Shown: piece after piece, positions 1 through 41,695 of the stretch | Layout: every line of letters begins with the position of its first letter | How positions within the stretch are numbered: the stretch's first letter is position 1 | DNA from: an uncultured Pelagibacteraceae bacterium | Lineage (GTDB): Bacteria; Pseudomonadota; Alphaproteobacteria; Pelagibacterales; Pelagibacteraceae | Direction of reading: 5' to 3' | DNA: 41,695 nt | Assembly (NCBI GenBank): GCA_902609675.1 | Contig: CACLST010000008.1 | Span: forward strand, 1-41,695 | Made by a program: the position numbers and the translations under genes | The notes under the pieces: model-generated | Database searches by the model: none | The model's input: only the letters and a program-made list of their open reading frames with translations | What the model was told of the DNA's origin: nothing

Positions 1-753
1 AATTTCTTTATTTTTAAAATTATGATGATCAGGAAATATAAATTTTTTTACAATATTAAATTTATATTTTTTAAGTGTATATTCAAATTCCTCAGGGTTC
101 CCTATGCCACAAAAATATAGGTATTTACTTTTTTTGTTAAATTTTTTTATATTAGTTGAGATGTAATTTGAGTAAAAAATATGATTATTAAATTCTTTTA
201 GAATGGAAAAAAGCCTTTTGTTTTTTTTTTCACCATTCAGAAAAATTGCACTGTAATTTCTCAGCATATACAAATTTTCTCTTAAAGGACCTGCTGGTAT
301 TAATAGTCCATTTCCAATCCCATAACTTGAATTAAAACAGGCAATAGAAATATCATATTTTATAGTTTTATCCTGTAAACCATCATCTAAGATAGCCAAA
401 TTATATTTTCTTGTGTTTTCAGCCTTAATCAAACTTATTTTTCTATCATTATCGCTAAAAACATTTCCATAAGTTTTAAGCAATTCTATCTCATCTAATT
501 GGTCGATATACTTCTTTTTAATAAATATAGTTTTGAAACTTTTTTTTAAAATATTATTTATTTCCATGGTAAGAGAAGTTTTTCCTGTCCCACCTAAATA
601 AATATTTCCAACACATATTGTTTTTATTTTAAAATTTTTTTTTGATGAGAAATTTTTAAAAAAATTTATGATTGATGTTATCATTGAAAATGGAATTAAA
701 AACAAAGAAATAAGATTCTTGTTATTCCAAAATATTGGTTTACTTATCTTCAT
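1..753 (-). CDS. lpxK: Tetraacyldisaccharide 4'-kinase, 3' end missing
   Basis: LpxK phosphorylates the 4' position of the lipid A disaccharide at the inner membrane. The start codon is at 753-751 and 251 codons are visible before the window edge, so the C-terminus is cut off. The translation shows an N-terminal hydrophobic segment (about residues 14-30), the P-loop GGTGKTS (54-60), DDGLQD (123-128), the family stretch LLIPAGPLRE (about 150-159), and PDHH close to the window edge. The gene begins one base after the waaA stop codon, so the two are probably translated together as part of the ubiA-msbA-waaA-lpxK run. No frame disruption is seen. Confidence 0.93.
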   Translation of the reverse strand, partial: MKISKPIFWNNKNLISLFLIPFSMITSIINFFKNFSSKKNFKIKTICVGNIYLGGTGKTSLTMEINNILKKSFKTIFIKKKYIDQLDEIELLKTYGNVFSDNDRKISLIKAENTRKYNLAILDDGLQDKTIKYDISIACFNSSYGIGNGLLIPAGPLRENLYMLRNYSAIFLNGEKKNKRLFSILKEFNNHIFYSNYISTNIKKFNKKSKYLYFCGIGNPEEFEYTLKKYKFNIVKKFIFPDHHNFKNKEI

Positions 754-1989
754 CTAGACAAATTTTTTAATCTCTAATATATTCTTATTTATTATTTTAT
801 TACCTAAGTAATTCAATTTGTATTTTACTTTTTTATTTTCTGAATAATTGATTTTTTTAAGAATAAAATTTTTTAAATTTTTTATTGAATTTATTTTGTT
901 TGCAATTTTTAAGTCCTCTAACATTTGATAAACCTCTTTAAAATTATCAACATGAGGACCATATAAAATATAATTTCCTTCACGTGCAGGTTCCAAAGGA
1001 TTTTGCCCACCATGCAAAATCAATGAACCTCCAACAAATGTTAATTTAGATAGTGAGTAGAATTTAGAGGCATCTCCATAAGTATCTACAATATATATAT
1101 CGGTACCTCTTTTTAAAGTTTTAGAGGAAGTATGAAGCTCAGAATTTAGTCCAATCTTTGATAATTCATCAGTTATTTCTTTCTTCCTGTTGATATGTCT
1201 AGGTATAATAATAGTTAATAAATTTTTTATATTATTTTTTAATTCTTGATGAGCTTTGCCAATAAATAATTCCTCACTTTTATGTGTACTAGCAGCGCAC
1301 AAAATATTTTTTTTAAGAAATTTCTTTTTTAAATTAGAATTATTATGATTTGACAATGCTGATCCATAAAATTTTATATTTCCTGCAATTTTTATATTTT
1401 TTGTACCAAGAAGTTTTAAATATTTTTTTGACTCCTTATTTTGAGGCAATGCAACACTTATTTTTTCAAATATATTCTTTGAAAAATTGGGAAAATATTT
1501 CCACCTATTAAATGATTTTTCAGTAATTCTTGCATTAAGCAGTATTAAAGGAATTTTTTTTTTGTATAAATTATTGTACATATTTGGCCAAATTTCTGAG
1601 TCCACAAATATTGCCAGTCTCGGCTTCCAGTAATTAATAAATAATTTAGTAAGAATATTTAAGTCAAATGGATAAAATTGATGAATTGTTTTTTTAAATT
1701 TGTATTTAGATAAAATATAAGAAGAACTAGTTGTTGAAGAAGTGATCAAAATCTTTTTAATCTTATTGTCTTTTTCAAATTTTTCCACGATTGGGATTAT
1801 ACTTAAAATTTCCCCAACACTCGCTCCATGAAACCATATTGTTCCATTCACATAATTTTTTTTCGAAAATAAGCAAAACTTCTCTTTAAACCTTATTTTA
1901 TCCTCTTTCCCTAAAAATATTCTGATTATTAAGATAATTGGTGAGATTAATAATATTATTAATAAAAAAATATTATAAATAAAAAACAT
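754..1989 (-). CDS. waaA: 3-deoxy-D-manno-octulosonic acid (Kdo) transferase
   Basis: WaaA transfers Kdo from CMP-Kdo to the lipid A precursor on the cytoplasmic face of the inner membrane. The 411-residue protein has a membrane anchor (about residues 3-25), the N-terminal motif HGASVGE (54-60), a C-A-A-S-T-H-K-S-E-E stretch (231-240) matching the family's GSTH..EE nucleotide-sugar motif, and HGGQNPLEPA (326-335), the signature of Kdo transferases. Length is normal for the family. Its start overlaps the stop of the upstream ABC transporter by one base, which suggests translational coupling. Whether it adds one or two Kdo residues cannot be told from sequence. Confidence 0.95.
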   Translation of the reverse strand: MFFIYNIFLLIILLISPIILIIRIFLGKEDKIRFKEKFCLFSKKNYVNGTIWFHGASVGEILSIIPIVEKFEKDNKIKKILITSSTTSSSYILSKYKFKKTIHQFYPFDLNILTKLFINYWKPRLAIFVDSEIWPNMYNNLYKKKIPLILLNARITEKSFNRWKYFPNFSKNIFEKISVALPQNKESKKYLKLLGTKNIKIAGNIKFYGSALSNHNNSNLKKKFLKKNILCAASTHKSEELFIGKAHQELKNNIKNLLTIIIPRHINRKKEITDELSKIGLNSELHTSSKTLKRGTDIYIVDTYGDASKFYSLSKLTFVGGSLILHGGQNPLEPAREGNYILYGPHVDNFKEVYQMLEDLKIANKINSIKNLKNFILKKINYSENKKVKYKLNYLGNKIINKNILEIKKFV

Positions 1990-3731
1990 CAGTTTTTGTT
2001 TATCTGCTTATCATAGAAGTTTTTATATGTTTCAGATTTTTTTAAAAGCTCCTCATGATTTCCTGAGTCCAGAACATTACCTGCATCCATTACATAAATT
2101 TTATCTGAATTCAGAATTGTTGAAAGTCTATGGGCTATAACTACAGTTGTTTTATTAAATACTAATTTATCTAGTGCTTTTTGAATTTTTTCTTCAGTTT
2201 CGGAGTCCAGTGAGGATGTTGCTTCATCTAAAAGAATTATTTTACTATCTTTTAAAAAAGCTCTTGCAATTGATAACCTTTGTTTTTCACCCCCTGATAA
2301 TCGAACTCCATTTTCCCCAATCATCGTTTGATATTTATTTTCAAGCTTATCTATAAAATCTTGGCACATAGATAGCTCTGCAGCTCTATAAACTTCATCA
2401 TCTGCGGCGTCTGGTTTTGCATATTTAATGTTATTAAAAATTGTGTCATCAAATAGTGTTACATTTTGGTCAACTATTGATATTTCTTTTCTGAGAGAAA
2501 ACAAATTAACATCTCTAATATTTTGTCCATCAATTTCTAAAATTCCAGACTTTGGATCATATAATCTAGGGATTAAACTCAATAACGAGGACTTTCCTGA
2601 TCCACTTTGACCAACTAATGCAGTCATTTTTCTTCCATTTATTTTGATATTAATATTTTTCAGAACCTTATTCTCCATGTTAGAAGAATAATTAAAATTT
2701 ACATTTTTCAATTCTATATCTCCATTTTTAAAATCGATTTCTGATTTATCTTTATTTAACTCAATCAGATTTTTTATATCTACAATTGGAAGTATTCTTT
2801 TTCCTGCCGACATTCCTTGTCCAATGCCTACATTTATAGTAGCCAATGACTTTACTGGTTGGTAAGCTAACATCATTGCTGCTAAAAAAGAAAAAAAATT
2901 ATTCAAGCTTAATTGATCGTTCATAATTAATTTTCCGGAGTAAAATATTAATAAAGCAATCATAATTCCAGTAAGGATTTCCATAATTGGGGTCGCCCTG
3001 ATGAATATTGTGGATATTTTAATCGACTTTTCTTTCAAATCATTAACAAATTTTTCTGATCTATTTTCCTCAAATTCTTCGCGTTGAAAAATTTTAATTA
3101 TTTTATGGTTTTTAAATAAATCAATTAAATATTTATTTAGGTCTCCAGATTTTTCTTGAGCTTCTGTAGCTACTTTACCCATCCTTTTACCCAACCTTTT
3201 TGCAGTTACAGATGCTAGTGGGATCATAATTATAGCTATTAAAGATAGTCTCCAATTTTGTGTGAACATTACTATAAGTAGACCTATTAAAGTTAGACCA
3301 TCTTTGAAAAAATTCAAAAATGAAGTACTGAGCATCATTGTTATTTGATTTACGTCGAAGTTTAAATTTGAGATATATTTTCCAGTATGTTTATTTTCAA
3401 TGTATTCTGTATCAGCCTTAATAAAAGAGGTAAGCATATCCATTTGTATTTTTTTTTTTACCTCCTCAGCAACGTTTATCATTAATACTTTAGCCATATA
3501 GAGAGAAATGCCTTTAGTAGCGAATGCAATAATTATGAAAAAAGGAATAAGTAACAATAGACTTTGGTCTCTATTCAAAAAAATTTTATCAATAGCTGGA
3601 TCTAATAACCATGCTGTAGCTGATGTACTTGCTGCTACTAAAATTGAAAATAAAACTGCAAGTAAAATTTTATTTATATAATTTTTGGTATAATCTTTAT
3701 AAAGTCTTTTCAGTATCTCAATATTTGTCAT
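1989..3731 (-). CDS. msbA: MsbA-type lipid A export ABC transporter (fused permease-ATPase)
   Basis: This 580-residue half-transporter probably flips lipid A core from the inner to the outer leaflet of the inner membrane, as a homodimer. About six membrane segments occupy residues 20-310. The ATPase domain follows, with Walker A GQSGSGKS (374-381), the signature LSGGEKQR (near 480), Walker B ILLDEATSSLD (near 500) and an H-loop in VIAHRLST. The lipid A export role is inferred from its place directly before waaA and lpxK; by sequence alone it belongs to the broad MsbA/LmrA-like family. It begins one base after the ubiA stop codon. Confidence 0.88.
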   Translation of the reverse strand: MTNIEILKRLYKDYTKNYINKILLAVLFSILVAASTSATAWLLDPAIDKIFLNRDQSLLLLIPFFIIIAFATKGISLYMAKVLMINVAEEVKKKIQMDMLTSFIKADTEYIENKHTGKYISNLNFDVNQITMMLSTSFLNFFKDGLTLIGLLIVMFTQNWRLSLIAIIMIPLASVTAKRLGKRMGKVATEAQEKSGDLNKYLIDLFKNHKIIKIFQREEFEENRSEKFVNDLKEKSIKISTIFIRATPIMEILTGIMIALLIFYSGKLIMNDQLSLNNFFSFLAAMMLAYQPVKSLATINVGIGQGMSAGKRILPIVDIKNLIELNKDKSEIDFKNGDIELKNVNFNYSSNMENKVLKNINIKINGRKMTALVGQSGSGKSSLLSLIPRLYDPKSGILEIDGQNIRDVNLFSLRKEISIVDQNVTLFDDTIFNNIKYAKPDAADDEVYRAAELSMCQDFIDKLENKYQTMIGENGVRLSGGEKQRLSIARAFLKDSKIILLDEATSSLDSETEEKIQKALDKLVFNKTTVVIAHRLSTILNSDKIYVMDAGNVLDSGNHEELLKKSETYKNFYDKQINKN

Positions 3732-4598
3732 TTAAATTATTTTTCCTATTAAAATATTTAAAAAAACTAGAAATCCTAAAAAATTATTACTTTTAAATTT
3801 TTGTAGACATTGATTTGCATCATCTACATTAAGATTTTTTATTTGATAAATTAATAAATGCAAAAATGTTATTATTAAAGTAAGGAAATATAATATTTTA
3901 AAATTCATTAAAATTCCTATTATTATTAAAGAAATAAAAAAAAATGAGTAACATAAAGAAATAAATATTTTTGGGTTATTTTTAAATTTTATTGAGGTAG
4001 ATTTTACTCCTATTATCTCATCATCTTTTATATCTTGATATCCATAAATAGTGTCGTAACCCAGTGTCCAAAATATGGCTCCTAAATAAAATATGATTGG
4101 AACAATAGATATACTGTTATTTGTAGATATCCATGCAAGAACAAGCCCATAATTAAATGTAATTCCTAGAAATAATTGTGGCCAGTAGGTAAATCTTTTC
4201 ATCAACGGATAAGTAAATGCAAATGGCATTGATAACATTGCCATTAAAATTGTGAATTTATTAAAATTTACCAAGACTAAAAATGCTAATCCACATAAAA
4301 CAAAAGAGTAAATTATTGCAAGCTTCACAGAAACTTTACCCGATGCAATTGGTCTATTTTTTGTTCTTTCAACTTTTTTGTCGAAATTTTTATCTACTAT
4401 GTCATTTACAATACAACCAGCAGATCGCATTAGCATTGAACCAAGTAAAAATAGCAAAGTATAAAAATAAAATTTTTCTAATTCAGAATTAAAATTAAAA
4501 GCAACTGTAAGACCCCATAGACAAGGCCAAAATAAAAGCATGTAACCAATCGGTCTATTTAATCTTGTAAGTTCAATGAATAATTTGATGTTTTGCAT
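3732..4598 (-). CDS. ubiA: 4-hydroxybenzoate polyprenyltransferase
   Basis: UbiA attaches the polyprenyl chain to 4-hydroxybenzoate, the first committed membrane step of ubiquinone synthesis. The protein has 288 residues and several hydrophobic helices. The two Asp-rich metal/diphosphate motifs are visible: NDIVDKNFD (65-73), and D182 to D192 within YDTIYGYQDIKDD. It is the first gene of a minus-strand run into msbA, waaA and lpxK. The 52-bp gap to the divergent gene at 4651 must hold promoters for both; it contains the imperfect dyad atttac-tt-gtaaat at 4603-4616. Confidence 0.95.
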   Translation of the reverse strand: MQNIKLFIELTRLNRPIGYMLLFWPCLWGLTVAFNFNSELEKFYFYTLLFLLGSMLMRSAGCIVNDIVDKNFDKKVERTKNRPIASGKVSVKLAIIYSFVLCGLAFLVLVNFNKFTILMAMLSMPFAFTYPLMKRFTYWPQLFLGITFNYGLVLAWISTNNSISIVPIIFYLGAIFWTLGYDTIYGYQDIKDDEIIGVKSTSIKFKNNPKIFISLCYSFFFISLIIIGILMNFKILYFLTLIITFLHLLIYQIKNLNVDDANQCLQKFKSNNFLGFLVFLNILIGKII

Positions 4599-4650
4599 AA
4601 CAATTTACTTGTAAATAGCAAAGCAGAGTCTCATAATCAAATTGATTCGA

Positions 4651-5058
4651 ATGAATATTGATTACACTGTTACAGCATTAATGTTTCCAGCAATACCGCT
4701 TATAATGAGTGTATACAGCAATCGATTTCATACCCTCAGTGGATTAATTAGAAAAATTCATGATGAATACGTATTTGAAAAACACACTCCCCCAGAATGG
4801 AAAGACCAACTTATAAACCTAAATAGTAGAATTGGTGTATTAAAGTTTGCAATCATGTCAGCAGCATTTGGCTTTCTATTTAATATGCTGACTGTATTTG
4901 CTCTTTATTTAGAAAGTTTAATTGTAGCCAGAGTGATTTTTGGGTCGTGCTGTTTATCAATGATGATTTCAATAATATTTTTTATTAGAGAAATACAAAT
5001 TTCTACTAAGGCTTTAAAACTCCATCTTTCTGATATGGATGTTCAATTTAAGGAATAA
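4651..5058 (+). CDS. DUF2721-type small membrane protein
   Basis: A 135-residue protein with an N-terminal hydrophobic segment (around TALMFPAIPLIMSVYSNR) and two further membrane helices near residues 70-115. The pattern of a short helix, a Y-x-N-R-x-x-x-L-x-x-L-I-R segment, a charged loop and two C-terminal helices resembles DUF2721 proteins, whose function is unknown to me. I chose ATG 4651. An in-frame TTG at 4642 would add only MIR and is less likely. The last 11 bases overlap the convergent end of the quinone oxidoreductase gene. Family call is moderate; no function is claimed. Confidence 0.7.
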   Translation: MNIDYTVTALMFPAIPLIMSVYSNRFHTLSGLIRKIHDEYVFEKHTPPEWKDQLINLNSRIGVLKFAIMSAAFGFLFNMLTVFALYLESLIVARVIFGSCCLSMMISIIFFIREIQISTKALKLHLSDMDVQFKE

Positions 5059-6019
5059 TTACAGCCGGACCTGTAATTTTTCTTCCTTCCAAATCTTTAT
5101 GCGCTTGAACAGCTTCCTCTAATTTATATTTTTTATAAATTTCTATTTTTACATTTTTGGATGAAATTTGTTTAAATAACATGTTAGCTGCTTCTTGTAT
5201 TTCATCACTATTTGTGAAGTATTGATTCATTGCAGGTCTAACAAAATAAATACCTTTTGGTTGCAAAGATTTTGAAACAATAATTGGGTCAAGTGGACCT
5301 GATGCATTTCCAAATGAAACCATTGTTCCTCTTAATTTTAAACATTCAATAGATTTATCATATGTTGTTTTACCCACACCATCATAAACAACTGAAACAC
5401 CTTTACCATTTGTGAGGTCCAACACTTTTTTTGCAAAGTCTTCCTTAGAATAATTTATAACCTCATCACAACCATACTTCTTTGCTATTCCAACTTTTTC
5501 ATCACTACCAACTGTTCCAATAACTTTCAGTCCTAAACTTTTTGCCCACTGACAAAAGAATTGTCCGACACCGCCAGCTGCTGCATGAAATAAGACAGTT
5601 TCACCTTCTTTTGGAACATATGTTTTGTGTAATAAATAAAATGTTGTCATTCCTTTTGTCATTGCACTCGAAATTTGCTCTAAATCAATATCATCAGGAA
5701 CTTTTACAATATTTTTTGATGTATAATTTCTGTGAGTTGAGTAAGCACCTAAAGGAGCTGCAGCATATGCAATTTTATCTCCAACTGAAAAATTAGAAAC
5801 ATTTGAACCAATTTCTTTAATTATGCCTGCTGCTTCCATTCCAATTCCAGTTGGTAATTGAAGAGGGTATAAACCCGACCTATGATATGTGTCTATGTAG
5901 TTTAAACCAATTGACACATGTTCGATTTGGACTTCATCTACTCCAGGTTTTTCTAAAGTTATATCTTCTAGTTTAAGAACTTCAGGTCCACCCGTATTTG
6001 TTACTTTAATAGATTTCAT
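5048..6019 (-). CDS. qor: Quinone oxidoreductase (zeta-crystallin-like MDR family)
   Basis: A 323-residue zinc-free medium-chain dehydrogenase/reductase, expected to reduce quinones or enones with NADPH in the cytoplasm. The GroES-like N-terminal half includes LPTGIGMEAAGII (about 56-67). The Rossmann motif is AAAGGVGQ (146-153), and the C-terminal segment GRKITGPAVIIP is typical of Qor. The zinc-binding cysteines of alcohol dehydrogenases are absent. The start ATG overlaps the pirin stop (ATGA-type, 4 bases), placing it last in a HAD-DoxX-pirin-Qor operon. That grouping hints at handling of reactive quinones or aromatics, but the physiological substrate is unknown. Confidence 0.9.
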   Translation of the reverse strand: MKSIKVTNTGGPEVLKLEDITLEKPGVDEVQIEHVSIGLNYIDTYHRSGLYPLQLPTGIGMEAAGIIKEIGSNVSNFSVGDKIAYAAAPLGAYSTHRNYTSKNIVKVPDDIDLEQISSAMTKGMTTFYLLHKTYVPKEGETVLFHAAAGGVGQFFCQWAKSLGLKVIGTVGSDEKVGIAKKYGCDEVINYSKEDFAKKVLDLTNGKGVSVVYDGVGKTTYDKSIECLKLRGTMVSFGNASGPLDPIIVSKSLQPKGIYFVRPAMNQYFTNSDEIQEAANMLFKQISSKNVKIEIYKKYKLEEAVQAHKDLEGRKITGPAVIIP

Positions 6020-6852
6020 TTTACAAATGTACCTTTATGATAATCCTCGACTGCTTGCAAGATTTCTTGTTTAGTGTTCATAACAAATGGACCACCTCTA
6101 GCAATTTGCTCGCCTATTGGTTTACCCGCAATTAGAAGAAACTTAGCATTAGTTGAGCCATAAACCTTGAGTTTATCTCCCTTTTCTAAAATAATCAGTT
6201 TTGAATTTTCAACTTTTTGATGTTGATGATTTCCAATTTTTATCTCTCCTTCAATTAAATAAATAAATGAATTGTGAGTTGATGGTAATTCAAAATTAAA
6301 CTCTTTGTCTACATTTAATTCTACATCAAAATAAACAGGCTCAACATTATGTTTTTTTACAGGTCCTTCAACATTTTCATATTTACCAGCAATGACTTTT
6401 ACAATTTTTTCTCCATCTTTATATGACTTCATCTGGTCTGCATCTATATAGATGTAATTAGGTTTGCTCATTTTAAGTTTAGCTGGCATGTTGATCCATA
6501 ATTGAAATCCATGTAGCTTACCTTCTTTCATAGCTGGCATTTCAGAGTGAATTATTCCACTTCCAGTTTTCATCCATTGAACATCTCCTGCAGTCATTCT
6601 ACCTTCGCCACCTGTACTATCTTTGTGTTCAAAATCTCCAGCTAACATATAGGTTACTGTTTCTATTCCTCGATGAGGATGAGGTGGAAAACCTGCTATA
6701 TAATCTTCACTATTTTCTGATCCAAATTCATCTAGCATTAAAAATGGATCAAAGTAATTTGGCTCTACACCAATACTTCTTTTTAATTTAACTCCAGCCC
6801 CGTCAGAAGCTGGCGTAGGTTCAATAATTTTTTTTACTTCTATGTCTGACAT
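6016..6852 (-). CDS. Pirin family protein
   Basis: A 278-residue bicupin. The pirin metal ligands are present: H58 and H60 in HPHRG, and H102 and E104 in IIHSEMP. The first cupin core is followed by a pirin C-terminal domain ending in the family stretch IGEQIARGGPFVMNT. Bacterial pirins are metal-dependent and some have quercetin 2,3-dioxygenase activity; others act as regulators, so the role here is uncertain. It overlaps qor by 4 bases and lies 9 bp after the DoxX gene, so all are probably on one transcript. Confidence 0.9.
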   Translation of the reverse strand: MSDIEVKKIIEPTPASDGAGVKLKRSIGVEPNYFDPFLMLDEFGSENSEDYIAGFPPHPHRGIETVTYMLAGDFEHKDSTGGEGRMTAGDVQWMKTGSGIIHSEMPAMKEGKLHGFQLWINMPAKLKMSKPNYIYIDADQMKSYKDGEKIVKVIAGKYENVEGPVKKHNVEPVYFDVELNVDKEFNFELPSTHNSFIYLIEGEIKIGNHQHQKVENSKLIILEKGDKLKVYGSTNAKFLLIAGKPIGEQIARGGPFVMNTKQEILQAVEDYHKGTFVK

Positions 6853-6861
6853 ATTATTTAT

Positions 6862-7233
6862 TTAAAATTTCTTATCTAAACTAAAATCTTTTGTTCCGTT
6901 TATGAATATAAATAGAAACCCACCTGCTAATGCTATATTTTTCAAAAAAGATCCTAATTGCATTTGGTCTGAAAAATCGTTGTGAAAAATTACTGCTGTA
7001 GCAATACAAAATAGACTTAATAAACCTGCTGCAATTTTTGCTTTATAGCCTAATATAATTAAGATAGGTCCAACTATCTCCAAAATTATTGCTGGTATAA
7101 TTAAAATTCCTGGTATTCCAAAACCCTCCATCCAGCCAACTGTTCCATCATAATTACTAATTTTAAAAACACCATTAAGAAGAAATAAAGCTGAAATTAA
7201 AATTCTTGCAACAAGATCTAAAATGTTTGTCAT
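6862..7233 (-). CDS. DoxX family membrane protein
   Basis: A 123-residue protein with four predicted membrane helices. The first helix carries RILISALFLLNGVFKI, and the second follows a loop with GIPGILIIPAIILEIVG; both fit the DoxX/SURF4-like fold. Such proteins often sit beside pirin and oxidoreductase genes and are linked to thiol or quinone redox balance at the membrane, but biochemical function is unclear. It lies between the HAD gene (21-bp gap) and the pirin gene (9-bp gap). Confidence 0.85.
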   Translation of the reverse strand: MTNILDLVARILISALFLLNGVFKISNYDGTVGWMEGFGIPGILIIPAIILEIVGPILIILGYKAKIAAGLLSLFCIATAVIFHNDFSDQMQLGSFLKNIALAGGFLFIFINGTKDFSLDKKF

Positions 7234-7254
7234 AATTTTAAAATAATGACTTGT

Positions 7255-7914
7255 TTAAATAATATCAAGCAAGTGTTTAAGATTATTTATCTGATTTTCA
7301 GGAGAGTAATCTAGATTATCAAAAATAATATTATTTCTATTCACCCAAACTGCATTAAAACCATAATTACCACCCCCAGAAACATCCCATGTATTTGCGC
7401 TTAAAAAAGCGACTTCATGTTTTTCAATCTTATATTTTTTAATCGGAATATCGTATACCTTTGAGTCTGGTTTAAAAATACCTACTTCCTCTACTGAAAA
7501 AATATCATCAAAAACTTTAAGATTATTAATGGAGACCAATTCATTGAGAAGGGAAGGAGTTCCATTTGAAAGTATTGATAATTTGTAATTTTTTTCTTTT
7601 AATACTTTTAGAGTTTCTTTTACTTCTGGATAAGGTGAAAGAATTTTGTAAAGATCAAGTAACTCACTTTTCATATTAGGATTAATATTAAAAACTTTCA
7701 TTGATTTATCTAAACTATCCTCAGTAATTTTCCAAAAATCTTTATGTCTTTTCATTAGACTTCTAAGCCAAGTATATTCTAGCTGAGTTGTTCGCCAATA
7801 ATTTGAAAAACTTTCCCATTTGCTGCCAATTTTATCTTTACATTTTTCTGCTGCAGAATTGACATCAAATAAAGTTCCATAGGCATCGAAAATTATTGCT
7901 TTAATATTTTTCAT
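7255..7914 (-). CDS. HAD superfamily hydrolase, haloacid dehalogenase type II-like
   Basis: A 219-residue HAD hydrolase. The nucleophile is D10 in FDAYGTLFD. A helical cap follows (about residues 18-95), then SILSNGTPS (motif II, around 115), a Lys in FKPDSKVY (motif III), and SANTWDVSGGGNYGF, which matches the S-x-N-x-W-D-x-x-G motif of L-2-haloacid dehalogenases. It may hydrolyse 2-haloacids or related small acids; the true substrate cannot be deduced. First gene of the minus-strand operon, with a 16-bp divergent gap to rsmE, so the two promoters must overlap. Confidence 0.88.
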   Translation of the reverse strand: MKNIKAIIFDAYGTLFDVNSAAEKCKDKIGSKWESFSNYWRTTQLEYTWLRSLMKRHKDFWKITEDSLDKSMKVFNINPNMKSELLDLYKILSPYPEVKETLKVLKEKNYKLSILSNGTPSLLNELVSINNLKVFDDIFSVEEVGIFKPDSKVYDIPIKKYKIEKHEVAFLSANTWDVSGGGNYGFNAVWVNRNNIIFDNLDYSPENQINNLKHLLDII

Positions 7915-7930
7915 AAATTACTTTCTTGAT

Positions 7931-8641
7931 ATGAGTAATATTAGAATATTTTTTCCTGAAAGTTTATCTCTTAATTTAAATTCTTGGCTTGAAAAACCAC
8001 AATCACACTATTTAACAAAAGTAATGAGAGTTAAAATTGGTGAAAATTTTTCACTATTTAATAAAAATGGAGAGTGGTTAGCTAAAATTAATAATATCAG
8101 TAGTGGCAAGGTTGAATTTAGTATTCGAGAAAAATTAAGAAATAAAGAAAACTCAGTAGAAATTTGGTTGGCATTTTCGCCAATTAAATCAAATTATTCA
8201 AATTTCATGATACAGAAGGCTACGGAATTGGGTGTAACAAAATTTATTCCAATTATTTTTGATAGAACAATTGTCAGAAAGATTAATTCTGAGAGGTTAG
8301 AAAAAATAATTGTAGAGGCAACAGAGCAGTCAAATAGAATAAACCTTCCGTCTTTAGAAAAATCTCAAAACTTGAAAAGTTTCTTAAAAAAAAATGAAAA
8401 TAAAATAGATTTAATTTTTACTGACCTAAATACTAAAAATAAAAAAATTGAGTTAAATAAAGACAGAAGTAAACCATTATGTATTATAATTGGACCTGAG
8501 GGTGATTTTTCAGAACAAGAAAGAAATAATATTTTAAATTTTAAAGGTGTAAAATCATTTAAATTAAATGAAAATATTCTAAGATCAGAGACAGCAGTAA
8601 TATCGTCAATATCAATACTTAGTTATATTTTGAATTTATAA
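7931..8641 (+). CDS. rsmE: 16S rRNA (uracil-1498-N3)-methyltransferase
   Basis: RsmE methylates U1498 of 16S rRNA using S-adenosylmethionine. The 236-residue protein has the N-terminal PUA-like domain (HYLTKVMRVKIGE near residue 26) and the C-terminal SPOUT knot with IIGPEGDFSEQE (about 186-197) and LRSETAVISSISIL near the C-terminus. Length is normal. The last 6 bases overlap the convergent SCO gene. Confidence 0.94.
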   Translation: MSNIRIFFPESLSLNLNSWLEKPQSHYLTKVMRVKIGENFSLFNKNGEWLAKINNISSGKVEFSIREKLRNKENSVEIWLAFSPIKSNYSNFMIQKATELGVTKFIPIIFDRTIVRKINSERLEKIIVEATEQSNRINLPSLEKSQNLKSFLKKNENKIDLIFTDLNTKNKKIELNKDRSKPLCIIIGPEGDFSEQERNNILNFKGVKSFKLNENILRSETAVISSISILSYILNL

Positions 8642-9223
8642 ATATTTGTTAATTAATTTGATTGATTTTTTAATATCGTCTCTGTGAGAAATTTTAGCAA
8701 TATATTTTCCATCTTTAAGTAGAATCACTGGTGAGCTGTGGTCAACATTGTAATCTCCATTTTCAAAAAAAATCTTTTGACTGATTATTCCCCATGATTG
8801 TGACAATAAAAAAATTTCACCTGGATCTCCTGTGATCCCAACAAACTCGTTATCAAAATTTCTTAGGTAATCTTTAATAACTTCTGGAGTATCTCTTTTG
8901 GGATCAACGCTAATAAAAAAAACTTTTAAATCTTTTTTTTTATTTTTCTTTATTCTATTCATTGCGATATCCATTTTATTTAAAGTCATTGGACAAATAT
9001 CAGGACAATTTGTAAAACCAAAAAAAATTGCAGTCAAAGGTCCATCAAAAGACTCTTGAGTTATAATATTATTGTTCATATCTTTAAGCTCAAAATCTGA
9101 GCCCTTAAATGCTGCGACTGATTGGTCTTTCTGTTCTTTCATAGAAAGAAATACTGGAAGCATCAAAAAAAAGAATATTGTTAAACATCCAGTTAATACT
9201 GCAATTGAGGTTTTTATTTTCAT
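8636..9223 (-). CDS. senC: SCO1/SenC family copper chaperone
   Basis: SCO proteins deliver copper to the CuA site of cytochrome c oxidase subunit II at the outer face of the inner membrane. The protein has 195 residues with one N-terminal membrane anchor (about 7-27) and a thioredoxin-like domain. The copper ligands are all visible: C73 and C77 in CPDIC, and H162 in VDHSSP. It is divergently transcribed from the oxidase locus with a 36-bp gap to the subunit III-like gene, which fits its role in assembling the oxidase encoded next door. Confidence 0.92.
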   Translation of the reverse strand: MKIKTSIAVLTGCLTIFFFLMLPVFLSMKEQKDQSVAAFKGSDFELKDMNNNIITQESFDGPLTAIFFGFTNCPDICPMTLNKMDIAMNRIKKNKKKDLKVFFISVDPKRDTPEVIKDYLRNFDNEFVGITGDPGEIFLLSQSWGIISQKIFFENGDYNVDHSSPVILLKDGKYIAKISHRDDIKKSIKLINKYL

Positions 9224-9259
9224 TATTGTAAAATTATATATAGGAACTATATAAACATT

Positions 9260-9937
9260 ATGTCTCTATTAAAGAAAATATTTGGCACATTAACTGAAAA
9301 ACCTTGGGAAAAAGATCAAGCAGTAATTGATAGTGGTCACTCTGGAAAAACATTTGAAATTTCAAATCAAATGTCAGCTGTTATTATAATTTTTGGAGTA
9401 AGCACAACTTTATTTAGTTTAATTTTTACTGGCTATCTTTACTCATTACCTCCAGAACAAGATACAACTTTTATACTGAAGACAAATTTACTTTGGATAA
9501 ACACATTAGTCTTAATTCTAGTAACAATATTTTTTAATAGAATAAGTAAAGATTTAAAAAATGGAATTACAAATACAATAAAAAGAAATTTAATTTATGT
9601 AGGTGGTCTAAGTTATATATTTTTATTTTTACAGTTAGCTTTATGGTACCAACTTATGAAAAGTGGAAACTTTGTTTCAACTAATACATATTTTTCATCT
9701 TATTATTTCTTTACTGCATTACATGGCATTCATCTTCTAGGAGGTCTCTATTTCTGGGGTAAAGTAAGTTCAAAAATTTTTAAACTAGATGAGAAAGATT
9801 ATAATAAAGAAGAAAAAAGTATTAATGCTCTTTCATTGTACTGGTTATTTTTATTTATAGTTTGGCTAGTTTTCTTTACAATAATGTTTGCATACAATGA
9901 TACCGTTATAGAATTCTGCAAATCTTTGATTGCATAG
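9260..9937 (+). CDS. Heme-copper oxidase subunit III-like protein (first copy)
   Basis: A 225-residue protein with about five membrane helices, matching the subunit III family. Motifs include LHGIHLLGGLYFWG (near 155), corresponding to the FHG-x-H-x-x-G helix, and a C-terminal LSLYWLFLFIVWLVFF resembling the W-H-F-V-D-x-x-W helix, but with the usual WHFVD replaced by WLFLF. It lies upstream of subunits II and I and apart from the second, more typical subunit III at 12947. It could be an accessory or assembly subunit. It ends 1 bp from the convergent 63-residue gene. Confidence 0.8.
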   Translation: MSLLKKIFGTLTEKPWEKDQAVIDSGHSGKTFEISNQMSAVIIIFGVSTTLFSLIFTGYLYSLPPEQDTTFILKTNLLWINTLVLILVTIFFNRISKDLKNGITNTIKRNLIYVGGLSYIFLFLQLALWYQLMKSGNFVSTNTYFSSYYFFTALHGIHLLGGLYFWGKVSSKIFKLDEKDYNKEEKSINALSLYWLFLFIVWLVFFTIMFAYNDTVIEFCKSLIA

Positions 9938-9938
9938 T

Positions 9939-10130
9939 TTATATAAATAAAACTAACACTGATCCGAACACTGCAATTATAATTAAAAGTATATTTACTG
10001 ATCTAAGATATCTTTTAGTTTCAGGTTTTGTCTCTCCTTTTGAAAACCTTCCTGCCCCTAAAGAGATTACAAAATAGAAGGCCAATACTAAAGTAAGAAT
10101 TGTGATTAAAATACCTAATTTACCAAGCAT
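9939..10130 (-). CDS. Small protein with two membrane helices
   Basis: A 63-residue protein: a hydrophobic helix (about residues 4-26), a charged loop containing GRFSKGETKPETKRYLRS, and a second helix (46-62). It resembles the small two-helix proteins sometimes found in oxidase loci (twin-transmembrane or HIG1-like), but I cannot assign a family with confidence. It sits between the subunit III-like gene and coxB on the opposite strand and diverges from coxB across an 87-bp gap, so a role in oxidase assembly or stability is a context-based guess. Confidence 0.6.
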   Translation of the reverse strand: MLGKLGILITILTLVLAFYFVISLGAGRFSKGETKPETKRYLRSVNILLIIIAVFGSVLVLFI

Positions 10131-10166
10131 AAAGATATTGATTATATTAGTATAATTAATATGTTT

Positions 10167-10183
10167 TATGACATTTTGTCATA
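10167..10183. promoter_or_regulatory. Perfect 7-bp-arm dyad upstream of coxB (candidate operator)
   Basis: The sequence tatgaca-ttt-tgtcata is a perfect inverted repeat in the 87-bp gap between the divergent 63-residue gene and coxB. It ends 34 bp before the coxB ATG. The ttgtca at 10176-10181 could act as a -35 element with tattct about 16 bp downstream, in which case a protein bound to the dyad would cover the promoter. The cognate regulator is not known. Confidence 0.5.
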
Positions 10184-10217
10184 GGTAATTACAGGATTAT
10201 TCTTCTATATAAGCATT

Positions 10218-11054
10218 ATGCATGTAGGAATAATATTTTTATTAGTAATCATCGGATCCATCTTATTTCATATATTTACACCTTGGTATTGGACTGATAT
10301 CGCATCAAATTGGGGTGGAATGGACAGTACAATCACTCTTACTTTTTGGGTAGGTGGAGGAGTGTTTGTAGCAGTTTGCTTATTTATGATATATTGCGTT
10401 TTTAAATACGAACACAAGGAGGATAGAAGAGCAGAATATAAACCCGAAGATAAAAAATTAGAAAAAATTTTAACATGGGCAACAACCCTTGGAGTGTGTG
10501 CTTTACTTGCCCCTGGTCTAATAATTTGGAATCAATATGTAAATGTTCCAAAGAATGCACTTGAAGTAGATGTAATGGCTTGGCAGTGGGGATGGCAATA
10601 TAGACTACCTGGAGCAGATGGAAAACTAGGAACTACACAAGTTAGGAACATTGCTGACAATAATCCTTTTGGTATCAACCCAGATGATCCTTTTGGAAAA
10701 GATGATGTGATGATTGAGAGTGATGTAATAAACTTAGAAAATAACAGACCTGTAAAGATTTTGTTAAGATCAGTCGATGTTCTTCATAATTGGTATGTGC
10801 CTCAATTTAGATCAAAAATGGATGCAGTTCCTGGAACAGTTACTTTTTATTGGTTTGAACCAAATAAAGTTGGAGAATATGAGGTTTTGTGTGCTGAATA
10901 TTGTGGAGTTGGACATTACGCAATGAGAGGTGGTGTTGAAGTTCAGGATAAAGCTGACTACGAAGTGTGGTTAAGCGAACAAGAAACTTTTGAGCAATTA
11001 TCTGCCAGATATGAAAAATTAAACGTGGATGGGAACAAATTAGCTAAAAAATAA
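10218..11054 (+). CDS. coxB: Cytochrome c oxidase subunit II
   Basis: Subunit II carries the CuA centre that accepts electrons from cytochrome c. The 278-residue protein has hydrophobic helices near residues 3-20, 41-62 and 88-105, then a periplasmic cupredoxin domain. All CuA ligands are present: H190 (LHNW), C225, E227 and C229 in CAEYC, H233 and M236. The aromatic patch AWQWGWQY (121-128) is the electron entry region. There is no fused cytochrome c domain. The N-terminal helix preceding the usual hairpin may be a retained signal anchor. It is first in a plus-strand run coxB-coxA-coxC-subunit IV-small protein-ctaB. Confidence 0.95.
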   Translation: MHVGIIFLLVIIGSILFHIFTPWYWTDIASNWGGMDSTITLTFWVGGGVFVAVCLFMIYCVFKYEHKEDRRAEYKPEDKKLEKILTWATTLGVCALLAPGLIIWNQYVNVPKNALEVDVMAWQWGWQYRLPGADGKLGTTQVRNIADNNPFGINPDDPFGKDDVMIESDVINLENNRPVKILLRSVDVLHNWYVPQFRSKMDAVPGTVTFYWFEPNKVGEYEVLCAEYCGVGHYAMRGGVEVQDKADYEVWLSEQETFEQLSARYEKLNVDGNKLAKK

Positions 11055-11097
11055 CAATTTATTAATTTAAAAAAAAATATATATAAAGGATAAAAAT

Positions 11098-12936
11098 ATG
11101 TCAGACGAATACGATAACAATAAATCATACCAGGCTCAATCATCAGAGGTTTTAGATGGTTCAGCTGGATCAATTAATCCTGATATGGATTATGTAAGAC
11201 CAGCGGAAATACCTGAACAAGATTTATATCATGCACATAGTTTCATTGAAAAATGGATTTTCTGCCAAGATGCGAAGGTTATTGGTGTTCAATATTTTTT
11301 AACAGCAGTATTCACAGGAATTGTAGGATTAATTTTATCATGGTTAATGAGACTTCAGCTTGGTTTTCCTGAGTTAGCAGGTTTCATGACAGCAGAGCAT
11401 TACTATCAGTTTGTAACTATGCATGGAATGATAATGGTGGTTTACTTCTTAACCGCACTATTTCTGGGAGGCTTTGGAAATTATCTAATTCCACTCATGG
11501 TAGGAGCAAGAGATATGGTTTTCCCATATGTAAATATGCTTAGCTTCTGGATGTTTTTTGTTGCAGTTGCGGTTTTAATGGCAAGTTTCTTTGTTCCAGG
11601 TGGACCAACAGGAGCCGGATGGACATTATATCCTCCACAAACAATTCTAGAAGGAACTCCAGGATCAGGCATGGGAATACTTCTAATGCTTATATCTTTA
11701 TCTTTATTTGTAATTGGTTTCACAATGGGTGGACTAAATTATATGATTACTATTCTTCAAGCTAGAACTAGAGGAATGACTTTAATGAGAATGCCATTAA
11801 CAGTTTGGGGTATTTTTACAGCGACTGTACTAGCAATGTTAGCATTCCCAGCACTACTAGTTAGTGCAATAATGATGACATTAGATAAGGTTTTACAAAC
11901 AAGTTTCTTTATGCCAACAATATTAAAAGCAGGAGAGGTTCTTGAATATGGTGGTGGAAGTCCAATACTTTTCCAACACTTATTTTGGTTTTTTGGACAC
12001 CCTGAAGTTTACATTGTAGCATTACCGGCATTTGGAATAGTTTCAGACTTGATATCAGTTCATGCCAGAAAAAACATATTTGGTTACAGAATGATGGTAT
12101 GGGCAATTGTTGGTATCGGAGGTTTGAGTTTCTTCGTATGGGCTCACCACATGTATGTTAGTGGAATGAACCCTTGGTTCGGATTTTTCTTCGCAACAAC
12201 CACCTTGATTATTGCGGTACCAACCGCCATGAAAGTTTATAACTGGATACTAACCTTGTGGAGAGGTAATATTAGAATTAATACTGTAATGTTATGGTGT
12301 CTAGGATTTATCGTAACATTTGTAAATGGTGGAATTACTGGAATATTTTTAGGAAATGTTTCAGTTGACGTTCCATTATCAGATACATATTTTGTAATAG
12401 CTCACTTCCATATGGTTATGGGTATTGCACCATTAATGGTTATTATGGGTGCGGTTTATCATTGGTTCCCATTAGTAGCTGGAAAAATGTTGCACGAAGG
12501 TCTAGGAAAATGGCACTTCTGGATTACGTTCTTAGGAGCTTACTCAATATACTTCCCAATGCACTATTTAGGTTTTATTGGAGTTCCAAGAAGATATTTT
12601 GAAATGTATGATAGTCCATATATGACATCTGCAGTAGGAATGAATGAATTTATAAGTATTGCAGCATTTATAGTTGGCGCAGCACAATTTATTTTAGTTT
12701 TCAATATCATTAAAACATTAAAAACAGGAAAAAAAGCTGAACAGAATCCTTGGAAAGCTAATTCACTAGAATGGTATACTTCTACTGTTCCACCAGAACA
12801 TGGTAACTTTGGTGAAAGGCTTCCAGTTGTTCACAGATGGCCTTATGATTTTAGTGTTCCAGGAGCAAAAGATGATTTTATTCCGCAAACAACTGCTCCA
12901 AGCGAAGTAGCACATACTGAAGTAGAAAAAACTTAA
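11098..12936 (+). CDS. coxA: Cytochrome c oxidase subunit I (type A heme-copper oxidase)
   Basis: The catalytic subunit, 612 residues with about 12 core membrane helices. Ligands seen are H109 and H438 for the low-spin heme, H436 for heme a3, and H301, H350 and H351 for CuB. Y305 follows H301 in HPEVY, the site of the His-Tyr cross-link, and E303 marks an A1-type D-channel. D139 in GARD and K379 match the D- and K-channel entrance residues. The roughly 50-residue N-terminal extension is hydrophilic. A Shine-Dalgarno-like aaagga precedes the start by a few bases. Confidence 0.97.
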   Translation: MSDEYDNNKSYQAQSSEVLDGSAGSINPDMDYVRPAEIPEQDLYHAHSFIEKWIFCQDAKVIGVQYFLTAVFTGIVGLILSWLMRLQLGFPELAGFMTAEHYYQFVTMHGMIMVVYFLTALFLGGFGNYLIPLMVGARDMVFPYVNMLSFWMFFVAVAVLMASFFVPGGPTGAGWTLYPPQTILEGTPGSGMGILLMLISLSLFVIGFTMGGLNYMITILQARTRGMTLMRMPLTVWGIFTATVLAMLAFPALLVSAIMMTLDKVLQTSFFMPTILKAGEVLEYGGGSPILFQHLFWFFGHPEVYIVALPAFGIVSDLISVHARKNIFGYRMMVWAIVGIGGLSFFVWAHHMYVSGMNPWFGFFFATTTLIIAVPTAMKVYNWILTLWRGNIRINTVMLWCLGFIVTFVNGGITGIFLGNVSVDVPLSDTYFVIAHFHMVMGIAPLMVIMGAVYHWFPLVAGKMLHEGLGKWHFWITFLGAYSIYFPMHYLGFIGVPRRYFEMYDSPYMTSAVGMNEFISIAAFIVGAAQFILVFNIIKTLKTGKKAEQNPWKANSLEWYTSTVPPEHGNFGERLPVVHRWPYDFSVPGAKDDFIPQTTAPSEVAHTEVEKT

Positions 12937-12946
12937 GAGAAAAATA

Positions 12947-13657
12947 ATGTCTGAACAAAAAATAGACGGCTTTGAACTTAAACCAGGGTTTAAAGGCATG
13001 GCGTCGGATACTGGTTCAGACCAAACAATGTTTAAAGGTGTGCATTGGGGCAAAGCTATGATGTGGATCTTTTTATTAAGTGATACTTTTGTTTTTAGCT
13101 GTTTTTTAATTTCTTATATGAAAGGTAGAGGATCAACCATTGTTGATTGGCCTAATACGAGTGAGGTTTTTTCATTACATGTAGGAGGTGTGCCTGTCCC
13201 ACTTTTACTGATTGCGATAATGACTTTTGTATTGATCACTAGCAGTGGAACAATGGCATTAGCAGTTAAATATGGTTACGAAAAAAATCGTAAAATGTGT
13301 GGTTGGCTCATTTTAGCTACTGCTGTAGGTGGACTTACTTTTGTAGGAATGCAAGTGTTTGAGTGGTCTAAACTAATTCATGAAGGTGTCAGACCTTGGG
13401 GAAATCCTTTTGGTGCATCACAGTTTGGTTCTTTCTTTTTTATGATAACAGGTTTCCATGGTTTCCATGTCTCGATTGGGGTAATCTTCTTATTTATATA
13501 CACTTATAAAGTTTTTGCTGGTCATTATGAGAGTAAAAAAAGAGGCTGGTTTACTAAAATGAAAGGAGATTATGTTGAAATTGAAATATTAGGTCTTTAT
13601 TGGCACTTCGTAGATCTAGTTTGGGTTTTCATTTTCGCATTTTTCTACTTGTGGTAA
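12947..13657 (+). CDS. coxC: Cytochrome c oxidase subunit III (second copy)
   Basis: A 236-residue subunit III with about five membrane helices, shorter than the seven-helix mitochondrial type of about 260 residues. Family motifs are GFHGFHVSIGVIF (near 175) and the C-terminal YWHFVDLVWVFIFAFFYLW, which ends the protein. The N-terminal 35 residues are hydrophilic. It lies 10 bp after coxA. It differs clearly from the other subunit III-like protein at 9260 and is the more canonical of the two. Confidence 0.92.
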   Translation: MSEQKIDGFELKPGFKGMASDTGSDQTMFKGVHWGKAMMWIFLLSDTFVFSCFLISYMKGRGSTIVDWPNTSEVFSLHVGGVPVPLLLIAIMTFVLITSSGTMALAVKYGYEKNRKMCGWLILATAVGGLTFVGMQVFEWSKLIHEGVRPWGNPFGASQFGSFFFMITGFHGFHVSIGVIFLFIYTYKVFAGHYESKKRGWFTKMKGDYVEIEILGLYWHFVDLVWVFIFAFFYLW

Positions 13658-13665
13658 AATAAAAT

Positions 13666-14025
13666 ATGGAAGAGACTAATAAAATGAACGAGACAACTAA
13701 AAAAGAAGAACAAACAAGCACTCAAAAAATAGGTATTTATCTTTGGATTTGGTTGTTGTTATTTGTTCTAAGTTTCTTTTCTTACATGGTTGACTGGTAT
13801 CAATTTCAAGGAATGTTGAGGTGGTCACTAATATTATTCTTTATGTTTTTAAAAGCAGGATTAATTATGGCTTTTTTCATGCATTTATTTTGGGAAAGAT
13901 ACGCTTTAGTAAATGTTCTGTTATGGCCGATGACTGCAATTGCGTGCTTTATTTTTTTAATGACTGCAGAATTCAAATATACACTATTTTCAAGATTCTT
14001 TTATTTTGTAGTAGGTGGAGCTTAA
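13666..14025 (+). CDS. Cytochrome c oxidase subunit IV (prokaryotic, CyoD/CaaX-like)
   Basis: A 119-residue protein with a charged N-terminus and three membrane helices (about residues 24-43, 53-75 and 82-105). The order of helices and the motif LKAGLIMAFFMHLFWE near residue 65 match the small subunit IV family of bacterial heme-copper oxidases, thought to help assembly or stability. The start could instead be the in-frame ATG at 13684 (residue 7), since the first six residues add only charge. It sits 8 bp after coxC. Confidence 0.85.
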   Translation: MEETNKMNETTKKEEQTSTQKIGIYLWIWLLLFVLSFFSYMVDWYQFQGMLRWSLILFFMFLKAGLIMAFFMHLFWERYALVNVLLWPMTAIACFIFLMTAEFKYTLFSRFFYFVVGGA

Positions 14026-14026
14026 T

Positions 14027-14290
14027 ATGGACGCTTACGGCTATTTAGCTTTTTTCTTAATTTTATTTGTTTTTTTTATTTATATAGTTTGGTTTGGTTA
14101 TTCGGTAAAAGTTGAAAACCAAAAAGAACAAGGTGATAAAGTCACAATAAATCCTTATGATCAAATACCTTTAAGTAGAAGATTAATTGATAAGAAAAAC
14201 AGCAAAGTAGGTATATTCGATCTTGGGAATCATATTTTAATAGCAGGCGTTATATTACTAGTAATATTTGTTTCACTGAATGTTGAGTAA
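14027..14290 (+). CDS. Small membrane protein in the cox operon
   Basis: An 87-residue protein with an N-terminal helix (about residues 5-25), a hydrophilic middle with INPYDQIPLSRRLIDKK, and a C-terminal helix (about 65-84). I do not recognise a family. I chose ATG 14027, one base after the stop of subunit IV; an upstream in-frame GTG at 14015 would overlap that gene. Its place between subunit IV and heme O synthase suggests an oxidase-associated role, but nothing in the sequence proves it. Confidence 0.65.
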   Translation: MDAYGYLAFFLILFVFFIYIVWFGYSVKVENQKEQGDKVTINPYDQIPLSRRLIDKKNSKVGIFDLGNHILIAGVILLVIFVSLNVE

Positions 14291-14292
14291 TA

Positions 14293-15207
14293 GTGACTAC
14301 AAATATAATTAAAAAAAAATCTGTTTATATAAGTTTTCTATCTTATTCTAAATATTTATTACTACTAATGAAGCCAAGAGTAATGTCTTTGGTCATCTTC
14401 ACTTGTGCTGTTGGATTATTAACAGCCCCAGTTTCAGTTTCATTCCTTAATTCAATAGTTGCAATATTATTTGTGACAATGGGTGCAGGTGCGGCTGGTG
14501 CCCTAAATATGTGGTATGAGGCTGACCTTGATAAATTAATGACACGAACATGCCTTAGACCTATTCCAACAGGAAAAGTTAATAGGGAACACGCTTTATT
14601 ATTTGGAACAGTATTAACAATATTATCTATTGTTGGACTTTATTATTTTTCAAATTTAACTTCTGCAATACTTTTATCTATAACAATCACATTTTATGTT
14701 TTTGTTTACACGATTTGGTTAAAAAGAAAAACTCCACAAAATATTGTGATAGGAGGTGCATCAGGTGCACTGCCACCAGTTATAGGATGGACTATAGCAA
14801 CTAACTCATTAACATTAGAACCAATTACATTTTTTTTGATCATATTCTTTTGGACGCCATCTCATTTTTGGGCTCTTAGCCTTTATAAGGCAGATGATTA
14901 CGAAAAAGCCAAAATTCCAATGTTACCTATTACTAACGGTATCGAGGAAACGAAGAAAAATATATTTGTTTATTCTTTAATAATGTTACCAGTAGTTATT
15001 TTGCCTTATTATATTGGTTTTGCAGGTGAAACATTCTTAATAGTTTCATTATTACTTACCTTTTATTACAACTATGTTTGTTATGATCTTCTTAAGTTCA
15101 AAAAAAACAAATTTGAAATAAAGAAGGCTAAAAAGGTATTTTCTTACTCAATTTTTTACTTATTTTTGCTTTTTGTCTTATTTTTGGTAGACCAGATCAT
15201 TAAATAA
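14293..15207 (+). CDS. ctaB: Protoheme IX farnesyltransferase (heme O synthase)
   Basis: CtaB adds a farnesyl group to heme B to make heme O, the precursor of heme A for the oxidase encoded upstream. The 304-residue UbiA-family protein has the first prenyl-diphosphate motif as N72, E76, D80 in NMWYEADLD, followed by TRTCLRPIPTG, and a second acidic motif around KADDYEKAKIPMLP. The start is GTG at 14293, 2 bp after the preceding stop. Heme A synthase (ctaA), cox11 and surf1 are not in this window. Confidence 0.94.
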   Translation: MTTNIIKKKSVYISFLSYSKYLLLLMKPRVMSLVIFTCAVGLLTAPVSVSFLNSIVAILFVTMGAGAAGALNMWYEADLDKLMTRTCLRPIPTGKVNREHALLFGTVLTILSIVGLYYFSNLTSAILLSITITFYVFVYTIWLKRKTPQNIVIGGASGALPPVIGWTIATNSLTLEPITFFLIIFFWTPSHFWALSLYKADDYEKAKIPMLPITNGIEETKKNIFVYSLIMLPVVILPYYIGFAGETFLIVSLLLTFYYNYVCYDLLKFKKNKFEIKKAKKVFSYSIFYLFLLFVLFLVDQIIK

Positions 15208-15248
15208 ATAATCCTATTTATTTTATAAGAAAATGGTAAAAAAAATTC

Positions 15249-16619
15249 ATGAGATATGTAAGTACAAGAGATAATTCAAAAGAATACACTTTTGAGGATG
15301 TTTTCATCAAAGGATTAGCTGATGATGGTGGACTTTATGTGCCTACATCTCTAAAAAAATTTAGTTCAGAAGAGTTATCTGAACTCAAAAGCTTAGATTT
15401 TAATAACTTATCTACTGAAATAATTAATCAATTTTCATCAGATTTTATCTCTAAAGATGATCTTTCATCATTAATTAATAAATCTTATTCAACTTTCAGA
15501 GAAAAAGACGTTGTTAAAATTTCAAATGTTGGTGATTTGAAGTTATTAGAGTTATTTCATGGTCCAACATTAGCATTTAAGGATATTGCAATGCAGTTCA
15601 TTGGAAATTTGTATGAGTATTATTTAAGCAAGAATAATAAAAAAATTAATATTGTAGTTGCAACTTCAGGTGATACAGGAGCTGCTGCTATAGATGCAAT
15701 TAAAGGCAAATTAAACTTAAATATTTTTGTCTTACATCCTAATAATAGAATTTCACCGGTACAAAGAAAGTTAATGACAACAGTTGAGGATGAAAATGTT
15801 TTCAATATTGCAATTGATGGAAATTTTGACGATTGTCAGAATATAGTAAAACAAATGTTTTCAGATCTTGATTTTTCAAAATCTATTAATATGTCTGGAG
15901 TAAATTCAATTAACTGGGCAAGAATAATTGCCCAAGCTGTATATTATTTTTATACTTATTTTAAACTTAATGAAAATAAGCCTATTTCATTTTCAGTGCC
16001 AACAGGAAACTTTGGAGACGTTTTTGCAGGTTACCTTGCAAAAGAAATGGGATTACCGATAGATAAACTTATTGTTGCAACTAATGAAAATGATATTTTG
16101 CATAGGGCAATCTCTAATGGTGATTATATTTCTAAAAAAGTAAAAGAAACATTTTCTCCAAGTATGGATATCCAATTAGCAAGCAATTTTGAAAGATTAA
16201 TTTATTATGTAAATAATTTTAATTCTGAAATTACATCAAATATAATGAAAAAAGTTAAGAAAAATGAATATAGAATAGAAAAATCAAACCTGGATATCAT
16301 TCAAAAAGATTTTGTTTCAGAAAGTTGCGATGAAATCGAAACTTTAAAAATTATTAAAGAAAATTATGAGAAAAATAATATCATATTAGATCCCCACACT
16401 GCAGTTGGAGTAGGGGCTGCAAATAAGCTTGATTTAAATGATTGTGTAGTTTTATCTACTGCTCATCCATGCAAATTTCCAGCTGCCACTGATAAGGCTA
16501 TAAATAAACATGAAGAACTGCCTAAAGAGCTACAATATGTTCATAGTAAAGAAGAAAATTTTCAACTATTAAAAAATGACACAGAGGCAGTAAAAAATTT
16601 CGTTAAAAGTAAATTATGA
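15249..16619 (+). CDS. thrC: Threonine synthase
   Basis: ThrC converts O-phosphohomoserine to threonine with pyridoxal phosphate. The 456-residue protein begins with MRYVSTRDNS and has the PLP lysine K111 in GPTLAFKD, the SGDTGAAA phosphate-binding loop (about 140-147), and PTGNFGD (about 252-258). Length fits the long (fungal/Gram-negative) type. The stop overlaps the peroxiredoxin start (ATGA). Homoserine kinase (thrB) lies nearby on the other strand, so two consecutive steps of threonine synthesis are close together. Confidence 0.95.
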   Translation: MRYVSTRDNSKEYTFEDVFIKGLADDGGLYVPTSLKKFSSEELSELKSLDFNNLSTEIINQFSSDFISKDDLSSLINKSYSTFREKDVVKISNVGDLKLLELFHGPTLAFKDIAMQFIGNLYEYYLSKNNKKINIVVATSGDTGAAAIDAIKGKLNLNIFVLHPNNRISPVQRKLMTTVEDENVFNIAIDGNFDDCQNIVKQMFSDLDFSKSINMSGVNSINWARIIAQAVYYFYTYFKLNENKPISFSVPTGNFGDVFAGYLAKEMGLPIDKLIVATNENDILHRAISNGDYISKKVKETFSPSMDIQLASNFERLIYYVNNFNSEITSNIMKKVKKNEYRIEKSNLDIIQKDFVSESCDEIETLKIIKENYEKNNIILDPHTAVGVGAANKLDLNDCVVLSTAHPCKFPAATDKAINKHEELPKELQYVHSKEENFQLLKNDTEAVKNFVKSKL

Positions 16620-17101
16620 AGCTAAAAGTTAATGACCAAATACCAGATGTAAAAATCTTTCATTTAGTTGATGGCGAACCTAAGGAACAAAATATATCTG
16701 AGATTTTAGGATCAAAAAAAATAATATTATTTGGTTTACCTGGAGCCTTTACAGCTACATGTTCTAAGTTTCATTTACCAGGTTACGTTAAAAATGCTAA
16801 AAAAATAATAGATAAAGGTATTGATAAAATATTTTGTTTAGCTGTAAATGATCCGTATGTAATGAATGCTTGGGGAGAGGCAAACAACATAGGGGAAAAT
16901 ATAACTATGTTAGCTGATCCTTATTTGTCATTTACAAAGCTAATTGGTGCTGAAGTTGATAGAAATTCAAAAGGTATGGGAATGAGATCAAGCCGTTATG
17001 CCATGATTATAGAAAACCTTAAAGTACAAAACGTTCAAGAAGAGGAAGAAACTAAAAATTGCGGAATATCCTCAGCAGAGGGAATTTTAAATATTGTTTA
17101 G
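16616..17101 (+). CDS. Peroxiredoxin, Prx5-like
   Basis: A 161-residue thiol peroxidase, cytoplasmic by appearance. The active site is T46 and C49 within PGAFTATCSKFHLPGY (43-58), the hallmark of the Prx5 subfamily. There is a second Cys near residue 148 in KNCGISSAEGIL, which could act as resolving Cys, though its position is unusual and this is not proven. The start overlaps the thrC stop by 4 bases. Downstream is a hairpin that forms part of the island's left-end core. Confidence 0.92.
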   Translation: MKLKVNDQIPDVKIFHLVDGEPKEQNISEILGSKKIILFGLPGAFTATCSKFHLPGYVKNAKKIIDKGIDKIFCLAVNDPYVMNAWGEANNIGENITMLADPYLSFTKLIGAEVDRNSKGMGMRSSRYAMIIENLKVQNVQEEEETKNCGISSAEGILNIV

Positions 17102-17105
17102 TAAG

Positions 17106-17126
17106 AGGGGCGTTCTATTTCCCCCT
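17106..17126 (+). terminator. Hairpin after the peroxiredoxin gene (overlaps island core)
   Basis: AGGGG and CCCCT arms enclose about 11 bases starting 4 bp after the stop codon, followed by ataattt. It could terminate the thrC-prx transcript, although the U-tract is weak. The same bases form the left core of the island, and an equivalent hairpin occurs at the middle junction (18663-18683). Confidence 0.4.
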
Positions 17127-17190
17127 ATAATTTAAATACTATAAGAAAATAAAGACTTTTTGAAACACTTCAATGTATTCTTCAATGTAA

Positions 17191-17221
17191 GTTTCTCATA
17201 TTTGGCAGAAACCTTGTTTCT
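17191..17221 (+). promoter_or_regulatory. Mutually exclusive hairpin triplet in R1 copy A
   Basis: GTTTCT at 17191-17196 can pair with AGAAAC at 17207-17212 (10-base loop), and the same AGAAAC can pair with GTTTCT at 17216-17221 (3-base loop). Only one pairing is possible at a time. The arrangement is preserved in copy B (18748-18778), including a C/T change in the first loop. It could be a leader-RNA switch or part of a folded recombination site. Confidence 0.4.
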
Positions 17222-17255
17222 CGACTTCATTGTTATAAGTAGCTAAATTTAGAAA

Positions 17256-18014
17256 ATGATAAAGATAGCATTAATACTAATTTATTTACTATTTAGTTCA
17301 TCAATAGTTAAGAGTGATTCAAAAATAAATGTAACCGTAAAAGAAAGTACCGACTTCACTGGGAAAGAATTTAAACGTAATGAAGAAGGTTGTGGATTGC
17401 AAAAAAACCAAAAAGGTAACCGAGATAAAGAGTCTGTTTTAAATATCTTTTATTCAAAAAACTCTACAATTAAAGGTGGAACATTTGAATGCAGTCTTCA
17501 GAATGTAATATATGCTAAATGGAATTTAAATTTAATTATATCATCAGTTAATGCTAGTAGAGGTTCAGATAATGCTTTTGAAATTAGAAATTCAAATGCA
17601 ATAATTAAAGATAGTAAATTTTCTTTCTCACCTCAAAATAAGTGTGTTGAAGGTGAAAATGGATTGCTTGTTTTTTATAATAATATTTTGGAAAATTGTG
17701 AGCAGGGATTCGATATAGAAAAAACTGATAGTTCAGAATTTACTGCCGTTGTTTTTTTAAACAATGAATTTATATCTATTAAACATGATGCTTTTAACTG
17801 TCATGATAGAAACGATAAAAAAGCAAATAAAGTTTATCTTTTTTTAAAGGACAACAAATTCAAAAAAAAAGGTAAAAAATTTCGAAAATTTGGAAAATAT
17901 AGTAACTGTAAGAAAAGATTTAAAATCTCTTCAGAATTAGAGAATGCTGTACTTAATTCAAACTTTGAGAGAATTGAAATCTTAGTAAGAGAAACTATTA
18001 AAAATAAGAGTTAA
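17256..18014 (+). CDS. Secreted beta-helix-like protein, island gene 1
   Basis: A 252-residue protein with an N-terminal signal peptide (about residues 1-20, ending near SSSIVKSDS). The body shows irregular repeats of about 22-30 residues with N/G turns and short beta strands (for example STIKGGTFECS, NAIIKDSKFSFS, NGLLVFYNNILENC, AVVFLNNEFISI), which suggests a right-handed parallel beta-helix of the pectate-lyase type. Several Cys may form disulfides in the periplasm. The C-terminal 70 residues are Lys-rich. I cannot see a catalytic triad, so enzyme activity is not claimed. It lies 28 bp after R1 copy A. Confidence 0.7.
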   Translation: MIKIALILIYLLFSSSIVKSDSKINVTVKESTDFTGKEFKRNEEGCGLQKNQKGNRDKESVLNIFYSKNSTIKGGTFECSLQNVIYAKWNLNLIISSVNASRGSDNAFEIRNSNAIIKDSKFSFSPQNKCVEGENGLLVFYNNILENCEQGFDIEKTDSSEFTAVVFLNNEFISIKHDAFNCHDRNDKKANKVYLFLKDNKFKKKGKKFRKFGKYSNCKKRFKISSELENAVLNSNFERIEILVRETIKNKS

Positions 18015-18027
18015 AAATGTTATAGAC

Positions 18028-18070
18028 GCATATGCGCGTATAACTGGTAATTTTGATTTTCGACTTTATT
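18028..18070 (+). repeat. Recombination scar between island genes 1 and 2
   Basis: The left part (18028-18052, gcatatgc followed by gtataac and ggtaatt) resembles the sequences after genes 2 (18549-18575) and 3 (19594-19617). The right part (tttcgacttTatt, 18058-18070) resembles the 3' end of R1 (tctcgacttMatt). Everything that lies between these two parts at the intact junction is missing. This fits an internal deletion that fused two former cassettes. Confidence 0.5.
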
Positions 18071-18103
18071 GAAATTTAAGATAATTTATGGTTTATTTAA
18101 ACT

Positions 18104-18499
18104 ATGAAAAAAGTAATCTTAATTTTAACAATTTATCTCATATCAACAATAAGCGCTTTTGCAGAGTTTTCTTTTACTTTTGAATGGGGTGATATAAAAA
18201 AATGCACAACTGGAAATCCTAATAGAGTTTCTAACCCAATTTTTAATCTTACAGATGTACCAGAAGGAACTAAGGAGTTAAGATTTAAGATGAAAGATAA
18301 AGATGTACCTGGATATAACCATGGTGGAGGTAAAATTAAAAACTATACTGGTGAAACAACAATAAAACCTGGTGCTTTCAAATATAAAAGTCCTTGTCCT
18401 CCAAGTGGATCTCACACATATGAGTGGACAATAACTGCCATTGGAGAAAAGAAGAAAAAATTAGGCAAAGCAAAAGCAACTAGAGAGTATCCAGAATAA
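18104..18499 (+). CDS. Secreted shortened PEBP-like (YbhB/YbcL-type) protein, island gene 2
   Basis: A 131-residue protein with a signal peptide (about 1-20, cleavage likely after SAFA). Residues 42-67 (RVSNPIFNLTDVPEGTKE and then MKDKDVPG) parallel the N-P-x-L-x-W-x-x-V-P-x-G-T-x-S ... D-x-D-x-P pattern of phosphatidylethanolamine-binding proteins. Residues near 100 (SPCPPSGSHTYEW) match their GPCPPSG-x-H-x-Y segment. The family's H-W motif and most of the C-terminal part are absent; usual length is 150-185. Ligand binding may therefore be changed. Function unknown; family assignment by eye. Confidence 0.7.
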   Translation: MKKVILILTIYLISTISAFAEFSFTFEWGDIKKCTTGNPNRVSNPIFNLTDVPEGTKELRFKMKDKDVPGYNHGGGKIKNYTGETTIKPGAFKYKSPCPPSGSHTYEWTITAIGEKKKKLGKAKATREYPE

Positions 18500-18584
18500 A
18501 GTTTAAATATAAACTAATTCTTACAACATCTAGAATTTTATTTTCAAAGACATGCAAGTGTTATGTGGTTAAATTCTATTTGTT

Positions 18585-18676
18585 ACTTCAATGTAACTTC
18601 AATGCAAACTTCAATGTAAATTCCTTTTGGAAATTGACTTGGTACAACGGAAACCTTTGGAAAGGGGCGTTCTGTT
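18585..18676 (+). repeat. R2 repeat, copy A (left-arm block plus core)
   Basis: This 92-bp block matches 19630-19721 with 7 mismatches, all within one 14-bp stretch (18635-18648); the first 50 bp and the last 28 bp are identical. It has three direct repeats: TTCAATGTA at 18587-18595, TTCAATGCA at 18598-18606 and TTCAATGTA at 18610-18618, spaced 11 and 12 bp. The core is at 18663-18676. Confidence 0.9.
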
Positions 18677-18784
18677 TCCCCCTATAATTTAAATACTAAC
18701 AGAAAATAAAGACTTTTTGAAACAATTCAATGTATTCTTCAATGTAAGTTTCTCATATTTGGTAGAAACCTTGTTTCTCGACTT
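18663..18784 (+). repeat. R1 repeat, copy B (core plus right-arm block)
   Basis: Second copy of the 122-bp R1 block, joined to R2 copy A through the shared core. The TTCAATGTA repeats are at 18726-18734 and 18738-18746. The hairpin triplet is at 18748-18753, 18764-18769 and 18773-18778. It ends 29 bp before island gene 3, nearly the same distance as copy A from gene 1, which suggests the block supplies the promoter or leader. Confidence 0.9.
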
Positions 18785-18813
18785 AATTAAAGTTTAAAGA
18801 TAAATTTACTTAA

Positions 18814-19569
18814 ATGATTAGATTGGTTTTTATTATTATAATATTGATTTCAAATTCAACAATAGTTTACGGAGATGTTAAAGATAAATTTGAATTATAT
18901 TACTTTGAAGATTTTTCAAATAAGAAATTTAAATATGAATTACCTCATAAGCATAACACCTCATCAAAAGCAAAAAAAATTGAAAATGGTTATTTAAAAG
19001 TAACAGTTAAACCTAAGATGTATGGAGCATCATCTGATAAAAAAAATAATAAAGAACGAGCAGAATATGGTAAGAAAATTTTTTTTTCAAAAAAATTTAA
19101 ATCAAATAAAAAATTTGTTGTGAGTTTTGATGCCAGAGTTGATAAGAATTTTAAAGCAGACAAAAGGACTATGATAGCACAAATTAGAGCAGAAAATAAA
19201 ATGCCCGGCAGTCCTGCAGCAGCAGTTTATTTGTATGAAGGTGGGGTAATGAAATGTGTAGATTTTAGAGGTAAAGATAAACCCTCTAATTACTTTAAAC
19301 AAAATCACACTAGAATTAAAAGTGCCACAAATAACAAAATAGATGTCTTAGATGGAAATTGGCATAATTTTGAAATAATTATGAAATTGGGTGAAAAGGA
19401 TGGATATTGTAAAGTATCAGTAGATAATAAAACAATATTTGAAATAAGTAATTATGACAATATTCATGGAACAAAAAAAATGTTAGCAAGAATTGGAATT
19501 TATAGAGACGCCCTTCCTTATGAACAAACTGTCTATTTTGATAATTTTTTTATTGGAATTGAAAAATAA
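18814..19569 (+). CDS. Secreted polysaccharide-lyase-like (heparin lyase I family fold) protein, island gene 3
   Basis: A 251-residue protein with a signal peptide (about 1-20, after IVYG). The rest reads as a jelly-roll: YYFEDFSN near the start, ERAEYGKK (near 70-77), FVVSFDARVD, MIAQIRAEN, GNWHNFEIIMKL, GYCKVSVDNKTIFEISNYD and the terminal QTVYFDNFFIGIEK. The ERAE..K, W-H and V-Y-F-D-N elements are typical of the heparin-lyase-I-like polysaccharide lyase family. An envelope or extracellular polysaccharide substrate is possible, but the catalytic residues cannot be confirmed by eye. It lies 29 bp after R1 copy B. Confidence 0.72.
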   Translation: MIRLVFIIIILISNSTIVYGDVKDKFELYYFEDFSNKKFKYELPHKHNTSSKAKKIENGYLKVTVKPKMYGASSDKKNNKERAEYGKKIFFSKKFKSNKKFVVSFDARVDKNFKADKRTMIAQIRAENKMPGSPAAAVYLYEGGVMKCVDFRGKDKPSNYFKQNHTRIKSATNNKIDVLDGNWHNFEIIMKLGEKDGYCKVSVDNKTIFEISNYDNIHGTKKMLARIGIYRDALPYEQTVYFDNFFIGIEK

Positions 19570-19593
19570 GTATTTGTCTGACATGTTACATTT

Positions 19594-19617
19594 GCATATG
19601 CAAGTATAACGGTTAAT
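19594..19617 (+). repeat. Post-gene motif with GCATATGC palindrome, copy after island gene 3
   Basis: gcatatgc-aa-gtataac-ggttaat lies 24 bp after the gene 3 stop codon. Diverged copies follow gene 1 (18028-18052) and gene 2 (18549-18575). It appears to be the outer, less conserved part of the right end of each cassette. Confidence 0.6.
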
Positions 19618-19629
19618 TATTGATTAATC

Positions 19630-19721
19630 ACTTCAATGTAACTTCAATGCAAACTTCAATGTAAATTCCTTTTGGAAATAGACTGGAGACGCAGGAAACC
19701 TTTGGAAAGGGGCGTTCTGTT
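19630..19721 (+). repeat. R2 repeat, copy B (left-arm block plus core) at island right end
   Basis: Second copy of R2. The TTCAATGTA-type repeats are at 19632-19640, 19643-19651 and 19655-19663, with the same 11- and 12-bp spacing as copy A. The core is at 19708-19721. Beyond the core the sequence leaves the repeat and enters the rnhA flank (gccaggtgcccca), marking the island's right boundary. Confidence 0.9.
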
Positions 19722-19733
19722 GCCAGGTGCCCC
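19709..19733 (-). terminator. Hairpin after rnhA (GGGGC/GCCCC), overlapping island right core
   Basis: Read on the minus strand, GGGGC and GCCCC arms flank 15 bases, starting one base after the rnhA stop, followed by ctttcc. It could end the long minus-strand transcript. Half of the hairpin is the island core, so the core may originally have been part of a shared terminator between rnhA and the peroxiredoxin gene. Confidence 0.4.
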
Positions 19734-19734
19734 A

Positions 19735-20157
19735 TTAGGAGTTTACAGCTTCTCTAGCTATTAAATCTACTTCGTTGTTTAAAGCATCAGTTGAGTGACC
19801 CTTAACCCAACTCCATTTTATCTTAAATTCATTAGTCAAATTATCAAGTTCAGTCCAGAGCTCTTTATTTTTAACCGGTTGTTTATTTGCAGTTTTCCAG
19901 CCATTTTTTTTCCAATTATGTATCCACTCAGTAATTCCTGATTTCACATATTTAGAGTCTGTGAAAATCTGAACATTACTTCCTTTAGGAATTTTTTTAA
20001 GAGCTTTTATTGGAGCAAGTAATTCCATTTGATTATTTGTGGTATCTTTTTTGCTACCCTTTATATGGATCTTCTTTTTATCATCCATAATAATTGCAGC
20101 CCATCCACCATTTCCTGGATTACCTAAGCACGATCCATCAGTATAGATTTTTATCAT
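19735..20157 (-). CDS. rnhA: Ribonuclease HI
   Basis: RNase HI removes RNA from RNA-DNA hybrids. The 140-residue protein has the full D-E-D-D metal site: D7 (YTDGSC), E45 (NNQMELLA), D67 (IFTDSKYV) and D131 (NEVDLIA), with H121 in VKGHS. The basic handle region (about 78-98, NWKKNGWKTANKQPVKNK) is present. Its start shares one base with the thrB stop. It is the last gene of a minus-strand run, and its 3' side borders the cassette island. Confidence 0.96.
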   Translation of the reverse strand: MIKIYTDGSCLGNPGNGGWAAIIMDDKKKIHIKGSKKDTTNNQMELLAPIKALKKIPKGSNVQIFTDSKYVKSGITEWIHNWKKNGWKTANKQPVKNKELWTELDNLTNEFKIKWSWVKGHSTDALNNEVDLIAREAVNS

Positions 20158-21122
20158 TAGTCATAATCCTTAAAAGAATTTAATTTTCTATGATAATTTA
20201 ATTTATCTAAATATTCTTTTGGATCTTTTATTTTTATCAATGCCTTTTTTGGAGTATTTAGGTAATCATATGATCTTGTAAGAAGATATCTTAAAGCTGA
20301 TCCTCTACATAAAGTATTAAAATTACTCTTTTCTTTGGTAGTAAGTTTACGTATTGATTGATAACCCCTTAATAATTGAGCAGATTTAATGTTGTCTAGA
20401 ACAAAAACTTTATTTCTTTTCTTAAAACATAATGCATTTACACATGTGGCTAATTCATAAGCTAAGAAATCATTTGCAGAAAAATAAAAATCAATAAAAC
20501 CGTAATATTTTTTCTTATAGAAAAAAATATTATCAATAAAAAGATCACTATGAATTATTCCATTTGGCATACTCTTTGGCCACCTTTTTTTGATATCGAC
20601 TAATTCATTTCGCATAGTATTTATTAAATCACTTGATAGTTTGTTAATCCTTTTATCTATTCTATTCAATAAAGGCCCCCAAGAACTGATTGATAAAGAA
20701 TTTTTTCTGTATAACCTTAATTTCTTAGCAGCCATATGTAATAAAGCTGCATTTTTTCCTACAACATAGCAATCTTTATTTGATAAATTTATTTTATCCT
20801 TTCCTTCAAGAAAGCTGACCAAACATGCAGTTTTATTTTTAATCTTAAATAAATATCTACCTTTTTTATTTTTAATAGGTTCTGGACATTTAATTTTTTG
20901 CTTAGATAAACCAAACATAAGGCTCATAAAAAAAGGTAAATCCTTTTTTTGAACTCTTTTTTCAAATATAGTCAGTATTATTTTTCTATTTTTTGTTTTT
21001 ATTAAATAATTGGTATTTTCAATTCCTTTTTTTATCCCAGAAAATGATAGAATTTTTCCTATTTTAAAGGTTTTCTCTATTAAGTTTAAATCACCCTTAT
21101 TTATTTTAGTATAAACTGCCAT
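20157..21122 (-). CDS. thrB: Homoserine kinase, APH-fold type
   Basis: Phosphorylates homoserine for threonine synthesis. The 321-residue protein belongs to the aminoglycoside-phosphotransferase fold (ThrB2-like), not the GHMP type: H191-S-D193 with N198 forms the catalytic loop and D211 in FIDF binds metal. The N-terminus YTKINKGDLNLIEKTF is typical of the alphaproteobacterial enzyme. It overlaps the ispH stop and the rnhA start by one base each, matching the usual ispH-thrB-rnhA order in alphaproteobacteria. Confidence 0.92.
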   Translation of the reverse strand: MAVYTKINKGDLNLIEKTFKIGKILSFSGIKKGIENTNYLIKTKNRKIILTIFEKRVQKKDLPFFMSLMFGLSKQKIKCPEPIKNKKGRYLFKIKNKTACLVSFLEGKDKINLSNKDCYVVGKNAALLHMAAKKLRLYRKNSLSISSWGPLLNRIDKRINKLSSDLINTMRNELVDIKKRWPKSMPNGIIHSDLFIDNIFFYKKKYYGFIDFYFSANDFLAYELATCVNALCFKKRNKVFVLDNIKSAQLLRGYQSIRKLTTKEKSNFNTLCRGSALRYLLTRSYDYLNTPKKALIKIKDPKEYLDKLNYHRKLNSFKDYD

Positions 21123-22066
21123 TAATTTAATTTTCCTGGGATTTTAAATGTTACGTCTTCTTTTACTATTTCTACTTCTTCAATTTGTACAGTGAATTCT
21201 TGTTTAATATTATCTATAAATTCTTTAACTAAAACTTCAGGAGCTGATGCTCCTGATGAAATACCTATAGTTTTGCACCTAGAAATTTTCTCAATAGGAA
21301 AAATACTTTCTGAATGAATCAATTCGGCATTACTGCAACCATTATTTTTAGCAACTTCAACTAATCTTACTGAATTTGAAGAATTTCTACTACCTATAAC
21401 AAAAAAATTATCACAATCTTTAGCTATTTTTTTTACAGCTGCTTGCCTATTTGTTGTTGCATAACAAATATCATCTTTCTTAGGTTCGTGAATATCTGGA
21501 AACCTTTCTTTTAAAACATTTATGATATCTCTAGTATCATCAACAGATAAAGTTGTTTGAGTTATATAAGCAAGTTTTTCATTTTGTTCTCTTTTAAACT
21601 TTTGTGCATCTTCAATTGTTTCTATTAAATCGATTTTTCCATCTTGGAGTTGACCCATAGTTCCAATAACTTCAGGATGATTTTTGTGACCAATAAGTAA
21701 AATATGTATACCTCTCTTATCTAGATTTTCTGCCTCTCTGTGAACTTTCGAAACTAAAGGGCATGTAGCATCTACAAAAATCATTTTTAAATTTGATGCT
21801 TCTTCAGGTACTGATTTTGGGACCCCATGAGCAGAAAAAATTACTGGCCTTGTTTTGTCAGTAATTTCCTCAATCTCCTCAACAAAGATAGCTCCAATTT
21901 TCTTTAAACTATCAACTACATGTTTATTGTGGACTATTTCATGGCGCACATAAACTGGCGCACCATATTTTTCTATACTTTTTTTAACAATTTCAATTGC
22001 TCTATCAACCCCTGCACAAAAACCTCTTGGAGCAGCTAACAAAATTTTTAAATGTTTATTTTTCAT
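21122..22066 (-). CDS. ispH: 4-hydroxy-3-methylbut-2-enyl diphosphate reductase
   Basis: IspH carries out the last step of the MEP pathway, giving IPP and DMAPP. The 314-residue protein has the three [4Fe-4S] cysteines C17 (RGFCAGV), C102 (DATCPLV) and C201 (DICYATTNRQ). It supplies isoprenoid precursors to the carotenoid genes just upstream (crtI, crtB, crtY, blh) and to ubiA; ispE of the same pathway is at 38890. The start overlaps the small membrane protein gene by 11 bases. Confidence 0.96.
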   Translation of the reverse strand: MKNKHLKILLAAPRGFCAGVDRAIEIVKKSIEKYGAPVYVRHEIVHNKHVVDSLKKIGAIFVEEIEEITDKTRPVIFSAHGVPKSVPEEASNLKMIFVDATCPLVSKVHREAENLDKRGIHILLIGHKNHPEVIGTMGQLQDGKIDLIETIEDAQKFKREQNEKLAYITQTTLSVDDTRDIINVLKERFPDIHEPKKDDICYATTNRQAAVKKIAKDCDNFFVIGSRNSSNSVRLVEVAKNNGCSNAELIHSESIFPIEKISRCKTIGISSGASAPEVLVKEFIDNIKQEFTVQIEEVEIVKEDVTFKIPGKLN

Positions 22067-22229
22067 TTTCTTCTTTTCTAAAAAAAGGAATTAAAAAAAT
22101 AATACAAGCAATAAGAAAAAAAAGACTACCAAACATTGCCCAAAAACTTCCTATACTCGATATAATAAAACCTATGGCTGAAATAATAAATAAAATCCAT
22201 CCAATGAAATTAATTTTTCTATTGCTCAT
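22056..22229 (-). CDS. Small two-helix membrane protein between blh and ispH
   Basis: A 57-residue protein starting MSNRKINFIG at ATG 22229 (an in-frame TTG at 22238 would add MRK). It has two hydrophobic helices (about residues 8-26 and 29-47) and a charged tail ending EENEK. It overlaps blh by 11 bases and ispH by 11 bases, so it is embedded in a translationally coupled run. I do not recognise a family. Tight packing argues that it is a real gene. Confidence 0.6.
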   Translation of the reverse strand: MSNRKINFIGWILFIISAIGFIISSIGSFWAMFGSLFFLIACIIFLIPFFRKEENEK

Positions 22230-23112
22230 TTTTCTCAATTAAATACTCGAGCAATATATGTGGAAAAGTTAATGACGCCAATCCAATAAAAATAACTTGA
22301 TATATGGTCTCGTTAAGCTCGTTATAATTATTAAGAACTAATATAGACAAAATATAACCAATAATTGTTAAAATAGTTAATGGCAGTGCTTTCTTAATAA
22401 ATATAGGCAAACCCTTTTTAAGATTTTTGTTAATTTCATTTATTAAAGACATGGAGTGTCTAACGGAGTGCAAAAAACAAAAATAAACTGTAAAAGCGAT
22501 AATAGGATTAAGGAAATAGTTAAGTACTAATATTGATAAATTATCCATCAATAAAAGAGATTTTACCTCAATATTGTTTTTTAAAGATAAAAAAAAACCA
22601 GAAACCAGAGATAAAAGAATAAATATAATTAATATTTCATTAGTTATTAAAATACTATTTGAAATATTGAAATTTAAAGTTTCAAAAATTTCAAGTGTTT
22701 CTCTTTTATGAAAAAATAAAGGAGCAATAATAATTAACGATCCCTTAAAAAAATAAATGAGTTCAAATTTTTTTTTTTTATTAATAAATTCGGAATCTTC
22801 TTTACCAAAATGAAAGGCAGCAATAATTAAAAACAAAAATAGTAAGAACTTTGGAAATATTAACCAAATAATTATAGTGGTTATACCTACAAAAATATAA
22901 CCTAAATAAAAAACACTAATTGATTTATAACCTAGATATTTAATAAGTTTCTTTCCTTTAATATGGTCTAATGATCCATGCGATATCCCAATTGTTAAAA
23001 TTAAAAATAAAGAAATTATTAAAAAACTCTGCTCCCTTAGATACTCTATTCCAGCTAGTGTTATACACAGATTAAAAAAAATTAAGGAATGATAAAAATT
23101 AATTTTAGTCAT
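22219..23112 (-). CDS. blh: Brp/Blh-type beta-carotene 15,15'-dioxygenase
   Basis: Blh cleaves beta-carotene into two molecules of retinal, the chromophore of proteorhodopsin. The 297-residue integral membrane protein has about eight helices. Conserved histidines proposed as iron ligands are H45 and H50 (SHGSLDH), H101 (FHFGKED), and H215 and H219 (FLHSVRH). It is 4 bp from crtY, so retinal production is encoded together with beta-carotene synthesis. No rhodopsin gene is present in this window. Confidence 0.92.
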   Translation of the reverse strand: MTKINFYHSLIFFNLCITLAGIEYLREQSFLIISLFLILTIGISHGSLDHIKGKKLIKYLGYKSISVFYLGYIFVGITTIIIWLIFPKFLLFLFLIIAAFHFGKEDSEFINKKKKFELIYFFKGSLIIIAPLFFHKRETLEIFETLNFNISNSILITNEILIIFILLSLVSGFFLSLKNNIEVKSLLLMDNLSILVLNYFLNPIIAFTVYFCFLHSVRHSMSLINEINKNLKKGLPIFIKKALPLTILTIIGYILSILVLNNYNELNETIYQVIFIGLASLTFPHILLEYLIEKNEQ

Positions 23113-23116
23113 TTAT

Positions 23117-24181
23117 TTAGAAAAGAGCTTTTATAAAAATCCATTTAGGCATTTTTAATATTATAGAAAAATCTTCCAAAAAATTACTTTTGTTAGATAA
23201 AAATTTTATAATTTTGTTAGATTTATTATTAAACATTCTAAAAAATATATTGGGCATTTTAGATGGATTGTTTTTAAGTACCTTTAAAAAAATTTTGTCT
23301 AAAAATTGATATTTTCTTTTAATTTTAAACATTTTTAATTTATTAATACTTTCAATATTTTTTCTTATGAATTTACTTTGTTCTTGAATATTTAGGAAAG
23401 TATAACCGGTACTTAGTCTTGTCATTCCACCTGCTGTTCCAATATTTATTTTATTCTTGATTTTTTTATTAGTAGGATAAAATAGAGGTATTGCACCTTC
23501 TTCTTTGTAAGTAATCTTATAATCTTTTAAATTTAGTTTGTTTTCAATATATTCTTTAATTTGCTTGTCATAATCTTTTTGGGAGTTATCTTTCATTTCA
23601 GATAGCCAAGTAGTTTCAATTAATGCTGTTTTTTTTGAATAGGGAAGAGTATAAAAAAAGTGAACACTTCCTCTTTGTTCACAGTCAAAGTCCATTAAAT
23701 TCATTATTTCTTCGTCAAAAAAATCTTTTTTTGTTTCTATTTCCACACCGCAGAAATGTTGCCATAAGCCATTATTTTGATTGTTTAAATTTGGGACACT
23801 ATTAAAAACCAATGAATTTTCTAGATTTATATTCTCATCACTTTTATAAAAATAAATATTCTTATTTTCTTTTAATTTAGTATTTATTTTCTCATAAAAT
23901 AATCCACTGTCTATAGTTTGATATGGAAAACTATCACACTCTAGATGTTTGGTTTTTTGTGGTATATTTATTGAAAAATGTTTCCAGTTTTTTTTTACAC
24001 AATCATCAAAATTATGTGAATATGTTTTCCAGAAGGACCATGTTTTATCTTTTTTGTATTCATCTCTTGGTTCAATAATCGCTAAAGTTTTATTTTTTAA
24101 TTTATCGTGTATTTCTAGCTCATAAGCCAAGGATAATCCTGCACAACCTCCTCCAATTATTATAAAATCAAAATCTTTCAT
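23117..24181 (-). CDS. crtY: Lycopene beta-cyclase, CrtY type
   Basis: CrtY closes both ends of lycopene to form beta-carotene. The 354-residue flavoprotein-like protein begins with the dinucleotide-binding motif IIIGGGCAGLSLA (7-19). It also has ETTWLS near residue 190 and GTAGGMTRLSTGYTF near 250, both typical of CrtY. It overlaps crtB by 14 bases. Lycopene comes from crtI/crtB and the product goes to blh. Confidence 0.93.
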   Translation of the reverse strand: MKDFDFIIIGGGCAGLSLAYELEIHDKLKNKTLAIIEPRDEYKKDKTWSFWKTYSHNFDDCVKKNWKHFSINIPQKTKHLECDSFPYQTIDSGLFYEKINTKLKENKNIYFYKSDENINLENSLVFNSVPNLNNQNNGLWQHFCGVEIETKKDFFDEEIMNLMDFDCEQRGSVHFFYTLPYSKKTALIETTWLSEMKDNSQKDYDKQIKEYIENKLNLKDYKITYKEEGAIPLFYPTNKKIKNKINIGTAGGMTRLSTGYTFLNIQEQSKFIRKNIESINKLKMFKIKRKYQFLDKIFLKVLKNNPSKMPNIFFRMFNNKSNKIIKFLSNKSNFLEDFSIILKMPKWIFIKALF

Positions 24182-25019
24182 TTAAACTTATTTCTTCATT
24201 AATTAATTCATGTTCTTTATCTCTAAGATGATAATGTTTTTTTATCAATGATAGTTTTAGCAAGTCATATATAGATAATAATGTTTGAAAAATTTTGCCA
24301 CTATTGCTAACAAAAATTTTACCTGATTGGTTATAATTTTGAATTGTTTGCTTTTTAATAATATTTTTACCAATTTGCCTATAAACTCTTCTTGCCACTA
24401 AAATTGAAAATCTAATATTTAATGGAATATCCTTTATTGAAGAAAAACTACTATCGTAAAATAAATCTGCAGTAGCCAATGTTTCTTTTATAGTTTCAAA
24501 ATTATGTTTTATATAAAACCTTTGATTTTTAGAGTCCTCTATTACATCTCTTGAAATATTTGTAAGTTGCATGGCTATACCCAAATCTATAGCTGATTTA
24601 AGAGAATCAGAGTTTGTGACATTTAGAATTTTTGCCATCATTAATCCAACAGTTCCTGCTACTCTATATGAATAAATTAATAATTCCTTTTTTGAATTTA
24701 ATCTTACTTCATTTTTAATATCAGACTCTACACCATCAAATAAGTCTTCTACAATTTTTGTAGAAATATTATATTCATCCATTAATATCCACATGTTTTT
24801 AATTATACGGTTCTGAAATTCTTTATTGATAAAATTATTTTTGAAGTTTAAAAATCTTCTTGATTTAACATCAATCGCACCTTCATCGTCAGCTATATTG
24901 TCTAAAGTTCTACAAAAATCGTATAAATTAGAACATTTCAAATAAGTTTCTTTTGGAAGAAAAAAACCAGCCCAGTTAAATGATTTTGCGTATATAGATA
25001 GAAAACTCTTTTTCTCCAT
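24168..25019 (-). CDS. crtB: Phytoene synthase
   Basis: CrtB condenses two geranylgeranyl diphosphates into phytoene. The 283-residue protein has the first Asp-rich motif D40-N-I-A-D44-D in CRTLDNIADDEG and the second as N154 to D162 in NISRDVIED. Length is normal. The start shares one base with the crtI stop. The supplier of geranylgeranyl diphosphate (crtE/ispA type) is not in the window. Confidence 0.95.
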   Translation of the reverse strand: MEKKSFLSIYAKSFNWAGFFLPKETYLKCSNLYDFCRTLDNIADDEGAIDVKSRRFLNFKNNFINKEFQNRIIKNMWILMDEYNISTKIVEDLFDGVESDIKNEVRLNSKKELLIYSYRVAGTVGLMMAKILNVTNSDSLKSAIDLGIAMQLTNISRDVIEDSKNQRFYIKHNFETIKETLATADLFYDSSFSSIKDIPLNIRFSILVARRVYRQIGKNIIKKQTIQNYNQSGKIFVSNSGKIFQTLLSIYDLLKLSLIKKHYHLRDKEHELINEEISLNERF

Positions 25020-26476
25020 TATAGAATTTTGTCTAAGACTTTTGCTGAAGATAGTACTCCTGGCACACCTGCTCCAGGATGAGTACCTGCTCCAACAAAA
25101 TATAAACCATCAAAAATCTCTGATTTATTATGAAATCTAAAATAAGCTGATTGGGAAAATTTTGGTTGAATAGAAAAACCTGAGCCATATTTTGTATTTA
25201 ACTCTTTCTCAAAATAATCAGGAGTTAAGTAAAAATCCTCAACAATATTTTCACTTAGATTAGGCAGTAAACTTTCCTCCATTTTTTTAATAACTAAGTT
25301 TTTCATTTTATCTCCCTCAATAGACCAATCTATACCAGATTGATTGTTAGGAACTGGCACCAACACATAAAAACAATCATGATTATCAGGCGCCATAGAT
25401 TTGTCTGTAGCTGTTGGTCTATGTAAATAGTAACTAATATCGTCATTTAATTTTTTATTGTTAAAAATATCGTCCAAGTGTTCCTTGTACTTATCTCCAA
25501 ATTTGATTGTATGATGTTCAACATCATCGTAAACTTTTTTGGTTCCAAAGTAATACACAAATAAACCCATTGAATATTCCATTCTTTTCATTTTCCAATT
25601 AAAAATAGAATTACTACTATTTGTGTTTGCTAATTTTGAGTAAACTGCAGGTGGATCTGCGTTACAAATAACATTATCTGTTTCTATTTTATTCCCATTG
25701 TTTAGTTCAACCCCAGTTATTTTATTTTTATTTGATATGATTTGATTTACTTCACAACCTTTTAATATTTTTATATTTTCTTCATTCATTAGTTTTTCCA
25801 TACCATTTATTATTTGACCAGTACCACCCATTGAATAATGAATTCCCCATTTTTTTTCTAAATATAAAATTAACCCATATATTGATGTCGTTGTGAATGG
25901 ATTACCACCGACCAATAGTGGATGCATACTAAGTAATCTTCTTAATTTTTCATTTTTTATATAAGAGGAAACCAAACCATAAACAGATTTATAACTCTTT
26001 AGATTTAATAAAGAAGGTATTTGCTTTAACATAAAAGAGGGTTTATCAAATGGGACATCTGATAGTTCAGTAAAACCTTTATCAAAAATTTTTTTTGTAA
26101 AATTAACTAAATTTTTATATCCGTTTACATCTTTTTCATTAATCTTTTTTATTTGATTAATCATTTCATCTTCATCGCCAGAATAGTCAAACTTAAAACC
26201 ATCTTCAAAAACAAATTGATACCAAGTTTTTAAAGATTTTATTTCTAAATAATCTTTTGAATTCTTGTTAAAAAGCTGAAATAATTCATCAATCAAGTAG
26301 GGTGCTGTTATAACGGTTGGGCCACCATCAAATGTAAATCCATTTTTTTTAAAGACTCTTGCCCGTCCACCTAAATCTTTATGTTTTTCAATTAAGGTTA
26401 CATTATGGCCTTTAGCTTTTAACCTTAATGCTGCAGCCATACCACCAAAACCTGATCCTATTACTATCGAATTCAT
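25019..26476 (-). CDS. crtI: Phytoene desaturase (lycopene-forming)
   Basis: CrtI introduces four double bonds into phytoene to give lycopene, using FAD. The 485-residue protein has the N-terminal motif GSGFGGMAAALRLKAKG (7-23), GGRARVFKKNGFTFDGGPTV slightly later, and the C-terminal CrtI signature VGAGTHPGAGVPG (near 465). It is first in the crtI-crtB-crtY-blh set and 44 bp downstream of atpF, the largest gap in this minus-strand run. That gap contains ttacgt and tataaa on the minus strand, 18 bp apart, a possible weak promoter. Confidence 0.95.
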   Translation of the reverse strand: MNSIVIGSGFGGMAAALRLKAKGHNVTLIEKHKDLGGRARVFKKNGFTFDGGPTVITAPYLIDELFQLFNKNSKDYLEIKSLKTWYQFVFEDGFKFDYSGDEDEMINQIKKINEKDVNGYKNLVNFTKKIFDKGFTELSDVPFDKPSFMLKQIPSLLNLKSYKSVYGLVSSYIKNEKLRRLLSMHPLLVGGNPFTTTSIYGLILYLEKKWGIHYSMGGTGQIINGMEKLMNEENIKILKGCEVNQIISNKNKITGVELNNGNKIETDNVICNADPPAVYSKLANTNSSNSIFNWKMKRMEYSMGLFVYYFGTKKVYDDVEHHTIKFGDKYKEHLDDIFNNKKLNDDISYYLHRPTATDKSMAPDNHDCFYVLVPVPNNQSGIDWSIEGDKMKNLVIKKMEESLLPNLSENIVEDFYLTPDYFEKELNTKYGSGFSIQPKFSQSAYFRFHNKSEIFDGLYFVGAGTHPGAGVPGVLSSAKVLDKIL

Positions 26477-26520
26477 AATTTGGATTTTATATTATTTTAA
26501 GAAAATGTAACGTAATTTAG

Positions 26521-27015
26521 TTATGGATTAATTTTTTTTAATTCAGTCTTTGCTTCTTCGAGATTTTTTTCAAAAAGATTATCTAGTTTAGATTTATCAA
26601 CTGTTGTTGTTATAATTTTTTTCACTGACTCCAGGGCAATTTTAATCGAAGTATCTTTGATTTCTTTAATTGCTGCATCTTTCATCTGATTTATTTTTGT
26701 TTGAGTTAAATTCTTCTTTATTTCAGAAGTTCTATGAAATTTTTCATTCATACTTATAACAAGTTGTTCAGATTCAGTTTTAGCTTGATCAAGGATCTTT
26801 TTTGACTCCCCTTCAACAGAATTAAGTTTAGCTTGAGCTTCATCTAATAGTTTTTTTGACTCAACTCTTAACTTTTCACTCTCATCGATTTCTTTTTTTA
26901 TATCTCCTATCATTTTTGTTAGGAGATTATTTATATTCTGAGGTATTTTAAAATATATCAATAGACCTATAAAAATAAAAAACGATATTGCTACCCAAAA
27001 AGTTGCATCAAACAT
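26521..27015 (-). CDS. atpF: ATP synthase F0 subunit b
   Basis: Part of the peripheral stalk joining F0 to F1. The 164-residue protein has one N-terminal membrane helix (about 5-22) followed by a long charged coiled coil rich in K, E and Q. It lacks the N-terminal leader found in the partner b' subunit. It overlaps the b' gene by 8 bases. Alphaproteobacteria commonly carry such a b/b' pair. It is the last F0 gene before the carotenoid set. Confidence 0.88.
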   Translation of the reverse strand: MFDATFWVAISFFIFIGLLIYFKIPQNINNLLTKMIGDIKKEIDESEKLRVESKKLLDEAQAKLNSVEGESKKILDQAKTESEQLVISMNEKFHRTSEIKKNLTQTKINQMKDAAIKEIKDTSIKIALESVKKIITTTVDKSKLDNLFEKNLEEAKTELKKINP

Positions 27016-27595
27016 CTTTTCTCTCTTTGTTTATTCTTGATTGGTCTTCTACAATTGCTGCTATGCTGCTACTATTTACTTCTTCACCAATTAGCTCTTT
27101 TATTAACTCAGCTGATGTTTCAGCTGCTATTTTATTTATTTTTTCTCCTGATTTATTCTTTAGATCAGATAATTCCTTTTCTACTTCACCTATTTCTTCA
27201 TCAAGATCTTTCTCTAATCCAGCTCTTTTTTTATTTATGTCATCCAAAATCTTTTCTCTAGCCTCATTAAAGTAACTTTTAGCTTTAAGTTTACTGTCTA
27301 AAATAATCTTTTCATATTCGTCAATTTTTTTTTGACTTTCCTCTTTTTGTTTATCTGCTGTCTCAATGTTTTCAAGTATTTGTGATTTTCTAGTTTCCAG
27401 GTTATCGCTAATCTTAGGTAATATAACTTTAGTCAAAATAATAAAAAGTATTCCAAACGTGATGATAAGCCAGAAGATTTGAGAAATCCAAAACTCTGGA
27501 TTAAGTTGAGGCATACCACCACTTTCAGCGGCAAATACTGTATTAAAACACGCAAAGCATGTAACGAATAATAAAAAAACTATTTTTTTTAACAT
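27008..27595 (-). CDS. atpG: ATP synthase F0 subunit b'
   Basis: Second peripheral-stalk subunit, 195 residues. It has a signal-like N-terminal stretch (about 1-22, ending VFAAESGG), the family segment MPQLNPEFWISQIFWLIITFGILF (28 onward) forming the membrane helix, and a long coiled coil. The MPQ-x-x-P-E-x-W start of the mature part is typical of b'. A second in-frame ATG at residue 28 could be the true start if the leader is not used. The gene symbol follows one naming scheme; atpF' or atpX is also used. Confidence 0.87.
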   Translation of the reverse strand: MLKKIVFLLFVTCFACFNTVFAAESGGMPQLNPEFWISQIFWLIITFGILFIILTKVILPKISDNLETRKSQILENIETADKQKEESQKKIDEYEKIILDSKLKAKSYFNEAREKILDDINKKRAGLEKDLDEEIGEVEKELSDLKNKSGEKINKIAAETSAELIKELIGEEVNSSSIAAIVEDQSRINKERKDV

Positions 27596-27598
27596 TAA

Positions 27599-27826
27599 CT
27601 AAAATGCAAATAAAATAATCAACGCAACTACTAATCCAAACAATCCTGTTGCTTCAGCTAAAGCAAATCCTAATAACAAGTTAGGGAATTGTTTTTGAGC
27701 TGCAGATGGATTTCTCATAGCACCAGATAAGTAATTACCAAAGATAATTCCTATACCAACTCCCGCGCCCGCTAGTGCGATAGCTGCTAATCCTGCTCCT
27801 ATCATTTTTGCTGCTTCTAATTCCAT
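27599..27826 (-). CDS. atpE: ATP synthase F0 subunit c
   Basis: The rotor ring subunit, 75 residues with two membrane helices joined by the polar loop RNPSAAQKQ. The proton-binding carboxylate is E58 in FALAEATGLF. The first helix has a glycine-rich face (AGAGVGIGIIFG) and no Gln at the usual sodium-ligand position, so a proton-coupled ring is likely. A strong Shine-Dalgarno precedes the start. Confidence 0.96.
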   Translation of the reverse strand: MELEAAKMIGAGLAAIALAGAGVGIGIIFGNYLSGAMRNPSAAQKQFPNLLLGFALAEATGLFGLVVALIILFAF

Positions 27827-27830
27827 TTTT

Positions 27831-27836
27831 CCTCCT
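27831..27836 (-). promoter_or_regulatory. Strong Shine-Dalgarno site for atpE
   Basis: AGGAGG on the minus strand, 4 bases before the atpE ATG. Most genes in this window show no recognisable ribosome binding site, so this one stands out. It fits the need for many c subunits per ATP synthase from a shared polycistronic message. Confidence 0.75.
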
Positions 27837-27843
27837 TTTTTTA

Positions 27844-28578
27844 TTAATGGTGTAGATTTAATGCATCATTTAAATAAATGCATGTTAAAATTGCAAATAC
27901 ATATGCTTGAAGAAAAGCAACTAGTATCTCCAAACCTGTAAGTGCAACCGAAAAACTAAGTGGAAGCCATCCACCTACAATTCCTAAGCTTATAACAAAG
28001 CCTCCAAATACCTTCATCATCGTGTGACCAGCCATCATATTTGCAAATAGTCTGACTGATAAACTAATTGGTCTACTTAAATACGAAATAATTTCTATAA
28101 CAACTATCAGTGGAAGTAGAACCATTGGAACCCCACTTGGTACAAACAATTTCAAATATCCCAATCCATGTTTCATAAATCCAATAATTGTAACTCCAAC
28201 AAAAATAAATGCTGCAAGTACAAATGTAACTATAATATGGCTTGTAACTGTAAATGCGTAAGGTATCATTCCGAACATATTACAGAATAGTACAAACATA
28301 AATAATGAGAAAATAAATGAAAAGTAGGGTTTTGCTTTTGATCCTGCTGTATCATTAATCATTTTGGCAACAAAGGAATAACTTAATTCTGATAGTAATT
28401 GTAGTTTATCAGGTATTAGAGTTTTTTTCTTTGCTCCTAGATTAAAAATTATCAAAATAGCTAAAGAACTAATGACCATGAATAAACTCGCATTAGTGAA
28501 AGAGATATCAACTGAGCCTAATTTAATTTCTGGACCAATTCTATAAACATTGAATTGGTACATTGGATTTGATGCCAT
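27844..28578 (-). CDS. atpB: ATP synthase F0 subunit a
   Basis: The stator channel subunit, 244 residues with five or six membrane helices. The essential arginine is R176 in LSVRLFANMMAGH, the most conserved motif of the family. The C-terminal helix pair (GLEILVAFLQAYVFAILTCIYLNDA) is also typical. It lies 9 bp after atpI and 17 bp before atpE. Confidence 0.96.
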   Translation of the reverse strand: MASNPMYQFNVYRIGPEIKLGSVDISFTNASLFMVISSLAILIIFNLGAKKKTLIPDKLQLLSELSYSFVAKMINDTAGSKAKPYFSFIFSLFMFVLFCNMFGMIPYAFTVTSHIIVTFVLAAFIFVGVTIIGFMKHGLGYLKLFVPSGVPMVLLPLIVVIEIISYLSRPISLSVRLFANMMAGHTMMKVFGGFVISLGIVGGWLPLSFSVALTGLEILVAFLQAYVFAILTCIYLNDALNLHH

Positions 28579-28587
28579 TATATTCTC

Positions 28588-28866
28588 TTATTTTTTTTGC
28601 ATTTTTTTTGCTGATTTAATTACATTCATAATTCCTGCAATTACTCCTACAAAAAAAAAAATTAAAATTAACCAGGGCTTAGTACCAAACCAATTGTCTA
28701 AAATAAACCCAATAATTGTCCCAACAGCTACTGCTGCAACTAATTCAGTGCTCATTTTAAAAGCATGACCCATTCCTGATGTAGAAGGCTCTTTGCTCTC
28801 AGAATATTTTGATTTTGCTCTATTTTTTGCACTTTTAAGGCGAGTTTTAAAATCTTCGTCTTCCAT
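28588..28866 (-). CDS. atpI: AtpI/F0F1 assembly protein
   Basis: A 92-residue protein with a charged N-terminus (about 35 residues) and two membrane helices (about 42-60 and 66-85). The segment MSTELVAAVAVGTIIGFILDNWFGTKPW is characteristic of AtpI-type proteins, which help assemble the c-ring or handle magnesium. It is first of the F0 genes, only 4 bp after the smc stop codon, so the F0 operon appears joined to smc. Confidence 0.85.
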   Translation of the reverse strand: MEDEDFKTRLKSAKNRAKSKYSESKEPSTSGMGHAFKMSTELVAAVAVGTIIGFILDNWFGTKPWLILIFFFVGVIAGIMNVIKSAKKMQKK

Positions 28867-28870
28867 TAGC

Positions 28871-31444
28871 CTAAGCTACCATGCTCTCAGCTTTTTGAAG
28901 GTCAACTGCAACTAGTTGACTTATTCCTTTCTCTGGCATTGTGACCCCGTATAATCTATCCATTTTTGACATAGTTAATGCGTGGTGGGTCACTATTATA
29001 AATCTTGTAGAAGTAATCTTTGTCAGTTCACTTAATAGATTACAAAATCTTGTTACATTTGCATCATCTAGTGGTGCATCGACTTCGTCCAGAACGCAAA
29101 TAGGGGATGGGTTAGTAAGAAATACCGCAAATATAAGTGATAATGCTGTCAAAGCTTGTTCACCACCAGATAGTAAAGTAATTGACTGCAGTCTTTTTCC
29201 TGGAGGACTGACCAGCATTTCCAAACCAGCATCTAGTGGATCGTCAGAGTCTACTAGTTCTAACTTAGCGCTACCCCCATTAAATAATTTTGTGTAAACC
29301 TCATTAAATTTTCTATTCACTCTTTCAAAAGCATCTAACAATCTTTCTCGACCTTTTTGATTAAGTTCTGTTATGCTTTCCTTCAATTTTAATATTGCTG
29401 TAACAAGATCTTGTCTATCTTGTTCCATTTTTTTTATTTCAGTTTTATATTTTTCAGTTTCATCATCTGCTCTTAAATTAACAGATCCAAGCTTCTCTCT
29501 TTCCCTCTTTTTTTCATCTAGTAACTCTTCTTGAGTAACTAAGTCAGGAAATTCATCATGTTTTTCAAGATTTGAATAATTAAGTATGTCGTCTTCTTCT
29601 ATATTCAACTCTGTCATAACTCTTTCCAAAAGATCATTTCTTCTTTTATTTAAACCTTCAATTGTAGCTCCTGAGCTAGCTTTTTTCTCTCTAATTTCTA
29701 TTGAACTTTCTTTTGTATTATTTAACTGAACTCTAATTTCTGCAATATTATTATCAATTTTTTCAACTAAAATTTCATTTTCATTTTTTTCATTTTCTGA
29801 AATCCTTAAGTTTTCGGAAATCTTTCCTTTTTTTTCTGCTTGAGACTCTGGCTGTTTTTCTAGATCACTTAATTTATCTACAAGCTTAGTCTTTCTTGCA
29901 TTGAGTTCATTTACCATTTTTTCAGAATTAATTAAAAGATTTTGCCAACTTTCAAATTCTTGATCAATTATACTTATTCTCTCTTTTCTTTTGACAGATT
30001 CTTTTTTTATGTTTTGGTTTTTACTATAGTTTTCAGCATAATCGTCCTGTAATTTTTTTATTTGATCACTTTTTGAGGTTAGAGTTGAAACTACATCATC
30101 ATTCTCAACTTCTTTAACTTTAATAGTTAAGTAAGACAAATTAACTATACATTCATCTAAAATTTTAATTGTCTGATGATTTCTATTTTCTGAAATTAGT
30201 TTTTTAACTTCTTCGATTTGGCTTTTTATGTTGCTAATAATTTCATTATTTTTTTGCATAGATTCAGCACTGAAACTCTCTAATAATGTATCCATTCTAT
30301 CTTGCTCACTTTTTAATTTTGATTTAGAGTTTTCGAGGTCTTGATTGGAAAGTTTTTCTGTTTCATAATATTTTGAATCTGTATCAATTAAGATATTTCT
30401 CTCCTCTTTTAATCTTTTTTCGTTTGAATTTGCATCAATTACAATGCTTTTTTCCCTATCTATGTCTTCATCTATAACTTTTATAGAACTTTTTATTGTA
30501 TCTATTTCCTCATTTATTCTAGTACTTTCCTCATCTAAAGCCTTTAGCTCAAGATTTAATCTTTGGATCTTAGATAAATTTTCTATATTTTTTTGTCGTA
30601 TTGGCTCTACTCTTTCATGTTCATTGTTAATTTTTTTTTCTAGTTCTTCAATTTGTCTATTAAATTCCTCTACTTTCCCATCTGCCTCATCATTTACTTC
30701 ATTTTCTAAAGTTATTTCTTTATCAATTTCTACAAGTCTTAAATAATAAAGCCCTGCCTCAACTTTTTTTATTGCTTCGGAAATTAATTTATACTTTGCT
30801 GCTTCCTCAGCTTGCTTTTCTAAGTTTGCTAATTGTTTTTCTTGTTGTCTTCTAAGTTCATCGGCTCTTTTTAAATTATTTTCTGCTGCTCCTAATCTAA
30901 TTTCTGCTTCATGTCTTCTAACATGCAAACCTGCAATCCCAGCAGCTTCTTCAAGTATAGCCCTTCTATCTGACGGTTTTGCTGTAACCAAAGCTCCAAT
31001 TCTGCCTTGACTTATTAATGATGGTGAATGAGCCCCCGTAGACAGATCTGCAAAAAACATTTGTGCATCTTTTGCTCTAACTTCTTTGTTGTTTATGTAA
31101 AACTTTGATCCTTTATCTTTCTCAATCTTTCTTCGAATTTCTATTTCCTCTAGATCATTGTATTGGTGTGGTCCATCTTTATTCTCATTATTTAAACTTA
31201 AAACTACTTCAGCAATATTTTTTGATGGTTTATTTGATGTGCCTGAAAATATTACATCCTCCATTCCAGAGCCCCTCATACTTTTTGCTGAAGTTTCTCC
31301 CATGCACCATCTAAGAGATTCAACTATGTTTGACTTTCCACAACCGTTAGGACCAACAATTCCTGTAAGACCTTTTTCAATTAAAAAGTTAGTTTTCTCT
31401 GCAAAAGACTTAAAGCCATTTAATTGGATTTTTTTAAACTCCAT
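28871..31444 (-). CDS. smc: Chromosome segregation SMC protein, short and apparently hinge-poor
   Basis: An SMC-family ATPase of 857 residues; bacterial SMC is usually 1100-1200. The head is intact: Walker A GPNGCGKS (31-38), Q-loop SLISQGRIG (142-150), signature LLSGGEQAL (758-766) and Walker B ICVLDEVDAPLDD (782-794). Coiled coil spans about 175-385 and 455-700. The segment between, about 70 residues (386-455), is too short for the usual globular hinge of 150 or so residues and lacks its glycine-rich motifs. The reading frame is continuous. In the run it lies after the DsbA-like gene and before atpI. Confidence 0.9.
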   Translation of the reverse strand: MEFKKIQLNGFKSFAEKTNFLIEKGLTGIVGPNGCGKSNIVESLRWCMGETSAKSMRGSGMEDVIFSGTSNKPSKNIAEVVLSLNNENKDGPHQYNDLEEIEIRRKIEKDKGSKFYINNKEVRAKDAQMFFADLSTGAHSPSLISQGRIGALVTAKPSDRRAILEEAAGIAGLHVRRHEAEIRLGAAENNLKRADELRRQQEKQLANLEKQAEEAAKYKLISEAIKKVEAGLYYLRLVEIDKEITLENEVNDEADGKVEEFNRQIEELEKKINNEHERVEPIRQKNIENLSKIQRLNLELKALDEESTRINEEIDTIKSSIKVIDEDIDREKSIVIDANSNEKRLKEERNILIDTDSKYYETEKLSNQDLENSKSKLKSEQDRMDTLLESFSAESMQKNNEIISNIKSQIEEVKKLISENRNHQTIKILDECIVNLSYLTIKVKEVENDDVVSTLTSKSDQIKKLQDDYAENYSKNQNIKKESVKRKERISIIDQEFESWQNLLINSEKMVNELNARKTKLVDKLSDLEKQPESQAEKKGKISENLRISENEKNENEILVEKIDNNIAEIRVQLNNTKESSIEIREKKASSGATIEGLNKRRNDLLERVMTELNIEEDDILNYSNLEKHDEFPDLVTQEELLDEKKREREKLGSVNLRADDETEKYKTEIKKMEQDRQDLVTAILKLKESITELNQKGRERLLDAFERVNRKFNEVYTKLFNGGSAKLELVDSDDPLDAGLEMLVSPPGKRLQSITLLSGGEQALTALSLIFAVFLTNPSPICVLDEVDAPLDDANVTRFCNLLSELTKITSTRFIIVTHHALTMSKMDRLYGVTMPEKGISQLVAVDLQKAESMVA

Positions 31445-31452
31445 TCAATGAC

Positions 31453-32034
31453 TTATATCAGTTTTTCTATATATTTTTTTAACTTTTTATAGTTGGATGC
31501 ATTTTCGAACTTTTCACCATTGATTATAAGTGTTGGTGTTGCCTCTATTTTGTAGTTTTTAGCTCCATTGATTCGGTCTTCTAAAATAAAGTCTTCTATT
31601 TCAGAGTTAGCTATACACTTTTCAAAATCTAATTTAAAATTTGATTCTTGAATCACCTTCTTTAGATTTTTGTTGAGATCTTCAATAGTGCTTCCTCTTA
31701 CCCAGCTACTTTGATTTTTATACAAATGATGAAGTATCTCTGAATTTCCATCATTTTTACAATGAGCTATTTTTGATGCATTAAATGCTGCCATATCTAA
31801 TGGAAAATTTCTAAATTCGATTAAAATTAAACCTTTATCTATAAAATCAGTTTTCAAGTTAGGATAAACATTTTTATGGAAATCTGCGCAATGACTACAT
31901 GTTAAAGACTCAAAAACTATAAGTTTTACTTTTGCATCTACATCACCCTCTGTGATCGATTTAATATCTGCTTTTGCACAAAGGCTAATAAAAAATAAAG
32001 ATATTATAAATGTTTGTATTAATATTTTTTTCAT
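31453..32034 (-). CDS. DsbA-like thioredoxin-fold protein
   Basis: A 193-residue periplasmic thiol oxidoreductase. It has a signal peptide (about 1-22, ending SLCAKA), an active site C46-S-H-C49 in LTCSHCADFH and a cis-proline loop EATPTLIING near residue 165. C-S-H-C is found in DsbA and in related DsbG/BdbD-like proteins. It overlaps the DUF721 gene by 4 bases and lies 8 bp before smc, an arrangement often seen in alphaproteobacteria (mutY, DUF721, thioredoxin domain, smc). Confidence 0.88.
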   Translation of the reverse strand: MKKILIQTFIISLFFISLCAKADIKSITEGDVDAKVKLIVFESLTCSHCADFHKNVYPNLKTDFIDKGLILIEFRNFPLDMAAFNASKIAHCKNDGNSEILHHLYKNQSSWVRGSTIEDLNKNLKKVIQESNFKLDFEKCIANSEIEDFILEDRINGAKNYKIEATPTLIINGEKFENASNYKKLKKYIEKLI

Positions 32035-32510
32035 CTCGATTTTAATAATTTATTTAATTCTAATAGTGATTGTTTTATTTTATCATTTTTAATATTGGTA
32101 ATCTTCTTAATATTTTTATTATTTGTCGCATTATTTATTTTGTCTTCTTTAATTTTTTCAAACTCTCCCTCAAAAGTCTTTAATTTTATGTCGTCAACTA
32201 CATTATAACCAAAAAATATATTCATTTTTTTTATAATTTCTTTTTTAGAGTATTCAAGATCTACTTCATTTCCTCTTTTGACCATTATGTTTAAACAGCT
32301 TCCATTTAATTTCGAATTTTTAAATGATCTTGGATAGGATACATTAAATAATTCTTTGCCAACAAGAAATTTCCAATTATCCAAAGTATTTGAAAAAATT
32401 TGACCTTTTTTATTCAATATTCTTTTTGCTTTTTGGGGCAAAGTATCTTTAAAAGATCTTAGTCCTTGAACAGATTTAGTTCTCTGCTTAGTATTATATT
32501 TAAAATTCAT
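32031..32510 (-). CDS. DUF721 (DciA-like) domain protein
   Basis: A 159-residue protein. The middle part (FSNTLDNWKFLVGKELFNVSYP and following LNIMVKRGNEVDLEYSKKEIIKKMNIFFGY) matches DUF721; some members (DciA) load the replicative helicase, but this role is not shown here. I chose ATG 32510, because a longer frame from 32603 would run far into mutY. The start codon abuts that of divergent mutY with no space (CAT|ATG). The C-terminal third is Lys/Asn-rich. Confidence 0.78.
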   Translation of the reverse strand: MNFKYNTKQRTKSVQGLRSFKDTLPQKAKRILNKKGQIFSNTLDNWKFLVGKELFNVSYPRSFKNSKLNGSCLNIMVKRGNEVDLEYSKKEIIKKMNIFFGYNVVDDIKLKTFEGEFEKIKEDKINNATNNKNIKKITNIKNDKIKQSLLELNKLLKSR

Positions 32511-33497
32511 ATGACAAGTCAAAACATACCAAATAAAATTTTGAATTGGTACGATAATAATAAAAGAGACCTTCCTTGGCGAAAAAAAGTCTCTAGAACT
32601 CAAAAAGAATATTTTACGCTAGTCAGTGAATTTATGTTGCAGCAAACACAAGTGAAGACTGTAATACCATATTTTGAAAATTTTATTTCTAAAATCCCAG
32701 ATTTAAAAAGTTTATCAAGAGTTAGAGATGCTAAATTGATGAAATGTTGGGAAGGATTAGGGTATTATTCAAGAGCCAGAAATCTAAAAAAATCAGCAAA
32801 ACAAATTATAAATGAATTTAAGGGCCAGCTTCCAAAAAATGAGGACGATTTAAAATCACTACCTGGAATAGGGGATTATACATCTAATGCTATTATGGCA
32901 ATTGCATTCAATAAAAAAATAATTCCTTTAGATGGAAATGTTGAAAGAATTTTAAAAAGGATATTTTATTTAAAAAAAGAAAAAGAAATTTCTAAAGAAA
33001 ATTTACACCAAAAAAAAATTTTTTTCGGAGAAACAATTAGAGCTAGTGATTATGCTCAAGCTATAATGGAAATAGGTGCATTAATCTGTAAACCATCTAA
33101 TCCACTTTGTGATCAATGTCCTATCTCAACAAATTGCAAATCCTTTAAAAAAAATGACTTTGAAATAATTAAAATAAATAAATTTAATAAACAAAAGTTT
33201 TTTGAAGCAAATATTTTTCAAAATAAGCAGAATAATTACTATCTTTTAAAAAACAGAAAATTTAACTTTTTAAAAGATATGCCTATATTCCCCATGAATG
33301 AGATACCTAAGACAAAATTTAAAAATCATTTAGGCAAAAGGATCAATATAAAAATGTCAAATATGGATATGAAAATTGCAATTAATATGAAAAATAATTT
33401 ACCAGAAAAGAGCGATGGATTTTTTATTAATGTTAAAGATTTAAACAATTGGACTTTACCTGCGTTTACAAAGAAAATACTTAATACTATCAAATAA
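32511..33497 (+). CDS. mutY: A/G-specific adenine DNA glycosylase
   Basis: MutY removes adenine opposite 8-oxoguanine. From ATG 32511 the protein has 328 residues. Catalytic E40 lies in SEFMLQQTQV, the helix-hairpin-helix is LPGIGDYTSNAI (118-129) and catalytic D141 is in PLDGNVERI. The [4Fe-4S] ligands are C193, C200, C203 and C209. An in-frame ATG at 32466 would add 15 residues and is less likely, because MTSQNIPNKILNWYD aligns with the normal N-terminus. The C-terminal NUDT1-like domain is short and diverged. Confidence 0.93.
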   Translation: MTSQNIPNKILNWYDNNKRDLPWRKKVSRTQKEYFTLVSEFMLQQTQVKTVIPYFENFISKIPDLKSLSRVRDAKLMKCWEGLGYYSRARNLKKSAKQIINEFKGQLPKNEDDLKSLPGIGDYTSNAIMAIAFNKKIIPLDGNVERILKRIFYLKKEKEISKENLHQKKIFFGETIRASDYAQAIMEIGALICKPSNPLCDQCPISTNCKSFKKNDFEIIKINKFNKQKFFEANIFQNKQNNYYLLKNRKFNFLKDMPIFPMNEIPKTKFKNHLGKRINIKMSNMDMKIAINMKNNLPEKSDGFFINVKDLNNWTLPAFTKKILNTIK

Positions 33498-33501
33498 ATT
33501 A

Positions 33502-34632
33502 ATGAAAAAAATTGCGATTATTGGTGGAGGGATATCAGGCTTATATTTTGCAAATCTTTTAAATAATGAAAAAGATTTTGAATATAAGATATTTGAAAAA
33601 AAAGATAATTATAATTTCCTTGAAGGTTATGGAATTCAATTATCAGTAAATAGTATAAAATTATTAAATAGTATAGGATTTAAAAATCTACCTGCATCTG
33701 AAGTTAGCTTTCCGTCAAAAGTGAATTTCATACAAGCAAATAATTCCAAAAAAATTTGCGATATAGACCTTACACAATTTAATGATTCATTAAATCGATA
33801 CACTACCTTAAAAAGATCAACATTATTAAAATTCTTATTTCAAAACATCCCACAAGAAAAAATAAAATTTAATTCAAATATAACAAAAGTAGATAATTCT
33901 AATGGCATCAGAATTTCTTTTGGAGATAATAAAAATGAAGAATTCGATTACTTAATTATTTCGGACGGTATTTTTTCAAAAACGAGGTCACTAATTTTTA
34001 ATGAAAGCATATATCCAAAATATAATCTTAATGTTGCACTGCGAGGTAAATTAAATGGTGATTATGGTAGTGATATTTCAATATACATGGGATCAAATAG
34101 TCACTATGTGATCTACCCAGTAAATCAAAATAATGAATACAATTTTGTAGCTATTATAAAAAAAAAATTATCCTCAGATGAATTGCAAAATCATGATTTA
34201 TTCAAATCTGAAGAATTTTTAGCATCGTTAGTATCAGGTTTACAAAAAACGACGCAAATAAGCTCAAAAAATTTAAGTGAATTGAAATCATTTCCTATTC
34301 ACGTTAGCAGCGAATTTCCAAGTCTAAATAAAAAAAATATATTTTTGTCAGGCGATGCTTTATTTACATTCCCTCCATCATTTGCTCAAGGAGCTTCCCA
34401 AAGTATTGAAACTGCAAACGATATATTTAAAAGTATTTTTAGTGGTACAAATAAATTCTATCAAGAAAGGATTCGTAGTATTTCTTCTATAAATAATAAA
34501 TCAAAATTAAACCATTTTACATTTCACTTATCAAATCCCATCAATATTTTTATTAGAAATAAAATTTTGAAATATCTCTCAAAAAATAAAAAATTTCTTG
34601 AAAATTATTTGGGTAAAATTTACAAAGCTTAA
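33502..34632 (+). CDS. FAD-dependent monooxygenase (UbiH/PHBH-like)
   Basis: A 376-residue class A flavoprotein. FAD binding is indicated by GGGISGLYFANLL (8-20), an arginine in the FxTxKRSTLL segment, and GDALFTFPPSFAQGASQSIE (near 283), the GD motif that contacts the flavin ribityl. This family hydroxylates aromatic rings, ubiquinone intermediates or similar compounds; the substrate here is unknown. It follows mutY by 4 bp and overlaps the convergent ccrM by 4 bases. A ubiquinone role is possible but unsupported by its neighbours. Confidence 0.82.
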   Translation: MKKIAIIGGGISGLYFANLLNNEKDFEYKIFEKKDNYNFLEGYGIQLSVNSIKLLNSIGFKNLPASEVSFPSKVNFIQANNSKKICDIDLTQFNDSLNRYTTLKRSTLLKFLFQNIPQEKIKFNSNITKVDNSNGIRISFGDNKNEEFDYLIISDGIFSKTRSLIFNESIYPKYNLNVALRGKLNGDYGSDISIYMGSNSHYVIYPVNQNNEYNFVAIIKKKLSSDELQNHDLFKSEEFLASLVSGLQKTTQISSKNLSELKSFPIHVSSEFPSLNKKNIFLSGDALFTFPPSFAQGASQSIETANDIFKSIFSGTNKFYQERIRSISSINNKSKLNHFTFHLSNPINIFIRNKILKYLSKNKKFLENYLGKIYKA

Positions 34633-35702
34633 TTTGCAGGCCTTAATCTTTGTCTCAAATCATCAATTGGCTTTAAAGAATTTCCAGATTTATAATGCCA
34701 AAATGTCCATCCGTTACAACTTTCTGCACCAATAATTTTTGCTGCAACTTTATGGATTGAACCCTCTGATTGTTGATATTTGATACTTCCATCCACCATA
34801 ATTTTAGCATTTACTTTTTTCTTTTGATCATAAATTTCTGTTCCAGGTTTAATTAAGCCCATTTCAACTAATGATCCAAAAGGAATTCTTGGTTTTGATC
34901 TATTATTTTGAAGTGTATCTAGATATTCATCTTTTATAATATCTGTATTGTTTAATCTTTTTCTTGTAGCATCAAAATAATTTTTTTCCTTTTCAATTCC
35001 AAAATATTTTCTACCTAATTTTTTAGAAACAACAGCCGTTGTACCTGATCCTAAAAATGGATCTAAAATAAAATCATTTTTATTTGATGAGGCTAATATT
35101 ATTCTATGGAGTAACGCTTCTGGTTTTTGAGTAGAATGGACTTTTTTTCCATTGTTTTTTAACCTTTCTTTGCCATTACAGATTGGAAGGTTCCATGTAG
35201 ATCTCATTTGGAGATCATCATTCAAGCATTTTAATGATTGATAATTGAAAGTGTATTTCGACCCCTCACTTTTTGATGCCCAAATAAGTGTTTCATGTGC
35301 GTTAGTAAACCTTGTTCCCCTAAAATTTGGCATTGGATTATTTTTATTCCAAATTACATCGTTTAGTATCCAAAAACCTAAATCTTGGATTGTAGCACCT
35401 ACTCTAAAAATATTGTGATAACTACCTATTACCCAAATCGATCCATTCTTTTTTAAAATTCTCTTACATTCTTTTAACCAATCAAAAGTAAATTCATCAT
35501 AACTTTTAAAACTTTCAAATTGATCCCATTTATCGTCTACAGCATCTACTTTAGATGTATCCGGTCTACTTAATTCTTTTTTTAATTGAAGGTTGTAAGG
35601 GGGATCAGCAAAAATAAGATCAAAAGTTTCATCAGGAATTTTTTTTAATTCCTCTAAACTATCTCCATTAATAATTTTGTTTTTTAAAGTCTGATTACTC
35701 AT
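34629..35702 (-). CDS. ccrM: CcrM-type adenine DNA methyltransferase (GANTC)
   Basis: CcrM methylates adenine in GANTC and marks replication state in alphaproteobacteria. The 357-residue beta-class enzyme has DPPY (33-36) followed by the target recognition region, then DPFLGSGTT (214-222) for SAM binding. A C-terminal domain of about 85 residues (IPFGSLVEMGLI onward, with NGWTFWHYK) is typical of CcrM and absent from simple HinfI-type enzymes. Specificity is inferred from this architecture. Four GANTC sites lie within the 94 bp upstream of its start. Confidence 0.92.
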   Translation of the reverse strand: MSNQTLKNKIINGDSLEELKKIPDETFDLIFADPPYNLQLKKELSRPDTSKVDAVDDKWDQFESFKSYDEFTFDWLKECKRILKKNGSIWVIGSYHNIFRVGATIQDLGFWILNDVIWNKNNPMPNFRGTRFTNAHETLIWASKSEGSKYTFNYQSLKCLNDDLQMRSTWNLPICNGKERLKNNGKKVHSTQKPEALLHRIILASSNKNDFILDPFLGSGTTAVVSKKLGRKYFGIEKEKNYFDATRKRLNNTDIIKDEYLDTLQNNRSKPRIPFGSLVEMGLIKPGTEIYDQKKKVNAKIMVDGSIKYQQSEGSIHKVAAKIIGAESCNGWTFWHYKSGNSLKPIDDLRQRLRPAN

Positions 35703-35719
35703 TTTTTAATTATTAATTA

Positions 35720-35796
35720 GACTCCAGAGTAGAGTCTTCGTCAACCTGAGATTGAATTATTTTGAGTCTACTTGTTACTATTTTTTTCTGTGACTC
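35720..35796 (-). promoter_or_regulatory. Cluster of four GANTC sites upstream of ccrM
   Basis: GACTC at 35720-35724, GAGTC at 35732-35736, GAGTC at 35764-35768 and GACTC at 35792-35796. They lie about 18, 30, 62 and 90 bp before the ccrM start; the last is inside the 3' end of rnhB. At the base composition seen here about one site per 350-400 bp would be expected by chance. Methylation by CcrM itself could therefore feed back on its own promoter. Confidence 0.65.
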
Positions 35797-36356
35797 AATA
35801 TGTTGTGTATTGGATTGAATGTTTTTCGATGAAATCTAGTTACTCCATATTTTCTAATAGCATTAATGTGATCTCTAGTTCCATAACCAGCATTTAAATC
35901 CCATTTATATTTTTTAAAACCTTCTGACATTTTGAGCATCAGTTTATCCCTTGTAACTTTTGCAATTATTGATGCTGCTGATATTTCTTTAATTTTTTGG
36001 TCTCCTTTAATTATTGTTTTAATAAGATAATTACTTAATTCTGGCGATTTATTCCCGTCAATAAGTACTAAATTAGGTTTAACTTTTAGTTTTTTTATAG
36101 CTCTCTTCATGGCTAATAGACTAGCACTTAAAATATTTAGTTTTTCTATTTCCTTAACTGAGGCAGATCCTATTGCCCAAGTAGAATTTTTTTTTATAAA
36201 TTTTGCTAATTTTTCTCTCTCAATCTTAGTTAACTTCTTTGAATCTTTGATCTCTTTCTTTCTAATATTTTTTTTAAGAATAACAGCTGCAGCATACACT
36301 GGACCAATTAAACTTCCTCTACCAACTTCATCAACTCCAGCTATAATTTTTCTCAT
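35778..36356 (-). CDS. rnhB: Ribonuclease HII
   Basis: RNase HII cuts at ribonucleotides embedded in DNA. The 192-residue protein has the D9-E10 pair in GVDEVGRG, D100 in VLIDGN, and the ISAASIIAKVTRD helix carrying the last carboxylate. Length is normal. The rnhB-ccrM order is common in alphaproteobacteria. Its ATG shares one base with the stop of the 44-residue gene (TAATG). With rnhA at 19735 both RNase H types are present in the window. Confidence 0.95.
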   Translation of the reverse strand: MRKIIAGVDEVGRGSLIGPVYAAAVILKKNIRKKEIKDSKKLTKIEREKLAKFIKKNSTWAIGSASVKEIEKLNILSASLLAMKRAIKKLKVKPNLVLIDGNKSPELSNYLIKTIIKGDQKIKEISAASIIAKVTRDKLMLKMSEGFKKYKWDLNAGYGTRDHINAIRKYGVTRFHRKTFNPIHNILSHRKK

Positions 36357-36490
36357 TAAGTAATAAAAAAATGATATAAAAGTACTCCAATTATCAAACC
36401 TTTAATAAAAGTAATCCATAATAATCCATAATTTGAAAGATTAAGTTTTTCTCTCCACCAATTTATATATTTTTTATGTATTTTTATCAT
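36356..36490 (-). CDS. 44-residue membrane protein upstream of rnhB
   Basis: A small open frame, ATG at 36490-36488, stop TAA at 36358-36356. The protein starts MIKIHKKYINWWREKLNL and then has one hydrophobic helix (about residues 22-42), ending HFFIT. The basic, Trp-containing front suggests an inner-membrane protein with its N-terminus in the cytoplasm. The stop overlaps the rnhB start (TAATG), and the gene starts 7 bp after the uracil-DNA glycosylase stop, so it fits perfectly in the operon. No family is recognised. Confidence 0.65.
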   Translation of the reverse strand: MIKIHKKYINWWREKLNLSNYGLLWITFIKGLIIGVLLYHFFIT

Positions 36491-36497
36491 CGTAAAA

Positions 36498-37202
36498 TTA
36501 GGATGATATTCTTAATTCATCAATTTTCTTCCTGATTTGTTTTAAATCAGCCCAAGAATATTTTTTTTGTTCAGCTTGCCTTAATAAATATGCTGGGTGA
36601 AATGTGATCATTGTCAAGTATGTTTTATTATGAATAATTAAATCTTTCCAAACACCTCTTTCTTTTGAAATTTTTATCTTAGATCCAAAAAGAGATTCCA
36701 TGGCTGTACTACCCATCAGAATTAAAATTTTTGGATCAATAATTGAAATATGTTTTCGAAGAAAATTCGAATATCTATTAATTTCTGAAGGTTCAGGCTT
36801 TCTGTTATTTGGTGGTCGATAGTTAACTACATTAGTAATATAAATATTATTTCTTTTTATTTGAATAGCCTCTAACATTTTATTCAATAATACCCCAGCG
36901 TCTCCCACAAATGGCTTCCCTTGCTCGTCTTCTTTTTGGCCTGGACCTTCACCGATTATCATAATTTTACTTTCGCAGTTCCCATCAGCAAATACTAGTT
37001 GCGTAGAATTATTCTTCAGTTCACAATTATCTATATTTTCGATTTCATTCTTTAATTCTAAAAGAAGTTTTTTTTTATCTTCTAGCTGTGGTTTAGTTTT
37101 AAGTCTGTTAATTGGCTTATCGTTAAATATATATTCAATTTCATTTGAGTTAAGATTTTCAAGGTTTAATATGTCATTTTGATTTTTGAGATTTAAAGTC
37201 AT
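36498..37202 (-). CDS. Uracil-DNA glycosylase, family 4-like
   Basis: Removes uracil from DNA. From ATG 37202 the protein has 234 residues. Motifs are GEGPGQKEDEQGKPFVG (84-100, the uracil and water pocket), NVVNYRPPNNRKP (124-136) and FHPAYLLRQ (201-209, with H202). Only two Cys exist (C60, C75), so the four-Cys iron-sulfur site of classical family 4 enzymes is missing. A longer frame from 37295 would overlap the divergent TPR gene and is less likely. It starts 10 bp from that gene, head to head. Confidence 0.85.
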   Translation of the reverse strand: MTLNLKNQNDILNLENLNSNEIEYIFNDKPINRLKTKPQLEDKKKLLLELKNEIENIDNCELKNNSTQLVFADGNCESKIMIIGEGPGQKEDEQGKPFVGDAGVLLNKMLEAIQIKRNNIYITNVVNYRPPNNRKPEPSEINRYSNFLRKHISIIDPKILILMGSTAMESLFGSKIKISKERGVWKDLIIHNKTYLTMITFHPAYLLRQAEQKKYSWADLKQIRKKIDELRISS

Positions 37203-37212
37203 AAATTTAAAT

Positions 37213-38886
37213 ATGAAAATTTTATTAGTAATTTTATCATTTTTAGCACTGCAGACCAGTACATATTCAAGTACTTCTGAAGATAATAAATTCAATCAAA
37301 AGTATCTCTCTAATTATTTTTCTGCTTTAGTTTCATCAGGTAATCAAAAAAATGAGGCAGCACTTGATTATTTTAATTCATCTAAATTTCTTATCCAAAA
37401 ACATGATAATTTTTTAAAAAAGTATGTATTTTCACTAGTTTTAAATGGACAAGTTAAAAAAGGAATAGACCAAATAAAAATTTCAAAAAATGATATTAAT
37501 TCAAATACCTTTGAGCTTAACCTTCTCCTTTTAGTTGATAGCTTTAAGAAAAAAGATTTTAAACAAGCCAATAAAAGAATCAAAGAATTTCAAATGGATA
37601 AAGATGATGGAACTTACGAATACGTAATTTACAAAATTTTAAAAGATTTTAATTATCTGTTTATTAAAAAAGAGGCTATTGAAGATAATAAATATGGATC
37701 ATTAAGTTTAATTTCAACTGCTTTTCAGAATTGTTATTTAAACTCACAAAAAACAAATTCATATTTTGAAAGGTTATTAAATAGTTCTGATGGAGATTAT
37801 TCGAGATATATGTATTTTTATTTTTCAAATCTCATTGAGAATAAAGAACTTAAAAAAGTAAATGAAGTATCAAAAAGAATTGAACCTTTAGGAGATAGTA
37901 TATTATTACATCAAATCAAAGATTGGATTGATAATGAAGATTATAAAAAATTTAAAACTCATTTCTCTTGTAAAAATGAAAATGATATTTTGGCTGAGAT
38001 TTTTTATTTGGTATCTAATTTATTTTCCACGCAAAATATTTTTGATCAGTCAAATTTTTATTTAAGAATATCAGAATACTTAAATCCTAAATTTTATTTC
38101 AATCGGACTTTGCTTGCTGAAAATTATTACTTAAATAAGAATAATTACCAAGCTAATAAAATTTTAGAAGATTTCAAAAAAAAAGATAAATTATACTTTT
38201 GGTATAAAACAAAAAAGATTGGGAGAATACTATCTGAAGATAATTCAGAAGAAGAAGCTACAATTTATATTAAGAAGCATTTCAATTCTATAAAGTCTCC
38301 AACTTTAAAAATCCTTTATGACTATGCAAACATTAATAAAGGTTTTGAAAATTATGAAATTGCTATCGAATATTACACCGAATTAATGAAAAAGGTTGAA
38401 AAGAATTCTTATGCACTCTCTCGCATTCTTTACAGAAGAGGTAGCAGCTATGAAAGGATGGGAAATTATGAAAAAGCGGACAAAGACATGTTGGAGAGTT
38501 TAAAAATATATCCAAATGAACCATATACTATGAATTATCTTGCTTATAGTTGGCTAGAGAGAAACCACAAAATAGATGAAGCAATAGAAATGATACAGTC
38601 AGCCTACAAACAAAAAGAGGACGATCCGTATATAACAGATTCTGTTGGTTGGGGATATTATTTGATAGGTGATTATATCAATGCTGAAAAATATTTAAAA
38701 AGAGCCTTGCAGCTTATGCCAGACGATCCAATTGTTAACGATCATTATGGTGATGTTCTTTGGAAACTAAATAAAAAACTACAAGCAAATTATTATTGGC
38801 GGGCTGTTTTAGAGCTTGAGGAAACAGAAGATAAAATGAAATCAAAAATAAAATCTAAGTTATTAGAGGGTTTAAAAAAATCATAA
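37213..38886 (+). CDS. Exported TPR-repeat protein
   Basis: A 557-residue protein with a signal peptide (about 1-20 from ATG 37213; an in-frame ATG at 37186 would bury it). The N-terminal and middle parts are helical and diverged. Clear TPR units occupy about residues 405-540 (for example YERMGNYEKADKDMLESL, TDSVGWGYYLIGDYINAEKY and VNDHYGDVLWKLNKKLQANY). The D-S-x-G-W-x-Y-Y and N-D-H-x-G-D patterns match a TPR family found beside ispE in alphaproteobacteria. Likely periplasmic; partner unknown. It lies 3 bp before ispE. Confidence 0.8.
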   Translation: MKILLVILSFLALQTSTYSSTSEDNKFNQKYLSNYFSALVSSGNQKNEAALDYFNSSKFLIQKHDNFLKKYVFSLVLNGQVKKGIDQIKISKNDINSNTFELNLLLLVDSFKKKDFKQANKRIKEFQMDKDDGTYEYVIYKILKDFNYLFIKKEAIEDNKYGSLSLISTAFQNCYLNSQKTNSYFERLLNSSDGDYSRYMYFYFSNLIENKELKKVNEVSKRIEPLGDSILLHQIKDWIDNEDYKKFKTHFSCKNENDILAEIFYLVSNLFSTQNIFDQSNFYLRISEYLNPKFYFNRTLLAENYYLNKNNYQANKILEDFKKKDKLYFWYKTKKIGRILSEDNSEEEATIYIKKHFNSIKSPTLKILYDYANINKGFENYEIAIEYYTELMKKVEKNSYALSRILYRRGSSYERMGNYEKADKDMLESLKIYPNEPYTMNYLAYSWLERNHKIDEAIEMIQSAYKQKEDDPYITDSVGWGYYLIGDYINAEKYLKRALQLMPDDPIVNDHYGDVLWKLNKKLQANYYWRAVLELEETEDKMKSKIKSKLLEGLKKS

Positions 38887-38889
38887 TTA

Positions 38890-39738
38890 ATGAGATTTGA
38901 AAAGATTAAGTCACATGCAAAAGTTAATTTATCTCTCAACGTGCTAGGAAAACGAAAGTCAAAACTTCATAATTTAGAAACTCTAGTTGCTTTTGTCGAT
39001 TTACATGATCAAATTTTTATAAAAAGAATAAACAATAAAAATCATGTAGTAAGATTTTCAGGACATTTTTCTAATAAAGTACCAAAAGTAAATACTGTTA
39101 GTAATTTGTTAAATATCCTAGATAAAAAAAAAAAATTAAAAAATCATAAATATTCAATTTTAATAAAAAAAAATATTCCTCAAAAAGCTGGACTTGGCGG
39201 AGGCTCTATGAATGCTGCCTCTTTAATAAATTACTTTGAAAAAAAAAATAAAATCAATTTAACATTAAAGGAGAGATACAATTTATGTTCAAAAATAGGG
39301 TCAGATGTAATTTTGGGTATTGATCAAAAAAATTTAATTATTTCTTACAAAAAAAAAACTACAAAAATCAAAAAAAATTTAAAAATGTTCGTTTTAATGG
39401 TTAAACCTAATTTTGGCTGTTCTACAAAAGTTATCTTTAACAGAGTTAGACATTACTCAAAACCACAATTATCAAAATTAAACTCAAAAAATATTGACTT
39501 TAATTTAATGTCAAAATTAAAAAATGATTTAGAAATCATATCTACAAAAAAATATCCTAGACTTCGGAAACTTAGAGATTATTTTTTAAATATTGATAAA
39601 AATTCATATGTAAGAATGTCAGGATCTGGCTCAACAATCGTTGGGTATTTTAAGTCCAAAAAAGCCGCACTAAATGCAAAGAAATTATTAAGAAAAAATT
39701 ATAAAAACTATTGGTGTAATTTATCAAAAACTATATAA
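38890..39738 (+). CDS. ispE: 4-diphosphocytidyl-2-C-methyl-D-erythritol kinase
   Basis: IspE is the ATP-dependent kinase of the MEP isoprenoid pathway. The 282-residue GHMP kinase has the N-terminal SHAKVNLSLNVLGKR (8-22), the ATP loop KAGLGGGSMNAASL (near 100) and the C-terminal glycine-rich motif RMSGSGSTIVG (near 239). Many Lys/Asn codons reflect the AT-rich genome. Together with ispH it supplies precursors for carotenoids, retinal and ubiquinone. Confidence 0.93.
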   Translation: MRFEKIKSHAKVNLSLNVLGKRKSKLHNLETLVAFVDLHDQIFIKRINNKNHVVRFSGHFSNKVPKVNTVSNLLNILDKKKKLKNHKYSILIKKNIPQKAGLGGGSMNAASLINYFEKKNKINLTLKERYNLCSKIGSDVILGIDQKNLIISYKKKTTKIKKNLKMFVLMVKPNFGCSTKVIFNRVRHYSKPQLSKLNSKNIDFNLMSKLKNDLEIISTKKYPRLRKLRDYFLNIDKNSYVRMSGSGSTIVGYFKSKKAALNAKKLLRKNYKNYWCNLSKTI

Positions 39739-39770
39739 AGCTTTTTTTTTGTGATATATGAAATTAATTT

Positions 39771-39844
39771 TGGGGTGTAGCCAAGTGGTAAGGCAGCGGT
39801 TTTTGGTACCGCCATCCTAGGTTCGAATCCTAGCACCCCAGCCA
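39771..39844 (+). tRNA. trnQ: tRNA-Gln (anticodon TTG)
   Basis: A full cloverleaf: acceptor arms TGGGGTG and CACCCCA, anticodon stem GCGGT/ACCGC around the loop TTTTGGT (anticodon TTG at 39803-39805), T stem CTAGG/CCTAG around TTCGAAT, discriminator G and an encoded CCA at 39842-39844. It sits 32 bp after ispE and 3 bp before the CCA-adding enzyme gene. Confidence 0.97.
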
Positions 39845-39847
39845 TTT

Positions 39848-41122
39848 ATGTACAATTTTTTTAGAAAAATATTTAAAACAAACAGAAAACTTACACCGAA
39901 AGATAGCTCTTTTTTAAGCATATACAACAACACTGAAGTTTCAAAACTTTTTGAAGCCATATCAAATTTTAATAATACAAGTGAACTTAGATATGTAGGT
40001 GGATGTGTTAGAAAAGTTTTAAATCAAGAAGATGTGGATGATATTGATTTAGCTGTAAATTTAAATCCAAACCAAGTTAAAGAATGTTTGCAATCAAAAA
40101 ACATTAAATTCTTTGAAACTGGCATAAAACATGGAACTATTACTGCAAATATAGGACAAAAAAATTTTGAGATCACATCATTAAGAGAAGATGTTGATAC
40201 AGATGGAAGACATGCAAACGTTAGATATACAACAGACTGGTTGAAGGATTCATCAAGAAGAGATTTTACCATTAATTCTATTTATGCTGATAAAGAAGGT
40301 AATTTGTTTGATCCAAATGGAGGTGCCAAAGATATAGAAGAGGGAAAGGTAATTTTTATTGGTAATGCAGATAATAGAATTCAAGAAGATTATTTAAGAA
40401 TTTTAAGATATGTGAGATTCTTTATAAATTATAGTAATCACCCCCATAATTCATCAGTAAAAAAATCAATTAAGCAAAACATTGCTGGTGTAGCCAATCT
40501 TTCAAAAGAAAGATTAATGAGCGAATTAAAGAAAATTATTTTATCTAAAAATTTTTTACAATTATCAAAAGATTCTTTTTCATTAGAAATTTTAACAACA
40601 ATTTTTCCTCAGCTTGTTAATCTTAATAATTTAGAAAAAATGAATGACTACTCAAAAAATATATTTAAAAACAAAACATTTATTTTTTTGATTTCCTACT
40701 TAATCATAGATGAAACTGATAATGCAAATTATTTTTTATTTAAGTATAATTTATCAAATGAAGATAAAAAAAGAATAAAGTTTCTTATTGAAAATTATGA
40801 ATTATTCTCTGAAAAAGACCATTTCAATAAAAAAAATCTTCAAAGGATTTTTTATTTTAATAATAAATCTTACGTTATTGATTTAATAGATTTGAAAATT
40901 TTTAACTCTAAAACAGTACCAAAAAAACTAATTCAATTAAAAAAATATTTTGAACAATTTGAAAAACCTATTTTTCCGTTAAAAGCACAGGATTTACTTG
41001 AAAAATACAATTTAAAAGAAGGTAAAGAATTTGGACAAAAAATTAGATTACTAGAGGACTTGTGGTTAAATAACAGCTTTAAATTAAGTAATAAAGAAAT
41101 TGATAATGTATTAAATAATTAA
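39848..41122 (+). CDS. cca: CCA tRNA nucleotidyltransferase / poly(A) polymerase family
   Basis: A 424-residue class II nucleotidyltransferase that adds or repairs the CCA end of tRNAs. The head domain has [10 protein letters not shown] (49-58), the metal motif [35 protein letters not shown] and [15 protein letters not shown]. The C-terminal half is a helical body and tail typical of the family. CCA-adding versus poly(A) activity cannot be fully separated by eye. It begins 3 bp after tRNA-Gln and overlaps the convergent greA by 4 bases. Confidence 0.9.
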
Positions 41123-41595
41123 ATATATTTAACGTCTTTTATTTCAAAATTTTTGACGCCTGCAGGAGTTTTAATTTCAACTAAATCACCTTTATTTTTA
41201 CCAATTAGACCCATACCTATCGGTGATTTAAAATATATTAGTTTTTCTTTTAAGTCTGCCTCATCCTTTCCAACAATCTTATATTTCAAACTTTCTTCAG
41301 TATCTAAATTTTGTAGCATTATAGTTGAACCGAATATAACTTTTCCGTCATTATCTAATTTTGAAACATCAATAACATTTGCTCTAGCTATAATATCCTC
41401 AACTTCTTGAACTCTTCCTTCATTGTGAGATTGCTGCTCTTTTGCAGCATGATATTCTGCATTTTCTTTAAGATCTCCATGTGATCTTGCTTCAGCTATG
41501 GCCGCAACTATCTCAGGTCTTTTCTTTTCTTTTAAAAAAATCAATTCCTCTTTTAATTTTTCCAAACCTCTAACTGTGATCGGCTCTTTTTCCAT
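41119..41595 (-). CDS. greA: Transcription elongation factor GreA
   Basis: GreA rescues backtracked RNA polymerase by stimulating transcript cleavage. The 158-residue protein has the N-terminal coiled coil with the acidic tip [18 protein letters not shown] (about 38-55) and a C-terminal FKBP-like domain ([22 protein letters not shown] near 125-146). Length is standard. It starts 3 bp after the hemF stop codon, so the two are probably cotranscribed. Confidence 0.96.
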
Positions 41596-41598
41596 AAT

Positions 41599-41695
<97 letters not shown>

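Follow-up and report, generated by a model that had tools for sequence, protein, structure and literature searches.

How did two short stretches of DNA with the same ends and different contents come to lie in tandem between prx and rnhA, with no recombinase gene of their own? The question is raised by positions 17106–19707 of the window, the whole 41,695-nucleotide stretch of an uncultured Pelagibacteraceae bacterium that was analysed, which comprise two tandem units of 1557 and 1045 bp. Each is laid out as a core and left arm, then cargo, then a right arm and core. The 14-bp core (AGGGGCGTTCTRTT) occurs without mismatch at 17106, 18663 and 19708, as the first-pass annotation had claimed; the same scan of the window gave two further matches with three mismatches each, where 2.3 are expected by chance at up to three mismatches. 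The flanking repeats described there are likewise real, although their lengths, given as 122 bp (about 96% identity) and 92 bp (about 92%), had to be revised: the R1 copies (17106–17231 and 18663–18788, forward strand) span 126 nt at 95% identity (blastn E 6.5e-53), and the R2 copies (18578–18679 and 19623–19724, forward strand) span 102 nt at 89% (blastn, 92% over 95 nt, E 2.4e-33). Between the arms the sequences differ, again as first annotated, with forward-strand ORFs of 252 and 131 aa in unit 1 (17256–18014 and 18104–18499) and a single forward-strand ORF of 251 aa in unit 2 (18814–19569). Pfam agrees with the beta-helix-, PEBP- and polysaccharide-lyase-like assignments proposed from the letters (Beta_helix, 24.7 bits, slightly below the cut-off of 25.9; PBP/PEBP, 35.9 bits; Polysacc_lyase PF14099, 60.5 bits), and all three proteins have an N-terminal stretch that, judged by eye, resembles a signal peptide, suggesting secretion. 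The claim that no recombinase is present was upheld: the three cargo genes gave no integrase match and, judged from Pfam only, include no transfer genes, while PF00589 had no match across the window's own genome, whose completeness is only 71%. Both units retain attL and attR, with a core and an arm at either end.

Core 1 (AGGGGCGTTCTATT, 17106–17119, forward strand), the attL of unit 1, follows the stop codon of prx by 4 bp (16616–17101, forward strand; Pfam Redoxin, 103 bits); core 2 (18663–18676, forward strand) is the junction common to both units; and core 3, together with a chromosomal half (GCCAGGTGCCCC), makes up a hairpin resembling a tmRNA 3' end (19708–19733, no strand assigned) beside rnhA, the gene for RNase H (19735–20157, reverse strand; ORF and Pfam). 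At this right end the 14-bp core is thus half of a longer hairpin (AGGGGCGTTCTGTTGCCAGGTGCCCC). A core at the ends had been correctly described, but it is not an arbitrary one: it is the hairpin at the 3' end of ssrA, the permuted tmRNA gene, whose alpha_tmRNA match (E 9.7e-66) ends at the core hairpin. The window's own core-3 hairpin gave an alpha_tmRNA match of E 0.0017 and 21.5 bits, below the gathering value of 50, with a predicted folding energy of about -13 kcal/mol (z -1.6 on the forward and -2.2 on the reverse strand). The family uses three insertion sites, namely the 3' end of ssrA, the ssrA-like hairpin between prx and rnhA where the window copy sits, and a third; the same arms are found at all three, and one site can host different arm families. 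Arrays reach seven cores, with precise core junctions. As had been anticipated for a mobile cassette, the prx–rnhA site of relatives is empty, lacks the att hairpin or holds other cargo, and empty and occupied versions of the rnhA site agree to the base. Right halves reading GCCCGGCATTAG were considered as the native attB of the rnhA site and rejected; these halves turned out to be the left arms of a different family, and the genome G040 was therefore not taken as a native site.

Each arm also bears short iterons, a feature added to the earlier description. The window arms hold up to three iterons of the CTTCAATG type, at about +62, +74 and +119 and at -77, -66 and -54 from the core. In the left arm of unit 1 they are CTTCAATG at 17168 and 17180 and CTTCATTG at 17225; in the right arms CTTCAATG lies at 18586, 18597 and 18609 and at 19631, 19642 and 19654; the left arm of unit 2 has a full CTTCAATG at 18737 only, its first iteron (18725) being mutated. 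The stretch 18578–18788, where the right arm of unit 1 meets the left arm of unit 2 across core 2, would look like the attP expected at a circle junction.

Other Pelagibacter genomes have units with this spacing and different iteron words. Left iterons lie at +60–63, +72–75 and mostly +116–129, in cassettes and in an integrase-bearing unit alike, for the words CTTCAATG, CTTCATTG, CTTCGTG, CTTCGTTG and GGTACATAG; right iterons lie near -78, -67 and -55 for CTTCAATG, CTTCATTG, CTTCGTG and CTTCGTTG. Among 399 genomes the left pattern matched at 58 places, in 45 of them, and its reversed control at none; four places, judged by eye to be a coding sequence, were dropped, so that 54 places in 42 genomes remain. 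Left and right arms of one unit match each other: among units longer than 420 bp the longest common substring averages 11.06, compared with 8.36 (sd 0.29) when arms are swapped, and none of 2000 permutations reached 11.06. The unit table covers 42 loci; those in which no more than one core is visible (L036, L039, L042, L044, L053, L056, L140, L144, L153 and L157) and the integrase-fragment loci L177 and L178 stand outside it, although G158 (L039) and G031 (L044) were used for comparison. Arm and cargo counts refer to the 68 units of at least 300 bp, among which 25 are two-armed, 19 have a left arm only, one has a right arm only and 23 have no such iterons. No integrase match was found in 24 of the 25 two-armed units (ORFs of at least 80 aa; shorter remnants could escape), and most of these keep the six-site geometry; the copy in G158 has lost its left arm. 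Weak 46-bp blastn matches at query positions 108–153 were given no weight as evidence.

The counted units carry 128 ORFs of at least 80 aa, 78 of them singletons. Because restriction-modification genes are common in the cargo examined, secreted proteins, which the two window cassettes carry, are not a signature of the family. Nor do relatives all share the same three genes: the lyase gene and the PEBP gene were each found in 2 of 76 genomes (E 1e-5; the window's own genome counted). Arms 88–93% identical to those of the window surround different cargo in G023, G022, G094 and others, so that the same ends around different genes, the support asked of relatives at the outset, are seen in many of them. 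An integrase-less cassette of 6658 bp is 99.87% identical between the rnhA site of G158 and the ssrA site of G224, two species, and in three other genome pairs cassette stretches are 93.5–98.8% identical, compared with 71–80% for protein-coding flanks. Mobility is supported by the empty sites, the varied cargo per site, the arrays and this 6.7-kb cassette, whose site differs between the two species that share it. G040 and G550 share part of a cassette: identity is 97% over the left 1326 bp and 88% at the right end, and the interiors differ. Homologous recombination fits such pairs better.

A candidate enzyme is encoded in an element of the same geometry. The 25th two-armed unit, L165.0 (9.4 kb, in G528), contains the only integrase match among the 128 ORFs, a tyrosine integrase of 431 aa located just inside the left arm, where its relatives also lie in AG-422-F10 and AG-915-O08. 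It matches a PHROG integrase (E 1.2e-13), and residues 25–405 of its predicted model align with full-length lambda integrase (1z1g, Z 14.3); a PDB sequence search gave one weak match, to a XerC-like protein (E 0.0029). In G528 and relatives an integrase with predicted arm-binding and catalytic domains is encoded together with attP; the window units encode none. Integrase fragments occur in G062, in G386 beside a core with GGTACATAG iterons, and in G281, where a fragment with stop codons lies inside the left arm of a left-arm-only unit, beside an ssrA core with CTTCGTTGT iterons. This integrase family occurs in only 5 of 399 genomes, and the only full-length frame among these five is that of G214, around which no core was found in the 15 kb examined; none was found around the relatives L253 and L254 either. 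Words linked to an integrase are CTTCGTTG, GGTACATAG and TTCTTAGTA, and no integrase with linked arms bearing exactly the window word CTTCAATG was found.

We conclude, with a probability of roughly 80%, that each of the two tandem units is a non-autonomous cassette that integrates site-specifically and depends for its movement on a lambda-like tyrosine integrase supplied in trans; on our best reading, homologous recombination also swaps cargo between cassettes. The anatomy, the fixed geometry, the agreement of the arms, the precise empty and occupied sites, the cross-species cassette and the integrase in an element of the same geometry are direct observations. Together, the ends of a cassette would constitute a split lambda-like attachment site, in which the core stands between three arm sites from the right end and three from the left. 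A tyrosine integrase from another element would recombine the core of a circle with an attB sharing GTTCTGTT, either the permuted tmRNA gene's own 3' hairpin or the look-alike between prx and rnhA, with the crossover inside TTCTGTT. Unit 2 may have inserted at a core of unit 1, or the reverse, and such entry would account for the tandem arrangement. The first-pass annotation had placed the recombinase in trans; a candidate now exists, and we infer that integrases of the L165 type act on the cassettes in this way, that cassette circles form and that the DNA has a route between cells. A phage carrier was not found in IMG/VR or INPHARED, because sequence and pattern searches there gave no relative: in IMG/VR an exact R2 21-mer and two iteron patterns had no match, and seven stretches fitting an integrase pattern included no relative, while in INPHARED neither R2-core-R1 nor the integrase matched. 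The core pattern AGGGGCGTTCTGTNTC fitted 20 IMG/VR stretches, all judged to be chance matches from their composition or context. The 19 of 68 units with a left arm only, which nevertheless end at a core, count against the proposed mechanism, as do the right-arm-only unit and the 23 units lacking such iterons, the rarity of the integrase, the absence of one linked to CTTCAATG arms, the mutated iteron of unit 2 and the loss of the left arm in G158.

The units could instead be decay products, integrative elements or prophages stripped of integrase and transfer genes with their ends kept (CIMEs in the strict sense), immobile except in cis with a newcomer. The interrupted remnant in the ssrA left arm of G281 and the fragments in G386 and G062 fit such decay, and tandem accretion is a known fate of CIMEs in the excerpted text of PMC5704250. 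Yet the six-site geometry is mostly intact in the 24 two-armed units without an integrase match, a cassette lacking the enzyme is almost identical at different sites in two species, and the cargo is diverse, with its 78 singletons among 128 ORFs; we consider decay unlikely. Homologous recombination is frequent in SAR11, and if it acted alone the arms would simply be conserved flanks between which cargo is exchanged, as the window-family arms around different cargo and the G040/G550 pair might suggest. That it suffices is improbable, given the same arms at ssrA, prx–rnhA and the third site, different arm families at one site, precise core junctions in arrays and the agreement of empty and occupied sites to the base.

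IMEX elements are mobilised by Xer, and a chromosomal Xer-like tyrosine recombinase of about 317 aa might similarly move the cassettes. PF00589 scored above cut-off in 17 of 26 genomes (chosen for cassettes or as references), and 17 of 20 proteins inspected were of the 305–321 aa type. However, cassette-bearing G037 (90% complete), G035, G042 and G113, all incomplete genomes, gave no PF00589 match, and the conserved arm sites demand an arm-binding domain, which Xer enzymes are not known to possess; we hold this account very improbable. Immobile local duplications or regulatory repeats would agree with core hairpins that could be terminators, but the folding of these is only slightly more stable than that of shuffled sequences (z -0.5 to -2.2). 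We reject this reading, to which we give almost no credence, because of the recurrence with other cargo in many genomes and the empty sites, and the interspecies identity of a cassette also opposes it; the original preference for a shared integration system over duplication is supported on the same grounds.

Non-autonomous integrative cassettes of this kind are a new form of known integrase-less, att-flanked islands. In lambda-type systems an attP core is flanked by arm sites, and the integrase has N-terminal, core-binding and catalytic parts; the SAR11 core is likewise flanked by arm-type repeats on both sides, but the att-bearing units mostly lack an integrase and the arm sites are spaced in fixed steps, of 11–12 bp and roughly 45 bp. 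SCC elements without ccr and MITEs are non-autonomous and use another element's recombinase, and by description the SAR11 cassettes are alike in this and differ in enzyme class and site. Tycheposons carry their own tyrosine recombinase and use a tRNA att site, whereas the window units have no tyrosine recombinase match and a tmRNA-like att. Integrons are arrays of small units of one or a few genes, with a recombination site each and the recombinase elsewhere, and the SAR11 units share these traits. The integron attC core is GTTRRRY; the SAR11 core (GTTCTGTT/GTTCTATT) is not attC-like, so strict membership is rejected, and the SAR11 arms bear iterons and the att is a tmRNA gene. Wilhelm et al. 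2007, in the excerpted text, report neither attC sites nor clear signs of integrons in the hypervariable regions of SAR11 (PMC2217521).

Insertion at the tmRNA 3' end is a trait that the SAR11 family has in common with ssrA-specific genomic islands. Dehalococcoides ssrA islands, as excerpted from PMC3146451, have an integration module in 16 of 31 cases and the serine recombinase DsiB, as opposed to the tyrosine integrase of SAR11; vcr islands are about 12 kb, compared with 1557 and 1045 bp for the window units, and no arm-site arrays are described in that text, whereas SAR11 units have iterons. The SAR11 host also differs in its permuted tmRNA and in further att sites such as rnhA. No CcrB-like serine recombinase module lies next to attL in the window, where the cargo has other Pfam matches; in the same arm geometry the enzyme next to attL is a tyrosine integrase. 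CIMEs, defined in the excerpted text of PMC5704250 as elements that have lost integration and transfer genes, resemble the cassettes in keeping attL and attR without those genes and in tandem accretion (PMC5704250). In contrast to CIMEs, the two-armed SAR11 units are integrase-less as a rule, with arms largely intact and near-identical copies across species and sites. The family was not found described in the portions of open-licence PMC papers on SAR11 and ssrA that were available, a statement about those papers and not about print as a whole.

We also lean towards a broader picture, in which SAR11 would have a cassette economy that resembles an integron system but has no integron: several integrase-less families with their own six-iteron sites, a common tmRNA or look-alike att, arrays, and restriction systems and secreted enzymes distributed across species. 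Rare lambda-like integrases, co-evolving with the iteron words, would serve these families in trans, and a second class of units, with co-varying iterons of its own, would compete for the site. SAR11 bacteria are among the most abundant cell groups in the sea. For gene gain and loss in the variable regions of their streamlined genomes, the family offers a concrete mechanism, in which the sites are defined, an enzyme is proposed and the predictions can be tested directly, and this turnover is tied to phage defence because many cassettes carry restriction-modification genes. The naturally interchangeable arm words open the arm specificity of integrases to testing. Class II units were also seen alongside those of the main family.

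The three 14-bp cores at 17106, 18663 and 19708 give the window the order prx-core-R1-cargo-R2-core-R1-cargo-R2-core-rnhA, with prx on the left and rnhA on the right, on the opposite strand. R1, the left-arm block that follows the first two cores, is 126 nt long (95% identity between copies), and R2, the right-arm block ending in the last two cores, is 102 nt (89%). Between these blocks, unit 1 (17106–18662) carries a beta-helix-like gene and a PEBP-like gene, and unit 2 (18663–19707) a polysaccharide-lyase-like gene. The central R2-core-R1 has the form expected of the junction in an excised circle. Used as a 213-bp query, it gave hits at E ≤0.01 in 90 of 201 genus genomes, counting the window's own; many were weak, often 46 bp, and were left unused, while the strong ones were mostly R1...R2 pairs spaced 0.13 to 4.6 kb apart. 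The exact junction GGGGCGTTCTGTNTC was present in 32 of 399 genus genomes (backward-read control pattern, one match) and in 17 of the 297 genomes of an order-wide draw (backward control, 0), where it reached four of 11 genera and was absent, as an exact pattern, from the second family. Core-to-core units were tabulated in 42 loci, from stretches around junction or R2-core-R1 matches.

The arms contain iterons, short repeated words that we read as integrase arm sites, at +60–63, +72–75 and, for the most part, +116–129 from the core start in left arms, and about −78, −67 and −55 ahead of the next core in right arms. The word varies by arm family (CTTCAATG in the window, CTTCATTG, CTTCGTG and CTTCGTTG elsewhere, and GGTACATAG in left arms only) at nearly constant spacing; some units, including the window's unit 2, lack single iterons. 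Among 68 units that were 300 bp or longer, both arms were found in 25 (size 1.0–9.4 kb, with a median of 1.8 kb), the left arm alone in 19 and the right arm alone in one; 23 were without such iterons, some of these forming a second class whose iterons differ. Each unit's two arms have their word in common: the mean longest common substring was 11.06 within units versus 8.36 (sd 0.29) for swapped arms, with none of 2000 permutations reaching 11.06, and at least nine common letters occurred in 35 of 65 units (permuted average 20.2, maximum 32), figures that lend support rather than a calibrated probability, as the units are partly related. Searching 399 genomes with a pattern of the core plus the first two iterons gave 58 places in 45 genomes, against none for the reversed control; setting aside four in a coding sequence leaves 54 places in 42 genomes. 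The pattern missed the window because the unit 1 core is GTTCTATT and the first iteron of unit 2 is mutated.

The second class occupies the same sites (L035, L050, L054, L145, L151, L156, L158 and L166), with a left end like GCCAGGTGCCCCRAACTTTGT and its own paired iterons (GACGCC, GTCGTCC, GGCCGA and GTGCG types) agreeing between both ends; its ORFs gave no integrase match. There are also cargo-less mini units, 128 bp core to core in L037, L038 and L051 and 159 bp in L166. In the 128-bp form, the left arm through its second iteron is joined to the right arm past its last iteron, at an identical junction in two arm families. In arrays with left-arm-only units (L152, L167, L148 and L156), the stop codon of a gene often lies a few bases ahead of the next core.

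ARAGORN predicted a permuted tmRNA gene (ssrA) in 11 of 26 first-batch loci, and in most tmRNA loci of the first and second batches a core lies inside the predicted gene. Rfam alpha_tmRNA matches in two genomes (E 9.7e-66 and 2.9e-64) end at the core hairpin GGGGCACCUGGCAACAGAACGCCCC. Of 59 genomes, 56 contain GTTCTGTTGCCMGG, 33 of them in a single copy and 23 in two or three. The hairpin has a look-alike at the prx-rnhA site, which in the window scores E 0.0017 against alpha_tmRNA, below gathering. At a third site, upstream sequence is common to genomes G149 and G386; a G194 stretch resembling it in sequence (alpha_tmRNA E 1.2e-4, below gathering) is probably that site. The ssrA of the window's own genome has the hairpin, and the right arm is absent from the adjoining 75 bp (L241). 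At L143, L160 and L039, prx appears to be missing, and a core or cassette comes directly after the gene found ahead of prx in the window, which we take to be threonine-synthase-like (at L160 from ORF length only).

Empty and occupied forms of the rnhA site were compared in 30 loci, out of 53 genomes with a match among 61 searched. In 19, prx adjoins rnhA within the available stretch: five have one core in a gap of 43–52 bp, an empty att; seven lack a core (gap 2–53 bp); three have two cores; and four have larger gaps with one core or none. The other 11 have at least two cores in three cases (the window's own and two more), one in three and none in five. The empty site of G118 reads taattagtAGGGCAGTTCTGTTGC; in the occupied site of G086 the left side retains taattagtAGGGCA and the right side carries AGGGGCGTTCTGTTGCC, which places the crossover within TTCTGTT. 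The window's close relatives vary here: G031 (flanks 88% and 85% identical) has a different right arm, an unrecognised left core and a 387-aa product that, from motifs by eye, appears DNA-methyltransferase-like; G087 (flanks 86–91%) has a left arm of the GGTACATAG type; and G054 and G004 have a 2-bp gap without a core.

Since each species is represented by a single genome in the collection, the cassette pairs compared are between species. A type IIG cassette at the rnhA site of G158 and the ssrA site of G224 is 99.87% identical over 6658 bp, with no further match of at least 80 bp between the two stretches. Cassette identity was 93.7% over 4.3 kb for G189 and G297 (flanks 71–72%), 98.8% over 0.9 kb for G258 and G042 (flanks 76–80%), and 93.5% over 3.8 kb for G009 and G042 (protein-coding flanks 79%; the tmRNA gene itself 93.6%). 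G040 (rnhA) and G550 (ssrA) have 1326 bp in common at 97.0%, after which the cargo differs.

We propose that a circle carrying R2-core-R1 would be bound by an integrase at arm and core sites and would recombine with the GTTCTGTT sequence of the tmRNA hairpin or of a look-alike; insertion would rebuild the hairpin and so preserve the RNA gene or terminator. Arrays would build up as further cassettes entered at any core, with rare autonomous relatives inside the same cell supplying the integrase. Cargo is probably also exchanged by homologous recombination within the arms. The cassettes would behave as a lambda-type att system does, minus its enzyme. They resemble both the Dehalococcoides ssrA islands (PMC3146451) and CIMEs (PMC5704250), as far as the available parts of those accounts describe them; taken against the two together, and within the same parts, they differ in enzyme class, in that enzyme-free units with largely intact multi-site ends are the rule, and in forming arrays and using further sites in common. 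No prior description of the SAR11 family was found in the open-licence literature searched.

A candidate for the enzyme lies in a 9.4-kb two-armed unit at ssrA in G528, where a 431-aa protein just inside the left arm is a tyrosine integrase (PHROG phrog_1, E 1.2e-13; Pfam below cut-off). Its AlphaFold model (mean pLDDT 77, pTM 0.49) gave Foldseek matches to Tn1549 integrase, Cre and Xer, and residues 25–405 aligned with full-length lambda integrase (1z1g; Z 14.3, rmsd 13.8, 321 aligned), the high rmsd of the model probably reflecting domain placement. R256, K291, R368 and Y400, presumably the catalytic set, are invariant across six aligned integrase sequences. Relatives occur in five of 399 genus genomes (one full length) and at seven loci in genome_contigs, five titled Pelagibacteraceae. 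AG-422-F10, AG-915-O08 and AG-430-J17 each have an integrase gene or fragment directly adjoining a core; no core was seen at three relative-bearing loci (L253, L254 and L256). Among 128 cargo ORFs, one matches the integrase, that of the G528 unit (L165.0). This element (oriented 2500–11913) also encodes a serine resolvase (PF00239) and a protein with weak similarity to Rep_1, and therefore may be plasmid- or phage-like. Further integrases of 424, 443 and 509 aa were noted in cassette-bearing genomes (L077, L078 and L079).

The 128 cargo ORFs (at least 80 aa) fell into 18 clusters and 78 singletons. A hand-chosen sample (30 proteins for Pfam, 10 for PADLOC) included a complete type I system (HsdM, HsdS, HsdR), a second type I pair, a type IIG pair, an AlwI-type enzyme, several DNA methylases and a PD-(D/E)XK nuclease, together with a polysaccharide deacetylase and further PF14099 lyases; about one third of the 30 Pfam-scanned proteins had no match above cut-off. 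The window's lyase and PEBP were each found in two of 76 genomes, its own counted. The second PEBP (G011, 77%), a possible chromosomal source, is surrounded by different genes, and no core lies close to it. A 110–111 aa protein, with no Pfam match in the one copy scanned, turns up repeatedly inside or next to cassettes that differ in arm family (L033, L034, L046, L143, L145, L149, L168 and L169) and is possibly an accessory factor.
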